Below the pieces are notes generated by a model. The model was not told where the DNA came from, made no database searches, and saw nothing but the letters and a program-made list of their open reading frames with translations. Positions 1-64,000 of a DNA stretch of 64,000 bases are shown here, piece by piece. The translations under genes and the position numbers were made by a program. Location of the stretch: positions 77,895,677 through 77,959,676 of the forward strand of contig CM068827.1 in assembly GCA_028554795.2 (NCBI GenBank). The letters are read 5' to 3'. Every line of letters starts with the position of its first letter. The first letter of the stretch is position 1. The DNA is from Sinohyriopsis cumingii (taxonomy: Eukaryota > Mollusca > Bivalvia > Unionida > Unionidae).

Positions 1-1504
1 TTAGAAATTATATAGCCATTGATACGATAAAACATGCAATAGTTCATCTTAATGTGTTGTCAAAAATAATTTAATCTGAATTTAATGACTGATTTCATCA
101 AAGCTCAGATGACATAAATAACTACAACGTCCAAAAACCAGGTCCACTTTTGTCAATTTGGAAGAAGAAATGGCATTTCTTTGACATGGTGATGATTTCG
201 ACGTTTGAATTAATCGTTATAAAACGAGTAACAGACACATTATTACTAGTGAGGGCTAGATAACGTTCAGCTTGATTGTTCTGAATACGGACTTTAAAAC
301 ACACTGCTTGTTGTAGGTGTACCCAGACTGTGCAGGTTGATGTGCAACAGATGGAACGTTACTATTATACGAAGCCGAGCAATGTAATCTGTCAGAGAAA
401 TACTTTTGTCTGATACATTTTAGTTTGTGAAGTGTGTTGCTTATGTGTTTCGTATACTCTCTGGCACTAAAGTATGCTCATACGTGAAACAATCTCTATT
501 GCGGCTTCAGTCCCTTGTTTAGATGACGTAAGGGAAACAAATACTTCGATCTGAGAAAGAAATTACCAAACATTTACATTGTTATGTAATACAGCCAAAT
601 TTAAGGTAAGATTTCTCCTTTGCCTAAAATAATTATTTTTCGACGTGTACATTTCAAGAAGTAATATGGAATATCAGTTTTGTATTTTAAATTGTGTTCA
701 TTATGACCAAGTTTAATGTAGATCACGATTGTAAGCCCCATAAGTTAGAGACTGCATAAACATCGTTAGCGCGTCATAATGGACGTTTGAAACCACATTT
801 ACCTATCGGAACCCTTCTAGTTCCCCACAACCCTTCACCATTGGGAATATTTTACACACGCGTGGAAGCTTCGTTTCCCAAACCCTGCGTAAGTCCGCGT
901 GATAGGTAAGAATGGGCTCGTATACGCTAATTATGATGCTACTCACTGACACAGCGAGGCCAAACATACATAAGTGGATCATTATTAGAGAATTTTAGTG
1001 AACTATTATATAATGCCAATAGAAACCACACATTTAGACGAAAATAGTAATTAATTAATATGATTAATGCTGGAATTATATTACCAGACCAGTTGTGTCT
1101 TTGTGAAGTCAAAGAAAAGATGAAATCGCAATTTAGCTTGAAAAAGTTATTTCGAGGATCAAAGGATGCAATATAATTTTTCAAATACATGTCCTGAGAT
1201 CTTCATAAATTGACAGAGTTAGGAATTGCGTTGGTGCAAGAAAACAAGAACTTGAAGAAGAATACAACAAAACGCCAACAAGTATACGGCATTTGGACGC
1301 AGTCAGTGCAAAGATATATATCTTGGAAACGAACTTTTAAACAGAACATATCATTACTGTTGCTGTAAATTCCATTTGGTCACGTTAGGTGTTGGTCCGG
1401 TTGGATGACCGTGCCTTAAATCGAAGCAGAAGAGCAGATGATTTATGAAATCAGCAAGTGAACCGTTTTAATCGCGATATATAAATGCGGGTGTGTATAT
1501 TGCC
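1..1504. other. AT-rich non-coding stretch
   Basis: No convincing coding region, RNA gene or repeat boundary is visible. The short open frames here have no recognisable motif and no codon bias that I can see. Confidence 0.6.
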
Positions 1505-1770
1505 GTTGTTGTTGTTGTTGTAGGGTTTAACGCCATTTTTCAGCACATGATAGGCTATACATGGCGGCCAGTATTAATGGTGGAGGTAAAGCCCGGGAAA
1601 TCCCCAAAAAGAACCACCGACCCTCGAAAAGCTACTGGCAAGCTTTCTCATCTACCCACATTGGCCGATTCCGAGACTCGAACGCGGGTGTGTATAATTG
1701 TGGATACTATTTGCAGTTATGCCGCGGCAACAATGGTAGGCTTCGGTGTAGCGGGAATAGCGACTACGGC
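1505..1770 (-). mobile_element. SINE-like element (tRNA-type head)
   Basis: Read on the minus strand there is a B-box-like TTCGAGTC near 1674-1683, followed by a GC-richer body and a terminal GACGTTAAAC-like segment (GGCGTTAAACCC, complement of 1521-1532). A short (CAA)n tail lies at 1507-1520. This layout matches mollusc tRNA-derived SINEs, whose conserved central domain ends in a similar GTTAAA motif. I did not see an A box or flanking duplications clearly, so the boundaries are approximate. Two short open frames across it are probably not genes. Confidence 0.5.
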
Positions 1771-2930
<1,160 letters not shown>

Positions 2931-5137
2931 TAAATTGGATAATCATATGGTTTAATATTAGAACCACTAAAATTTACAAGACTTTTATTTTATCAGTTGT
3001 TATTTGGGTCAATTTTGGAAAATTCATCACGTCTTGATTATGTATTTTTATTTTTAAGCTTTATCTGCACAACTCTTCAAAGGGATGTGTCTGGCAGTTT
3101 TTATTTTACACAACCTAGGCGTGTGGTATTTTTGTATACAGAGATATTTCAACTGATGTCTAACATACATCTCCATAAAAAAAACATGCAAAAAAATGTG
3201 CAATCACTTCAGACTAGGGCAGGTCTGTTAGACTATATTATGTTTGAGATATTCTTTCCTGAAAAAAATGAATGGACTTGAATGATTTTCTTTTTTAGCA
3301 TATGGATATGAATGGTTCCTGAGAGACAACAGCGATCTGGTCAATTTACCTATTCATTGATGCTAGTCGTATAAACATGTTTTAAGTCGTACAAATACCC
3401 TTAATTTAAAAAGCCGTTAGTCATGACAAAATATTGTTATCTACCTCTTGAGAGAAACTTATAATGGATCATTTCATTCAGTTACGTGTGTGAATGCTTC
3501 CTCGATGTCGAATAATACTTCAAGAAATATTTTCCATAAAAATGGTCCATAAAATCAGTAAACACTGACATTTCTGTCAAAAGAACGCGTTTGGTTTGTT
3601 TTATTCTCGGTTGACACTATATATGATTTAATTTTACATAGAACAGAATCACTATTATATCGGTAAAATTTATGACTAAATAAATTTGTATTATATCGGT
3701 ACAAACATTTAGTTCATTCTTTAGTTTGAAGCAGAGCACTGACCAAGTCATCAATATTTCGGATTTCATTATCACAGCTATTGAATGGCAATGCTAGTTC
3801 ACCCCTCAATGTACGCTGACTATATCATAATTGTACCCTGGAGTTCTCGGTACATTTTATTTACAACAATTACCATGAATTTAAACAAATTAAAGTAAAG
3901 ACGGTTTATGTACAAATAAGTTAGTTATATTAGAGAGTAGAAACTTATTCAGGGGGATTTCTTTCTTTCATAACTCTGAATCATAGTTCTACTAAGACTT
4001 TTTTTTAAAATATTGTTTGATTTTAATTACTTTATCAAATATTGTCCATTTTCACAAATAGAGTACTACAGACGAACACAAAATCAGAAAATGGTATTTC
4101 TGATTTATACAATTTGTTTCAGTTAGATAACTCAAGGTCACTGAGTATGATTCCAATGAATAAACAGATTAAAACATCGACTTTGAAAGAAATGATTCAA
4201 AAGATAATAAAGATAATAATATGTTGATGAATAGTCATTATGGAAATCTTTACCAAGCCATGAAAAGTGTGTTTACATATTATCCACACCTGTGTATAAG
4301 ACTGATTGGAATGTATTATATTGTTTGCAAAAGGAATGAGATTTACATCTTCGTCTATTAAGCAACAATTTACTTAAAGAAAGCATAAATTTCAGTTAAT
4401 CATTGACTTAATTGACCAGCATTAAATAATAATGAATAAGCACTTGCATGAGTAATGTAAATAGGGGCTGACCGTATGAAATTTTCCACTTGACTTTTAA
4501 TTGCTTATTTACCTTTAACAATATGAGTTTGTTTTTCAATAAAGGATTTAGCAAAAACACACGCACCTTTTTAGAAATGATTAGTGAATGTACTAAACGT
4601 TGCTTTTAAATAAATCCCATTTAACTTTGAATTTATCTCTAAGTTGTGTCTTTGTAAACTGATCATAATAAAAATGTGCTAAATAAACTGTAAATATTAT
4701 TATGGTTCACGTGTATAGAGATCAAAAATAGGTCAATATATGCGAACATTGTAAGAAACACGAGAAAAGAGTTAGACCGCGAGTTCTCAATATATCTCTC
4801 GAGAACTCATTAAAAAACTCGCGCATGATTAGTATTATTACATGATCAGCCATAGCAGAATACAATATATCGCTAAACAAATACATTTTTGGTCCGGGAA
4901 AATATTACTCAAGCAACACGTTCCGTTCCTATGTTCCAGTTCTGTTTACGTGACACAATCGCACACATTAGACCTGCCACACAACTGGTCTCATTATCTA
5001 AGAGCTTTGAATATTTAAAGTTTGATAATTTTCAAAGAAAAGTATTCTTAAATTCTTTAGTATCGGCCAGTTTCATCGATTGTATTATACCTAAATTTGC
5101 AGCATCCTTATTTGTGGCTACCTAAATAATTACACCT
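2931..5137. other. AT-rich non-coding stretch
   Basis: About 2.2 kb, very AT-rich, with no supported gene. Small open frames at 2997-3281, 4042-4227 and 4889-5125 lack motifs and are most likely chance. Confidence 0.5.
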
Positions 5138-5312
5138 ATTGGCAGCGGTCTATCCGAATAAGCCACATTTATTGGCAGCGGTCTATCTGAATAAACTACA
5201 TTTATTGGCGGCGGGCTACCTGAATAAACAATATATTTTGGCAGCGGGCTATCTGAATAATCTATATTTATTGCCAACGGGCTACCTGAATAATCTATAT
5301 TTATTGGCAGAA
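5138..5312 (+). repeat. 33-bp minisatellite, about 5 copies
   Basis: The phrase GGCAGCGGGCTA(T/C)CTGAATAA recurs at 5141, 5174, 5207, 5240, 5273 and 5306, exactly 33 bp apart. Because 33 is a multiple of three, one frame stays open and encodes an 11-residue repeat (LLAAGYLNNLY type). The open frame is explained by the repeat period, and I see no independent evidence of translation. Confidence 0.9.
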
Positions 5313-6764
5313 GATATCGTTTAAATTTTACATTGTCTTCCTTCCGGTATTATCAATGAATGCATTAATTAAATATCATAGTCGCCCATTCAATTCACCC
5401 AAGGAAAAGTCTGGTCATTTCTTTACAAACTGAATTTTGTTCGTGGGAACAATGCTAAATAAAATAAAAATATCCAACATCACATTCCCTCATGATTTCC
5501 CATATTTAAGTTTCAAACAACTTTCAGTACAATTTGATTTAAAATGTCATCGATAACGCCAACCTTACACACAAGGCCTTGACCTTTACTTACATTATGA
5601 CTTAATGGTACCTAAAAACTGTAATTTTCGGAAAAGATCATCCCAATAGTTTGAAAATAATTGTAACAAGCAAACTGCAATTACTAAGTTACGAGACCAA
5701 CATACAAACATGCAGTAACACAAAAATGCTCTCCCCGCTGATGAAATCAATGAAGGATTGGTACTAGTCTAAAATGTTACTAGATTATATTTATGTCAAC
5801 GTATGCAGTTAGTTCATTAGTTTTAATACAATATATGAAATAGATTATGTGTTTATTTTTTTTCTGACACCCGCGTGTTGCTTTATAACATTGCACAAAC
5901 GAATCTTTTGAGATAACCAGATCGTACGAAAACTTGGGAAACAATGTCTTTAGATACACATTGATAGGAACTGCATAGATAGAACGCAAATTCATCGAGT
6001 CTTTATAAATCAAACGACACGTGTATGGCCTACTCTCTGAATCATTTATTACAGCCTTGAGCTTTTTTGGTAATTAGTATTGAAATAAGACACGAGACTG
6101 ATTAAAAGTCAGCCTGAATGCTCCATGACACACTGCAAATTAATAGATCATTGAATTGAATATGTCTTGATGAATGATGCTATAATACGCTTATACACAA
6201 TTCCAAGAACCAGCAAACATCGGCAGCGCGTGAAATGGAACCCTTAAATTTCTATGACATGGCTATTGACAGCTTTTATAGTTAGAATAATGATGTCTCC
6301 ATGAAGGATTTCTATCGCGATATGCCTGGATGCAGTAATTCAGTTTACTCGGTACAAAATAAACAGCCCGCCACATTCACCATTTTAATGTTTATTTTAT
6401 TTTCCATTAAAATAATCTCATTTTCTGAACTTTTGAATATGGATCGTTTGAAAGAACATGCCAAAACTTCCGTTCGATTATTACTTGAAATGTAATCTAA
6501 ACTTATAATGATAATTATATTTTAAAACTTGTATGTAATGCCGAGTGCAGAAAGTGTTATGCAATATTAAGAACCGTTAAGACTTTTGCGCGTTGCCTCC
6601 ACGAGTCATATCATGGATGTTCAATCAATGAGATTCTGGGCATTATGTAACAAATTGTTCACAAGAATGTTATATTTGCAGAATGTCTTTTCTGGAAATA
6701 TTGAACCGTCTTTGCAGATCCGATGGGCAACATTTCCATTACATTGACACATTTCAAGGATTAG
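5313..6764. other. AT-rich non-coding stretch
   Basis: No gene supported. Short open frames (for example 5780-6013 minus, 6301-6495 plus) show no domain. Confidence 0.5.
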
Positions 6765-6965
6765 AAATGGGGGCCCAGGGTTGCCCAGTCGTCTAAGGCG
6801 CTCGACTTTACCGATCACTGGCAACTCACCTCTGTCCGCTGGGTTCGAGTCTTGGGCTCGGCCTATGTGAGCATGTGAGGAAGCGTGTCAGTAGCTTCAT
6901 GTGAGTTGCTGGTTCTTCCAGTGGGCTTGACAGGTTTTCCTTCGACCAGTTATACTGACCGCATG
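6765..6965 (+). mobile_element. tRNA-derived SINE fragment
   Basis: A tRNA-like head with an A-box-like segment (CCAGTCGTCTAAGGCGC, about 6785-6801) and a B box GGTTCGAGTC (6842-6851) is followed by a GC-richer body (GTGAGCATGTGAGGAAGC) unlike the flanks. Spacing between the boxes suits a pol III promoter. Tail and target duplications are not clear, so the 3' limit is approximate. Confidence 0.6.
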
Positions 6966-7023
6966 GATTCCTGTTATATTAAATGATGTCATCTTCGATA
7001 TTACGTATCATGTAGTATTTATA

Positions 7024-7146
7024 GGTTACTGCATTTGTATGGGAAAATATGAACGAGTTTTGGGATGGAATACTGCACGACCTTCGGAGTGCAGTATATC
7101 CTTCCGACAAAACGAGTTCATATTTTCCCATACAAATGCAGTAACC
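7024..7146. repeat. Near-perfect long hairpin (foldback)
   Basis: Arms 7024-7078 and 7089-7146 are inverted copies beginning GGTTACTGCATTTGTATGGG and closing on GTGCAGTAT, with a roughly 10-nt loop. It lies just outside the left terminal repeat of the adjacent dispersed element, so it may be a separate MITE or a subterminal part of that element. Confidence 0.85.
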
Positions 7147-7155
7147 TTTTTATTA

Positions 7156-8218
7156 TATGCTCATTTTTGTTATTCTACCTAAGGTTTAATTATATAAACA
7201 CAATACACTACAAGAAACAACGTAAATGAATGTATGCCGCATTCCAAACTAAATACACAAGCGCAGATTCATCATTACACAAATCAACATTATTACTGCG
7301 CACCTAACTCCGCCCAGATAAATCTGAACTTAGTAACTTTCGAAAGAAATTGGCGTGTCTAGTTAAAATAGAAATCTTGAGTCATATTGTGAATGAATGT
7401 GCATGGCAACAAATTTTCCATTTGATCTGGAATGAATAGATTTTGGTATTTGTCTCGATTCTAGGAAATTTCGTGATCATGGACTGGATTTGTATGTGAC
7501 GATTCCACATAAAATACATGAGATTTAATAAGCTAGGGAGAAGCATGTTGACATCTGCAAATGTGTTTCTGTTTCTGTCATTGAATGTTTGAAATCATAA
7601 TGTGGGAAAAAATATAAAGTCTTTCAACTGCAATTATCAAAAAGACGCTATGGAATTTAATGCTTATTTCATTTTGAGTGCAGTAAGGAGGATGCAATTG
7701 CACTTATCATCGAAATTACAGCACAATTTCGAAATGTGTAATCCAGATTGAAAACCTATGACATGACTCATGTAATTCGGATTTGCAGAATTAAGAAAAT
7801 ACATTTTGAGGGAATTCAGGATGTAAAACTGTAAGTATATTTCATTTTGCCATTCTTATCACCAGCTAAAGAAGAAAGTATATGACTTGTCACTTGTATG
7901 TTATTTGCAAGGACTTTATCTTGCGTCTGTTATATACTGTAGCTAGCCTAAATCCGTAACATTGTATCAACGCGGAATGTGCCAAAACAGCTGGTATGTG
8001 GCAGTCCACGAAACATCTGTTTTAGTTCATTCAGAAACAAATTTAAACAACCACAACGTAAAGAGCCTCTTACGCGAATGTACATGATTTGTGTACAAAT
8101 CAAAAGTGCTGGTGTCTGCGTCCATTGTTTGTTTACAATAGAAAGTAGTTCCTTTATGCATCGGATAATACTGAACTATTCTGACAATGTAAAGTTAACG
8201 GGAAAATAAATGAGCATA
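7156..8218 (+). mobile_element. Non-autonomous DNA element, copy 1
   Basis: Bounded by short inverted ends, TATGCTCATTTTT at 7156-7168 and AAATAAATGAGCATA at 8204-8218. The segment from about 7345 to 8218 recurs in inverted orientation at about 20088-21000 with high identity. A 76-codon open frame at 7979-8209 has a counterpart in the other copy, but both lack starts in common and known domains, so I read this as a repeat and not a gene family. Confidence 0.75.
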
Positions 8219-9887
8219 CAAGTTTTAGGCACACAGGAAACTAGTGCATATAAATCACTATCAAAATGTTAATTTAAAAAGGAAGGAGCAAAATAAAATT
8301 AATAGCTTAGTTTACATGTTTGATGTAACATTTCTATGTCAGATCATGCATCTCTTCTTATTCATAAACTGTTTTCATTCGGAAATGAAAGTGTCACCAA
8401 TATGGTAACACATCTTTGTCAGATCATTTCTTATCCATAAGCTGTTTGCATTCGGATTTGAAGGTGACACGGACAATCACATGTAGGATTGAGTTACATA
8501 TGGTTGATTTCGCTTCAATCACAGAATATGTAGGGCAGAGAGCTATCACAACGTACATATATGATATATGGACGAAAGATGATTTTATGCGTGAGATATT
8601 TTCGCAGCTGAATAGCATGTAGAATCCACGATGCTTTGTTCAAAATTAAAGAATAACTACTTGAATAGTCAAACAAGGCTTACACTGTCAAATAAGAGTA
8701 TTTTGAACCAGTGCTTATGAACACGTAACTTTTGATACGAGCGCTCCAACAGAACAAAGATTAGGGTACCACAAACTTGCTAAGCATATCTGAACGATTT
8801 AAAATTTTTTTTACCTGAACATATCGTGCAGATTAAATACTAATGTTCTAAGTTAATTTGTAGGTTTGATGAATAAGCGAAACGAAATAATAATTAAATA
8901 CTATTTGCATGAAATGAGAACGTATGATAAAGAAGCCTAAAAGAATTGGAAATCATGAAATCCTTCTCAATCAATCACTGAAAAGGCTTTTTGTCCCAAA
9001 TAGATAAAGGAAACGTAGAAATAGTCTCTCTCACTAGAAACAGTAAAGCAAGTATTTCAGAGAGTATTACTGTGATAACTATCAAAAACGTATCCTAAGT
9101 GTGTCTGATATTGAAGTTTGTGTAAGTAATACTTATGTATTGCTTGCCAACTGTTACCTGAATGACTACATTCATTACACACTGTTACCAAATGCATTGA
9201 CAGACTATACTTTATATTTATATGATATGTATATGTGTACATGACAGTATAACATCACAAAGGTGTGAATATAACAATATAACATCTCATGTGTTAAATA
9301 TAGCAGTGTAACATTGCATATATGTGAAAATTACTCATAAAATAACATATATTTAATTTCGAGTCATTACAGTCATTTTCCATATTGTATCCTTTATTAA
9401 TATTAACGTCTACTACTTATAATACAGGCGTATCTGACCAAAAGTAGACAGTACAGACAATAAAATCAGCAACACGTTTTGAGAAATGTCAAACCAGTGA
9501 CTTGAGGTAACGAAGAGCACATTGTAAATTCTGAAAGACAGTTCCACTTCTATGCTAGATTGATAATTGTTTTAATTAAAAGCAAAGAACTTTATAATTT
9601 TATCAACATTCAGTAAAATTGATAAATGCTTTTGTTACAATATTAGCTCTTAACAATTAAACTTCATGTTATCTTATGTCATGTGCCACATTATATGAAT
9701 TCCAATATCTTCACCAGAGCAAGAATGTATTGTTTTCCAGCACCTTTCATTATCGATAAAACATTTGGAGACATTTATAGTCATGGGACATTTACTATAT
9801 TGATTTTTGATTACTTGAAAATATACTATAAAAGATCATTTGGCGTAGTTGCACAGTGTATAAATAAATAAAATGTACATCATGAAT
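8219..9887. other. AT-rich non-coding stretch with a short direct repeat
   Basis: Contains an imperfect tandem pair of about 65 bp (about 8335-8400 and 8411-8470, sharing TGTCAGATCAT ... ATTCGGA..TGAA). Otherwise no gene or element is recognised. Confidence 0.5.
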
Positions 9888-9894
9888 TCGATTA

Positions 9895-10145
9895 AATGTT
9901 TGTCCGTATGTATGTTTGCAAGTATGTATGTATGTATGTATGTATGTATGCATGTGCATGTTTGTGCATGTATGTATGTATGTACGTACGTACGTACGTA
10001 TGTATGTATGAATGTATGTATGTATGTGTGTGTGTATGTATGTATGTATGTATGTATTTATGTATGTATGTATGCATGTATGTATGTATTTATGTGTGTG
10101 TATCTATGTGTATGTGTGCGTGCGTGCGTGTATGTATGTATGTAT
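9895..10145 (+). repeat. (TATG)n/(TACG)n tetranucleotide microsatellite
   Basis: About 250 bp of ATGT repeats with interruptions (ACGT, GTGT, GCGT). Open frames on both strands are polyCMYV/polyHTYI artefacts. Confidence 0.95.
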
Positions 10146-10794
10146 GATGGTCTAGCTAACTTTATTATAGAGATGTACGTCTTATTAATGATACAATCTG
10201 TTCTATGTGCCTAATATTACGATAAATATAAACTTCAAACATTGGCAAACGACACATTTTCTTGAAGTCTTCTGCGTGTGGATGATACTCTTTATTCGGA
10301 TAAGTGTAGTTTATAACAATTCAGTCTTGACAACGGGACTCAGATTTTAACGTATATCAATAGTTACAGTCTCAAATTTCCGCCGATGCAAAACAATCAT
10401 CACGCGAAAGCTTCTAACTCAATGGCTATACATCATGAATAGGTATGCGAAACTTAAAGATAGAATGCAACGCATTCTTTAGTGATGCCTTCATCTGCTA
10501 ATTTATTTATAGCGAGTTTAAAAAGTAGACATTAGTTATTTTATTGCTGCCTACAAAGGTATATTAGTCAAAACATTTCGACGTAGTATCGCTTTCATAT
10601 GAAAATCAAAGGCAGTCGTTTAATTTCGAAATCGACTGAACTCACCCCATTAAATCTCATGAGAGATGCTAAATCAAAGAGAGACAGACATAAAAAAAAT
10701 TATTGGCAGCACAAATATTGATAACTGAGGAAATTAATTCGTCACCACATATACACTGAAACAGAGAAACCGCCTGGTTGTACGTGGTAAACTG
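10146..10794. other. AT-rich non-coding stretch
   Basis: Nothing recognisable. Confidence 0.5.
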
Positions 10795-10985
10795 AGCACA
10801 TATATAGGTACCTTTTGTCCAGTGATTGTAAGTTGCAAACTGAATGTATATACATGTGCAACTTCTGTCCATTTTCTAAAGTTATAACCTGAATGTATAC
10901 AGAGGTAACTTTTGTCCGTGATTGTAGGTTGTAAATTGAACGTATACCCAGTAACTTTTGTCATGATTGTAAGTTGTAAATTGAA
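10795..10985. repeat. Imperfect tandem repeat of about 55 bp, three copies
   Basis: The phrase AACTTTTGTCC.TGATTGTAAGTTG..AACTGAA(T/C)GTAT recurs three to four times with variable spacing. The overlapping minus-strand open frames at 10669-10964 are products of this repeat. Confidence 0.7.
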
Positions 10986-11599
10986 TGCTAAAATATAATT
11001 TGAATTCAGAAAACTATTGGCCTAGTCTTATTTACAATTACATTGGAATTTTCTGTTGGAATGATTCACTAGTAGGTCAAGTTAAAATATGTATAATTAG
11101 AAATTTAATAAACAAATAATTTATTCCTATTTAAAGTCCGTCTGTGTGAATCAATTTTGATCATAATTTACAGGTATGTTGAGATATAATTCCAGAGGAA
11201 TTTTATATTTCTAATATTAATTTGAATTACTAAAATGGTCATTCTCTTTTCTACTTACACACACTACTTTGCAATATTGTAAGCTCATTAAAAGACATTC
11301 TGGACTGCATCATTGTATTATATCAGGACATTCAATACTATTGGAATTCATTTAGAACATTCTATATTTTTTTCACTTGTCAGGAGACACTTAAGATCTT
11401 TTGGGATATAATTTACTGTGTCTCTTGAATAATTAAATTGCAATTGTTGAGAAATAATTTTTTTTTTCGATTTACTTAAAATTGTTTGTGTCATTTTCTT
11501 TTTATTAGATAATTTAAGATCTATATTTGCAACAATACCAACAATAATCAACACTTCATTTATTTGGAGTATAGGTTACTTGTTGAGGTAATATAAAAA

Positions 11600-12041
11600 G
11601 TGTTTGGAAAACAGAGCCAAAGATGTCAGCCAAACCATTTGTCTCATGCAGTTGAGCTGGGACATTATTACAGTCGTCAAAAAAGACCTGAAAAATGTCA
11701 TCCTCACTCTTTGTCTCAAGCAGTTGAACTGTGCCGTTATTACAATCGTCAAAAAGATTTCTTCTGTCTGCTATCTGTTATGTTATTACGGTGGTCAAAT
11801 TCTGCTATTGCATTAATATATTTCGAGGAGGAGAATGAAAGCATTAGACAATCCATCAGACAATACCAGAAGGACGCCCAGTACCTGCCGTCAGAAATAT
11901 CCGTATTTGAGGAGAGTAGAAGAAGCACCGTGCAGACCAGGACCATTTGTTACCCGTTACCGTTTAGACTATACTCTATACATGCGAAGAGTTTGCTCAC
12001 GATATAATCTGAAACACATTCCTGTGTTCAAATATAGGTAA
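11600..12041 (+). other. Possible small ORFs over a tandem repeat, unrecognised
   Basis: A 135-codon open frame (11600-12007) and an overlapping 68-codon frame (11835-12041) are slightly less AT-rich than their surroundings. The first part (about 11615-11765) is a roughly 66-bp imperfect duplication around CTCATGCAGTTGAGCTGGGACATTATTACAGTCGTCAAAAA. No domain, signal peptide or splice structure is evident. Could be a gene fragment or chance; I do not assign a function. Confidence 0.2.
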
Positions 12042-15480
<3,439 letters not shown>

Positions 15481-15982
15481 GCAATTAATCCTAGCCACAC
15501 GAGGGTCATCTTAGGGTCTCTGTGAGGATCCAATCTGATACGGTACGTGTAAACCTTAGGGGGTGCATATATTCTGGCACAAGTTGTTTGTGATCATTGC
15601 TAACGTCATGCACTTATTTTGCGAGATGCGCCAATGCTCTGGAATACACTACAAACGATTTAGTGTTCCTTGTCTCTTGGTCTTCCAAGGCGTTATTTTC
15701 TTCACGGTAAGTATATAGCAGGTTTTTAACTGCGAAAGCCAGCTAGGGTCTTAGGTATTGAGAATCCTCACAAGCGTGCATCGACACTGACTCCCTCATA
15801 TCGAATGGTGTCTCCAGAGGCAAACATAAACGCAAACATAGACGCAAAGGTAGTTAGTAAGCGTTGGTTGACTGGTCAGGGCTGTCAGTTTGTGCTAGTA
15901 AGATTCCATTCATGCAGCTGAAAAAATACGGTGCGTTAAATCCAATAGATAGCAAACAGATGCATTTAGTGCTGCCCTCTCG

Positions 15983-16664
15983 CTAACCGATTTGATATAA
16001 AAAATACTTTATGTTCACCACCGCGATATGTGGTGCCAACTGATGAATGCCACCCCTGTAGACATAACTGGCGTTACCGCCTAATCCGATAATGTCGGCT
16101 ATAGGAAACCCACGTTTTGTTGAGGAGTCAGGCACTACACCCAAAAGGGTAGGCTAGTACCTGCGGCCTGGTCAGCTCACCTTCGGCAGGTCTGTTTCCA
16201 GGTACACACTTCAGCGTGTGCGGCATCCCGACGGTTCACTTACATTCCTGATTAAGTTGTTGTTCATCACAAAGCTTGCTATTCCTTGCATCGCTGATAC
16301 ATAATACGGTCAAAGAATCATTATCAATAGACTTTATATTTTCTTTGCATGTGCCGATGTAGTGTATACAACATTGCTGTTTAAAACTGAAACCTACATG
16401 GCTACAGGATAGACCGGTTTGATAAGGAGAGCAAAGACATCTTTACCGTAGTTTTTAAGGTCTCTCGCAGCATCTAAAATCACGACCTGGCCAATTGGGT
16501 CTGCGTTAATTTCAAGATTGATAAAATCTGCAAGGTCGGCCTTGGTTTTCTTCTTGGAGAGATCACCTTATATAGCAGAGCGCTCATAGATGTCTACAGG
16601 CGAGGTTTGTGTTACGTTAAGCTCAAAGCGACTGTCTCCAACTAACACAACCCATGAGCATAGA
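15983..16664 (-). pseudogene. Possible coding relic, family unknown
   Basis: Two minus-strand patches read like protein. One (16567 down to a TAG at 16394-16396) gives a 57-residue stretch with KTKADLADFINLEINADP and ends IKPVYPVAM; the same frame continues upstream to about 16664 through a single TAA at 16568-16570. A second patch (about 16130 down to a stop at 15983-15985) contains ADIIGLGGNASYVYRGG. GC is higher than in the flanks, and the residue patterns look less random than nearby frames. The 250 bp between them holds stops, so this is either a decayed gene, two exons or a transposon remnant. I do not recognise the family. Confidence 0.3.
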
Positions 16665-18016
<1,352 letters not shown>

Positions 18017-18737
18017 ATCCAATTCTGCTTGTCGGGTGATTATGCGCAAACATTATTTCTGTAAACATTGGATCAAGTGTTATTTTAGGTAAAAATCCAT
18101 TTTGTATCAAGAAAGAATTTACTATAATTTAACAGTTATATTCATAAAGTGTACAAAAATATCCCCCTTGTCAGCTCAAAATGCATATGAAAATGTGATT
18201 TCCAAATGTCAACATTCTTGAACCTGTAACCCAGATAGTCCGATTTACTATGTATCTTTAAGAATCATACAAATAAATACATAAATAAAAGATGGAAATG
18301 TATACCTTAAAAAAATTCTGCATCTTAATTCAAGTTTCCAGTTTCGCAAGAGTTTGTCAAACACAAACAAAACCGTCTGCCACCCAACTTGTCAACTTGC
18401 CGCTAGAACGGGATCCTCAAAAGATTCACAGGCGTATAGTCTGTTTCTAAATTCTTTAGCAATTTTTACCCATAAACCGGACGTTGTAAACACATTATAT
18501 CCTATTCAATGTTGTTCCTCTTCCACACCATGGCTTATTCTTTTATAAAACGTTGACCTTTACTAAAAAAAATTTACAGGATCGGTTTAGTTTGCTTAAT
18601 ATCTCTTGCCGTTTATTGGCATTGTTACCTTGTCTTTTGTAAAATTAGCTATAAACCGGACCTAATTACTTGACTGTACTGCTGACGAAAACAGTGCAAA
18701 GTAATGTATTTCCTTTCCATAGCCCGATAGATAAACA

Positions 18738-19211
18738 TTACATCTTTTCAAAGCTGTGCGTAGAATAGGCCAACATATCGCGAGTCATGAAAACACGGGG
18801 GTTGTATTCCGTGTTTCCAAAATTAATATTATTTTCAACGAAATATTCTGGCGACAATCGTCTCTTTTCAAATGGTAAGCATCGCAGTATTTTATCTTCG
18901 TCAGTCAGTCGAAGTCGATATGCATTTTGTTCAATAACGGAGACGGAAACCTTAGATGCGCATAAATGCCGGACAGCATTGTATATAAATATATATGAAA
19001 GGATTTGTACTGCATACAATAAAGGGTAGACAGATGCAAAGAAGTATAAACATCGATGATGAAATGGATAACAATTTGAGAGAGATATAAACCTAAAGAT
19101 AATAAGCTGATAATAAATTACCAGTTGTAGACAAATGTATGAAAGAAAACAACTCATAACTAACAAATGTGACAGGTTTCTAGTATTTGGCAACAACTGA
19201 TCAGATGCCAC
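18738..19211 (-). other. Uncharacterised 157-codon open frame with hydrophobic segments
   Basis: The frame encodes two or three hydrophobic stretches in its first 75 residues (around SCFLSYICLQLVIYYQLIIF and YPLLYAVQILSYIFIYN) and then a polar tail. No family motif is clear, the DNA is as AT-rich as the flanks, and no promoter or splice context supports it. Hydrophobic residues are expected from T-rich codons, so it may be chance. Confidence 0.2.
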
Positions 19212-19825
19212 GACGTAATCATTTTAATCCTCAAATATGCATACTCAGTTTACGTCTTATTGGGCGAAGTAAAGGCATGATGTAGTTTTTGTTGTTTTTG
19301 GGGTGGGTGTGTGTGTGTCCTTAGGGATGCATTCCCCCAGTGATGTAACTGTTTTTAGCAATGGATACATGGAGATGATGAATTTACTTTCGCGCTGGCA
19401 AATTGAAAACCATTGCGTCGCAGTTCAATAAGACCTCTCCCAGGCCTCGCATACAATGTTTACTCTGATTGCTATGGACCATACCTTTCAAAAAGTAGGC
19501 TACATGCACATGAAACAGAGTAAGGATGATTTATTCGCAATACTATTGATGTACATGAGCTCTTTTATGATCAAGCTCTTATGGATTCACTGTTAATACG
19601 ATCGATATATTGCATGTGTAGGCAGATAAACTATCTTACTAGAAGGCTTGTCACTGTCGGATTATCCATCATACATTCAGACACTTGGGGAATATCAAGG
19701 GGACAATATCACTAATGCGTATAAAAATGTTTCAGTTTCTTTAACATCTCTCAGGAGGTCATTCTAGAACATAAAATGTGCGAATGCTCTCAAATTTGCA
19801 TGAAGGACACTATGCTAAGAAGTCA

Positions 19826-20085
19826 TTTACTGTATAAAGTCCGTCATTTAATGAAACATTATTTACTGCATAAGGTCTGTCATTTAATGAAACGTTATTA
19901 ACTGTATTAAGTCCGTCATTTAATGAAAGGTTATATACAGCATAAAGTCCGTCAGTTTAATGAAACGTTATTTATTGTATAAGGTCCGTCATTTAATGAA
20001 ACATTATTTACAGCATAAAGTCCGTCAGTTTAATGAAACGTTATTTACTGTATAAAGTCCGACTGTTTAATGAAATGTTATTTAT
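19826..20085 (+). repeat. 36/37-bp minisatellite, about 7 copies
   Basis: The phrase GTCCGTCATTTAATGAAACG starts at about 19839, 19875, 19911, 19947, 19984, 20020 and 20057, a period of 36-37 bp. It abuts exactly the terminus of the inverted dispersed element that begins at about 20086. Confidence 0.93.
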
Positions 20086-21000
20086 TATATGTTCATTTTT
20101 TCCTCCGTTAACTTTACATTGTCAGAATCGTGCAATATTACTCGATACTGAACTCGCGTGCAAATACACATATTGCATTGACGTGCATAAAGGAAATATT
20201 TTCTATTGTAAACAAACAATGGACGCAGACGCCAGCACTTTTGATTTGTAAGCAAATCATGTACACTCGCGTAGTAGGCGCCCTACGTTGTGGTTGTTTA
20301 AATGTGTTTCTGAATGAACTAAAGCAGATGTTTCGTGGACTGCCACATGCCAGCTGCTTTGGCACATTCCGCATTAACTGTGTTGATACAATGTTTCGGA
20401 TTTAGGCTAGCTATACAACATACGCAAGAAAGGGTCCTTACAAAGAACATACAAGTGACATATGCTGTCTTCTTTAGCTCGTGTCGTGATAAGAATGCAA
20501 AAAATATACTTACAGTTTTACATCCTGAATTTCCTCGAAATGTACTTTCTTAGTTCTGCAAATCCGAATTTCATGAGCCATGTCATAGGTTCTCAATCTT
20601 GATTACAGATTTCGAAATTGTACTGTAATTTCGAATATAAGTGCAATTACAACATCCTTACTGCACTCAAAATGAAATAAACATTAAATTCCATAGCGTC
20701 TTTTTGATAATTGCAATTGAAAGACTTCGTATTTTTCCCACATTATGATTTCAAATATTGACAGAAACAGAAACACATCTGCAGATGTCAACACGCTTCT
20801 CCTTCGCTTGTTCAATCAGATGTATTTCATGTGGAATTGTCACATATAAATCCAGTCCATAATCATGAAATTTCGTTGAATCGAAAAAAAATACAAAAAT
20901 CTATTCATTCCAGTTCAAATGGAAAAGTTGTTGCAATGCGCATTTATTCACAGTATGATTCCAAATTTCAATTTGAACTAGACACGCCATTTTCTTTAGC
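20086..21000 (-). mobile_element. Non-autonomous DNA element, copy 2 (inverted)
   Basis: Reverse-complement counterpart of 7345-8218, for example the shared block around CAAAAAGACGCTATGGAATT and the reading-frame block containing CGSPRNICFSSFRN. The outer end begins TATATGTTCATTTTTTCC, matching the inverted terminus of copy 1. The inner end diverges from copy 1 near 21000, so this copy appears truncated or rearranged there. Confidence 0.75.
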
Positions 21001-21832
21001 TTCATTGTAGATTACTGCATTCATTCTCTAAATAAGATTATTTTTATTCAATGATCTTTGAGGACTTGATATAAAATAATGTATGGTATTCACGTCATTA
21101 TTTTTGTTGAAGAAGCTTCCTACAATGATTATTTTGAGATAGGCTTACAAAGAACTTGATTCACTTAAACTTTAGTTGAATTTCGATATCAGTACACAGG
21201 TAAAATCATACATGTAATTATACATGTAGTTTCTCTATTATCGAGAGTCACTAACTATCATGTGCTCTAAATTAATGACTGGTATCAATCAAAATGACTG
21301 CTTAAACTGCATTAATAACTCACAGGAACACGACACAAAAAAAAAAAAACACGAAAAAACAAAAAAAAAACAAACAGCAGGCAGCAATTCTGACAATAAA
21401 GATGGCATGAACCGCTTACCTCTGACGATCGTGGAATTTCAGAAATCATCTTTTTTTGCTATTTACTATATCTGTAACCATTTAATAATGTTACCATTAA
21501 TAAATCATGTACAATGCTTCCAATGTATAACATTATACTCTATGACGTCACGATGAGACGCATTTAGCTGTACTATCCTTATGGAGTTTTCTTTCACTAC
21601 TAAACTATTAAAACATAAAGTATATTAAAGCAACTTGATATTAACAATGCCACGTGACGTAATATCTATGTACATTACTAATGCATGTGAACATGTATGT
21701 GTGAGATGGATAATAATTGACTGCACGCTGTATATATCTGTACATATATCTTTGAGGGCCTAAAGGTAGATTAGTACTATTTTGTAGCTAATTGAGTTAC
21801 CCTCATTAAATAAAGTCTTTATTATTATAATT
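21001..21832. other. AT-rich non-coding stretch
   Basis: No supported gene; an A-run (21338-21370) creates a lysine-rich chance frame. Confidence 0.5.
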
Positions 21833-21851
21833 CTTCTTCTTCTTCTTCTTC

Positions 21852-21890
<39 letters not shown>

Positions 21891-22132
21891 GTAGTAGTAG
21901 TAGTAGTAGTACTAGTAGTAGTAGTAGTAGTAGTAGTAGAAAAAAAATCATTATCGTGAAAATATTAATAATAATGATAATAATATTAATAATAATAATA
22001 TTATTATTATTAACATTATTATTACTAGTAGTAGTAGTAGTATAAATAAACACTATCATGAGAATATTACTATTATTATTATTAATATTAATAATAATAA
22101 TAATAATACTATTATTATTATTATTATTATAA
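21833..22132. repeat. Trinucleotide microsatellite (CTT)n(ATT)n(AGT)n
   Basis: Tracts of CTT, ATT and AGT/GTA with interspersed AAT. The minus-strand 161-codon frame over it (polyI/N/L/R) is a repeat artefact. Confidence 0.95.
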
Positions 22133-23384
22133 ATAATCATTATCATGAAAACATACGATTCAGAATTCAGAAGGCGAAGTAATTTAAACGACGCCATGCA
22201 TCTAAATAATTTGAAAATTGTATATGATCGGTACCATAAAGGCATCGTAAATGCTATCAGCCCTCTGTTGATCTATTGTGATGATGTGTGAAAAGTAAGG
22301 AAATTCTAGAGTTCGCTGCTTCCTAAAAATAATTTTACCACCTGGACATTTTACATCGTCATTCGAAACTGCAGTTATCTTTCAGATACTTTTCATACAA
22401 GATATGAAAATCAAGAACAAATTGATGACCGAAACGAAATCACAAATATACAACTTTGCAGACCAGTCAGGACGAAAAAGCATTGACAATTATTCTAAAT
22501 AGCTTATCAGAGTGAATACTTCTAACTTCAATCGTCAGCTCAGATTACATCGATTATACATTTATCCGTTGGCTTTTCCAGTTTTACCGATTGACCTTGG
22601 TGGCCATAGACAGTTATTGCTGGAGAAGTGCGGGTTTATGTGACTGTCACTATAACAGGAACTTTTGAAGCTAATAGCGCATATTTCCCTTAAAACTGCA
22701 TTTTTCCAACATGGGATATGAGGGAAGATAGTGATAATGACGAAAAAGATTTTCTATTCCCGCACAGTACCAGGCTGGCAGAATTTTCATATTGAGCTCG
22801 CTTCACATATATCTGACTATACAATCTTTATGAATTTATCAGTGCAAAATTGCAGCGTCGCTTCAGCTGAGGGTGAGTCTTATCAACTATCAACATTGGA
22901 ATCAGTCTTTCTTCAGGAAATGGTTATTGGTGGATATGTTTGAAATGGTGTATAGTGTGGCTGTAACAGGTTACTTTACTTATTTCCATGATCAGACATC
23001 ATTAATGTATTGATTCAGTGTGTTGCCTTGTTACTCTACGTGTACCAAGTATTAGCTCGTATAACTGCCCTAATTAATAATAAAAATTCAAAATTATCTC
23101 AATAACAATGTATTTTAAAAAAACATTGCTATTAGTTGTGATTCGTCTTATTCGTCTTCAAGGTTGACGTACTTAGATAAATATTACGAAAACTGTCATA
23201 GAGAAATAACGGCTATGCTGAGTTAATTGTACATATATTTGCATCGTGATGACACATAAAATTACCATCTAAAGAAAGTAAACTTTAAATCAGTCGAATA
23301 AATTTTGTGGCAATATAACTAAAATTGCTTCACTTATGAACGAGAAACAAAGTTTATGTATTCCGCGTGTTTGCGAATCTAACG
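22133..23384. other. AT-rich non-coding stretch
   Basis: No supported gene; the 70-codon frame at 22731-22943 has no recognisable motif. Confidence 0.5.
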
Positions 23385-23389
23385 GGATA

Positions 23390-23655
23390 GCATTATATCG
23401 AATGTTGGTGTTATCGAGATTTATACCCCATATCGGACTTAGTAACCTATACGTCGAAAATGCAATGATATTTATACTTATATCAGACTTTGTAACCGAT
23501 ATATCAAGAACGTGTAGCAATGAATACTTTAATCGGACTTTGTAATCGATATATCAAAAATATACACAGTTACACTTACATCGGACTTTGTAATCGATAT
23601 ATAAAAATGTAAAGAGATTTATGCTTATATCGAACTTTGTAATCAATGTATCGAA
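23390..23655. repeat. Imperfect tandem repeat, unit about 55-60 bp
   Basis: ATCGGACTTTGTAA(T/C)CGATATATC recurs about five times with divergent spacers. The open frames on both strands at 23290-23545 overlap this array. Confidence 0.75.
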
Positions 23656-24175
23656 ACCGTAAAAGTTTGTGTATTTATCACTTAACGTTTTTTTTCCAGA
23701 ACTTTTGTTTCCAGTAAAAACTATTGTTTTTAATGTCGTCTGTTCATTTGTGGGGTACCTTTAGCATGTTTTATTTGGTATAGATTCTATTGGACATATA
23801 ACTAATCTATATGACGAGCATACTTCAGTTGTTTCTTAAATAGAACTTACCGATGTTTGCAAAATTAATGACCGTGTGTTGATACCAAGCCTAGCACCAA
23901 ACCAAACATAACCTAACTGTAAATGATTCTCACTAAATGATAAATTGTAAATGTTTTCTATTAAATAATGAAAGTTTTCTTTTCACTCCCCAAGAAGGCT
24001 AGTTTGTAGTTTAAGTGCAAAGCTTTTTTCAGTGTTTTGTCTGATGCAACGAAGTGTAATGATAATGTTCTTTGCAAACATGCAAGTGAATGTGATATAT
24101 GTAAATCAAGATATACTTATCAATAAGTGGATCTAATGGGCATCGTATACAAAAGTCCAAGTTTTTTGACCATCT

Positions 24176-24486
24176 GGTTAAAGTCAGATCTCCGCTGTCC
24201 TACGTGAAGATCTGAGGACGACCGCTTAAGGGTCATGTTAAGTTGACCTTTGAGTTAGCCAATGGAAATGCAGCTATCAAAAATCTAAAAGCGAATCAAA
24301 TCGTTCGGTACACATTCATGCTCTTATTCCACACTGCTCAGTCTACAAACGCGAATATATAAGATTTCGTCTGATTGGTTGATAAAATTAGCAATTATAG
24401 GTAATTATATAGGATACCAGAACATAACCCTAAGCGGTCTTTGTTAGATCTTCATGTATAACAGCGGAGATATGATTTTATTCACA
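24176..24486. mobile_element. MITE-like foldback element
   Basis: Inverted arms of about 65 bp at 24176-24243 and 24420-24486 share GATCTCCGCTGT..TAC.TGAAGATCT and GACCGCTTA.GGTTATGTT. The 175-bp centre has no coding potential. The structure fits a short non-autonomous DNA transposon. Confidence 0.8.
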
Positions 24487-26459
24487 TTTAAGTTCTGACG
24501 ACCACCTTTGGAATTCGCTGTCCCTATTTTTAGTAGCCTATCAAAAAAGCATCGCGTTTCGTGTGAGAGAGTTATCGTTAGCAATGGTATGTTCTGAATG
24601 ACGTTTCTCACTTGAGCAGTTTAAAATCTGGAATTTGATTGATGAATGGCCAGGTTAATTGAACATGACCTCGTATCGGTACGCCAGCTCGACATATTGA
24701 TTAGGTATACCTTGATTTTAATCAAAACGATGTCTGACCCAAAAAATCATACAAAATAAAACATCTTTGTCAAGCTAGATGTCATTTCTCATTCAATAAT
24801 TGTCCAAACTCGGAAATCAAAGTGTCAATCGATAGATACAAATGGGATAGAATTTCATCTAGTTGATCGAAATTTAATCTCTGAGATAATTGGAAAAGCA
24901 GTAGGTGTGACTCCATTATATAAATAGATTAAACATCCGATTGATTTATAGATACATTTTGACAGGAATAGTGGAAGCAGTAGGTGGATGCTGCAAGAAG
25001 TCACATGAAAAATGTAACAATAACCATCTAATGTAATGTGTGATGCGATATTTTAATGCGTAAATATGGCTACATATTTGACTTCTAACTCAGCATATTG
25101 TATTTACTTGTGCTACAGTAGAATTAATACTTGGGCTTGAATTTAATACACTGTCTCTTACGAGAATGTCGATTTACTCGAAGTTTGGAAACGTGGATAT
25201 GACAAAGGCTAGTTTTGACAACTGCTTGAAATTCAGAGTTCTCGCTAATACGTTATTACACAAGATTTCTACACATTCTGTCGGTCATGCTTCAAACAAC
25301 GGTGCTTCCTAAACAAATATGTCTATCGAATTTGAGATAAGGTCTCACACTAAGAAGTGTTATTTGATCTCTGTATTGTGGAGACTACGTCTATGATACA
25401 TATACATGTACACCATTCATTTTGGCAAGAAGAAAAAAATCTTAGTGACTTCATGCCACCCAGAATATCGTGATGGCCGAAATTAAAGGAGTGATTAATG
25501 TATTTTAGTAAACATTACATAGATAGCACCAAATTAAAAAATCAATTTGATGCAAATGAAACAATGAACATAACTAATCAATTGAAATAGCACTCAGTTA
25601 CCTGAAAATAACATTATAATAATAAAATAGAAGTAAATCCAAATGATTTAAAAGTCTGTCCCTGAACATCTTTTTAGAAAACGACGCAGCATCTTCGAGG
25701 AATATAAACCAAAGTGTAAGATAAAAAATATGACATTTTAAAACAAATGAAATTATTTGCACGTAATGAAAATTTGAAAACAATTAAACGTCGATGAGAT
25801 TTCAAGACTACATGTGTTCTAGAGATGAAATCTCGAGTTTTTGAAGTCATGTAAAGATAGTGTTTTATCGTTTTACTTATGCCGTTAGTCAAATCAGAGT
25901 TGATCGATATCAAATTATTCGACAGCATTATATGTTGCGCTCAGACAGTCTCTCTGGCTTCCATTTAAAGACAGTGTATGGTCTGAAATCTGAAAATCGA
26001 ATGAATAATATTAGTAACATGTACAAAGTTTGTCTTAGAAACAAGTGAAATATTTAGGTTCTACTTCTTGCCTGCCTGAAAAACCTCTTGTCGTTATGGT
26101 AATACTCGCCAATTATTAAGCAATGTTAACTTCTGCTCCAGAATATCGTGAGAGGAAAACCTGGGTTACGTCCCTATTAAAATAATATAAAATGTTCCGA
26201 TGACAAACGTATAATAATTCGGAAAATAGAGATATGCTAACACAAAAAACATTTTACCTCCCGATGATTTATATGAAAACGTTGGTATACTGGAATTCAA
26301 TCAGTTCGTCCATTCGAATGTGGGTGTGTAATGTTATTAACTTCCTCTTACACCGTTGATGCTATTCATCTGAGACTTGGGTCAATGGATATAAACTGTG
26401 CCAATACGTTTATAATTTTACAGGGCCCTGGGGAGGGGGCTGGATGGGTTTAAGTAAAT
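24487..26459. other. AT-rich non-coding stretch
   Basis: About 2 kb with no recognised gene or element. Confidence 0.5.
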
Positions 26460-26811
26460 GTCATGTCGGTGAGTTGTGATGTGATGTGATTTGGATTTTT
26501 AACGTAGCTTTAACAATTTTCCAGTCATATCGCTACGATGTCTGCAATGTGGCAGTTTATAGTGATGTCTAGCACTGGGGCATCATGCCGCAGACATGTA
26601 GCATGATGTCCCATCCAGTCACATTATCCTGACACCGGGCTGACTAGTTCTAACACTAACCTCTTAATGCTGAGCGCCAAGCGAAGCAGCTGTTAGTACC
26701 ATTTTTGTAAGTCTTTGGTATGACTCGGCCGGGGATCGAACCCACGACCTCCCGCATCCGAGGCTGACGCTCAAACCACTAGGCCACCGGAGCGGTCATG
26801 TCGGTGAGTTG
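26460..26811 (-). mobile_element. Complete tRNA-derived SINE with 17-bp target-site duplications
   Basis: The 17-mer GTCATGTCGGTGAGTTG occurs at 26460-26476 and again at 26795-26811, flanking the element. Read on the minus strand it starts with a tRNA-like head: A-box region TGGCCTAGTGGTTTGAGC (26769-26786) and B box GGGTTCGATCCCC (26731-26743). A conserved body (CCGGTGTCAGGATAATGTGA, GTGACTGGATGGGACATCAT) and a CGTTAAAAATCC-like segment follow, then a (CACAT)n tail. From general knowledge this organisation resembles SINEs of bivalves and other molluscs with a shared central domain. Intact duplications suggest a fairly recent insertion. Confidence 0.92.
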
Positions 26812-26890
26812 ATATGTGTGATTAATGACCTCTATACTGACATGTTCAAGCAGGTCCGCGGATAAAGTAGGACAGCTAGGACAAAATTCC

Positions 26891-26916
26891 GGACGGGGTG
26901 GGGGGGGGGGGGGCCG
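26891..26916 (+). other. Poly-G tract
   Basis: A run of about 14 G within GGGGTGGGGGGGGGG; could form a G-quadruplex or be an assembly-sensitive homopolymer. Confidence 0.7.
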
Positions 26917-28133
26917 CGGTCGTCACAATATGTAATTCATAGGGGCCTTGAAATATTCATGGGGCCCACAAATCGTGTCCGTAGCCATGAATTTATTCCA
27001 TAGGGTCTTTTTCAATCCCAACCAACTTCGACACTAAATTATTACATGGAAATTAGTGATATCATCACCATAAAACGGTATATACACCGATTGGGCATAA
27101 AGTACACATGTATACATTCAGTTTTGGCCCCTGAATCCATCTTACCTACACAGACCTAACCCTTGAGTAGAAAGTGGAAATTATTGACATAGCTACTCCA
27201 TGCCAGTTTTAAATTTATTTGGCATGCAAAGACTAATTTACATATGTATCTGACACTGGAATCTAAGTACATCCTGACCCCATGGATGTGATCCCTGTCA
27301 TATCTTGGAAACTATTGCTATCCGCACTATATAGCCATAGCACACATACTGGGCAGGACTAGACAAATGTAAACATACAACTGACATTGTCAATGGCAGT
27401 AGCATACTAACAGGGTGTAAACAGGTCAGTTTCCCAGATGTCTTGAGGCGCCATACCATGGGCGCCAGAGGTCTTGCGATTCCAAAACTCTTTTTGGGCC
27501 ATCATCCTTGCACCAGTCAATGGAGTCCATCGCCACACGCAGGTTCATAGCCTTCGAGCATAATTTGGAAACTATTTACATAGGCACCCTATAAATATGC
27601 ATACACATAATAAGCACGAAAAGACAAATATGTACTTGCAAATGACAATGATCCCAGGGTTAATACCTATATCGCACGGGACATTGCCTTTGGTTCATAT
27701 ATTGGAAAGTATCAAACCTGAAAAACATGTACATATACCTGCTTGGAATGTTAAGTTAACATGTACATATACCTGCTTGGAATGTTAAGTTCAATGTACA
27801 TATCCATCTAACTCGAGCCCGTTAGATAGTACTTACTCTCAGGGTGCAAAACGCATGTCGAGTAAGTGTAGGCATAGTTATAGGTGCTTACGTATATTAT
27901 GATGCTCAGCTTTGGGGTGAATGTTAAAATTGGGAAGCACGTGTGTTTTACAAGCACATTAATGTAGTTAGTATTATTTTACCATCAATGCATCCACCAG
28001 ATGTAAAAGTTCACAAGCATCTCTTAAATTCCAGTAACCAACACTCCTCGGACGCAGATAGATTGATGTCTGCACATTAAAGATCCTAATCGGAAAAAGA
28101 TCTCTGTGATACTTTTCTTTTCGTGTACCGTAT
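26917..28133. other. Non-coding stretch with a short direct duplication
   Basis: Contains a tandem pair of about 37 bp at 27726-27795 (ACATGTACATATACCTGCTT). No gene recognised. Confidence 0.5.
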
Positions 28134-28338
28134 GTACTCGCTTATAAGACGAGACCATCTGCAAAAAACATAGACCCTGCACTGACATAGCAAAATAGGC
28201 CGTCAGATCATTATCTATATATTTTTATTCCATTGATTACTCTTAAAAACAGCATAGACCCAGATCAGCCATCGAATGATGTGGCGGCAGATCTAAGTCT
28301 GTGCAATTTGCAGCTGAGCTTGTCTTATAAGCGAGTAC
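28134..28338. mobile_element. 205-bp MITE with 20-bp terminal inverted repeats
   Basis: GTACTCGCTTATAAGACGAG at 28134-28153 is matched in inverse by CTTGTCTTATAAGCGAGTAC at 28319-28338 (one mismatch). Internal sequence also has imperfect internal symmetry (CATAGACCC and GGCGGCAGATCT / AGATCATTATCT). The family could not be assigned from memory. Confidence 0.88.
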
Positions 28339-31300
28339 CATCAGAATAATGTTGTACCATACACGTTTACGAATTCGTAAGTTATTATTTCCATGCGATA
28401 ACCTCTTTTTTCTACCTTATAATACAGTTACACTTGCGCAGCGTCTGAAAGGATTACACACAGACGAGAAGAAAAGGAAGACTACATTGCTGACTAATTT
28501 GTATCGAAAGATGTATCGTCAAATGCGGTGATCTAGAATAAACAAAATAGTACGAAATCTTGATACCAACCGAATTATTCTCCCACTTTTAATATCTGGA
28601 AGAAAAAGAAGAAAAAATTGAAAACTACAAATTAAATTGTATTGCTTACTGTCAAATATACCAAAATGTAAGACGATTATTAAGAAGAAATACTTTTGCA
28701 ACATGATTGGAACGTTACCTCCATTAACAACTACTTAAACGTGCTCAGATATACAGTAAGGCATGAACTGAAGCATCTATTGCGGGTATTCCTGTAATTG
28801 GAATTACTGTAACTTTATCCATGTCATCCTTTTCTTTTTGTTTTAATTTCAAGTCGATACATAAGTATTACTGTAGACAGTGATGCTATTAAAGAGATGA
28901 ACGGAACATCATAGCACATCCACGTATTTTAAAAAAAAAAAAAGACTTGGCCCAATATTTATGACGCTAAGACATAATAAATATGTTCATATGCAATTTT
29001 ATTAAATTGTTAAATTAATTATCTTGGCAATTATTGACGCCTTCATGAGGGAATGGGATGCAAGTTATCACCATGACAATAATGATTTGGCTAGAAGCAG
29101 AAGCCATGCAACATCAATTAAAACGATCGTGACATCGAGGATTAAAATCATCATTGTGTACGTGTCCCTATGTAATACAAAAGATTATAATTAACTTGAA
29201 TTATTATTTTGCAAAGGAGTAGTTATTGAATTGCTCTAATTAGGCCTTCGAGCAAAACTAGAACAGTTTAGTATATTTAATTTATATAAGTACAAAATCT
29301 TCAAATCCAGATCGATGATCTCGGTAAAAAATTTAACTGGTTAGTATTTCAGTCACAAAGTAGAATGGGTGTGTTATTTATTTTGTATTGTGTGTCTTCT
29401 TTTCTCCATGATTATACGTTATGAATAATCTATACTGAGTGGTTGGCCTTGGTCAGTAACCGAGTTTAGTGCCTACCTGACTAATGTATTATTTTTTGTA
29501 AACAAAATATTACGTAGCTAATTCTTCTCCACGATGTTAGATTATTGATTAGGATCATTATAAATTGGTTGTAAACATGTTTACAGATGTTAATTTCAAG
29601 GTATGTTTTTCTTTAGAAATTAAAAATGTCGAAGAAGCATGTTGTTTACGAATTTGATGGGAAAATGACCCGCATCCAGGCTTGTATCGTGTCTTATCTT
29701 TCATATAAATGTTTACTTCAGGATTACTCATTCCTATTTTAACATCCAAAGTGGAATCAGTGTTATGGTTGTGTTCAGTTTTTATTTGAAGGGATCTACT
29801 TATTTAAAATGCTGCTTGATTATCGAACTAAATCACTATGTAGGGACTACTGTGAATCCAAGGAAGGTTAGGATTGAATCATTGTGATATATTATGAATG
29901 TTAGCATATTAGTACACTCCAGGCTATTGTCACATCAGCACGTTCATTATTGAAATTCATTCGGAACACCACTGGATTTCATTAGGAATACCTTATATAT
30001 TGGGACTTGTGATAAAACGTTTAGGACAATTAAAAACGAATTCAAAATACTGAAAGTTCTTTATAACTTTAAAAATAGAACTCACTGCAAATAAATTATT
30101 TGCTGAGGTTTACATAACCTGTTGGTTTTCACTCTGTCCTGCTACTTACTTTAAAACCGCAGAGTCGTAACAGGTGTTACGTCTGAGTCACGAAGTATCA
30201 TGAGTGCAATCTTTCAGTCACGAAATATAATAACTAAAGGGGAATGTAAATTTCAAAGCAAATTTGTGATTCTTTTACCGATATGCTTCCACTCCATTTT
30301 GACAATATATGCCTTGGAACTTTGTATTTGGAAGCAGTTGGAGCAGATCATGAATGTGCTACCTCATTTTTAGAAGCAAACAAAATGTTAATATCATCGT
30401 ATACTTTTGATAATCCCAATATGTTTCTTGGCAAGGTCAACTCAGGACGTTGTATGGTTTGTTGCGACATAAGGACCAATTGTGAGAGAAAGTGTACACT
30501 GTTCCTACCATCTTAAAAGATGAGATGAAACCAGTAGTGCACATAAACTTCGAAAAATGGCGAATCGTGGCACACAGTATAAGGCCATGAGCTGCCCCAC
30601 CCCTAGGTTTTACAGGAATCCTCTCTGTTTTGGTTTCACGTTTAGTTTTCCTTACAAGAACAATACCCATCCCCATTTCTGCCTTTACCTTGATAGTTGC
30701 AATATCCTAATAAACCACGTACAATCAAAGTTCTACTTTCAAGTAATTTTCACAAGGAGTAAAAGGGAAGTTTCGTGGAATTTTCCCTTTTGTGGGGTTA
30801 CATTGTTTAATTTTGTTTGGTATTAGTCACACAAAAACAAATGAAATTAAATTTACCAAATAAATTCAAGTTTACGCTATATAAAAATCCCAACTAGATA
30901 TACGATAGGTCCGAAGGACAAATTAGTCTTCGTCTGGTTTTTGTAAAAGGGCTTGTTTGCAAACTATGGGTAATATTTCGTCACTATCTAAACACCACTA
31001 TTGACTTGATTTGGGATGTCAAAAATGCATCCTGCAACAGATGCTGGGTGCAAACGGTCGCACAGACTTTGAATATTCCGAAATCTGATTAATATGTAAT
31101 GTATTTATTTACAGTCAATGTGTAGGCATTGTTATAAAAAAGTAACAGCCTTCGATAATGTATTGGAAGGGTTTCACCTTATACGATGTGCAAATGAACA
31201 AAGCAGATGCGTTACAAAAGAAGCCTGAAAAATGGTCCAGGGATTTAAGTACGTGGGGGTGGGGGAGGCAAAATAATTTATCGTATAGTCTAACTTAGGA

Positions 31301-32394
31301 AGCTGCATCCCTCATCTTCTATTTAATTACCCACGGAAGAGTTAAGCAATATTGATACAGGCCAAGATAACTAAAACAGTTGTCTAAGTCACAGTAATAT
31401 TATCTCACGGTATAAAAGTATTTATGTCAGAGAGATGCACAAATTATAATAAAAGGAAGAAAAAGTTTGGACATTTTATTTGCACAATGCGACGTACAAC
31501 TGAAAAAAGTAAAATTTCAGTTAAATTGTCAAGATGCAGTTGAATACTGTATATATACTAATTGCAACGGATTTTGTTTTCCTTAAAGAGAAAGAATGGG
31601 TGTGCAAAGTGTTCCAGAAAATGTGTTCACCAGCTTTGTAGAAGCTAATGTCGAACTCGCAATTGCAAGTATAAATTTCACGGCAGTTATAATTCATTCG
31701 GCATCATGCTGAATCAAATTCATATTAATCAAATTTATTAGGTTGCAATTCAAGAGCTTGAAGGTAATAGTCTTACAGACTACTTTCAAAAGAAGTCAAA
31801 ATAAAAATGTAATGGTTAAAATAGCTGGTATACAAAGTAGAAAGTTCGTAAAAATCATTTAAAAAATATTATACAAAAGGAAGGCAAATATGACACGGTA
31901 TTCTCAGTAAATGCTATTTCGTTAATTATTAATTGTATTTAATTAATACTTAATTAACCTTGATTGATAACAAGTGCTGTGAAACATAAATTATTGAAAT
32001 ACGGGAATGTGTACAGAAAATTCATGCTTTCTGAATCTGTTCTTCACTAATGGCATCACTAGCCCCTGCAATATATGGGTTTCACCATCTCACAAATGAA
32101 AAGACTTCAAAGCAACTCTGATCAAATACGTAGGACAGTGGTGCACAGCTCAAGTACTTACATGAACCAGACTCAGCACTGCTTGGAACTAAGCAGGCCG
32201 CACTCTGAAAGTGTTATACATATAATTAATGACAGAAATAAACATGCGTTAAGTACGGATACGGTCCGTAGGCCGCACAGAATGTGATGTCGGGCCATAT
32301 GTTGTGCATTCACGTCTGTTTTCATAATGATAAGCGCAAAGTAGGTAACTAGCTAGCCTGAGCGCTTTTGACTCTTTAGTGAGTGTTTTTCAAA
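28339..32394. other. AT-rich non-coding stretch
   Basis: About 4 kb without a supported gene. Open frames at 30283-30516 and 30557-30826 are the longest and have no recognised motif. Confidence 0.45.
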
Positions 32395-32670
32395 GGAAAA
32401 TACAAAACATAGACAAGACAAACAAATTAAACAGAAAAACGGTTATGTTTACGCTTACATAAATATACATAAAATAACACATGTCGTTATGGCTCATCAA
32501 TTTCTAGGTCAATACAATCATTTTCCAGTATCAGCAACAAGCTGAAATAAACTAGTTGAAACATAATGAAGTTAAAAAGTTGAATTCCTGTAGAAACAGC
32601 CATGTAAAGTTTCTCAAACATAATCGTTTTTCTGTTTTATTTATTTGTCTTGTCTGTGTTTTGTATTTCA
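32395..32670. mobile_element. Foldback/MITE-like inverted repeat
   Basis: Arms of about 55 bp at 32395-32450 and 32616-32670 share AAACATAA.CGTTTTTCTGTTT and TTTGTCTTGTCT.TGTTTTGTA in inverse orientation, around a 165-bp centre with no coding potential. Confidence 0.8.
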
Positions 32671-32894
32671 CATTTTTGTCAACTGCAATATGATATTTTT
32701 GTTTCAGGCATCCTAGACTTTTGAACACACTCAGAACTTATTTCACGATATGATTGTCCTTATTCCTGTGAACATTGCAAACTGCTTGTATTAAGTGCAA
32801 ATATTGAGACGCTTTGAACACAGGAGTAGGCGGTTGATTTGTTTTTGTGATATAAAATCAAGTTCTTGATTCATGAAGTTTAATTTGCATTTGC

Positions 32895-33329
32895 CTATGA
32901 TAAATAGTTTGTCACCAGAGTAGCTTGTGAGACAGGTCTTGGTTTTACTTCAACGTTGTCAATGTTCATTGTTTCAGAAATGTGATTTGGGATGATGTTT
33001 ACTTGCGAGCCAGTATCAATTTTAAGTTTGATATCAGTACCATAAAGAGTTCGAGTGAAGTAGCATTCTTTGTCGCTGATTTCAGTGTTTGCCTTTGTCA
33101 CTGTTCCTAAAAAAGATGTTTCTTCCTCTTCATTTGAGTATTCTTGCATGCCATGCACCCCTTTTGTCTTGCAGCATTTCTGAAAATGATGCTGTTTTCG
33201 ACACCTGTAGCAAGTTTTTCCAAAAGCTGGACACCTACCTTTTGCATGCAGTTTGCCACATTTAACACAGTTGAATAATCTGGTGTCTGATTTCATATAT
33301 AACATTTCCGTTTTCTTTGGTTGTGCCAT
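32895..33329 (-). pseudogene. Ty3/gypsy retrotransposon Gag zinc knuckle and start of aspartic protease
   Basis: The 144-residue frame has two adjacent Cys-rich knuckles (CVKCGKLHAKGRC, then CYRCRKQHHFQKCC) followed by an acidic spacer and an aspartic-protease active site (KIDTGSQVNIIP, near residue 105). This order (Gag knuckle, then protease with DTGS) is that of animal Ty3/gypsy elements. The frame stops soon after the protease motif, and no reverse transcriptase, RNase H or integrase follows on the minus strand, so the element is truncated at its 3' side. Confidence 0.9.
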
Positions 33330-34192
33330 TTTCTTTTTTCTTCATTTTCACACCATAAACTTCTTATGCACTGCTTCATTTTTGCAAACTTTGAATCTGC
33401 TTTTTGATTCATCGTCTGCTCTGCAGATAGCCAGTGCTTTTTGGATTCTTCGCCTGCTCTGCAGATAGCCAGTGCTTTTTGGATTCATCGCCTGCTTTGC
33501 AGATAGCCACTGCTTTTGGATTCATCGTCTGCTCTGCAGATAACCACTGCTTTTTGGATTCATCGTCTGCTCTGCAGATAACCACTGCTTTTTGGATTCA
33601 TCGCCTGCTTTGCAGATAGCCACTGCTTTTGGATTCATCGACTGCTCTGCAGATAGCCACTGCTTCATTTTGCATACTTTGAATCTGCTTTTTTGATTCT
33701 TCGCCTGCTCTGCAGATAGCCAGTGCTTTTTGTAATGTCATTTGATCCTCTCGTAAAGGTCTTTCTTTTGCTTTGTCAGAATTAGTCCCACAGACAATTC
33801 TATCTCTGATCATTTCATCCTGTATATTTCCAAATTCGCAGTTCTTTGGAATCAATTTAAGTTCAGTTACATATTGGTCAATGGTTTCATTCTTTTCTTG
33901 GATTCTTGTATTAAATCTGTGCCTCTCTATTGTAATGTTCTGCTTCGGATTGCATTAGCCCTCAAACTGCTTGATAAGTGGAGCAATTTTTTCATCTTCA
34001 TTGGCCTCAAATGTAAATGTCTCTACCATCCTGACAAATAATATATAGGAAAGCACTGAATTTTTCTTTGTCTTCTTCATCTGCAAGCGCAACATCTCAG
34101 TAAAACTGCATAGTCTGCTTCCATCTCCTACAATGTTCTGCTAGATGGTTGGAATTAAAATCCATTTCAGGTGGGTGATTTATTTTTTCCAT
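33330..34192 (-). pseudogene. Ty3/gypsy Gag, frameshifted and repeat-expanded
   Basis: A minus-strand ATG at 34192 opens a Gag-like reading (HPPEMDFNSNHLAEH, then WKQTMQF). Internal stops and frame changes follow. A clear block at 33598-33855 contains EFGNIQDEMIRDRIVCG and LTLQKA-like TLQKALAICRAGE, typical of gypsy Gag before the knuckles. Between 33421 and 33660 the DESK-CRA region has been multiplied as a 37/38-bp tandem repeat, which breaks the frame. It is a decayed gene. Confidence 0.85.
33421..33720. repeat. 37/38-bp tandem repeat inside gag
   Basis: CTGCAGATAGCCA(C/G)TGCTTTT recurs at 33421, 33459, 33497, 33534, 33572, 33610 and 33647, with a partial further copy at 33710. The unit is derived from the gag segment around AICRA.DESK; a unit not divisible by three means the expansion happened after coding constraint was lost. 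Confidence 0.92.
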
Positions 34193-34290
34193 GATGTCAC
34201 AATTAACACATAAATGTGTGCATCAAACTTTCAGTATTGTTATGAAGATATACTTCCTCATGGTATAAATCAAAGTTATTCCAAAATTTT

Positions 34291-34304
34291 CACTTCTGAC
34301 ACCA
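34291..34304 (-). other. Retrotransposon primer-binding site
   Basis: Minus-strand TGGTGTCAGAAGTG directly follows the LTR end. TGGTGTCAGAAGTG matches the tRNA-Leu-type primer site known from gypsy elements of marine invertebrates (SURL/Steamer type), from general knowledge. Confidence 0.8.
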
Positions 34305-34533
34305 TGTTGTGTTTTGCTTAATAACACAAAATGCATGGTTTGGTCTAACAACTTTAATGGCTAGACTACAACTAACTAAAACAGAGAAAACACACGCACA
34401 CTAGTTTCTCACGCTAATATTAACATAAGGCATATAGGGTTACAAGTGAGTGAGAGCCTGGAGATGACCTCAGGTGATCGATAACAGTCAGATCTTTTGT
34501 AGCAAAATAATGTTAATACCGTATATTACAACA
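34305..34533 (-). mobile_element. 5' LTR of the truncated Ty3/gypsy element
   Basis: On the minus strand the segment starts TGTTGTAATATACGG (at 34533) and ends AAAACACAACA (at 34305), so it has the TG...CA ends with a TGTTGT/ACAACA inverted terminus. It is 229 bp and is immediately followed by the primer-binding site and gag. No second LTR was found on the left side, so the element lost its 3' part. Confidence 0.85.
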
Positions 34534-36905
34534 GGTCATGTATGCTCATTTACTCATTTTAAGTTAAATATAAATTGTTCTTTTAAAATTTAACACTAAT
34601 TTTCTTTAACCAAAGTCTATTCAGTCCTGATGATTGAATGTTCTGCACCTTAACTCTCACCAAGAAACTTCAAAACGAAAATTATCTATCGCTATGGACT
34701 TTTACATGTACTAAACTTACGTCAAAATAAGAGCGCGTCGAGTGGAATCGTCACAATCGAGGGTAGTACGATTTTGTAAAAATCAGTATGCGTATCTTTC
34801 ATTGCGACATCACTGCGCGTGCATTCAGTCCGGAATGTACTGGATAACACCTTTAGGTTCATTTCGTACAAAAATGTCTACGTACTTTAACATTGATTTT
34901 GCCATATGTACATCTCGGGGAGTCGAAATAATGTACTTCCAAAGGAATACGGATGTATACGAATCCAAATGAAGCGAATACTTGCTTCTTAAAGGTATGA
35001 AGAATAAAATTCTAAAAAATGACACCCATGACTGAAATAGTTGATGTTGAATGTCTATATGACCGGTGTGACTTGTACTATAAACATATACCGCCTCGAA
35101 TACGCCGTTAAATAAACACTCCGGGGTTAGACTTTAATTATAAGTATGTCGGAGCACTGTGTTATGATCAAGTTCTATAACGTTCCTTGTTAAGTGGACG
35201 ATATTCATTGCTAAATATGCACTGTTGAGTTGCCACAATTACTTCGTCGTGTGCAAAAACGATACGATTCTTCTGTTTTATCAAACAAACTTTTTCGGGA
35301 CAATTTTTGCTCGTTCTCGCAAAGACATTGGTTTCCTTTGTTCCAGGTCTGATTATGGCTCTAGTTAAAATAAGAACTTATGGGAATCTATAAATACTCT
35401 CCAAGAGGAGCGTAAACAAATAGGTGAAAGATCTGGAATGGATTCCTCAATATGGGCCCAGGGACGAACCCCACGGAAGCTCCTGCATTTTAAGAGTTTC
35501 TTGGGTATATATTTAACCATCTAATTGTACCGAAAACCTGCTCTCGGAAACGTTTAGGCTCTTCAGCGATTTTTTCAGGGTGCGTAGTTGGGTGAGAGGT
35601 TGGTGCAGATTCTGCCACCCCTCCTCAACCGGATTGACACCTGCCAGCTGACACTACATGTTGACCTTAGAAACACTAATCTATTAATATCGTACTGTAA
35701 AAATGTATTACGATAATATCCTACATACTTATTTAATCAGCACAAAAATTATTTATCTATAAGGCGAAGAAATCATCTTTTTTCCATTCAGTTTTATTTG
35801 ATTAATTATTTTTATTCAGCTACAGTAGACAGAGAGGACAAGTCACAAGGTATCAGTGAAATTAATTATTGATTCACATTTGTGCAAATTAATCCCAGGG
35901 AGAGATCGCACAAGGGATGTTTTCAACTAGCCAGAAAAGAGAGGAACACACCGATGTCTTATATGTACATCGGGTTACGTAATCAATGTTTCCGTATTTA
36001 GGGGGCAGGGGCCAGGTTTTATGTGCAAATGTAATGCCGCAATCAGCGACCTAGTATAAAAAGGTCATAAAAATTAAATGCACAAGTGAGGTCAAAAAGG
36101 TCCATTTTTTGGAAAAACCATATTAACACAAAGCTTAAAATTATTATCCACTTTACCAAAGAAGTCAATGGCATTTCATAGTAGAAGAAGTTTTTGCACA
36201 CCAACAATAAATTTCTACCTGCAATTTTCATGTTCGAAGGTAATTTTTGACACCATGTGATATTCACAGTGCAAACTTAATCCCTTTTCCTAGATGATAA
36301 TTTTGCAAAACAGCGTGTATTAAACAGGCTGATGCAATTTAAAGTAGTTGTCATCCAAGTCATTTCTGAGATATTCTATTTGCCCCAAACCCATGCGTTT
36401 ACTGCTATGGGAGGCTAGCTCTTCTTCCTAGCCAGCTATTGGTATTTCACTATCAACATACTGTAGAGTAACTATGGAAGGTGTACATGCCTGACATCAG
36501 TTTCAAGAACAACACAAGCACAAAACACCTAGTTCACAAATATATCCATGTCTTTAAATAGTAAACAATAAAAGCTGAAAAAGTCACACCATAGCCATAA
36601 GTTAAGAAATTTGCCAGGGGCCAATTTACGAAACTGGACCCTGCCATCTTATTAGAAGGGACAGCCTAACGTGATTCGCATCAGGTAGTCAATCATTCAT
36701 CTCATTGGCGTGCTTTTTATAATCCACTGAATAAATGAAAACATTTATGTTAGATCACCCAGTGAAGCCATGAACATATATGTTTAGTATCATTCGATGA
36801 AGCAATGAATATTTATATTCTGCATCACCTAATGAAACAATGAAAATGAATATTTTGTATCACCCAATGAAGCAATAAAAATGTATGTTTTTTTATCACC
36901 CAATG
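34534..36905. other. Mostly non-coding stretch
   Basis: About 2.4 kb; no recognised gene. The 36731-36907 part has an imperfect repeated phrase (ATCACCCA.TGAAGCAATGAA). Confidence 0.45.
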
Positions 36906-36907
36906 AA

Positions 36908-37075
<168 letters not shown>

Positions 37076-37079
37076 ATAA

Positions 37080-37320
37080 AAATACACCAGAACGGAAAGT
37101 GCTATCCCTGGATTCACCAAGACACGATACTGCTTAATCGGTGCTATATGCACTCGTGTGTAGCAGACACTCGCACGACGACCTAGTAATTAATTCTTAT
37201 CTATCTACACAGTCATTCCGGAATCCTGTGAAAGAAATCAAGGTGTATATACGATTAATTATAGAGAATAATAAATATACACCAGACAGAACGGAAAGTG
37301 ATATCCCTGGATTCCATTGG
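37080..37320 (+). repeat. Short dispersed repeat, two copies here and one at 40229-40262
   Basis: ATACACCAGACAGAACGGAA followed by AGTGATATCCCTGGATT is found at about 37082-37118, 37277-37316 and (diverged) 40229-40262. Function unknown; it is probably a transposon fragment. Confidence 0.65.
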
Positions 37321-37801
37321 AGAGTGTTGGATAATAGCAGGCATAATTAATATTTAATACAAATAATACTATCATATAGGCTAGATAATATTTAATTCGT
37401 ACTCTACGGAGATTCGAACCCAGGTATTAAATATTAATTAAGCGTACTATCTTTGAAGAAAGTAATAATATATGACAGACAATGTTTGATCTAGTCAGCT
37501 CACGAATTGTCAGCTGAAGAGAGAAAAGTATAGCAAAAGGAGATATAAATCCTATAAACACAAATATCATATTTACAGGAGCCAAATTATGTAGTTGCCA
37601 TAACAATATAGTAAATGAGCAGTTACAACATTATTCAACTAATGGTTTTCATTTTTTCCCAAAATTAACAATTATGAAACATTTTGGAAGTTTTAGTGAA
37701 TAGCCGTTAATGTTGTCTTTTCCCAACGTCCTCTTCTTTTGCACTCTTTACGAAGGAGTCCAGGAGTACGATTGTTGAGTGAATATAACTGAACATGTAA
37801 A

Positions 37802-39345
37802 ATGTTCATTGCCGTATGCAAGCCACAAATGCAGCCTTTAGTTCAGCAGATGCGGAACGCAAGTCGTCTCAGAAATATATCTTCCCTAAATGAGAATGCT
37901 GGGCCTCTCAAGGTGACTCGCAGGCACCCAAATGACGTAGAAAAGGTCTTCATCGAGAAAGCAGGCATAAACACGCAAGGTCTGTGGACGAGCAACAAGT
38001 CATTGAGCTTGTGGATCATCAAGAAACCATGACGGGATCAGATCACGCGTGCAATAATGCGCCAGAAGTCATCAACGAGGACTTATCGGTTAGTCAGCGA
38101 TTGCTCACCAATCACATCATATACGCGGAGGCGTTCCCCGAGCACATGCATGATCCAGTTGAAGACATTGTAGATATCGATGAGGTATATGCTGAACGCG
38201 CGCACAACACTGAGGTTTCTGGGGAAACACTTAGTGTGCTCCGCGAAATTAGAAACTGGATGTTGTGTGCGGTTAGGGATACAACCCCGAGCGTCAACTC
38301 GGTGATCACGATTTTGTCAAACGAACCAGACTTTTGCATGGTTTTCTGGACACCAATCACTGCTGAGAAATCCTGTACGCTTGAGATCGCACTAGTACCG
38401 TTGCGAGTTTATTACAGTTCGTCTAATATCCAGTCGCAACCGTTTGGGCGCCTTGTTTGTGATCTTGGCGGACTTCCTACAGTCTCTCAATGATGAGATT
38501 TGACTGACCGCGAAAGGCAATAAAGACACTAAAGTCGCTAAAACACAGTACAAGGCTGATATAGCACAAACGTGGCTAATAATGGTTCTGAGTTGGGCCA
38601 AATATGTTTCCGATATTCGCGAGAACTAACGAATACCATATCTCACCAGCCATTGTCAGGATCACCTGGATGATTCCCGGTAATAGAACATGTGACTCCA
38701 TCATTGGCAGTTAGCTTCAACGATGTAAGCATCACTGGGCTTCGAGTCGTTGTCAGCATAAAAAGCGCTGCCGTGAACGATTGAAAACTCTTGGATCACA
38801 TGGCTTTCAATCTATTCGAAATCGACTACGACGATTGGTTACTCAGACACTGCGGTTACAACCGAAAGCGGTCATGGGTCCATCGACGGCAACAATACCA
38901 GTGTCCGGCCAGAAAAATCATTAATGAGTAACAGAGGAAACCACCACCAGTTAAGTGACTGAGAATGCGACAATTAGAAACATATTACGGTTGTGGACAG
39001 GTCTAAAAACGTATTAGATGAAACCGATAATGTATGAAGTTTTTATGCCAAACTTCAAAGAAATATCCGATCTCGCCTTGGACAGGGACGTGTCCGAGAT
39101 AGAAAAATCTGAGATTTTCAATAATATTCATACCAGGCGAAGGATCTTGATCTACATTCATGGATATAATTACAACTGCATTAAACGTCTCGGTAGTATA
39201 TTGAGTGTTGGGCCTTCTTGGAAATCGATGGAAAACGTATACAGGCCGACGATAACCCTAAAGCACCCAATGACAAGGTTGAATTGGTCAACAATGGTAT
39301 CATGGCGCTGTTATGCAGCGCACGATATCTCGTCGGACTCAGGCG
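37802..39345 (+). pseudogene. Broken GC-richer coding remnant, possibly a second virus-like element
   Basis: Base composition rises above the flanks and several frames look like fragments of protein: 37802-38032, 37984-38493 (169 codons, acidic, no known motif), a patch at about 38690-38790 and a frame around 39218 with [16 protein letters not shown]. The last phrase recalls jelly-roll capsid-like proteins of virus-derived elements, but this is only an impression. No single frame spans the region and stops are frequent, and a microsatellite interrupts it at 39357. Function is not assigned. Confidence 0.3.
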
Positions 39346-39356
39346 TTACTGTATGT

Positions 39357-39650
<294 letters not shown>

Positions 39651-40318
39651 GAGTAATAAATGTTCACATCTTGTTACAGAGAACAAGAAACGTAATAACG
39701 AATAGTCCTAAACTAAAGATAAATAGCATTATCACAGTTTAAGAAAGGAACCTGTTATTCACACAAATGGAAAACGATTGGATGCAAGCTATTAGCAGTA
39801 TCCTGTTTGGGGTGATGTCATATTACGTCATTACGAATATATTATTTCACATGGAGCTAACTATAACGGCTCATTATTCTCTACTTGATTTATATCGCAG
39901 ATAATTGGCACTCTGAGAAACAAGGATAAGTATTTATATTTTAAGGGAATGTGCAGCATCAAACATTTCTCTTTCTAGTCTTGTTCATGGTCAGTCGATC
40001 TGTGAGTAGACTGTATGGGCAGCGTTGCAGACTGGATCGGCTCTCGGACCGAGTTGAAATAGTTGGCGAGATTTGTGTTAACCTTGTTTATTATGTGACT
40101 TTTGTGGCTATTCATTTATCGTTGAACTCAACAGTTTTAGAAACATACTAAATGGCATAGATATTGCATGACATAATGTAAATGACATTTTAAACGTGAG
40201 AACCTAATATACAGTTAGTTATAGATATACACCAGACAGAGCGAAAAGTGGTATCCCTAGATCCTACATGTGATTATATAATTTAAAAAAATGTACCCAC
40301 GCATATTGCTGGAGTATC
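39651..40318. other. AT-rich non-coding stretch
   Basis: No supported gene. Carries the third copy of a short dispersed repeat at 40229-40262. Confidence 0.5.
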
Positions 40319-40450
40319 CAGCAGGCCCGGCCCTAGGGTAAGGCAAACGAGGCAACCGCCTAAGGTTGCGTTTTCAGGAAATAAACTTCCTTGGGCCCCG
40401 CATGCTGCCTTGGGCCCCTTACATAGACCGGGCTTGGTATCCAGGAACAG
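40319..40450 (+). mobile_element. Possible DNA-transposon fragment
   Basis: A GC-rich block starting CAGCAGGCCCGGCCCTAGGG and continuing GGCAAACGAGGCAACCGCC resembles the termini of dispersed hAT-like elements known from many animals. No second terminus was found, so this is a weak call. Confidence 0.35.
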
Positions 40451-40525
40451 CACTTTCCTCTAGGTCTGGTGAACTTCATTGACCCTCTGTTAATTATAAT
40501 GTGAGTAGTGAAGTGGGATACCCTA

Positions 40526-40727
40526 GCGACAATGGGAATTAGCATTACAGACCCCCCTTGGGACAATCTGGCGACAATGGAAAATTAACATGGAGAAAAA
40601 TCGTGGGACAATCTGGCGACAAGGGAAATTAACATGGAGAAAAAATCTTGGGAATGTTGAGCGACAAGGGAAATTAACATGGAGAAAAATCGTGGGACTG
40701 TTGAGCGACAAGGGAAATTGAACATGG
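40526..40727 (+). repeat. 45-bp tandem repeat near the left end of the provirus
   Basis: GCGACAA(T/G)GG(A)AAATTAACAT starts at 40526, 40571, 40616, 40661 and 40705, a 44-45-bp period, about 4.5 copies. An A/T homopolymer zone (40730-40775) follows and then the first viral signal. Subterminal tandem repeats are common in Polinton termini, so this may be the remains of the left terminal region, but no matching repeat is seen at the right side. Confidence 0.8.
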
Positions 40728-40800
40728 GATTTTTGTTTTTTTTTTTTAAAAAAAAAATAAAATTTTTTTTAAAAAAAGGGGTAGGCAATTGAAAGTCATT

Positions 40801-40837
40801 CTCTTTTCGAGAAATATGGCTGGTCCTGAAAAGGGCC
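40801..40837 (-). terminator. Histone-type 3' processing signal (minus strand)
   Basis: On the minus strand, GGCCCTTTTCAGGACC (40837-40822) matches the replication-dependent histone stem-loop with one stem mismatch. It is followed by CCATATTTCTCGAAAAGAGA, whose purine-rich part (complement of about 40801-40811) sits where a histone downstream element would. It begins about 25 nt after the stop of the small minus-strand ORF. Confidence 0.8.
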
Positions 40838-40861
40838 TTTGGGTTTATGTTAATATTAATA

Positions 40862-41095
40862 TTAACATAGATGGCATCTGTCATATCTTCTTCTTCTTCT
40901 TAAACTCCTTCTAACTGCAGGTCCATACACAAGTACCCTCTTGAGACATCCTTGTCTTTCTATGTAAACTCTTCTCATCCATAGACTAGTATCTGTCCTA
41001 TCAACAATAGTCCACTTGGACCGGACATACATGAGCATGTCCGTCCTAAACATCATGGAAGACACAAGGGTGGATGACTCAACTGTGGTCCACAT
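40862..41095 (-). CDS. Small Arg-rich protein at provirus left end, unknown function
   Basis: A 77-residue frame starting ATG at 41095, with a minus-strand TATA box (complement of ATTTATA, 41141-41147) 46 bp upstream, the same spacing used by other genes of this provirus. The protein has hydrophobic/Met-rich N-terminal residues and a basic C-terminus with RRSLRRRRRY (about residues 62-71). No family is recognised, and it does not resemble a histone despite the histone-type promoter and 3' end. Arg-rich small proteins in related viruses can be DNA-condensing core proteins, but that is only a guess. Confidence 0.5.
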   Translation of the reverse strand: MWTTVESSTLVSSMMFRTDMLMYVRSKWTIVDRTDTSLWMRRVYIERQGCLKRVLVYGPAVRRSLRRRRRYDRCHLC

Positions 41096-41123
41096 CTTGA
41101 AGCGACGAGAACAGGTGAATCAA

Positions 41124-41300
41124 TGCAGTGAACTGCGCTTATTTATAGGCAGAGGAAGGATTGAAACGGATTGAGTTCATTCACCAATCCGAACACGCGT
41201 TACAAAATTCAGTCAGCTCGCATCCAATCCGAAGAGAGCAGTCTGTGACGTCACGTAGTCTATATAGATTCGCTAGTGCTTGTGTACAGTCAATCTATGC
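41124..41300. promoter_or_regulatory. Bidirectional promoter, histone-pair-like
   Basis: The 219-bp gap between two divergent ORFs holds a minus-strand TATA (TATAAAT, complement of 41141-41147), CCAAT boxes at 41184-41188 and 41224-41228 (both as CCAATCCGAA), a full CRE palindrome TGACGTCA at 41246-41253 and a plus-strand TATATAG at 41261-41267. Each TATA is 46-54 bp from its ATG. The same element set in a short divergent spacer is characteristic of paired core-histone genes. Confidence 0.85.
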
Positions 41301-41314
41301 GACAGTGATTCAAC

Positions 41315-41893
41315 ATGACGGAAACTCAGAAAACGATCCATTGGGGTGCACCAGCAGGGGAGACTGACCAAGGGAACCCGGACTTACTTTCAGAAGAGGT
41401 ACATTGGGATTTTGTGGATTTTCTTACCTCGCAAGAATTTGTTCCGGAACCTTCGTTACCTTCTTCATTACCGCAAGTGGAGAATTTTAGACAGAGACAG
41501 AAAGAAGAATTGGAGAAATTTATACAACGACAAAAGGAAGCGGAACAAGCTTTTCTCCTACAGCAGCAGCAAGAAGAAGAAGAGGTAAGAAATAAACAAC
41601 AGCAACAACAGCAAGAAGAAGTAGCAGCAAAGAAACAAGAGGGTGAAAATCCAACGGTCACGCTACTGTTGGACATTTTAGCGGAGTTAAGAAGTCTGAA
41701 ACAAATGTATCAGACTTCTTTATTACGACCGAAGAGAATACGACCTTCCCGAGCTAAACACGTTAACCCTGTGACTAAGCCTACCGTACCACCCTTAGTG
41801 ATTTCAACCAAATCATCATCATCAACATTACGCAGTCCAGAAGTAGGCCTTGGCCGTGGCAAAGGCTTAAGACAGTTAAAGTTGATTGCTTAA
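41315..41893 (+). CDS. Gln/Glu-rich coiled-coil protein, unknown function
   Basis: 192 residues. An acidic N-terminus (about 1-60) leads into a long charged, Q/E/K-rich coiled-coil segment (about 65-115, with QQQQEEEEV and QQQQQQEEV), then a basic region around RPKRIRPSRAK (about 140-150) and a short Gly/Arg end with GLGRGKG. Start is the first ATG 48 bp after TATATAG. The mRNA end is a histone stem-loop 28 nt past the stop and no poly(A) signal is needed before it. No similarity to histones in the coding part beyond a trivial GRGKG. Possibly a scaffold or DNA-associated virion protein, which is inference only. Confidence 0.7.
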   Translation: MTETQKTIHWGAPAGETDQGNPDLLSEEVHWDFVDFLTSQEFVPEPSLPSSLPQVENFRQRQKEELEKFIQRQKEAEQAFLLQQQQEEEEVRNKQQQQQQEEVAAKKQEGENPTVTLLLDILAELRSLKQMYQTSLLRPKRIRPSRAKHVNPVTKPTVPPLVISTKSSSSTLRSPEVGLGRGKGLRQLKLIA

Positions 41894-41920
41894 ACTCACC
41901 CCTACACCATGAAGAAAAAA

Positions 41921-41957
41921 GGCCCTTTTCAGGGCCAGCCACATTTCTCGAAAAGAG
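41921..41957 (+). terminator. Histone-type 3' processing signal (stem-loop plus downstream element)
   Basis: GGCCCTTTTCAGGGCC (41921-41936) is a perfect 6-bp stem with a UUUC loop, matching the replication-dependent histone consensus. It is preceded by an A-run, followed by AGCCACA and, 13 nt later, by the purine-rich GAAAAGAGA (41950-41958), where the U7-binding histone downstream element normally lies. It ends the coiled-coil ORF, whose stop is 28 nt upstream. Confidence 0.9.
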
Positions 41958-42184
41958 ATAGCCTTTCAATTTGCCAATAACTCAAAAAAAACCCCACCCA
42001 TTTTACCCTTATAGTACGTCTCTGTGTATGAGTGCGTGAGTGTAGCTTCTTATTTTAAAATCAAAACTCAAAGACACTTACCTTATATCATTCATTTATT
42101 CTTTTATCCATTGTTACAATCCAATTCACAATTCACAACATAACACTTTAATTAAAAGTTCATTGACTTCTTCTGTCTCCTTGT

Positions 42185-42665
42185 TTAGTCTCTCTGTTTT
42201 TTGAATTTTTTCACCGTCACACTCTTTTCCTCTTCTTCTTCCTCCTCCTCCTCGCTTTCTTCCCTTCTTCTTTTTTTCTCCTGTTTCTTTTTCTTCACCT
42301 GTCTTCTTTCTTCCTCAGAAGAATCCCTCTCTTCCTCTGAAGAATCCCTCTCTTCTTCTGAAGAATTCCTCTTTTCTTCTGATTCCTCTCGTTTCTTTTT
42401 GGGCAATCTGGAGACCAATATCCTTTTTCTTTACAATAATAACAGGTATCTTGACTTTTGTCTTTTTTAGTCCCTGTTTTTTTTTTCTTTTTTGACGGTC
42501 TGGACACTCTGAAGACCAATGCCCTTTCTTCTGACAGATATAGCAAGTATCTTGACTTTTATCTCGAAAGGAAGGAGAGTAGTCCGTGGGCTGGTCTGAA
42601 GAGAATTTTCTAATGACTCCTCGCAAAGCTCTGACGAAACGTTCGATTTGGCTAGTCTCTTCCAT
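42185..42665 (-). pseudogene. CCHC zinc-knuckle protein with acidic Ser/Glu tail, frameshifted
   Basis: On the minus strand, opposite to most provirus genes. ATG chosen at 42665 because the TATATAAAA on that strand (complement of about 42719-42727) lies 54-62 bp upstream. The first frame carries a knuckle CYICQKKGHWSSEC (C-x2-C-x4-H-x4-C); after a T/A homopolymer (about 42476-42492) a second frame carries CYYCKEKGYWSPDC, in which the His is replaced by Tyr. After a further shift near 42400 a third frame encodes SSEEERD repeats and a poly-Glu/Lys tail. Knuckles of this type bind nucleic acid. The two shifts at homopolymers may be mutations or assembly errors. Role in the virus unknown. Confidence 0.7.
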
Positions 42666-42718
42666 CGTTGTGTTCGGCTTGAGAGTGAAATGAATAGTGA
42701 AAGGACAAGACACACACC

Positions 42719-42752
42719 CTTTTATATACGCTGGTTTGCCATGACTATAAAT
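42719..42752. promoter_or_regulatory. Divergent TATA boxes for zinc-knuckle gene and DNA polymerase
   Basis: TATATAAAA on the minus strand (about 42719-42727) serves the zinc-knuckle gene; TATAAAT at 42746-42752 on the plus strand serves the polymerase, 48-54 bp before its ATG at 42800. Confidence 0.75.
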
Positions 42753-42799
42753 TAGTCTGTGGTGTTTAAACTTGAGTCATTTGACGTTTTACACTCAAA

Positions 42800-45700
42800 A
42801 TGAAACGATCCTATTCATTCGAGAAGAAAGAAGAAGAAGAAAGTAAGAGGCAGAAACGTGATCTATCGCCTCGAACTAGGGCTGAAATCTTGGCACAAAT
42901 TCATGCCAGTGATTTTGAAGAGGACATGAGTGAACCAGAATTTGAAACCTCTAAACCAAGTTCACCACCCTTAGTCAACCCTGAAAAATACTATTCCATT
43001 CAAGAGACGGAAAAGCGCTCCTCTAGAAAATTTAGAACCACGGCTTACAAATACACGGTGAAGTTTAAAGATTTCAAGGCTGAAGTTCCGTTGGAGAAAG
43101 CAGAAGTGTTTATCACTGGGGTGTGGGATTCTTTGCTCACTGCACTCAAGCGACAATGTCAACCCAAAGAAGACGATCGCTTGAGACTTTCCATACAACA
43201 CGACGGTTTGAAATCCCCTGTTTGGATCGAGTTTAGCACCCCTGCAGAATTGACCGCTTCCAAAGTCATGGACAAGATTCAACACGTACAACAATCTAAT
43301 GACCAGTTTGACATCACCGATGGAAAAGCCACACTGGACATGACCCACGTCTCTCCTCCTCAAGGGACTGGACGCAAAAAGATGTTATTGGTGGACGAGC
43401 TTCGCAGCACCAAAACAAGTCTCGTCCGAATTCACAACAAGAACGACACGGTAGAATGGAAAAGAACCTGGAAAACTATTCAACGATCCGACCGAGCCAA
43501 ACAACGAAATGAAGCAGAACTCCTGTTACAACAAGCCGGACTGTCCAAAGACACACCCTGTGGCATTCCTGAGATGCAAAAATTGCAAGATGCCCTAGCT
43601 CCACGCTACACCTTGAAAGTGCACCCTCAAGAAATGCGCGGGCCTCTGTTGTTTCGAGGCCAGGAATTTAAGGACGGAAAATACATTCATGTCTATTATA
43701 ACGATGGCCATTTCGATACCATTACCAGTATCACTGGATTCCTAGGATACGGTTATTATTGTGAGAAATGTGATTATGGTTATAACAATCGAGAGCAACA
43801 CAAGCATTGTGGATCGAAATGCCCAGGATGTTTGGCCTCTCCACCCTGTCTGAGCGAAGAACCAGTGCCTTGTTCAACTTGTCTGCGCACGTTTGTCAGC
43901 CCTACCTGTTACCAACAACATTTGAAAACACAAGGTTCACAGCAGAAATGTGCTTGTCAACTCCTGAGATTGTGCCCTACCTGTGGACAAGGCATACTTA
44001 CCAATAATGCCAAGGCACACGTATGTCGAGGAAAGAAAAAATGTCACATTTGTCACCACATCGTGGACTTGGAACACCAATGCTACGTGCAAAAATACCA
44101 ACCCCCACCAGAGAAAGAGGACGATCAAAAGAAGAAAGGGAATTTCATCTTTTTCGATTTCGAATGTATGCAAGAGACTGGCATTCACATCCCTAATTTC
44201 TGCGTGGCTCATCGAGCGTGCGAGAAGTGCATTCAAGAACCTATCTTCAGTCATTGCCCTCACTGCAGCAAGATTCCCGGAGGGCGTGAAAAAATTTTTC
44301 GGGGACCGAACACGCTAGCCGATTTCGCTCAATGGGTCTTAGACCCCGTCGACAAGACGTGGAGCCAAGAGGACATCGAACGTTACGGAGATTGTCATCG
44401 TCATGCCACGGTGATGGCTCACAACTTTTCAGGATACGATGGACAGTTTCTTCTCAGATACTATACGGAACATGGCACCGAGCGTCCTAAAGTAACTTTG
44501 AACGGAGCCAAAATCATTTTCATGCAAGTGGGACAATTGCAGTTTAAAGATTCGATGAGTTACTTGACCATGCCTTTGAGTCGAATGCCTAAAACATTTG
44601 GAATGATAGAAATGGCTAAAGGGTACTTTCCACACTTTTTCAATACGGAAGCCAATCAACATGCCGTTCTACCCCATTTGCCTGAGGTTCACTATTACGA
44701 CCCCGACAACATGCGTACCGAACAACGAGAAGCTTTCTACGCTTGGTACCAGGCTCACGCCTCGGACCCTTTCGACTTTCAGGAAGAAATGCTAAAGTAT
44801 TGTCGTTCCGACGTGGACATTTTACGACGGTCCTGTGGAAAATTTCGAGAACTGTTCATGGAACACGGAGGGGTCGATCCTTTGAAAGAAGCTTGCACCA
44901 TTGCCAAAGCGTGTTCCTTAGTGTATCGACAACGATTCATGCCTGAAAACACCGTGGCTGTCATCAGCCCTCAAACGACCCACTTTGTCAAACGTCAATA
45001 CTCGGTCAAAGCCCTACGTTGGTTACATTACTTGTGCGACAAGGAAGACAAGTGGATTCAGCATGCCCGCAACGGAGGGGGCGAAAAGACCATCGGAACG
45101 TATTCGGTCGATGGCTGGGACTTAGAAAACCCCAAGATCGTGTACGAGTTTAACGGTTGCTTATTTCACGGATGTCCCGTCTGTTACCCTGACCGTGGTA
45201 CTAAAAATCAGTTTTTGCAACGAACCATGGAAGACTTGTGCCAGGACACTTGTCAGCGGCGCCTAAAGTTAGAACAGCAAGGATACCAAGTGGTGGAAAT
45301 GTGGGAACACGAGTACGATCACCGTATGAAAACCGATCCCGAGTTTAAACGTGTCGTGGAAAGTTACTAGTTCATGGACCCGCTGAACCCGAGGGATAGT
45401 TTGTACGGAGGAAGGACCAATGCCACCTGTTTGCTGTACCAAGCCGACGAAGAGAAAGGAGAAGAAATCAAATACCTGGACGTGTGTTCGCTGTATCCCT
45501 ACGTGTGCAAATATTGTCGCTTTCCTGTAGGGCATCCGCAATTGCTGACGGAACACATCGACCTGAAAAACATTCGACAATACGAAGACTTGATCAAGTG
45601 CAAAGTTTTGCGTCCCACGAACCTATACCATCCCGTCTTACCTCACCATTGTCAAAGCAAACTGATGTTTCCCTTGTGCCGTACTTGTGCCGAAACGTGC

Positions 45701-46795
45701 AACCAAGACCAACCTTGTCAGCACACCCAGGAAGAACGGGCTTTGACGGGAACCTGGGTCAGCGTAGAATTGTTCAAAGCTTTGGACATGGGATACCAAC
45801 TGTTAGAAGTGTACGAAATTTGTCACTTTCCCAAGACACAACAATACCACAAGGGTGACCCCAGTCAGAAAGGCATTTTCGCTGACTACGTGGATGCCTT
45901 TTTGAAACTGAAGCAAGAAGCCAGCGGCTATCCTTCATGGTGTCACACTCCCGAAGACCAAATACAATTCAAAGAGAAATACTATGAACAAGAAGGCATC
46001 ACTTTAGACCACATCGAGAAAAACGAAGGCAGGCGGTCGTTTGCCAAAGTGATGTTAAATTGCTTGTGGGGTAAAATGGCACAACGACCGTGTTTACCCA
46101 AGATGGAATATTTGACAGAGCCTTCCCGCTACTTCCAGATGATTCACGACAAAACCAAATGCATGAAACACGTGGACGTCGTTCGCGAGGATCTGATCTT
46201 GGTCAATTACGAAGAAGATCTGGACTTTGTACAAGACGACCCTTTTGGAAATGTCATCATTGCGGCTTACGTGACAGCTCATGCTCGCTTAAAATTGTAC
46301 GAAGCTTTAGAACTGTTAGGGGAACGCGTCCTGTACTTTGACACGGACAGTTGCATTTACATCCATCACCCGATTCAACATCACCCTGACATCGAAGGAG
46401 ACCGTTTAGGAGCCTGGACAGACGAACATCCCGACGACAAGATACTAAGTTTCGTCAGTGGCGGTCCCAAAAATTACGGCTACGAACACCGGGACAAACA
46501 AGGAGAAGTGCACACGACGTGCAAAGTGAAAGGACTGACTCTGAATTATCGTACCAGTCAAGTGGTGAACTTTGGGGTAGTGAAAGAAGCCTTGCAATCG
46601 GGAGAGGATGCAAACTTTAAAGTGACCACTTACCAACCCAACAAGATTGTACGTTTACCCACTCACCACATCGTCAGTCGGGCCTTGGAAAAAGTCTATC
46701 AAATCGTGTACCAGAAGCGAGTGAGACTTCTTAATCACTTTACGTTGCCGTACGGTCACGTCGGTATTGGTCTGTATATAAAAAAGGAACCCTAG
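42800..46795 (+). pseudogene. polB: Polinton/adintovirus protein-primed DNA polymerase B (one in-frame stop)
   Basis: The frame from 42800 is open for 856 codons, stops at TAG 45368-45370, and continues in the same frame for 473 codons to 46795. The N-terminal part has a Cys/His-rich zinc cluster (about residues 320-430) and the 3'-5' exonuclease motifs: FFDFEC (about 451), HNFSGYDGQF (about 540) and YCRSDVDIL (about 666). After the stop come the polymerase motifs: DVCSLYP (motif A), KVMLNCLWGK (motif B) and YFDTDS (motif C). All catalytic Asp residues seen are present. Size (about 1,330 codons) fits family-B protein-primed polymerases of Polintons. The single stop, between the exonuclease and polymerase halves, makes this copy a pseudogene unless it is readthrough or a sequencing error. 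Confidence 0.95.
46775..46785 (+). promoter_or_regulatory. TATA box inside the 3' end of polB
   Basis: TATATAAAAAA lies 10 bp before the polymerase stop and about 60 bp before the next ATG (46841). Confidence 0.75.
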
Positions 46796-46840
46796 GCAAG
46801 ATCGATAGTTCATTGTGACTACCAAGACCGAGCGAACAAG

Positions 46841-47173
46841 ATGAATACTTTCAGAGAAACACAAAACAAGTTGTTTAGAAAGGCACAATTCAAGTGTGGG
46901 GCTTCGGAAGTGGAATGCGATTGTGAGCCTTGCGATGGATACGATGCTGTACCTTGTGACCTGAGCGATGGCGTAAAGCATCATTGGAACTTTAGTGTCA
47001 CTACCCCTATCATGGAAAGTGATGTTGTGCGTGTCAAACCTGAGGGATGCGAAAGGGATGCCGCTCGTCCTCTTGGACATTTTACTGGGTTTCGTTTTAA
47101 AGGGGAATGTTCACCTTCACGTCTACCCCCCTACGGATGTCATCCAGCCTTGAGCAAACTCCTGTTCCTGTGA
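46841..47173 (+). CDS. Small Cys-rich protein, unknown
   Basis: 110 residues from an ATG about 60 bp after a TATA box. The middle contains ECDCEPCDGYD and other scattered Cys. The last 25 residues overlap the likely start of the BIR gene in another frame and may not be authentic. The same frame resumes past the TGA (47171-47173) into the BIR domain, so an alternative is one longer protein with an in-frame stop. Function not recognised. Confidence 0.5.
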   Translation: MNTFRETQNKLFRKAQFKCGASEVECDCEPCDGYDAVPCDLSDGVKHHWNFSVTTPIMESDVVRVKPEGCERDAARPLGHFTGFRFKGECSPSRLPPYGCHPALSKLLFL

Positions 47174-47479
47174 CCCAACCCTCATCGAAACGAACCTGTG
47201 AAAGACGAATATTCGTTTCCTGTGCGTTTGTCGGAATACTGCGACTTTGAAAATCGTCTTCAATCGTTCAAAGGAAAATGGCCTATGTATCTGGGAGGAC
47301 CGACCCCCGAAGAATTAGCCAGAGCCGGATTTTTCTACTTGGGCGAAGGAGATAAAGTCAAGTGCTTCAGTTGCGGTGTGTCACTTCACCACTGGGAACC
47401 GCAAGATTCGGCCTACGTAGAACATGCTCGATGGTCACCGAATTGTCATTACTTACCCTTAGTGGGACCGAGACATTGA
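47137..47479 (+). pseudogene. BIR-domain (IAP-like) protein, probable frameshift near its start
   Basis: The frame 47174-47479 encodes a complete single BIR: conserved Arg in ENRLQSF, GW-equivalent KWP, a Gly-Phe-FYLGEGD segment and the zinc pattern C-x2-C-x16-H-x6-C (CFSC ... H ... C) in the last 35 residues. No in-frame ATG precedes it. A good candidate start is ATG 47137, in another frame, about 44 bp after a weak TTTTAAAGG element, which would need one indel near 47200 to join. BIR proteins bind caspases or act as E3 scaffolds (when a RING is present); no RING is seen here. In viruses single-BIR proteins usually inhibit apoptosis; that role is inferred here. Confidence 0.85.
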
Positions 47480-47505
47480 AGTAACTTTACCATAATAATC
47501 TGTTC

Positions 47506-47961
47506 ATGAATACTTTACAAGAGAACATTCGTGCTTTGTCTGTGGAGTTGAGAGAACGCATTTACCGAGAGCTGGTCAAAATACAAGTGAAACGTAAAGA
47601 ACAATTGCATCCGTTACGTCACCGGTGTTTGAACCACTGGTACCTGAAGGCTACACAAGGATTGATTCAATTGAAAGTGTTCCATCGGACAGACATTGAT
47701 GAACGATCCTCTAGTTTTAAAAAGGATTGGTTTGGTATGGACGATTCTACCTACATCATTGTAAACGTACTGCATCGAATTCCAGAGGAAGAGTTAACGA
47801 ATTACCAACATCTTCAACAAAATGTCGACTTGGTGAAAGAGGAAACTTCTGAACGAATTGTAATGTGTAGATTAGTGACTAAACGATTTAAATTCGACAC
47901 TGAAGTAAAACCATGCTTGTGCAAACAGTACATTTCTTGTGTCAGACCAAAGAGGATTTAG
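47506..47961 (+). CDS. F-box-like protein, paralogue 1 of 3
   Basis: 151 residues. The N-terminus ENIRALSVELRERIYREL has the spacing of an F-box-type helix (L..EL...I...L), followed by basic IQVKRKEQ and a central HWYLKATQGLI segment. The rest has no recognised domain. It is shared in detail with the next two genes, and nothing similar is known to me in the core Polinton set, so it is an accessory, probably host-interaction, gene. If the F-box reading is right, it would bind Skp1 and recruit targets to a ubiquitin ligase (inference). Confidence 0.6.
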   Translation: MNTLQENIRALSVELRERIYRELVKIQVKRKEQLHPLRHRCLNHWYLKATQGLIQLKVFHRTDIDERSSSFKKDWFGMDDSTYIIVNVLHRIPEEELTNYQHLQQNVDLVKEETSERIVMCRLVTKRFKFDTEVKPCLCKQYISCVRPKRI

Positions 47962-47973
47962 TATGACCTATTC

Positions 47974-48246
47974 ATGGATACTTTGTTAGAGAACATTCGT
48001 GCTTTGCCTGTGGAGTTGAGAGAACGCATTTACCGAGAACTGATCAAAATACAAGTGAAACGCAAACTCAAAGTGATTCGTCCGTTTTTAAATTATGCTA
48101 TGTTCCAAAGTACAAGAAGACTGATTATGAGTGGATATTACATTAGGCACAAAGGTAAACGAGGCTATTGGCCACCACCCAACGATTCCAAAAACAGTGT
48201 ATATACTTATGGATACTTTACAAGAGAACATTTTGGGCTTGCCTGA
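47974..48246 (+). pseudogene. F-box-like paralogue 2 of 3, truncated
   Basis: 90 residues. The first 31 residues are nearly identical to paralogue 1 (ENIRALPVELRERIYREL). It then diverges and runs over the start of paralogue 3, ending early. It appears to be a tandem duplicate that lost its C-terminal two thirds by deletion. Confidence 0.6.
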
Positions 48247-48667
48247 GGAGTTGAGAGAAAGGATTTACCTAGAGCTGGTGAAAATACAAGTGAAACGTAA
48301 AGAACAATTGCATCCGTTACGTCACCAGATCTTTAACCACTGGTACCTGAATGGTATAAGAGGACTGATTCGTCAGAAATTTTTTCAGTGGTCAGACCTT
48401 GTTGAACACTTTCAGTTTATGGATGATGATGGACCAGACGTTCGTAATTTTGGTTACTTCGAGATTCACTTACTGCAGCGTATTGAGGAAGACGAGTTAA
48501 AGGATTACCAACATTTGTTACATGGAATCTGCTTAGAAAAAGACGAAACATTTAAATTCCCTACTGGAGAACGAATATGTTTGGTTAGAAATTACATTTA
48601 TTGCTTCCGAAACAAAGACACTATAAAATCAAGTTGCTATGCCTCGGATTATGTCACATATCATTGA
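48209..48667 (+). CDS. F-box-like protein, paralogue 3 of 3
   Basis: 152 residues from the ATG at 48209, chosen because the match to paralogue 1 begins there and not at the upstream in-frame ATG 48131. The N-terminus ENILGLPEELRERIYLEL has the best F-box-like LP.EL pattern of the three. The C-terminal half matches paralogue 1 (IEEDELKDYQHLL versus IPEEELTNYQHLQ). Function as for paralogue 1. Confidence 0.6.
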   Translation: MDTLQENILGLPEELRERIYLELVKIQVKRKEQLHPLRHQIFNHWYLNGIRGLIRQKFFQWSDLVEHFQFMDDDGPDVRNFGYFEIHLLQRIEEDELKDYQHLLHGICLEKDETFKFPTGERICLVRNYIYCFRNKDTIKSSCYASDYVTYH

Positions 48668-48863
48668 ACAGATTCCGTGGAAGGTACTCAACGACCATAT
48701 TCAAACCGTGGATCATTACCATCAATTATTACAAGAACTGTATCCATTCAATTTGGGACGACAAGTGGTGTGTGTCTTAGTGACTTGTTTTCTGGGATTT
48801 CGTTTACCAGCCGATTATTTGTGGACTCTTTACGATCAGTACTTACCACCTCAATGGCCTTAA
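48651..48863 (+). CDS. Small helical protein, unknown
   Basis: About 70 residues. A TATAAAA at 48622-48628 lies 29 bp before the ATG at 48651 and only 11 bp before the ATG at 48639, so the second is preferred. Predicted to be helical (WKVLNDHIQTVDHYHQLLQE), with a hydrophobic centre. It overlaps the next ORF by 10 nt. Could be one half of a two-domain protein with that ORF. No family recognised. Confidence 0.45.
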   Translation: MSHIIEQIPWKVLNDHIQTVDHYHQLLQELYPFNLGRQVVCVLVTCFLGFRLPADYLWTLYDQYLPPQWP

Positions 48864-49367
48864 ATGGTCACGAAAAACTCTTTTTGCTCAAAGCCTTGCG
48901 TTTTCATCTGGATACTTCTCGACCTCAACAGGAAAAAAAGATTTGTCAACTTTTAGCTACCCAAGACGTGTATGACGACGTGTGTGTAGCTTGTGACTTA
49001 CATCCCCATTCGATAGATGTCCGTGCCTGGAAAGAATGGGGTTTTGAGGCTTGGACCCAAGAAGTGGCCCAGTATGCACGAGAGTTGTTCAAGGAAAAAA
49101 GTTACTTTTCAACCCGTGTTAGTGACGGTGCCAGAAGAACCCGTCACCCAGGACGGAACTGTCGTGGACAGGCCTGAAAGACCCTTTCGGGAGGACACTT
49201 GTGTGACCTTACCCCCTACTATAGAACTGGTTAGAACATTACCCAAAACATGTTGTTGTTGTACAGACACTTGTTTTTATTCCATGTTCATGGTTATTAT
49301 GTGCCTTTTATTCTTGTACTTAAGCCTTTGGCTTTTATGTATTTTTGTCTTTCGTATTCATGTTTAA
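48854..49367 (+). pseudogene. Helical protein with C-terminal membrane anchor, frameshifted
   Basis: The first frame (48854-49177) encodes about 85 mostly helical residues (GHEKLFLLKALRFHL ... AQYARELFKE). At a run of six A (49095-49100) the reading appears to pass into the frame that ends at 49367, which has a Pro/Thr-rich linker, a CCCC cluster and one hydrophobic segment (MFMVIMCLLFLYLSLWLLCI) right before the stop, as in tail-anchored proteins. A compact helical domain plus tail anchor next to a BIR gene suggests a modulator of cell death or innate signalling (death-fold- or Bcl-2-like are possible), but no motif proves it. The shift may be mutation, assembly error or, less likely, programmed slippage. 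Confidence 0.45.
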
Positions 49368-49403
49368 AAAAAAAAAACATTCAATAAACGTGCTCTGAAA
49401 AAG

Positions 49404-49411
49404 TATATAAA
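49404..49411 (+). promoter_or_regulatory. TATA box of the packaging ATPase gene
   Basis: TATATAAA lies 55 bp before the ATG at 49459. The upstream in-frame ATG at 49420 is only 10 bp away and would precede the transcription start. An AATAAA for the preceding gene is present at 49382-49388. Confidence 0.75.
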
Positions 49412-49458
49412 CTCTTTTCTTGTTTGTTTCTCGTGTCACAAGTGACATTTCTCACACA

Positions 49459-50202
49459 ATGGCTACCTCTGCTGTCTCTGCTCCCTCTTCTTCTACTGTC
49501 AAAGTCATCGACGAACACTTAGATCGTGCCAGTTGGGACGCTTTGTATCTTCGCCATCCCTTTAACATGCTCATTGCTGGACCTAGCGGTTCAGGCAAAA
49601 CCGAATTCGTCAAACGTTTGATCGAACATAAACATCATTTGATCGATCGGCCACCTCAACGGATCGTGTGGTGTTACAAAGAGTGGCAATCGGCGTACAG
49701 CCTCTTGCGAGAAAGTCAAGGCGATTCCATCGTGTTTGTGGAAGGCATTCCTAAAGAAGACGACAGCATCGTCTCTGACTCCCGTCAAACCCATTTGGTC
49801 ATTTTCGACGACATGTTAGGAGAAGACGAAGAAGAAATTAAACTGTGGTTCACGCGCAAAGGGCATCACCGTAATGCCAGTGTCGTTTACATCACCCAAA
49901 ATTTGTTTCAACAAAGTAAAGCCCATCGCACCATCAGTCTCAATGCGCATTACGTAGTCTTGTTTAAAAGCCCTCGAGATAAATCGCAAGTGCAAGTCTT
50001 AGCCAAACAGTTAGGAACGCCTTGGCTGACTCAGGCGTACGACGATGCCACTCAAACGCCACACGCCTATTTACTCGTCGATTTGAAACCTACGACTCCC
50101 GAGGATTTGCGATTTCGTACCCACTTGTTTCACCACTGGTGCCAAGACGGAGGGCCTGTCCTGTACACGTCTCCGTCCTCGACTTCATTTCACTCCCCAT
50201 AA
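49459..50202 (+). CDS. Packaging ATPase (FtsK/HerA, A32-like)
   Basis: 247 residues. Walker A GPSGSGKT is at residues 41-48 and Walker B LVIFDDM at about 113-119; a sensor-like ITQNLF follows. This is the genome-packaging motor conserved across Polintons, virophages and other double-jelly-roll dsDNA viruses, and pumps DNA into the capsid using ATP. The frame is open and of normal length for the family. The start is set by the TATA position. Confidence 0.95.
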   Translation: MATSAVSAPSSSTVKVIDEHLDRASWDALYLRHPFNMLIAGPSGSGKTEFVKRLIEHKHHLIDRPPQRIVWCYKEWQSAYSLLRESQGDSIVFVEGIPKEDDSIVSDSRQTHLVIFDDMLGEDEEEIKLWFTRKGHHRNASVVYITQNLFQQSKAHRTISLNAHYVVLFKSPRDKSQVQVLAKQLGTPWLTQAYDDATQTPHAYLLVDLKPTTPEDLRFRTHLFHHWCQDGGPVLYTSPSSTSFHSP

Positions 50203-50209
50203 AAAAATC

Positions 50210-50217
50210 TATAAAAA
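50210..50217 (+). promoter_or_regulatory. TATA box of the SPKK-rich protein gene
   Basis: TATAAAAA immediately after the ATPase stop, 46 bp before the ATG at 50256. Confidence 0.75.
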
Positions 50218-50255
50218 CCTCAGACCCTTTTTCGTCTGTCTCACACAGTGTAAAC

Positions 50256-51200
50256 ATGACGTCCCTTCAGTCGCATCTTCCCGTCAAATTGATTCGTGCC
50301 TTGTATGGCATCAGTCGAGAAAAAAATCCACAAACACGAGCTCGTGTCTTAGAAGCTAGTCTCAAAGAAGTCTTACGATGGTTCACGGTGACGGCACTTC
50401 AAATACTCCAAGGAATCATTCAGATTCCTCATCAAACCAAACGCTTTTTCGATCGAAACAAAGTCGCTTTGGTCCAACTGGCCGATCCCCGCATCGACAC
50501 TCAAACCAAAAAACAAATCATTTTGAAACCTGGAGGGAGCGGTACTCTAGGAGGGGTCACCATTCGCTCTCTCTTAAGATGGGATCCTAATGCCCCCAAA
50601 GTTATCCCAAAGGAAAAAGTCCAACGAAGCCCCAAGAAGAAAAAGACCAAGTCCCCAAGGAGAACTTCTCCAGTGGCGGGACCCTCCTCTTACCAGTCAC
50701 CACCCCGGAAAAAGAAAAGAAGCCCCCAGAAAAAGAAACAGAGAAAAAGTCCCCAGAAAAAGAAAAGTCCACAGAAGAAAACTAGTCGCAAGAGAGGCAC
50801 TTCGGCCAGGACGCAACCTTACACTCGCAAACCACGACCTGACACGTCGGTGACTGTGTCTCCGGCATCCTCACGTTTATCCACTTCTCCGTTGATGACA
50901 CCAGGAACTGAAGAGTACTTGGAGACGTTGATCACACCAAGAACTTCTCCGTTGATGACCCCAAAAAGAACTTCCCCAATGGCAGGACCCTCCAATTTAG
51001 TGGCAGTGGCTGCTTCTCACAAAGTACCTTCTCTCAAAATCAAAGTCCAAGAAAGATCGGGCATGTTACAAAGTTTACTGGATTTGTCCAAGCAAGAACT
51101 GGCTCGATTTAGTCCGTTGCGTACCCCTGCACGACGTGTCATGACTGTCATCAAACTGATACGACGTAAATACAATCATTGGCGACGCGTTCCAGTATAA
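50256..51200 (+). CDS. Conserved small-protein paralogue with long basic SPKK-rich tail
   Basis: 314 residues from ATG 50256 (46 bp after TATAAAAA; an upstream in-frame extension lies inside the ATPase gene and is rejected). Residues 1-105 resemble the next gene (helical N-terminus, then KKQIILKPGGSGTLGG against KKKMLVQRGGILP). From about 115 it is Ser/Pro/Lys-rich with SPKKKK, SPRR, SPPRKKK and SPQKKK repeats, the type that binds the DNA minor groove in H1 and sperm histones, and then SP/TP-rich (CDK-like sites). I infer a DNA-condensing virion core protein made by fusing a basic tail to a duplicated structural gene. Confidence 0.75.
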   Translation: MTSLQSHLPVKLIRALYGISREKNPQTRARVLEASLKEVLRWFTVTALQILQGIIQIPHQTKRFFDRNKVALVQLADPRIDTQTKKQIILKPGGSGTLGGVTIRSLLRWDPNAPKVIPKEKVQRSPKKKKTKSPRRTSPVAGPSSYQSPPRKKKRSPQKKKQRKSPQKKKSPQKKTSRKRGTSARTQPYTRKPRPDTSVTVSPASSRLSTSPLMTPGTEEYLETLITPRTSPLMTPKRTSPMAGPSNLVAVAASHKVPSLKIKVQERSGMLQSLLDLSKQELARFSPLRTPARRVMTVIKLIRRKYNHWRRVPV

Positions 51201-51206
51201 AAAAGG
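51196..51206 (+). promoter_or_regulatory. TATA box overlapping the previous stop codon
   Basis: TATAAAAAAGG contains the TAA of the preceding gene and is about 62 bp before the ATG at 51262. Confidence 0.7.
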
Positions 51207-51261
51207 TGTGTGACCAAGTCATGGGTATCAGTGTTTTTTTGGTGCTCCTGAAGACTCAAAG

Positions 51262-51648
51262 ATGTCACCCTCCAGAAAACCCCAAGGAAAGAAAAGGAAA
51301 GGACTACCACCACGTTTAGTCAAACATGGGGACATGTTATCTGTCCTGTCCAAAGCTTCTTCACCTCTACGAAAAAAACTCATTCAATCAGCCTCCAAAG
51401 AGGTCATCGATACCGTGTGCGAATGTTGTTTGAACGTTTTGAAAGGCACGATCCCTTTGTCCAAACACCAGAAACAATGCTTAAGCAAACATCGTCACGT
51501 TCTTCGCCAAATGGTTCGAAAGAAAATTCCCATTCGTCAAAAGAAGAAGATGTTAGTCCAACGTGGAGGCATTTTGCCTCTTTTGTTAGGCCCCATACTG
51601 AAAGGAGTCTTGGGAACCATGTTGGGAGGTCTGGTGGGAGCAAGATAA
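51262..51648 (+). CDS. Conserved small basic Polinton protein
   Basis: 128 residues. Helical segment with LIQSASKEVIDTVCECCLNV, a basic middle (KHQKQCLSKHRHVLRQMV) and a Gly/Leu-rich hydrophobic end (GGILPLLLGPILKGVLG). From general knowledge a protein of this size and order (helices, LKG.IPLS..Q, basic stretch, GG-LLL end) is common in Polintons and adintoviruses and is thought to be virion-associated, but its function is not established. It is the shorter paralogue of the preceding gene. Confidence 0.75.
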   Translation: MSPSRKPQGKKRKGLPPRLVKHGDMLSVLSKASSPLRKKLIQSASKEVIDTVCECCLNVLKGTIPLSKHQKQCLSKHRHVLRQMVRKKIPIRQKKKMLVQRGGILPLLLGPILKGVLGTMLGGLVGAR

Positions 51649-51655
51649 AAAGGCC
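51645..51655 (+). promoter_or_regulatory. TATA-like element
   Basis: GATAAAAAGG overlaps the previous stop and is about 50 bp before ATG 51698. Confidence 0.55.
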
Positions 51656-51697
51656 CTCGGAAGTCCCAAGATCTCAGAATTGACCCCTGACAACCCC

Positions 51698-52177
51698 ATG
51701 GAAGGACGAAAACTAGCTTTAGTGCCTTACAAACGATGGATGGAATACCATCGGTGGCAAGAACAACGCACCCCGCATTTACCTCCCAATCCCAATTTGA
51801 GCGAGATGTCCCAGTTACAAAACGAATTACAGTCTTTGATGGATCGCCAAGATTTGTCCGAAACAGAAAAATCGCAAAAGTACGGTCAACTCTTGCAACG
51901 ACTGCAACTCTTTCACCAGAAAGCTTTAGACGAAACAGCTCTACCCACTTTGAAAGATTTTAAGACCTTGATGAAAAGTCCAGCTCCATCATTATTACCA
52001 CCACCACCACCACCACTACTACTACCATCCCCAGAGGTCACCAGAGATGCTACCTCACGAAGACCTGAGGAAGAAGAGATGCGAGAAGTGTTTCAAACAC
52101 CGTCAGCAGCTCCTATTTCAAGTAAGATTGCAGCATCCTTGTTGACACCGTCCCCACACCCCAACGAGAAGAAATGA
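51698..52177 (+). CDS. Conserved Polinton protein with Pro-rich region
   Basis: 159 residues from ATG 51698 (good context CCCCATGG). N-terminus LVPYKRWMEY, then a helical domain around NELQSLMDRQDLSETEKSQKY and LLQRLQLF (about residues 38-75), a Pro-run and a tail with TP/SP. The helical block has the feel of a conserved adintovirus protein that sits between the ATPase and integrase in several genomes; function unknown. It ends in an ATGA overlap with the next ORF. Confidence 0.65.
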   Translation: MEGRKLALVPYKRWMEYHRWQEQRTPHLPPNPNLSEMSQLQNELQSLMDRQDLSETEKSQKYGQLLQRLQLFHQKALDETALPTLKDFKTLMKSPAPSLLPPPPPPLLLPSPEVTRDATSRRPEEEEMREVFQTPSAAPISSKIAASLLTPSPHPNEKK

Positions 52178-52410
52178 AAGCTTGGGTTAAAAAGATGATG
52201 TCCACTCCTCCTTCGCCAGAAGTGAAAAAGAAAGAAGGGAAACCAGAAGCGAAAAAAGAAAAGAAAACCAAAGCCATTCCATTGTCACCTCAACCACCAC
52301 CACTACCTTCGACTTCCACTCCCGTAGCCCATCGGACACGTAAATCCGTTTCCAAACCACCCTTCCGTCCCACCCAAAGTAGCATCACCGAAGAGTGGGT
52401 GACTTATTAA
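52174..52410 (+). CDS. Lys/Pro-rich small protein, overlapping start
   Basis: 78 residues; the start codon overlaps the previous stop (ATGA). Rich in Lys, Pro and Ser with short basic runs (KKKEGKPEAKKEKKTK) and a Tyr C-terminus. It may be translated by reinitiation or be the displaced C-terminal part of the upstream gene after a one-base shift; composition of the two is similar. Function unknown. Confidence 0.5.
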   Translation: MKAWVKKMMSTPPSPEVKKKEGKPEAKKEKKTKAIPLSPQPPPLPSTSTPVAHRTRKSVSKPPFRPTQSSITEEWVTY

Positions 52411-52419
52411 CACACAAAA

Positions 52420-53532
52420 ATGGAAAAAGTCTTAGCCAGCATTTACTACGATCCCTCGCATCCTGCAGGTTACGCAGGAGTTCAAAAATTGTATCGTGCT
52501 GCCAAAACGCGACTGAAAAGTCTCCGTTTACCTCAAGTGCAACGATGGTTACAAGAACAAGCTACCTACACTTTGCACAAACCAATTCGACGCAAGTTTG
52601 CCAGAAGTCGCACCCGAGTGGAAGGCATCGATCATCAATGGCAAGCCGATTTAGCCGATGTCTCTCATTTGGCCAGCTACAATCGTGGTTACAAATATTT
52701 GTTTTGTGTCATCGACGTCTTTTCCAAATTTGCCTGGGTCGTGCCCTTGACTTCCAAATCCAGCAGCGAGTTAGTGCGAGCCCTACAACGGGTGTTGAAA
52801 CAAAGCGGTCGTCACCCTCTTCGATGGCAAACGGACAAAGGCACCGAATTTCTGAACCAAGCTTTCCAAAAAGAATTAAAGAAACGTGACATTCATTTTT
52901 TTACCACCGAGAATCCCGAAACCAAAGCCAGCATCGTGGAACGTTTTCAACGCACTTTGAAAGAACGCATGTGGAAATATTTTACGCATCACCACACTCT
53001 GAAGTACATCGACATCTTACCTCACCTGGTGCAAGCGTACAACCAATCTTACCATCGAAGCATCGGACGTGCCCCGCAAGACGTGACTCCCGACAACGAA
53101 GTGTTGGTGTTTGAGCGTCTGTTTGGTACGTCCCCGACGAGGGCTGTCCCCAAGAAAAGTGGAGAGTTGGTCGTAGGAGATTGGGTGCGCATTGGCAAAA
53201 CCAAACGCACTTTCGACAAAGGTTACTTACCTAACTGGACGACCGAATTGCTTCGCGTCACTGGACGAGTGCATGGCCGTCATCCTACTGTCTATAAATT
53301 GGAAGACATGAACGGAGAAGTGCTCAAAGGAATGTTTTATTTGCCCGAGTTACAACGTGTCACCAAAAAAGAAGACGACGTGTACGACATCGAAAGCATT
53401 CTCGAACGCAGAACCCGTAAAGTGGGCAAACGACGTGTCATAGAAGTCAAAGTACGTTGGAAAGGATATCCACCCAGTTTTGATTCTTGGGTCGACGCTT
53501 CGCAAGTCATCGACTATAAAAAGAAGAAGTGA
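52420..53532 (+). CDS. Polinton integrase (DDE) with C-terminal chromodomain
   Basis: 370 residues. The rve core has D77 (HQWQADLADV), D139 (WQTDKGTEF) and E174 (ASIVERFQRTLK), a D,D(~35)E spacing. A C-terminal chromodomain follows at about 321-366 (VYDIESIL ... VRWKGYPPSFDSW). This is the hallmark retrovirus-like integrase of Mavericks/adintoviruses, and chromodomains direct insertion to modified histone tails in related elements. No HHCC knuckle is seen at the N-terminus. The gene is intact, suggesting either recent insertion or selection. Confidence 0.97.
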   Translation: MEKVLASIYYDPSHPAGYAGVQKLYRAAKTRLKSLRLPQVQRWLQEQATYTLHKPIRRKFARSRTRVEGIDHQWQADLADVSHLASYNRGYKYLFCVIDVFSKFAWVVPLTSKSSSELVRALQRVLKQSGRHPLRWQTDKGTEFLNQAFQKELKKRDIHFFTTENPETKASIVERFQRTLKERMWKYFTHHHTLKYIDILPHLVQAYNQSYHRSIGRAPQDVTPDNEVLVFERLFGTSPTRAVPKKSGELVVGDWVRIGKTKRTFDKGYLPNWTTELLRVTGRVHGRHPTVYKLEDMNGEVLKGMFYLPELQRVTKKEDDVYDIESILERRTRKVGKRRVIEVKVRWKGYPPSFDSWVDASQVIDYKKKK

Positions 53533-53537
53533 CCATC

Positions 53538-53957
53538 ATGCCCTTTCACACAGACGCAGCTACTACGTCGACCACTCCTCCTTCACCTAGTTCTTCTGTG
53601 CAAGAGTTACAAAAACAACCTTTGTGGGTGTGGTGTGGAGAACGTGTGCCTAAAACGCAAATCGTCTTTTTCTGCCAAATCTTCGTGGTGTATTGTGTCA
53701 TCGGGGCAGCCATTGCCAATTTCAGTTTGCAACAAGGAGACAAACAATTGTGGACCATTTTATTGAGTAGTTGCATCGGTTACCTGCTTCCCAATCCCTC
53801 CCTGAAATTCTCCTCGAACGGGAACCACAGGAACCTTGTGTCCAGTGCCAATGCCAGTCACCAGTCCAACCACAACCAGAACCCCATTTTTGATGGAGAC
53901 ACGCCTCTGACGTCCAGTAATAACCCCTCGGACAGCCACAGAACTCTGGAATTATGA
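53538..53957 (+). CDS. Small two-helix membrane protein conserved in Polintons
   Basis: 139 residues from ATG 53538 (an upstream GTG overlaps the integrase stop). Two hydrophobic segments, about residues 41-62 (IVFFCQIFVVYCVIGAAIAN) and 71-88 (WTILLSSCIGYLLPNPS), then a polar Ser/Asn-rich tail. The phrase LSS-GYLLPNP is typical of a small protein I recall from Polintons. Probably inserts into host membrane or the virion, role unknown. Ends in an ATGA overlap with the next gene. Confidence 0.75.
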   Translation: MPFHTDAATTSTTPPSPSSSVQELQKQPLWVWCGERVPKTQIVFFCQIFVVYCVIGAAIANFSLQQGDKQLWTILLSSCIGYLLPNPSLKFSSNGNHRNLVSSANASHQSNHNQNPIFDGDTPLTSSNNPSDSHRTLEL

Positions 53958-54885
53958 GTCACCAAAACCAATTTTACTCAACCTTACCCAGTGACAGTTC
54001 CATGGAGGTGTTTCCCCACAACACGTTGTGCTGTTACACGGCCAAATTACCTCAGACCATCCCCTTAGATCACGAAGCCCATTGGGAAGTGGCTTTAGTG
54101 GAAATCATTCACCCGACCCAAGTCATCAATGTCCTTCCCAATCAAAATGTTTTTGATGTGGAAGTTCATGACGAACAATTGCAACAGTACTTGGATACCT
54201 ATGGCAAATATGACAAGAAAACCCCTGGCACAAAAAATCAAAAGTACACCACCTATCACTTGTTCATTCCCCCAGGGTATTATTTTAGTGGTCAACATTT
54301 GGTGAGCACCATTACCTCCAGGTTTAATGTCGTGTTTCTGAAAGTTTTGGAAAGTGTCAAAAAAGTGTCACCATGGAATACCACAAAACAGCTCGTCGCT
54401 TCTTGATGAAATTTGACGGGAGTAAAATCCTGTCCATTTTATTTTGTCCTGAATTGTTTGACATGTTGGGCGGAGACATGGACATGAGAATGGCAATGAC
54501 GAAGAAAAACGAATCACCCATCGTTTACGACAACGAGTCTTTTAGCAAGTTATTTCGTGCCCCGGTAGAACTGAACCAAGGACTGAATTTGATGTTTGTG
54601 TACTCCGATGTGGTGGAGTATAACGTGGTGGGACACACCTCTGTACCGTTACTGCGTGTCATTCCTTTCAAAGTGGATTCTGCCACGAACGCTGACGAGG
54701 AATGTGGAAACACTTACCACGTCCACCGCGAATTTGTCCATCCTCACTATTTACCGGTCAGCAAATCGTATTTGGACACGGTCAACATTGCTATAAAAGG
54801 AGATTTGGGACAAAATATTCCATTCACCAAAGGAAAAGTCACGGTGAAACTCCATTTTCGAAAACGGTTCTCTCACGACTCGTAA
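53954..54885 (+). pseudogene. Penton-like minor capsid protein, frameshifted
   Basis: Frame one (53954-54406) has the N-terminal half (FYSTLPSDSSMEVFPHN, then a TKLPQ-like and WEVALVEI segment); frame two (54373-54885) the C-terminal half (FVYSDVVEYNVVG, PLLRV, and a VKLHFRK end). The two overlap by about 30 nt with a one-base shift. Order, motifs and total length (about 310 codons) fit the single-jelly-roll minor capsid (penton) of Polintons, which forms fivefold vertices. The ATG overlaps the previous stop (ATGA). Confidence 0.85.
54792..54800 (+). promoter_or_regulatory. TATA box within minor capsid gene
   Basis: TATAAAAGG inside the 3' part of the minor capsid frame, about 90 bp before the pVI-like ORF. 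Confidence 0.55.
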
Positions 54886-54892
54886 GTAAGTC

Positions 54893-55459
54893 ATGTATCC
54901 AGTGTACCGAGGGGTTGCTCGACAGCGAGGACACGGTTTAGGAGATATGTTAAAATCGGCCTTTCGTTTGGTGGCCCCGGTGTTGAAACCGATGGTGACA
55001 CGCGGATTGCACGCCTTGAAAGATGCGGCACTGACGCAAGGCAAAGAATTTCTCCAAAATGTCATCATCGACAAACAAAACCCTAAAGAAGCCTTCATGA
55101 GGGCTGGCAAAAATGTCTTGCTGCAAACAGGTAAAGACATTTTGGGCCGACGAGACACACCTATAAATGCCCTGCACGCTACCGAGTCAGGCATTCAGCA
55201 AGGACAAGGCAGAAAGAGACGACGAAGAAAACACCCTTTCACCAGACTTCAAGCGAGAAAGGCCAAGAAAAGAAGAACCGTTCGAGACTTTTCGATTATT
55301 GAGAAAGAGAAAAAAATGATGCACCGAGAGTCGCGCTTGTTCCAAGACGGAACTGGATCTGTTTGCTATGCCCCCCACCATGATGACGATGCAAGAATCC
55401 CAGTGGGTGGAATTTCATCCCGTCTCCTCTTTGACGGAATCAGCTCCCATCGAGTTTGA
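54893..55459 (+). CDS. pVI/core-like amphipathic and basic protein
   Basis: Open frame of 188 codons; the authentic part is probably the first 140. It begins GVARQRGHGLGDMLKSAFRL, an amphipathic Gly-rich helix like those of adenovirus-type membrane-lytic/core proteins, and continues to a basic RRRRKHPFTRLQARKAKKRR stretch (about residues 108-127). From 55316 the frame coincides with the start of the major capsid gene, so its end is probably an artefact of an indel. A TATAAAAGG at 54792-54800 is about 90 bp upstream. Confidence 0.65.
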   Translation: MYPVYRGVARQRGHGLGDMLKSAFRLVAPVLKPMVTRGLHALKDAALTQGKEFLQNVIIDKQNPKEAFMRAGKNVLLQTGKDILGRRDTPINALHATESGIQQGQGRKRRRRKHPFTRLQARKAKKRRTVRDFSIIEKEKKMMHRESRLFQDGTGSVCYAPHHDDDARIPVGGISSRLLFDGISSHRV

Positions 55460-56627
55460 AATCAAAGGACAACCCGAAGATTACATCGATCTGAATAGCA
55501 GTTACCTGTATTTGAAAGTGAAAGTGATCAAAACGGACAACACCAATCCAGGAGGCGATGCTAGAGTAGCTCCTGTCAACAATTTCATGCATTCCTTATT
55601 TAGCGAAGTGGACTTGTACTTGAATAACAAACTGGTCAGCAGCAGCATGGATACTTACCCATATCGTGCCTACTTGGAAAATCTCTTGACGTACGGAAAA
55701 GAAGCCAAGAATACTCATCTGGATGCTTGCGTGGTATGGAAACCTGACACGGCAGGTGTAGGCACGTTTAGCGACACAGTCCTGACAGAAGATGACAATC
55801 CTCACAATGTGGGGTTTAACGACCGTCGTAAGAAAATCTGCAAGGGCGAAGTTTAGAACTGATGGATCGTTTGCATTTGGACATGTGGTTACAAGAAAAG
55901 TATTTGCTGAACGGGGTGGATATCCGTCTGAGACTGAATCGTAGCAGTGCCACTTTCCATTTGATGGCCCATAACAACTATCATTCAAGAAGCCCGACTT
56001 TACGTGCGTCGTGTGGAAGTGTTACCTAAAGTGGGAAACTACGTCAGTCAGACGTTGAGCAGAACGACTGCCAAGTATCCGATAGGACGCGTAGAAGTGA
56101 AAACGTTCACCATTCCTGCTGGACAGCGATCCATGATCGAAGATCATCTGTTCCAAGGACAGTTACCCAAACGTTTGATTGTTGGTATCGTCAGAAATTC
56201 AGCCTTCAACGGAACCCACGATCAAAATCCTTTTGAGTTTCAACATTACAATGTGTCCAAGATCGAAGTCAGTCGCGACGGCAAGACCTTGTGTACCCGA
56301 CCCTTTGAGCCCAACTTTGGTGTCGCAAAGAATTATTTGAGATCGTACTTGTCCCTGTACGAAGCCACGGGACAGTTAGGAACCAACACCAGTCACGGTA
56401 TTACGTACGAGGATTATGCAGGAGGCTATGCTTTGTGGGGTTTTGATTTCACTCCAGACCAAGGCAGCGACGAGGGACATTTCCATCCTATAAAATCCGG
56501 GCAGATTCGTGTGGAACTTCAGTTTGCAAATCCACCTCCACATCACACAGTGAACGTCATCCTGTATGCCGAATTCGATAATACGATAGAAATCAATAGT
56601 TTGAGAGAAGTCATTCTAGATTACTAG
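55316..56627 (+). pseudogene. Major capsid protein (double jelly-roll), frameshifted
   Basis: Clear MCP blocks are open in 55368-55856 (HPVSSLTESAPIEFEIKG, PVNNFMHSLFSEVDLYLN, DTYPYRAYLENLLTYG) and in 56004-56627 (RRVEVLPKV, GIVRNSAFNG, then Y...YEATGQ). The stretch between (55857-56003) holds the expected RLHLDMWLQEKYLLNG segment in a different frame, so there are at least two shifts (about 55835-55860 and 55970-55985). A third near 55330 separates a probable start at 55316 from the main frame. The double jelly-roll MCP forms pseudo-hexameric capsomers. Breaks mean this copy cannot encode a normal capsid unless they are assembly errors. Confidence 0.92.
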
Positions 56628-56632
56628 AAGCC

Positions 56633-57115
56633 ATGGAAGACTGTTATCCCTCTTTACCTAGTGGAGAAACTTTGGACATGAAATGTGAGGAGTCTGTGGA
56701 AGAAGAAGTGTTCATGATGAAGTCGAGATGGCCAGAACAAGAAGCCCATTTAGTCTCCTGTTTTGCCAAACACTTGGTGGAAAAAATGACGGAATTAATC
56801 AAGAAAAATTGCTATGGATGTCAAAACGATCATCCCAGTCAAATTCAACACGATAAATGCCTGATGTTAAGTCAAGAAGAAAAATTGGACGAGTAACTGG
56901 ACGAGGCTTGGAGTCTCATCTCGGACAAAGACGTGTTGCACCAGTGGTATAAAAACTTGCGTGAACATTCTTGTCCACCATTAACCACTCAAGAGATCCA
57001 TCGTATCGAAGCTCTCCTGAATCAGAGTGAGGAAACAGAACGAATAACCGTTTATTCGTCAGACATTTTCAAGCAAAAAGTCAGGATCGAATTGACGACA
57101 TATTATTACCTGTGA
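56633..57115 (+). pseudogene. Conserved Polinton protein with Cys/His motif (one in-frame stop)
   Basis: The frame from ATG 56633 stops at TAA 56894-56896 and continues in the same frame to 57115. The central CYGCQNDHPSQIQHDKC motif, with HPSQ, is one I recall in Polinton/adintovirus genomes; its function is not known. The DNA around the stop repeats TGGACGAG (before and after), which suggests a short duplication created the stop. Length without the break would be about 160 codons. Confidence 0.7.
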
Positions 57116-57140
57116 AGAAGAAAAAAAGCACACACAAAAC

Positions 57141-57701
57141 ATGGATACCTGGGAACTTTATTACCTTTTGAACCACAGTTCGTATACGGCTTCTTGGAAT
57201 CCTGTCGTCTGTGCTAAAGATGAACTCCCTCATCGCAAACCTCAAGACCATCAAGCTTACGTAATCAACACGGACGACAGTCATCTCCCAGGAACCCACT
57301 GGGTAGCCGTCTACTTTCCTCAAGAAGGATGTGTGGAATATTTCGATTCGTACGGATTGCCCCCTTTGGAAGACGATATCATTGACTTTATGAGAAGAAA
57401 TGCTCAGACTACCCGATTCAATAACGTGAAATTACAAGGCACAGATTCCTTGGTGTGTGGACAGTACTGTGTGTATTTTCTGCATCATCGCAGCCTGGGC
57501 TATTCCTTAGAACATTTAGTGACTCATTTTGATCCTCGTTCTTCTGCTAGAAACGATGTGAAAGTAGATCGATGGTTTTGTGACCATTATGCTTATCTTT
57601 TGTCTCAAGCTAGGAAACGTAGTGTCCATCAATGGCCTAATGATTTCGAACAGTGGAAATCACAATTTCATTCACAACGTTGTCAGCCCTGTTTAAAGTA
57701 G
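57141..57701 (+). CDS. Adenain-like maturation protease
   Basis: 186 residues. Catalytic elements are H53 (GTHWVAVYF), D69 (EYFDSYG), Q99 and C106 (LQGTDSLVCGQYC), in the order and spacing of the adenovirus protease/Ulp1 fold: the oxyanion Gln is seven residues before the nucleophile and is followed by the Cys-Gly pair. It is thought to cleave virion precursor proteins. The frame is complete. Confidence 0.95.
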   Translation: MDTWELYYLLNHSSYTASWNPVVCAKDELPHRKPQDHQAYVINTDDSHLPGTHWVAVYFPQEGCVEYFDSYGLPPLEDDIIDFMRRNAQTTRFNNVKLQGTDSLVCGQYCVYFLHHRSLGYSLEHLVTHFDPRSSARNDVKVDRWFCDHYAYLLSQARKRSVHQWPNDFEQWKSQFHSQRCQPCLK

Positions 57702-57715
57702 ACTGTATTTGATTG

Positions 57716-57912
57716 AAGAAAAAAATGTTTGTGATTTGAAAAAATTGTTTGATGTTATATTGTTGGATTATTGTTAAAAATGTTAGAGTTGTTGTTTAGT
57801 GTTAAGTGATTTTTGAATAAAAAATGTTGTGTTTTGAAAAAAAATGTCTTTGTCTTTTGTTTAGCTATAAGAATGTTTGATTGATGCTCTTTGATTTCTT
57901 ACTATCCCTCTC
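57716..57912 (+). other. AT-rich 3' flank with poly(A) signals
   Basis: T- and A-rich DNA with AATAAA at about 57817-57822 and AAAAAAATG repeats. Likely 3' untranslated region of the protease cluster or the edge of the provirus. Confidence 0.55.
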
Positions 57913-58284
57913 ATGACACTCACTGAACGTTGCGGCTCGAAAACCGTGTGGGGATGTTTTCCTTCACGTACGCGCTTTGACTTTAAGAACCGGGGTTGTT
58001 TCCAGTCTAACCATCCATTGTCGACTTATCCTCCTAAGAAGATGTGCTCCAAACTAGCTAAGCTCAACGAAGCCTACGTGAATTTGCATAGGGTCAGACA
58101 CAGTCTGATACCGAAGCCAGAAGAAATAGAGAATGTGAGAATGTTAAAAGTCACTAAGGACTTTCTAAGGAACTCTCACAAAGGAACGATAGGAACACGC
58201 AGTAAGATAGTAATATATCAGACAAAGGAAATCCAGCCAAGCAGCCCGCCACGCAGCCATTTTGGATCATACCACCTCGTATAA
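57913..58284 (+). CDS. Uncharacterised ORF near the provirus right edge
   Basis: 123 codons with a mixed composition, some Cys and Pro, and a basic tail (TKDFLRNSHKGTIGTRSK). No motif recognised. It may be a terminal viral gene, host DNA, or part of the 5' end of the retrotransposon that follows. Confidence 0.3.
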   Translation: MTLTERCGSKTVWGCFPSRTRFDFKNRGCFQSNHPLSTYPPKKMCSKLAKLNEAYVNLHRVRHSLIPKPEEIENVRMLKVTKDFLRNSHKGTIGTRSKIVIYQTKEIQPSSPPRSHFGSYHLV

Positions 58285-58788
58285 AAGCTAAGTACTTTAG
58301 TACAAGGTAGGAAAATTACTAAGCCTGCGGGCAATTAAAACTCTATGCTGTTTACATCTCACTATAATATATTTTACCTTACTTGTACTAAATTCCGTAT
58401 CTACTCAATTTGCCGCCTATTCTCTTAAACAGTCTCTAAGAAACATACTAGAACCGACTGGATTGAACCCACACATGATACAAGCACCAAATATCATTGT
58501 GTGATTTTCAATCATAGAGAATAAATTCGACAAATTACACAACTAACCACTACCTTTTTCTTATAATAACAACTCTAGCTGTTAGCACTGTTCCCGAAAA
58601 CAGGCACTAGGAAACACACTGATACCACGCCTGGTCAGAATCTCACAAATTACAAGCACAAGCTAACCGCTGTGAGATTTTCCGATTCACGGAACGTAAC
58701 AGAATCTCATCTCTCATTGTTTCTTCATAACCACAACCACTATTAACAACAATAAGTAACCTAAACCTTATTCAAAACCAAAGTAGGA
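58285..58788 (+). mobile_element. Presumed 5' untranslated region of the non-LTR retrotransposon
   Basis: AC-rich on the plus strand like the ORFs downstream and with no coding potential. The true 5' end cannot be fixed because the boundary with the provirus flank is unclear. Confidence 0.5.
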
Positions 58789-60861
58789 ATGTCTCAATCA
58801 ATCACAAACAAACTTAACTTTAACACTAGAAAACAAATTCTGAGAAACAATAGGCTTGAAAAGGAAATGAAATCACATAAACCTCCCACCCCTATGACAC
58901 CAAACCCGCAAATAATCACGGGGAAATTGGATCTCAGTGAAAACTCCAAGCACCTTGAACTTTGCGAGAAGAATCTCAACTTCTCATCCACTCCTGAAAG
59001 GAAAGATTTAACAACACCGCGTCTAACCACCCCTGAGAGAAATGAACTAATTCAAATATCAGCAGCCGACTTAAGCATCAACTCAACTGTAAGTTTCAAA
59101 AACTTACTAGATCCATCGGCAAACAAGGACCTGGATGATACAATACCTATAGAAACACCAATATCGCCACTCCAAAAACAAGACCAGCCACCCACCCCCA
59201 AATACATGGTCATTGCACAATCCCCGGAAAAAAAACATATAGCCATGATAATAAGAAACCCACCGAAAATAGGGCCCAACTCATGTAACAAAGGAAAAAC
59301 TACACCCAAAATGGGGCCCATGGTAACGATAACTCCACCCATTCATATCAGTAACAACAAACCGAAATATCATAACAGTCAGACCCCTGGACCATCAAAA
59401 CCCTTAACTGAAGAACAATTACTCAGCAGCCGAAACAAAACACAAGCTAACCCAACCACTAAATCAAAACCTAACAGTCAGACCCCTGGACCATCAAAAC
59501 CCTTAACTGAAGAACAATTACTCAGCAGCCGAAACAAAACACAAGCTAACCCAACCACTAAATCAAAACCTAACGTGTGGGATGGCAAGGGTAAAGGGAA
59601 GGGACCCATGTTTACCAAGAACAAACCTGCCCCCCAAAATAATTCAAACTCACACCCCCACAAAGAACCAAAGAAACAGGCCAAATTTTCATACCACCCC
59701 ATAGAACACACACTTTATATCAGTAGCAACTCCAATAAACTGATAAACTTAACTGTTAACAGTCTCACACAGGCCCTCCTTAGGGTTCATCAAGGACAAT
59801 TCAAAATATTTAGGCCAAACACAAGATACATAATAGTACACTGCAGCACTCGCAGTCAAATGGCCAAATTCCTAGAAATTGAAATTATTAACAACATTAG
59901 GGTTAACGTCGAAAGACACAAACAAATAGGGACAAAGAACATAGTAACCAAAACACACAATAGCAACCAGACCCTCATGGCAATAAACAATAACACACGA
60001 ACAAATGACTTAGCCACATACTCCCGCACGAACACCCCCACATTTAAAGCAGTTCTAAAACTCACAGGACAAAATAAAGGGATAAACAATGAAACCCTCA
60101 CTGCCAAACTCAAAGACAGTGGTACCCCCATAAATAGGGCGTATAAACTCAAAAATCATTTAGGACAGGAAACCAATACAGCGATACTAGAATCAAATTC
60201 TCCACTCTCAACCATGATAAGACTAGATCACTCTGGGGCACGCCACCGCCTTGAGACATACATAAACAAACCCAGGTTCTGCAGCAACTGCCAACACTGG
60301 GGACATTTCTCTAACAGATGTAGATATACCCAACTATGCTACAAATGTGGAGGAAACCACAAAGATGTATGTTGTAGAACCACACCCAAATGTACCAACT
60401 GCAGGGGCCCGCACCTACCTAAATCCCACGAATGCCCCAACACTATCAAGGAATATCAAACCATAGATATCATGAACAACAAGCAAATCCCGTATCATGC
60501 GGCGAAAAAACTAACCCCCAGTAATACAAATTACCACATCATGACCCCAAACAAACCAGCAACTGAAGCAACCACAGCCCAAACACCCAACCTACCAAGG
60601 TCAAACAAGGTCAAACAAGATCAAACAAGATTAAATAAACAAGATACATTCTTAATCAAATCCCACAAAGACTCACAACTCCACCCCGAAGAATCAGATA
60701 ACACTAACACCAAAAACAAATCACTGTCAAACCCGACAATAGAAAAGTTACTCACAGAGATCAAAGCCGAACTTATCAACAACCACCACTACATCGTGGA
60801 TAAAATAACACAGATAATAAGCATAATAAGCAAAATCGAATCAAATTTGAAGTTAACATAA
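58789..60861 (+). CDS. Non-LTR retrotransposon ORF1 (nucleic-acid-binding)
   Basis: 690 residues. The first 300 are low-complexity, Pro/Thr/Asn/Lys-rich; a perfectly repeated 33-residue unit (PGPSKPLTEEQLLSS core) sits around residues 196-262. A globular part follows, then three Cys/His knuckles near residues 499-546 (CSNCQHWGHFSNRC, CYKCGGNHKDVC, CTNCRGPHLPKSHEC) and a Lys/Asn/Thr-rich tail. This layout fits ORF1 of I/Jockey/R1-like elements, which binds the element RNA. The strand is strikingly A/C-rich and G-poor. Confidence 0.92.
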   Translation: MSQSITNKLNFNTRKQILRNNRLEKEMKSHKPPTPMTPNPQIITGKLDLSENSKHLELCEKNLNFSSTPERKDLTTPRLTTPERNELIQISAADLSINSTVSFKNLLDPSANKDLDDTIPIETPISPLQKQDQPPTPKYMVIAQSPEKKHIAMIIRNPPKIGPNSCNKGKTTPKMGPMVTITPPIHISNNKPKYHNSQTPGPSKPLTEEQLLSSRNKTQANPTTKSKPNSQTPGPSKPLTEEQLLSSRNKTQANPTTKSKPNVWDGKGKGKGPMFTKNKPAPQNNSNSHPHKEPKKQAKFSYHPIEHTLYISSNSNKLINLTVNSLTQALLRVHQGQFKIFRPNTRYIIVHCSTRSQMAKFLEIEIINNIRVNVERHKQIGTKNIVTKTHNSNQTLMAINNNTRTNDLATYSRTNTPTFKAVLKLTGQNKGINNETLTAKLKDSGTPINRAYKLKNHLGQETNTAILESNSPLSTMIRLDHSGARHRLETYINKPRFCSNCQHWGHFSNRCRYTQLCYKCGGNHKDVCCRTTPKCTNCRGPHLPKSHECPNTIKEYQTIDIMNNKQIPYHAAKKLTPSNTNYHIMTPNKPATEATTAQTPNLPRSNKVKQDQTRLNKQDTFLIKSHKDSQLHPEESDNTNTKNKSLSNPTIEKLLTEIKAELINNHHYIVDKITQIISIISKIESNLKLT
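59374..59571 (+). repeat. Perfect 99-bp tandem duplication in ORF1
   Basis: The 99 bp beginning AACAGTCAGACCCCTGGACC at 59374 repeat without a mismatch from 59473, in frame (33 codons). Zero divergence points to a very recent event. Confidence 0.95.
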
Positions 60862-60888
60862 TAACCCTCAACACAAAAGAATCAATAA

Positions 60889-63800
60889 ATGACCACCCCA
60901 ATAATGGATTATACAACAAACCGGAACATTATAATATGGCAATGGAATGCTAGAGGCTTAATAAGTAATATCAGTGAACTCAAAGCCAAATTACAAAGCT
61001 TAGAACACAAACCAGATATTATATGCATTCAAGAAACAAAAATAACAAGTAGAACCAAACAAATACCCAAACTCCCAGGATATGCCCCAGGTCACTTCAA
61101 AAATCGAACCACGGGACAAGGAGGTGGGGGTTTAGCCATCTATATAGCAGATAACATCCCGAATGTAACAACAATAACCATAACACCAACCCCAGGTAGC
61201 AACGAAGCATTCGAAATTCAGTCCCTCATAATTCATACAGGCAAGGGTCAAATACAAATATTCAATATTTATGACCCAGGGGGAACATCAGGCACAGCTA
61301 ACTTAATTACTTACAAACAAATAAATGATCACAAACGAGTAAATCAGATCGTCATCTGTGGAGATTTCAATGCCCATAACGAGCTATGGGGGGGCGGTGT
61401 GACGGACAAAAGAGGCAAATTGATTGAAGAATGGACCGCAGAATCTAACTTAGCCATTTTAAATGACGGTACAAAAACACGCCTTAACCCAGAAAACGGT
61501 CTCATGTCCGCCATCGACCTCACCATTTGCTCGCCATCAATAACCCAGGTGGCGGACTGGAGAGTGGATCAAACTGACCCCTTGGGCAGTGACCACTTTC
61601 CAGTAATAGTCACCCTGCAGATGACGGTCCAATACAACTCGCTAAAAAGAACCCCTAGATGGATATATTCAAAAGCAGATTGGACCTCATTTAATGAAAC
61701 ACTAAGCAAAATAGACACCAAAAACATAGAAAATGATAATATTAATAAATATTACGAAGACCTGATTGATACCATACTAAAGGCAGCCACCACTAACATA
61801 CCCAAAACCAGTGGTAACCCACATAAACAAGGAGTCCCATGGTGGAATGATGAATGCAAACAAGCCATCACTGATAAGAAAAAAGCCCTCAATAAATTCA
61901 AACGCACTAAAAACTCTATTGATTTCACTATATATAAACAAAAGGAGAAAAACCTTAAAAACATAATTAAACAGGCAAAGGAATCAACTTGGCATAATTA
62001 CTGCACGAATATCAATATCACAACTAGTACCAAACAAGTCTGGGATAAGATTAGATCAATTAGAGGAAAGACAACTAACACCACTCCAAAAATAGCTGGA
62101 GCCATTACTAATAAAGAAAAGGCTGACCGACTAGCTCAGCATTTCTCAGATATGAGTAGCAACACCAACCACACCCCAGCATTTCAATTACATAGGGACA
62201 AAGTAGAAAGAACCCATAGTAATCTCTTTAAAGACCTCGGTCCCAAAGTTTCGAACCTAAATAAAGACATTACAACTTACGAATGGGACCTAGCATTGAA
62301 AACCAAAAACGAAACTAGCCCAGGGGAAGATCAAATAGGATACACAATATACAAAAATATCCCAAATAACATTAAACAAACAATTATTAAATTACTAAAC
62401 CAAATATGGACCTCAGGCAAACTACCCGATAAATGGAAACACGCAATAGTAATTCCAATACCCAAGCAAGGAAAAGACCCTAACGATATTAGCTCCTACA
62501 GACCCATTTCCCTAACAAACAACATTTGTAAGATCATGGAAACCATAGTCACCAACCGACTCAAACACCACCTAGAGAGCAATAATTTAATCTCCGATAA
62601 TCAATGCGGATTTAGAAACAAAAGATCCACCACGGATCAACTAATACGATTAGAAACCGCAATTAAATTGGCGTTCAACTCCAAACGCAAAGCTGATAGG
62701 AATTTAATTGCAGTATTTATTGACCTCGAAAAGGCATTCGACCTTGTATGGACCAAAGGCTTATTAGCCAAACTCAACCACTACGCCATCACAGGTCGAA
62801 TGTTTAAATTCATTGAAAACTTCCTCGCTGACCGTAAAATATCAACCAGAGTCGGCGACACCTACTCTGAACCACACACACTTGAAAACGGTACACCACA
62901 AGGGAGCGTACTCAGCCCAACCCTTTTCAACATCATGATTAATGACTTGGACACCAACTTAACATCAAAACTAATTGAACTCTCACAATTTGCTGATGAT
63001 AGTGGATTATGGAAAGCAGGAAACCCTTCCAACCACAAAGTAATCAGCGATATTCAAACAAGTTTAAACAAAATAGGGAAATGGGCTGATAAATGGGGTT
63101 TCAAAATATCCCATGAAAAAACCATAGCAGTATTATTCACCACCAAACGTAAATTACAAAATCAGTTTCCCAAACTCACCATCCAAAATCAAGAAATTAA
63201 ATTCGTAAATGTAGCACGATTTTTAGGAATGCATTATGACTCCAAGCTAAACTGGGGACACCACATAAACGAACTAGTCAAAAGGTGTAATAAAGACCTT
63301 AACCTCCTTACAACCCTTAAAGGAACCACCTGGGGATCCAATCAAGAAACCTTACTAGCTTTATATAAATCGTTAATTAGATCTAAACTAGATTACGGAT
63401 GCCAAATTTACAACTCGGCACCGCAAAATAACCTCAAAAAACTAGATAGCATACAAAGAAAGGCCCTAATTATTTGCACTGGTGCACTACCATCCACATC
63501 ACTAGTGGAACTTCAAATCTTAACTGGAGAACTGCCGCTCCACCTTAGAAGACAAGAACTCACCCTCAGATATGCAGCCAGGCTAACAACACACCCCGAC
63601 ACACACCCCACCCGGCTAGCTATAAATAAATGCAACATACCTTTTAGAGCTAAATTATCACAAAACATACCAGCAGGGAAATTAGTCCATCAATTAGTTG
63701 AACAACTTCCTATAGACAAACTCCAAGCAGAAATTGCAAATCACTATGACAAAGAACCATGGATAAATATCAACCCCACAGTTAACACCCTCATTACGAA

Positions 63801-64000
63801 ATATGGCAATAAAAACGAACAGGAACTCAAACTAAACACAATCTGTACAGAAGAAATCAACTCAAAATATTGCAACTACATTAAGATTTACACTGATGGA
63901 TCCAAAATTACAGAACCACCCAGAACAGCAGCAGCTTACGTAATCCCCGAACTTAACATTAAAGTAGGACGAAGACTACCTAACCTCTGCTCTATATACA
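60889..64000 (+). CDS. Non-LTR retrotransposon ORF2: endonuclease, reverse transcriptase, RNase H start (partial)
   Basis: Open from ATG 60889 to the window end (about 1,037 codons, no stop seen). An apurinic-like endonuclease occupies the first 230 codons (WNARGL, CIQETK, CGDFNAHNELWG, GSDHFPVIV). The reverse transcriptase follows with PIPKQGKDP, SYRPISL, IDLEKAFD, NGTPQGSVLSP and the catalytic FADDSG (about 62989-63006). Near the edge IYTDGSKI is the first catalytic Asp of an RNase H domain. This EN-RT-RNaseH order is seen in the I/R1/Jockey-related clades. ORF1 and ORF2 are separated by 27 nt. The lack of stops suggests a recently active copy. Confidence 0.95.
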   Translation, partial: MTTPIMDYTTNRNIIIWQWNARGLISNISELKAKLQSLEHKPDIICIQETKITSRTKQIPKLPGYAPGHFKNRTTGQGGGGLAIYIADNIPNVTTITITPTPGSNEAFEIQSLIIHTGKGQIQIFNIYDPGGTSGTANLITYKQINDHKRVNQIVICGDFNAHNELWGGGVTDKRGKLIEEWTAESNLAILNDGTKTRLNPENGLMSAIDLTICSPSITQVADWRVDQTDPLGSDHFPVIVTLQMTVQYNSLKRTPRWIYSKADWTSFNETLSKIDTKNIENDNINKYYEDLIDTILKAATTNIPKTSGNPHKQGVPWWNDECKQAITDKKKALNKFKRTKNSIDFTIYKQKEKNLKNIIKQAKESTWHNYCTNINITTSTKQVWDKIRSIRGKTTNTTPKIAGAITNKEKADRLAQHFSDMSSNTNHTPAFQLHRDKVERTHSNLFKDLGPKVSNLNKDITTYEWDLALKTKNETSPGEDQIGYTIYKNIPNNIKQTIIKLLNQIWTSGKLPDKWKHAIVIPIPKQGKDPNDISSYRPISLTNNICKIMETIVTNRLKHHLESNNLISDNQCGFRNKRSTTDQLIRLETAIKLAFNSKRKADRNLIAVFIDLEKAFDLVWTKGLLAKLNHYAITGRMFKFIENFLADRKISTRVGDTYSEPHTLENGTPQGSVLSPTLFNIMINDLDTNLTSKLIELSQFADDSGLWKAGNPSNHKVISDIQTSLNKIGKWADKWGFKISHEKTIAVLFTTKRKLQNQFPKLTIQNQEIKFVNVARFLGMHYDSKLNWGHHINELVKRCNKDLNLLTTLKGTTWGSNQETLLALYKSLIRSKLDYGCQIYNSAPQNNLKKLDSIQRKALIICTGALPSTSLVELQILTGELPLHLRRQELTLRYAARLTTHPDTHPTRLAINKCNIPFRAKLSQNIPAGKLVHQLVEQLPIDKLQAEIANHYDKEPWININPTVNTLITKYGNKNEQELKLNTICTEEINSKYCNYIKIYTDGSKITEPPRTAAAYVIPELNIKVGRRLPNLCSIY

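Follow-up and report, generated by a model that had tools for sequence, protein, structure and literature searches.

Terminal genes of an endogenous adintovirus of Sinohyriopsis cumingii probably carry histone-type mRNA 3' ends

Bounds and gene content of the provirus

The window, the whole 64,000-nucleotide stretch of contig CM068827.1 of the bivalve Sinohyriopsis cumingii analysed here, covers only part of a provirus. The terminal inverted repeat (TIR) at window 40504-40846 has its partner outside the window at C4:77965711-77966052, in inverted orientation and with 96.2% identity over 344 columns, and the 6-bp sequence AATGTG, read from the sequence, directly flanks both provirus ends. Because of this TIR pair and the AATGTG at both ends, the provirus is taken to extend from window 40504 to C4:77966052, a length of 29,873 bp including inserts. 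Its left boundary and the genes inward of the terminal pair are as follows (the names pX, penton and hexon were assigned in this analysis):

40498..40503, no strand: left copy of the target-site duplication AATGTG; the right copy is L061 6454-6459
40504..40846, plus strand: left TIR, containing 44-45-bp tandem repeats, placed by the TIR alignment and the AATGTG flanks
42800..46795, plus strand: PolB, presumably of the protein-primed type, in two pieces (42800-45370 and 45374-46795) with a single in-frame stop between them and PF03175 in each
49420..57701, plus strand: core block, with the components on the next lines
49420-50202, plus strand: A32-like ATPase
51262-51648, plus strand: pX-like ORF
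52420-53532, plus strand: integrase with rve and chromo domains (PF00665, PF00385)
53954-56627, plus strand: capsid relatives, from tblastn with the capsid-like ORF of L001 (E 8e-47), without a Pfam match
57141-57701, plus strand: protease-like ORF (PF00770 at 16.3 bits, under the cut-off of 21.3)
58042..58167, plus strand: first 42 residues of gene c, interrupted by an insert; the remainder, with its stem-loop, is in L061

Several other ORFs lie within these bounds. A BIR (inhibitor-of-apoptosis) ORF is present at window 47198-47479 (PF00653, E 1.5e-24), and the C11 copy has one too. It is followed at 47506-48667 by repeated related ORFs, which start like LxENIxxLPxELRERIYxELVKIQVKRK and are perhaps an F-box-like family; the one ORF tested had no Pfam match. 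The insert in gene c (58167-60861), perhaps a retroelement of the non-LTR type, contains a perfect 99-bp tandem duplication (59373-59574) and a 690-aa ORF (58789-60861) that shows CCHC-like motifs. Pieces of a zinc-knuckle ORF (PF00098) occupy 42185-42713 on the minus strand, convergent with the right ORF of the terminal pair; their end has no histone stem-loop and is followed by ATTAAA at 162 nt and AATAAA at 214 nt.

A divergent gene pair at the left end

Between the left TIR and PolB, two divergent genes share one promoter region:

40800..40811, minus strand: left downstream purine element CTCGAAAAGAGA, read directly
40822..40837, minus strand: left stem-loop GGCCCTTTTCAGGACC, with one C-A mismatch, at the inner TIR edge and 24 nt past the stop of the 77-aa ORF
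40862..41095, minus strand: left ORF, 77 aa, Arg-rich, without a Pfam match; two relatives at 77-78%
41096..41314, no strand: divergent promoter, with CCAAT at 41184 and 41224, CRE TGACGTCA at 41246-41253 and TATA-like motifs at 41261 (plus) and 41141 (minus)
41315..41893, plus strand: right ORF, 192 aa; 20 relatives; two helices, mostly disordered, with a basic stretch near residue 140
41921..41936, plus strand: right stem-loop GGCCCTTTTCAGGGCC, perfect, 27 nt past the stop of the 192-aa ORF
41947..41958, plus strand: right purine element CTCGAAAAGAGA, like a histone downstream element, read directly

Both ORFs are uninterrupted. The model of the right protein has a mean pLDDT of 65.7 and shows two helices amid regions of low confidence, and that of the left protein (mean pLDDT 57.0) is too weak for use. 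In profile searches against solved structures, the right ORF gave two weak matches (E 0.0012 and 0.54) and the left ORF none. No protein of the left, right, c, a and b genes of the provirus scored above the Pfam cut-off, and no histone was found among the Pfam or PDB sequence matches of the encoded proteins.

The right stem-loop is matched by the Rfam family RF00032 (Histone3) at 41916-41961 on the plus strand with 34.9 bits, above the gathering score of 34 (E 2.2e-6, computed over 64 kb and 4227 families). The left stem-loop is matched at 40797-40842 on the minus strand with 24.2 bits (E 0.0098), under the gathering score, and is a poor folder (-4.5 kcal/mol, z -0.34). These are the only Histone3 matches at E up to 10 between 36 and 64 kb, a scan in which the 3' end of PolB and the core block showed no histone stem-loop. 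The spacer from stem-loop to CTCGAAAAGAGA is 10 nt at both gene ends, and the left and right 3' ends can be aligned over 58 columns with five mismatches and one gap. No AATAAA occurs within 250 nt of either ORF; an ATTAAA follows the stop of the right ORF at 258 nt.

The right ORF has 20 relatives among 486 candidates. The homologues P0012 and P0022 read on into the 3' region, and their residues fit the stem-loop and downstream element in 35/38 and 32/38 letters, respectively, a fit equalled by 0/1000 decoys for each; taken by itself, the P0022 downstream element does not outdo decoys (356/1000 as good). Both seem to be copies whose stop codon was lost. P0020 joins the start of the right ORF to residues 172-194 of PolB (E 5e-9). 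According to the accessible text of PMC11071296, an OTU-like domain is found at the PolB N-terminus in adintoviruses. P0011 and P0021 may share one contig, as the entries of both give a length of 1455 bp and identical sources for it.

Of 30 copies of the locus, among them that of the window, 28/30 have one CRE or more, 29/30 have CCAAT and 30/30 have TATA. The random means per 300 nt are 0.63 for CCAAT, 0.43 for TATA and 0.004 for the full CRE, so that only the CRE is unusual.

This architecture agrees with the initial annotation, which had described two divergent non-histone ORFs of an endogenous adintovirus with a shared CCAAT/CRE/TATA promoter and a histone-type stem-loop plus purine element at each end, perfect on the right and with one stem mismatch on the left. 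The viral context is given by PolB, integrase, ATPase, TIRs and target duplication around the pair. All three promoter motifs were located, CCAAT and TATA being unremarkable by chance when taken alone; the right end scores above and the left end below the RF00032 gathering score; and the protein matches without a histone, together with a right model of only two helices, argue against a histone in either ORF.

Conservation and copy number

Among the best 150 genome copies of the right ORF, the window copy included, identity to the query is 93-100%, and 141/150 have no internal stop. The locus set consists of the 30 best right-ORF copies by protein similarity, one of which is the window's own. 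In the 29 other copies, the N-terminal part of PolB adjoins the right ORF in 29/29 and the left ORF is present in 27/29. The stem-loops, on whose presence in other copies the initial annotation had made its reading depend, recur in canonical form at 25/30 right ends and 25/28 left ends. L024 and L047 were left out of the left count, the stretch searched having no stem-loop, and L024 has one nearer the promoter. The left mismatch of the window is atypical: 25/28 left stem-loops are perfect among the copies compared, and the window copy is among the other three.

Among the stretches 3' of the stops, the stem-loop varies least, with a diversity of 0.029 on the right and 0.018 on the left. The corresponding right and left values are 0.081 and 0.048 from stop to stem-loop, 0.063 and 0.090 in the spacer, 0.057 and 0.023 in the downstream element (the left over 28 copies), 0.105 and 0.074 in the next 20 nt, and 0.127 and 0.352 farther downstream. 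The coding end of the right ORF (last ten codons) is as low as its stem-loop (0.028), and that of the left ORF is 0.128. Pairwise dN/dS is 0.171 for the right ORF (30 copies) and 0.256 for the left (28 copies); as judged from such ratios, both window ORFs are under purifying selection. Variants found in one or two left copies comprise 143 non-synonymous and 77 synonymous changes, as expected for decay after insertion.

A similarity rule biased to intact forms gathered 83 stem-loops (L019, L022 and L023 being omitted as duplicates), of which 70 have six Watson-Crick pairs and 73 have six pairs if G-U is allowed. Pair 1 is G-C in 68, A-T in 11 and broken in four; pair 2 is A-T once. The loop is TTTC in 82 and TGTC in one.

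A perfect canonical stem-loop is expected 0.007 times per 18.8 kb on both strands under a Markov-1 model, and the 2.9-Gb genome contains 26,046 exact matches to the viral string GGCCCTTTTCAGGGCCANCCA, against 0 for the reversed control. A chance origin of the stem-loops is ruled out by the RF00032 score, this expectation and the genome count against the control. Among the 100 sites listed, 28 divergent neighbour pairs lie 1071-1111 bp apart, the mean under random placement being 0.075, and 0 convergent pairs lie at 1.0-1.2 kb. A third, outward site is found 14-24 kb off in 20 of these 28 pairs, as in the layout of the left, right and b genes. With up to three GGCCCTTTTCAGGGCCANCCA sites per element, the genome would, as a rough estimate, hold several thousand elements. 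We also considered whether the stem-loops could be the inverted ends of a separate element of 1.2 kb; this was ruled out because the TIRs and target duplication bound a much longer element.

Two of the copies have a more complex structure. At a distance of about 0.9 kb, L051 has another left end, which is inverted and carries a perfect stem-loop too, and in L028 part of the right ORF is present a second time, which suggests nested or head-to-head copies.

Other stem-loop genes of the provirus

Five genes of the window provirus, left, right, c, a and b, each have a stem-loop, and 4/5 of these are perfect. Those of c, a and b lie outside the window at L061 2169, 3168 and 6121. The outer pair is G-C in right and b and A-U in c and a. 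At the inner TIR edges, the stem-loops of left and b point outward, and those of right, c and a are outside the TIRs; for left and b, repeat conversion between the TIRs could help to keep the stem-loops alike. The C82 and C11 copies have three stem-loops of the same kinds 3' of the protease, and a six-pair scan found none in the core block of the stretches fetched; in the C169 copy, the stem-loops of the c and a types are defective. In the copies examined, the stem-loops are restricted to terminal genes.

The initial annotation had suggested that a DNA virus captured a histone gene-pair chassis. The histone-type 3' ends on non-histone virus genes stand, and the capture of a single pair does not, since c, a and b have such ends too. 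No full CRE was found in the upstream 300 nt of six individual copies of these genes. Because c, a and b share the 3' ends and these six upstream regions have no full CRE, the histone 3' end goes with the terminal genes and not with a promoter-plus-terminator chassis.

Comparison with host histone genes

A genome search with PF00125 (best 150 of 662 candidates scored) identified tandem histone units about 8.3 kb apart. In 20 loci fetched (L063-L082), host gene ends with GGCCCTTTTTAGGGCC were found 20 times for H3 and 19 times for H4, genes that we take to be H3 and H4 from their ends, at 28 nt and 27 nt past the stop, respectively. The host H3/H4 stem-loops are followed after 10 nt by CTAGAAAAGAG or CTAGAAAAGAT, the H3 form being CTAGAAAAGAG. 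Viral and host H3/H4 ends are alike in stem, 10-nt spacer and GAAAAGA core, and the CTAGAAAAGA core is common to host H3/H4 and viral genes a and c. Where an ORF ends close upstream, most viral genes have 18-36 nt between stop and stem-loop, and host H3/H4 have 27-28 nt.

The loop is TTTC in the viral and TTTT in the host H3/H4 stem-loops (UUUC and UUUU in RNA). Usual histone stem-loops have TTTC and similar loops, which the host TTTT does not resemble. Because the viral loop differs from TTTT, recent capture from host H3/H4 genes is unlikely. Host ends score 35.9 and 37.7 bits with RF00032 in the three loci scanned. Of the RF00032 matches listed for the genome, 69/75 score 42.6-45.6 bits, and ORFs or flanking sequence identify the eight fetched from these 75 as viral. 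Neither U7 nor SLBP of the host was matched in searches that are uninformative, as control searches were equally silent.

Distant relatives

The PolB scan of the genome contig collection gave 10 loci and the right-ORF scan no match. Only one of these 10 distant PolB contigs, L001, has an RF00032 match; the 9/10 without one are short loci. L001 has a length of 8.9 kb and was assigned to the bin of a bacterial MAG; besides a PolB with 41% identity, it encodes an integrase and ORFs like capsid and TBP. Its RF00032 match, the sole one in that MAG, is above the gathering score and lies 28 nt past an 89-aa C2H2 zinc-finger ORF with three CREs upstream. The accessible text of PMC11071296 reports zinc-finger genes in some adintoviruses. 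The TATA-binding-protein-like ORF (7189-7641, minus strand; PF00352, E 8.2e-23) adjoins the integrase, and a tRNA-like repeat was seen by eye between it and the zinc-finger ORF. Given this repeat, the zinc-finger ORF may be host DNA.

AATAAA follows the stop at 114 nt in L001, 123 nt in L018, 102 nt in L020 and 18 nt in L021 (one reported end each), and besides L001 four other ends have AATAAA within 250 nt. Because AATAAA follows the L001 end and these four others, poly(A) ends may also be formed.

In the viral contig collection, scans with the ATPase, right ORF, integrase and PolB gave no relatives. One stem-loop pattern gave 0 matches there and another four, none of whose loci had RF00032 at E up to 1; these four are taken as chance matches. 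PolB gave three weak matches against phage records, and one PolB relative, P0083, is named Rhodactis coral adintovirus.

A model for the terminal genes and its alternatives

The element is in all likelihood an endogenous adintovirus/Polinton with very many host copies and histone-type ends on its terminal genes. The most plausible explanation, which we consider probable, is that its terminal non-core genes carry real 3' ends of the replication-dependent histone kind. At the level of sequence, the elements, their placement and conservation, their match to host histone signals and their restriction to terminal genes in the examined copies are direct readings. Accessible parts of PMC5706932 describe how, in metazoan histone genes, SLBP on the stem-loop and U7 snRNP recruit cleavage factors, and how histone mRNAs peak in S phase and then decay. 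By analogy, RNA polymerase II would transcribe the intronless terminal genes, host SLBP would bind the viral stem-loop, U7 snRNP would pair with the purine element, and the histone cleavage complex would cut between the two. The resulting viral mRNA would end in the stem-loop without poly(A) and would accumulate chiefly in S phase, with translation and decay as for histone mRNA, and the core genes would use ordinary ends. Because they face outward at the inner TIR edges, the outermost stem-loops would also halt transcripts before the TIR and host DNA. We infer from this likeness the processing by SLBP and U7, the absence of poly(A) and the S-phase timing; a regulatory or host-interaction role of the terminal proteins is suggested by gene place and size.

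The same elements could act in RNA other than by cleavage, the mRNA being polyadenylated downstream and the stem-loop serving only SLBP binding, stability or translation. The AATAAA further down at the L001, L018, L020 and L021 ends would fit this idea, to which we give a small probability: neither window ORF has such a signal within 250 nt, and the downstream element, which has a known role in cleavage, is kept as well. The hairpins might also be DNA-level features that act in end recognition, as a replication origin or in packaging, or a spread repeat resembling the histone stem-loop. This is very unlikely. Two of the five stem-loops are indeed at inner TIR edges and the copies are numerous, but right, c and a are outside the TIRs, each stem-loop stands on the sense strand shortly past the end of an unrelated ORF with a downstream element like that of host H3/H4, and neither hairpin shape nor TIRs require the TTTC loop seen in 82/83.

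That a decayed host histone cluster was joined to the provirus by chance, which the initial annotation had named as the case that would overturn its reading, is hardly conceivable. A divergent layout, CRE/CCAAT/TATA motifs and histone 3' ends do occur in one block, as such a cluster would have them. However, the block is enclosed by TIRs and target duplication, PolB is alongside in 29/29 other copies, the window ORFs have no histone match, and the host histone genes form tandem units of their own, about 8.3 kb in size, and have a different loop. The TIRs, target duplication and PolB association contradict such a chance fusion.

Relation to known systems and implications

To our knowledge, histone-type 3' ends are nearly private to replication-dependent histone genes. 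The viral ends share with the histone mRNA 3' end of RF00032 (the SLBP/U7 system) a 6-bp stem, a 4-nt loop, a short distance from the stop and a purine element about 10 nt on. They differ from it in that non-histone viral genes carry them, that the loop is TTTC and not the TTTT of host H3/H4, and that their processing by this route is putative. With adintoviruses and Polintons (Mavericks) the element shares PolB, an rve integrase with chromodomain, an A32-like ATPase, capsid relatives, TIRs and a 6-bp target duplication; the difference is that its terminal genes have histone-type 3' ends. Virus-encoded histones, such as bracovirus H4 and giant-virus histones, are likewise a viral takeover of a histone-related part, but there the protein is a histone, whereas here the RNA signal alone is histone-like. 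The accessible parts of a review (PMC9145170) make no mention of stem-loop, SLBP, polyadenyl or UTR, and the accessible open literature searched contained no report of histone-type 3' ends on viral non-histone genes; an earlier notice is possible.

A wider proposal, which we put forward only tentatively, is that the viral genes fall into two classes, terminal ones with histone ends, which are tied to S phase, and core ones with ordinary ends, in a genome with tens of thousands of viral stem-loops. Because each element can make several SLBP-binding transcripts, the elements may compete for SLBP and lower the histone supply during viral DNA synthesis. As viral copies and host histone genes share one genome, the question is directly testable.

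These data suggest that the virus took over from the cell a mode of mRNA 3'-end formation that is linked to replication. If true, such viral transcripts would escape poly(A)-selected RNA-seq, and the terminal genes would represent a new way in which viral expression, without the use of poly(A) tails, is coupled to DNA replication of the host.
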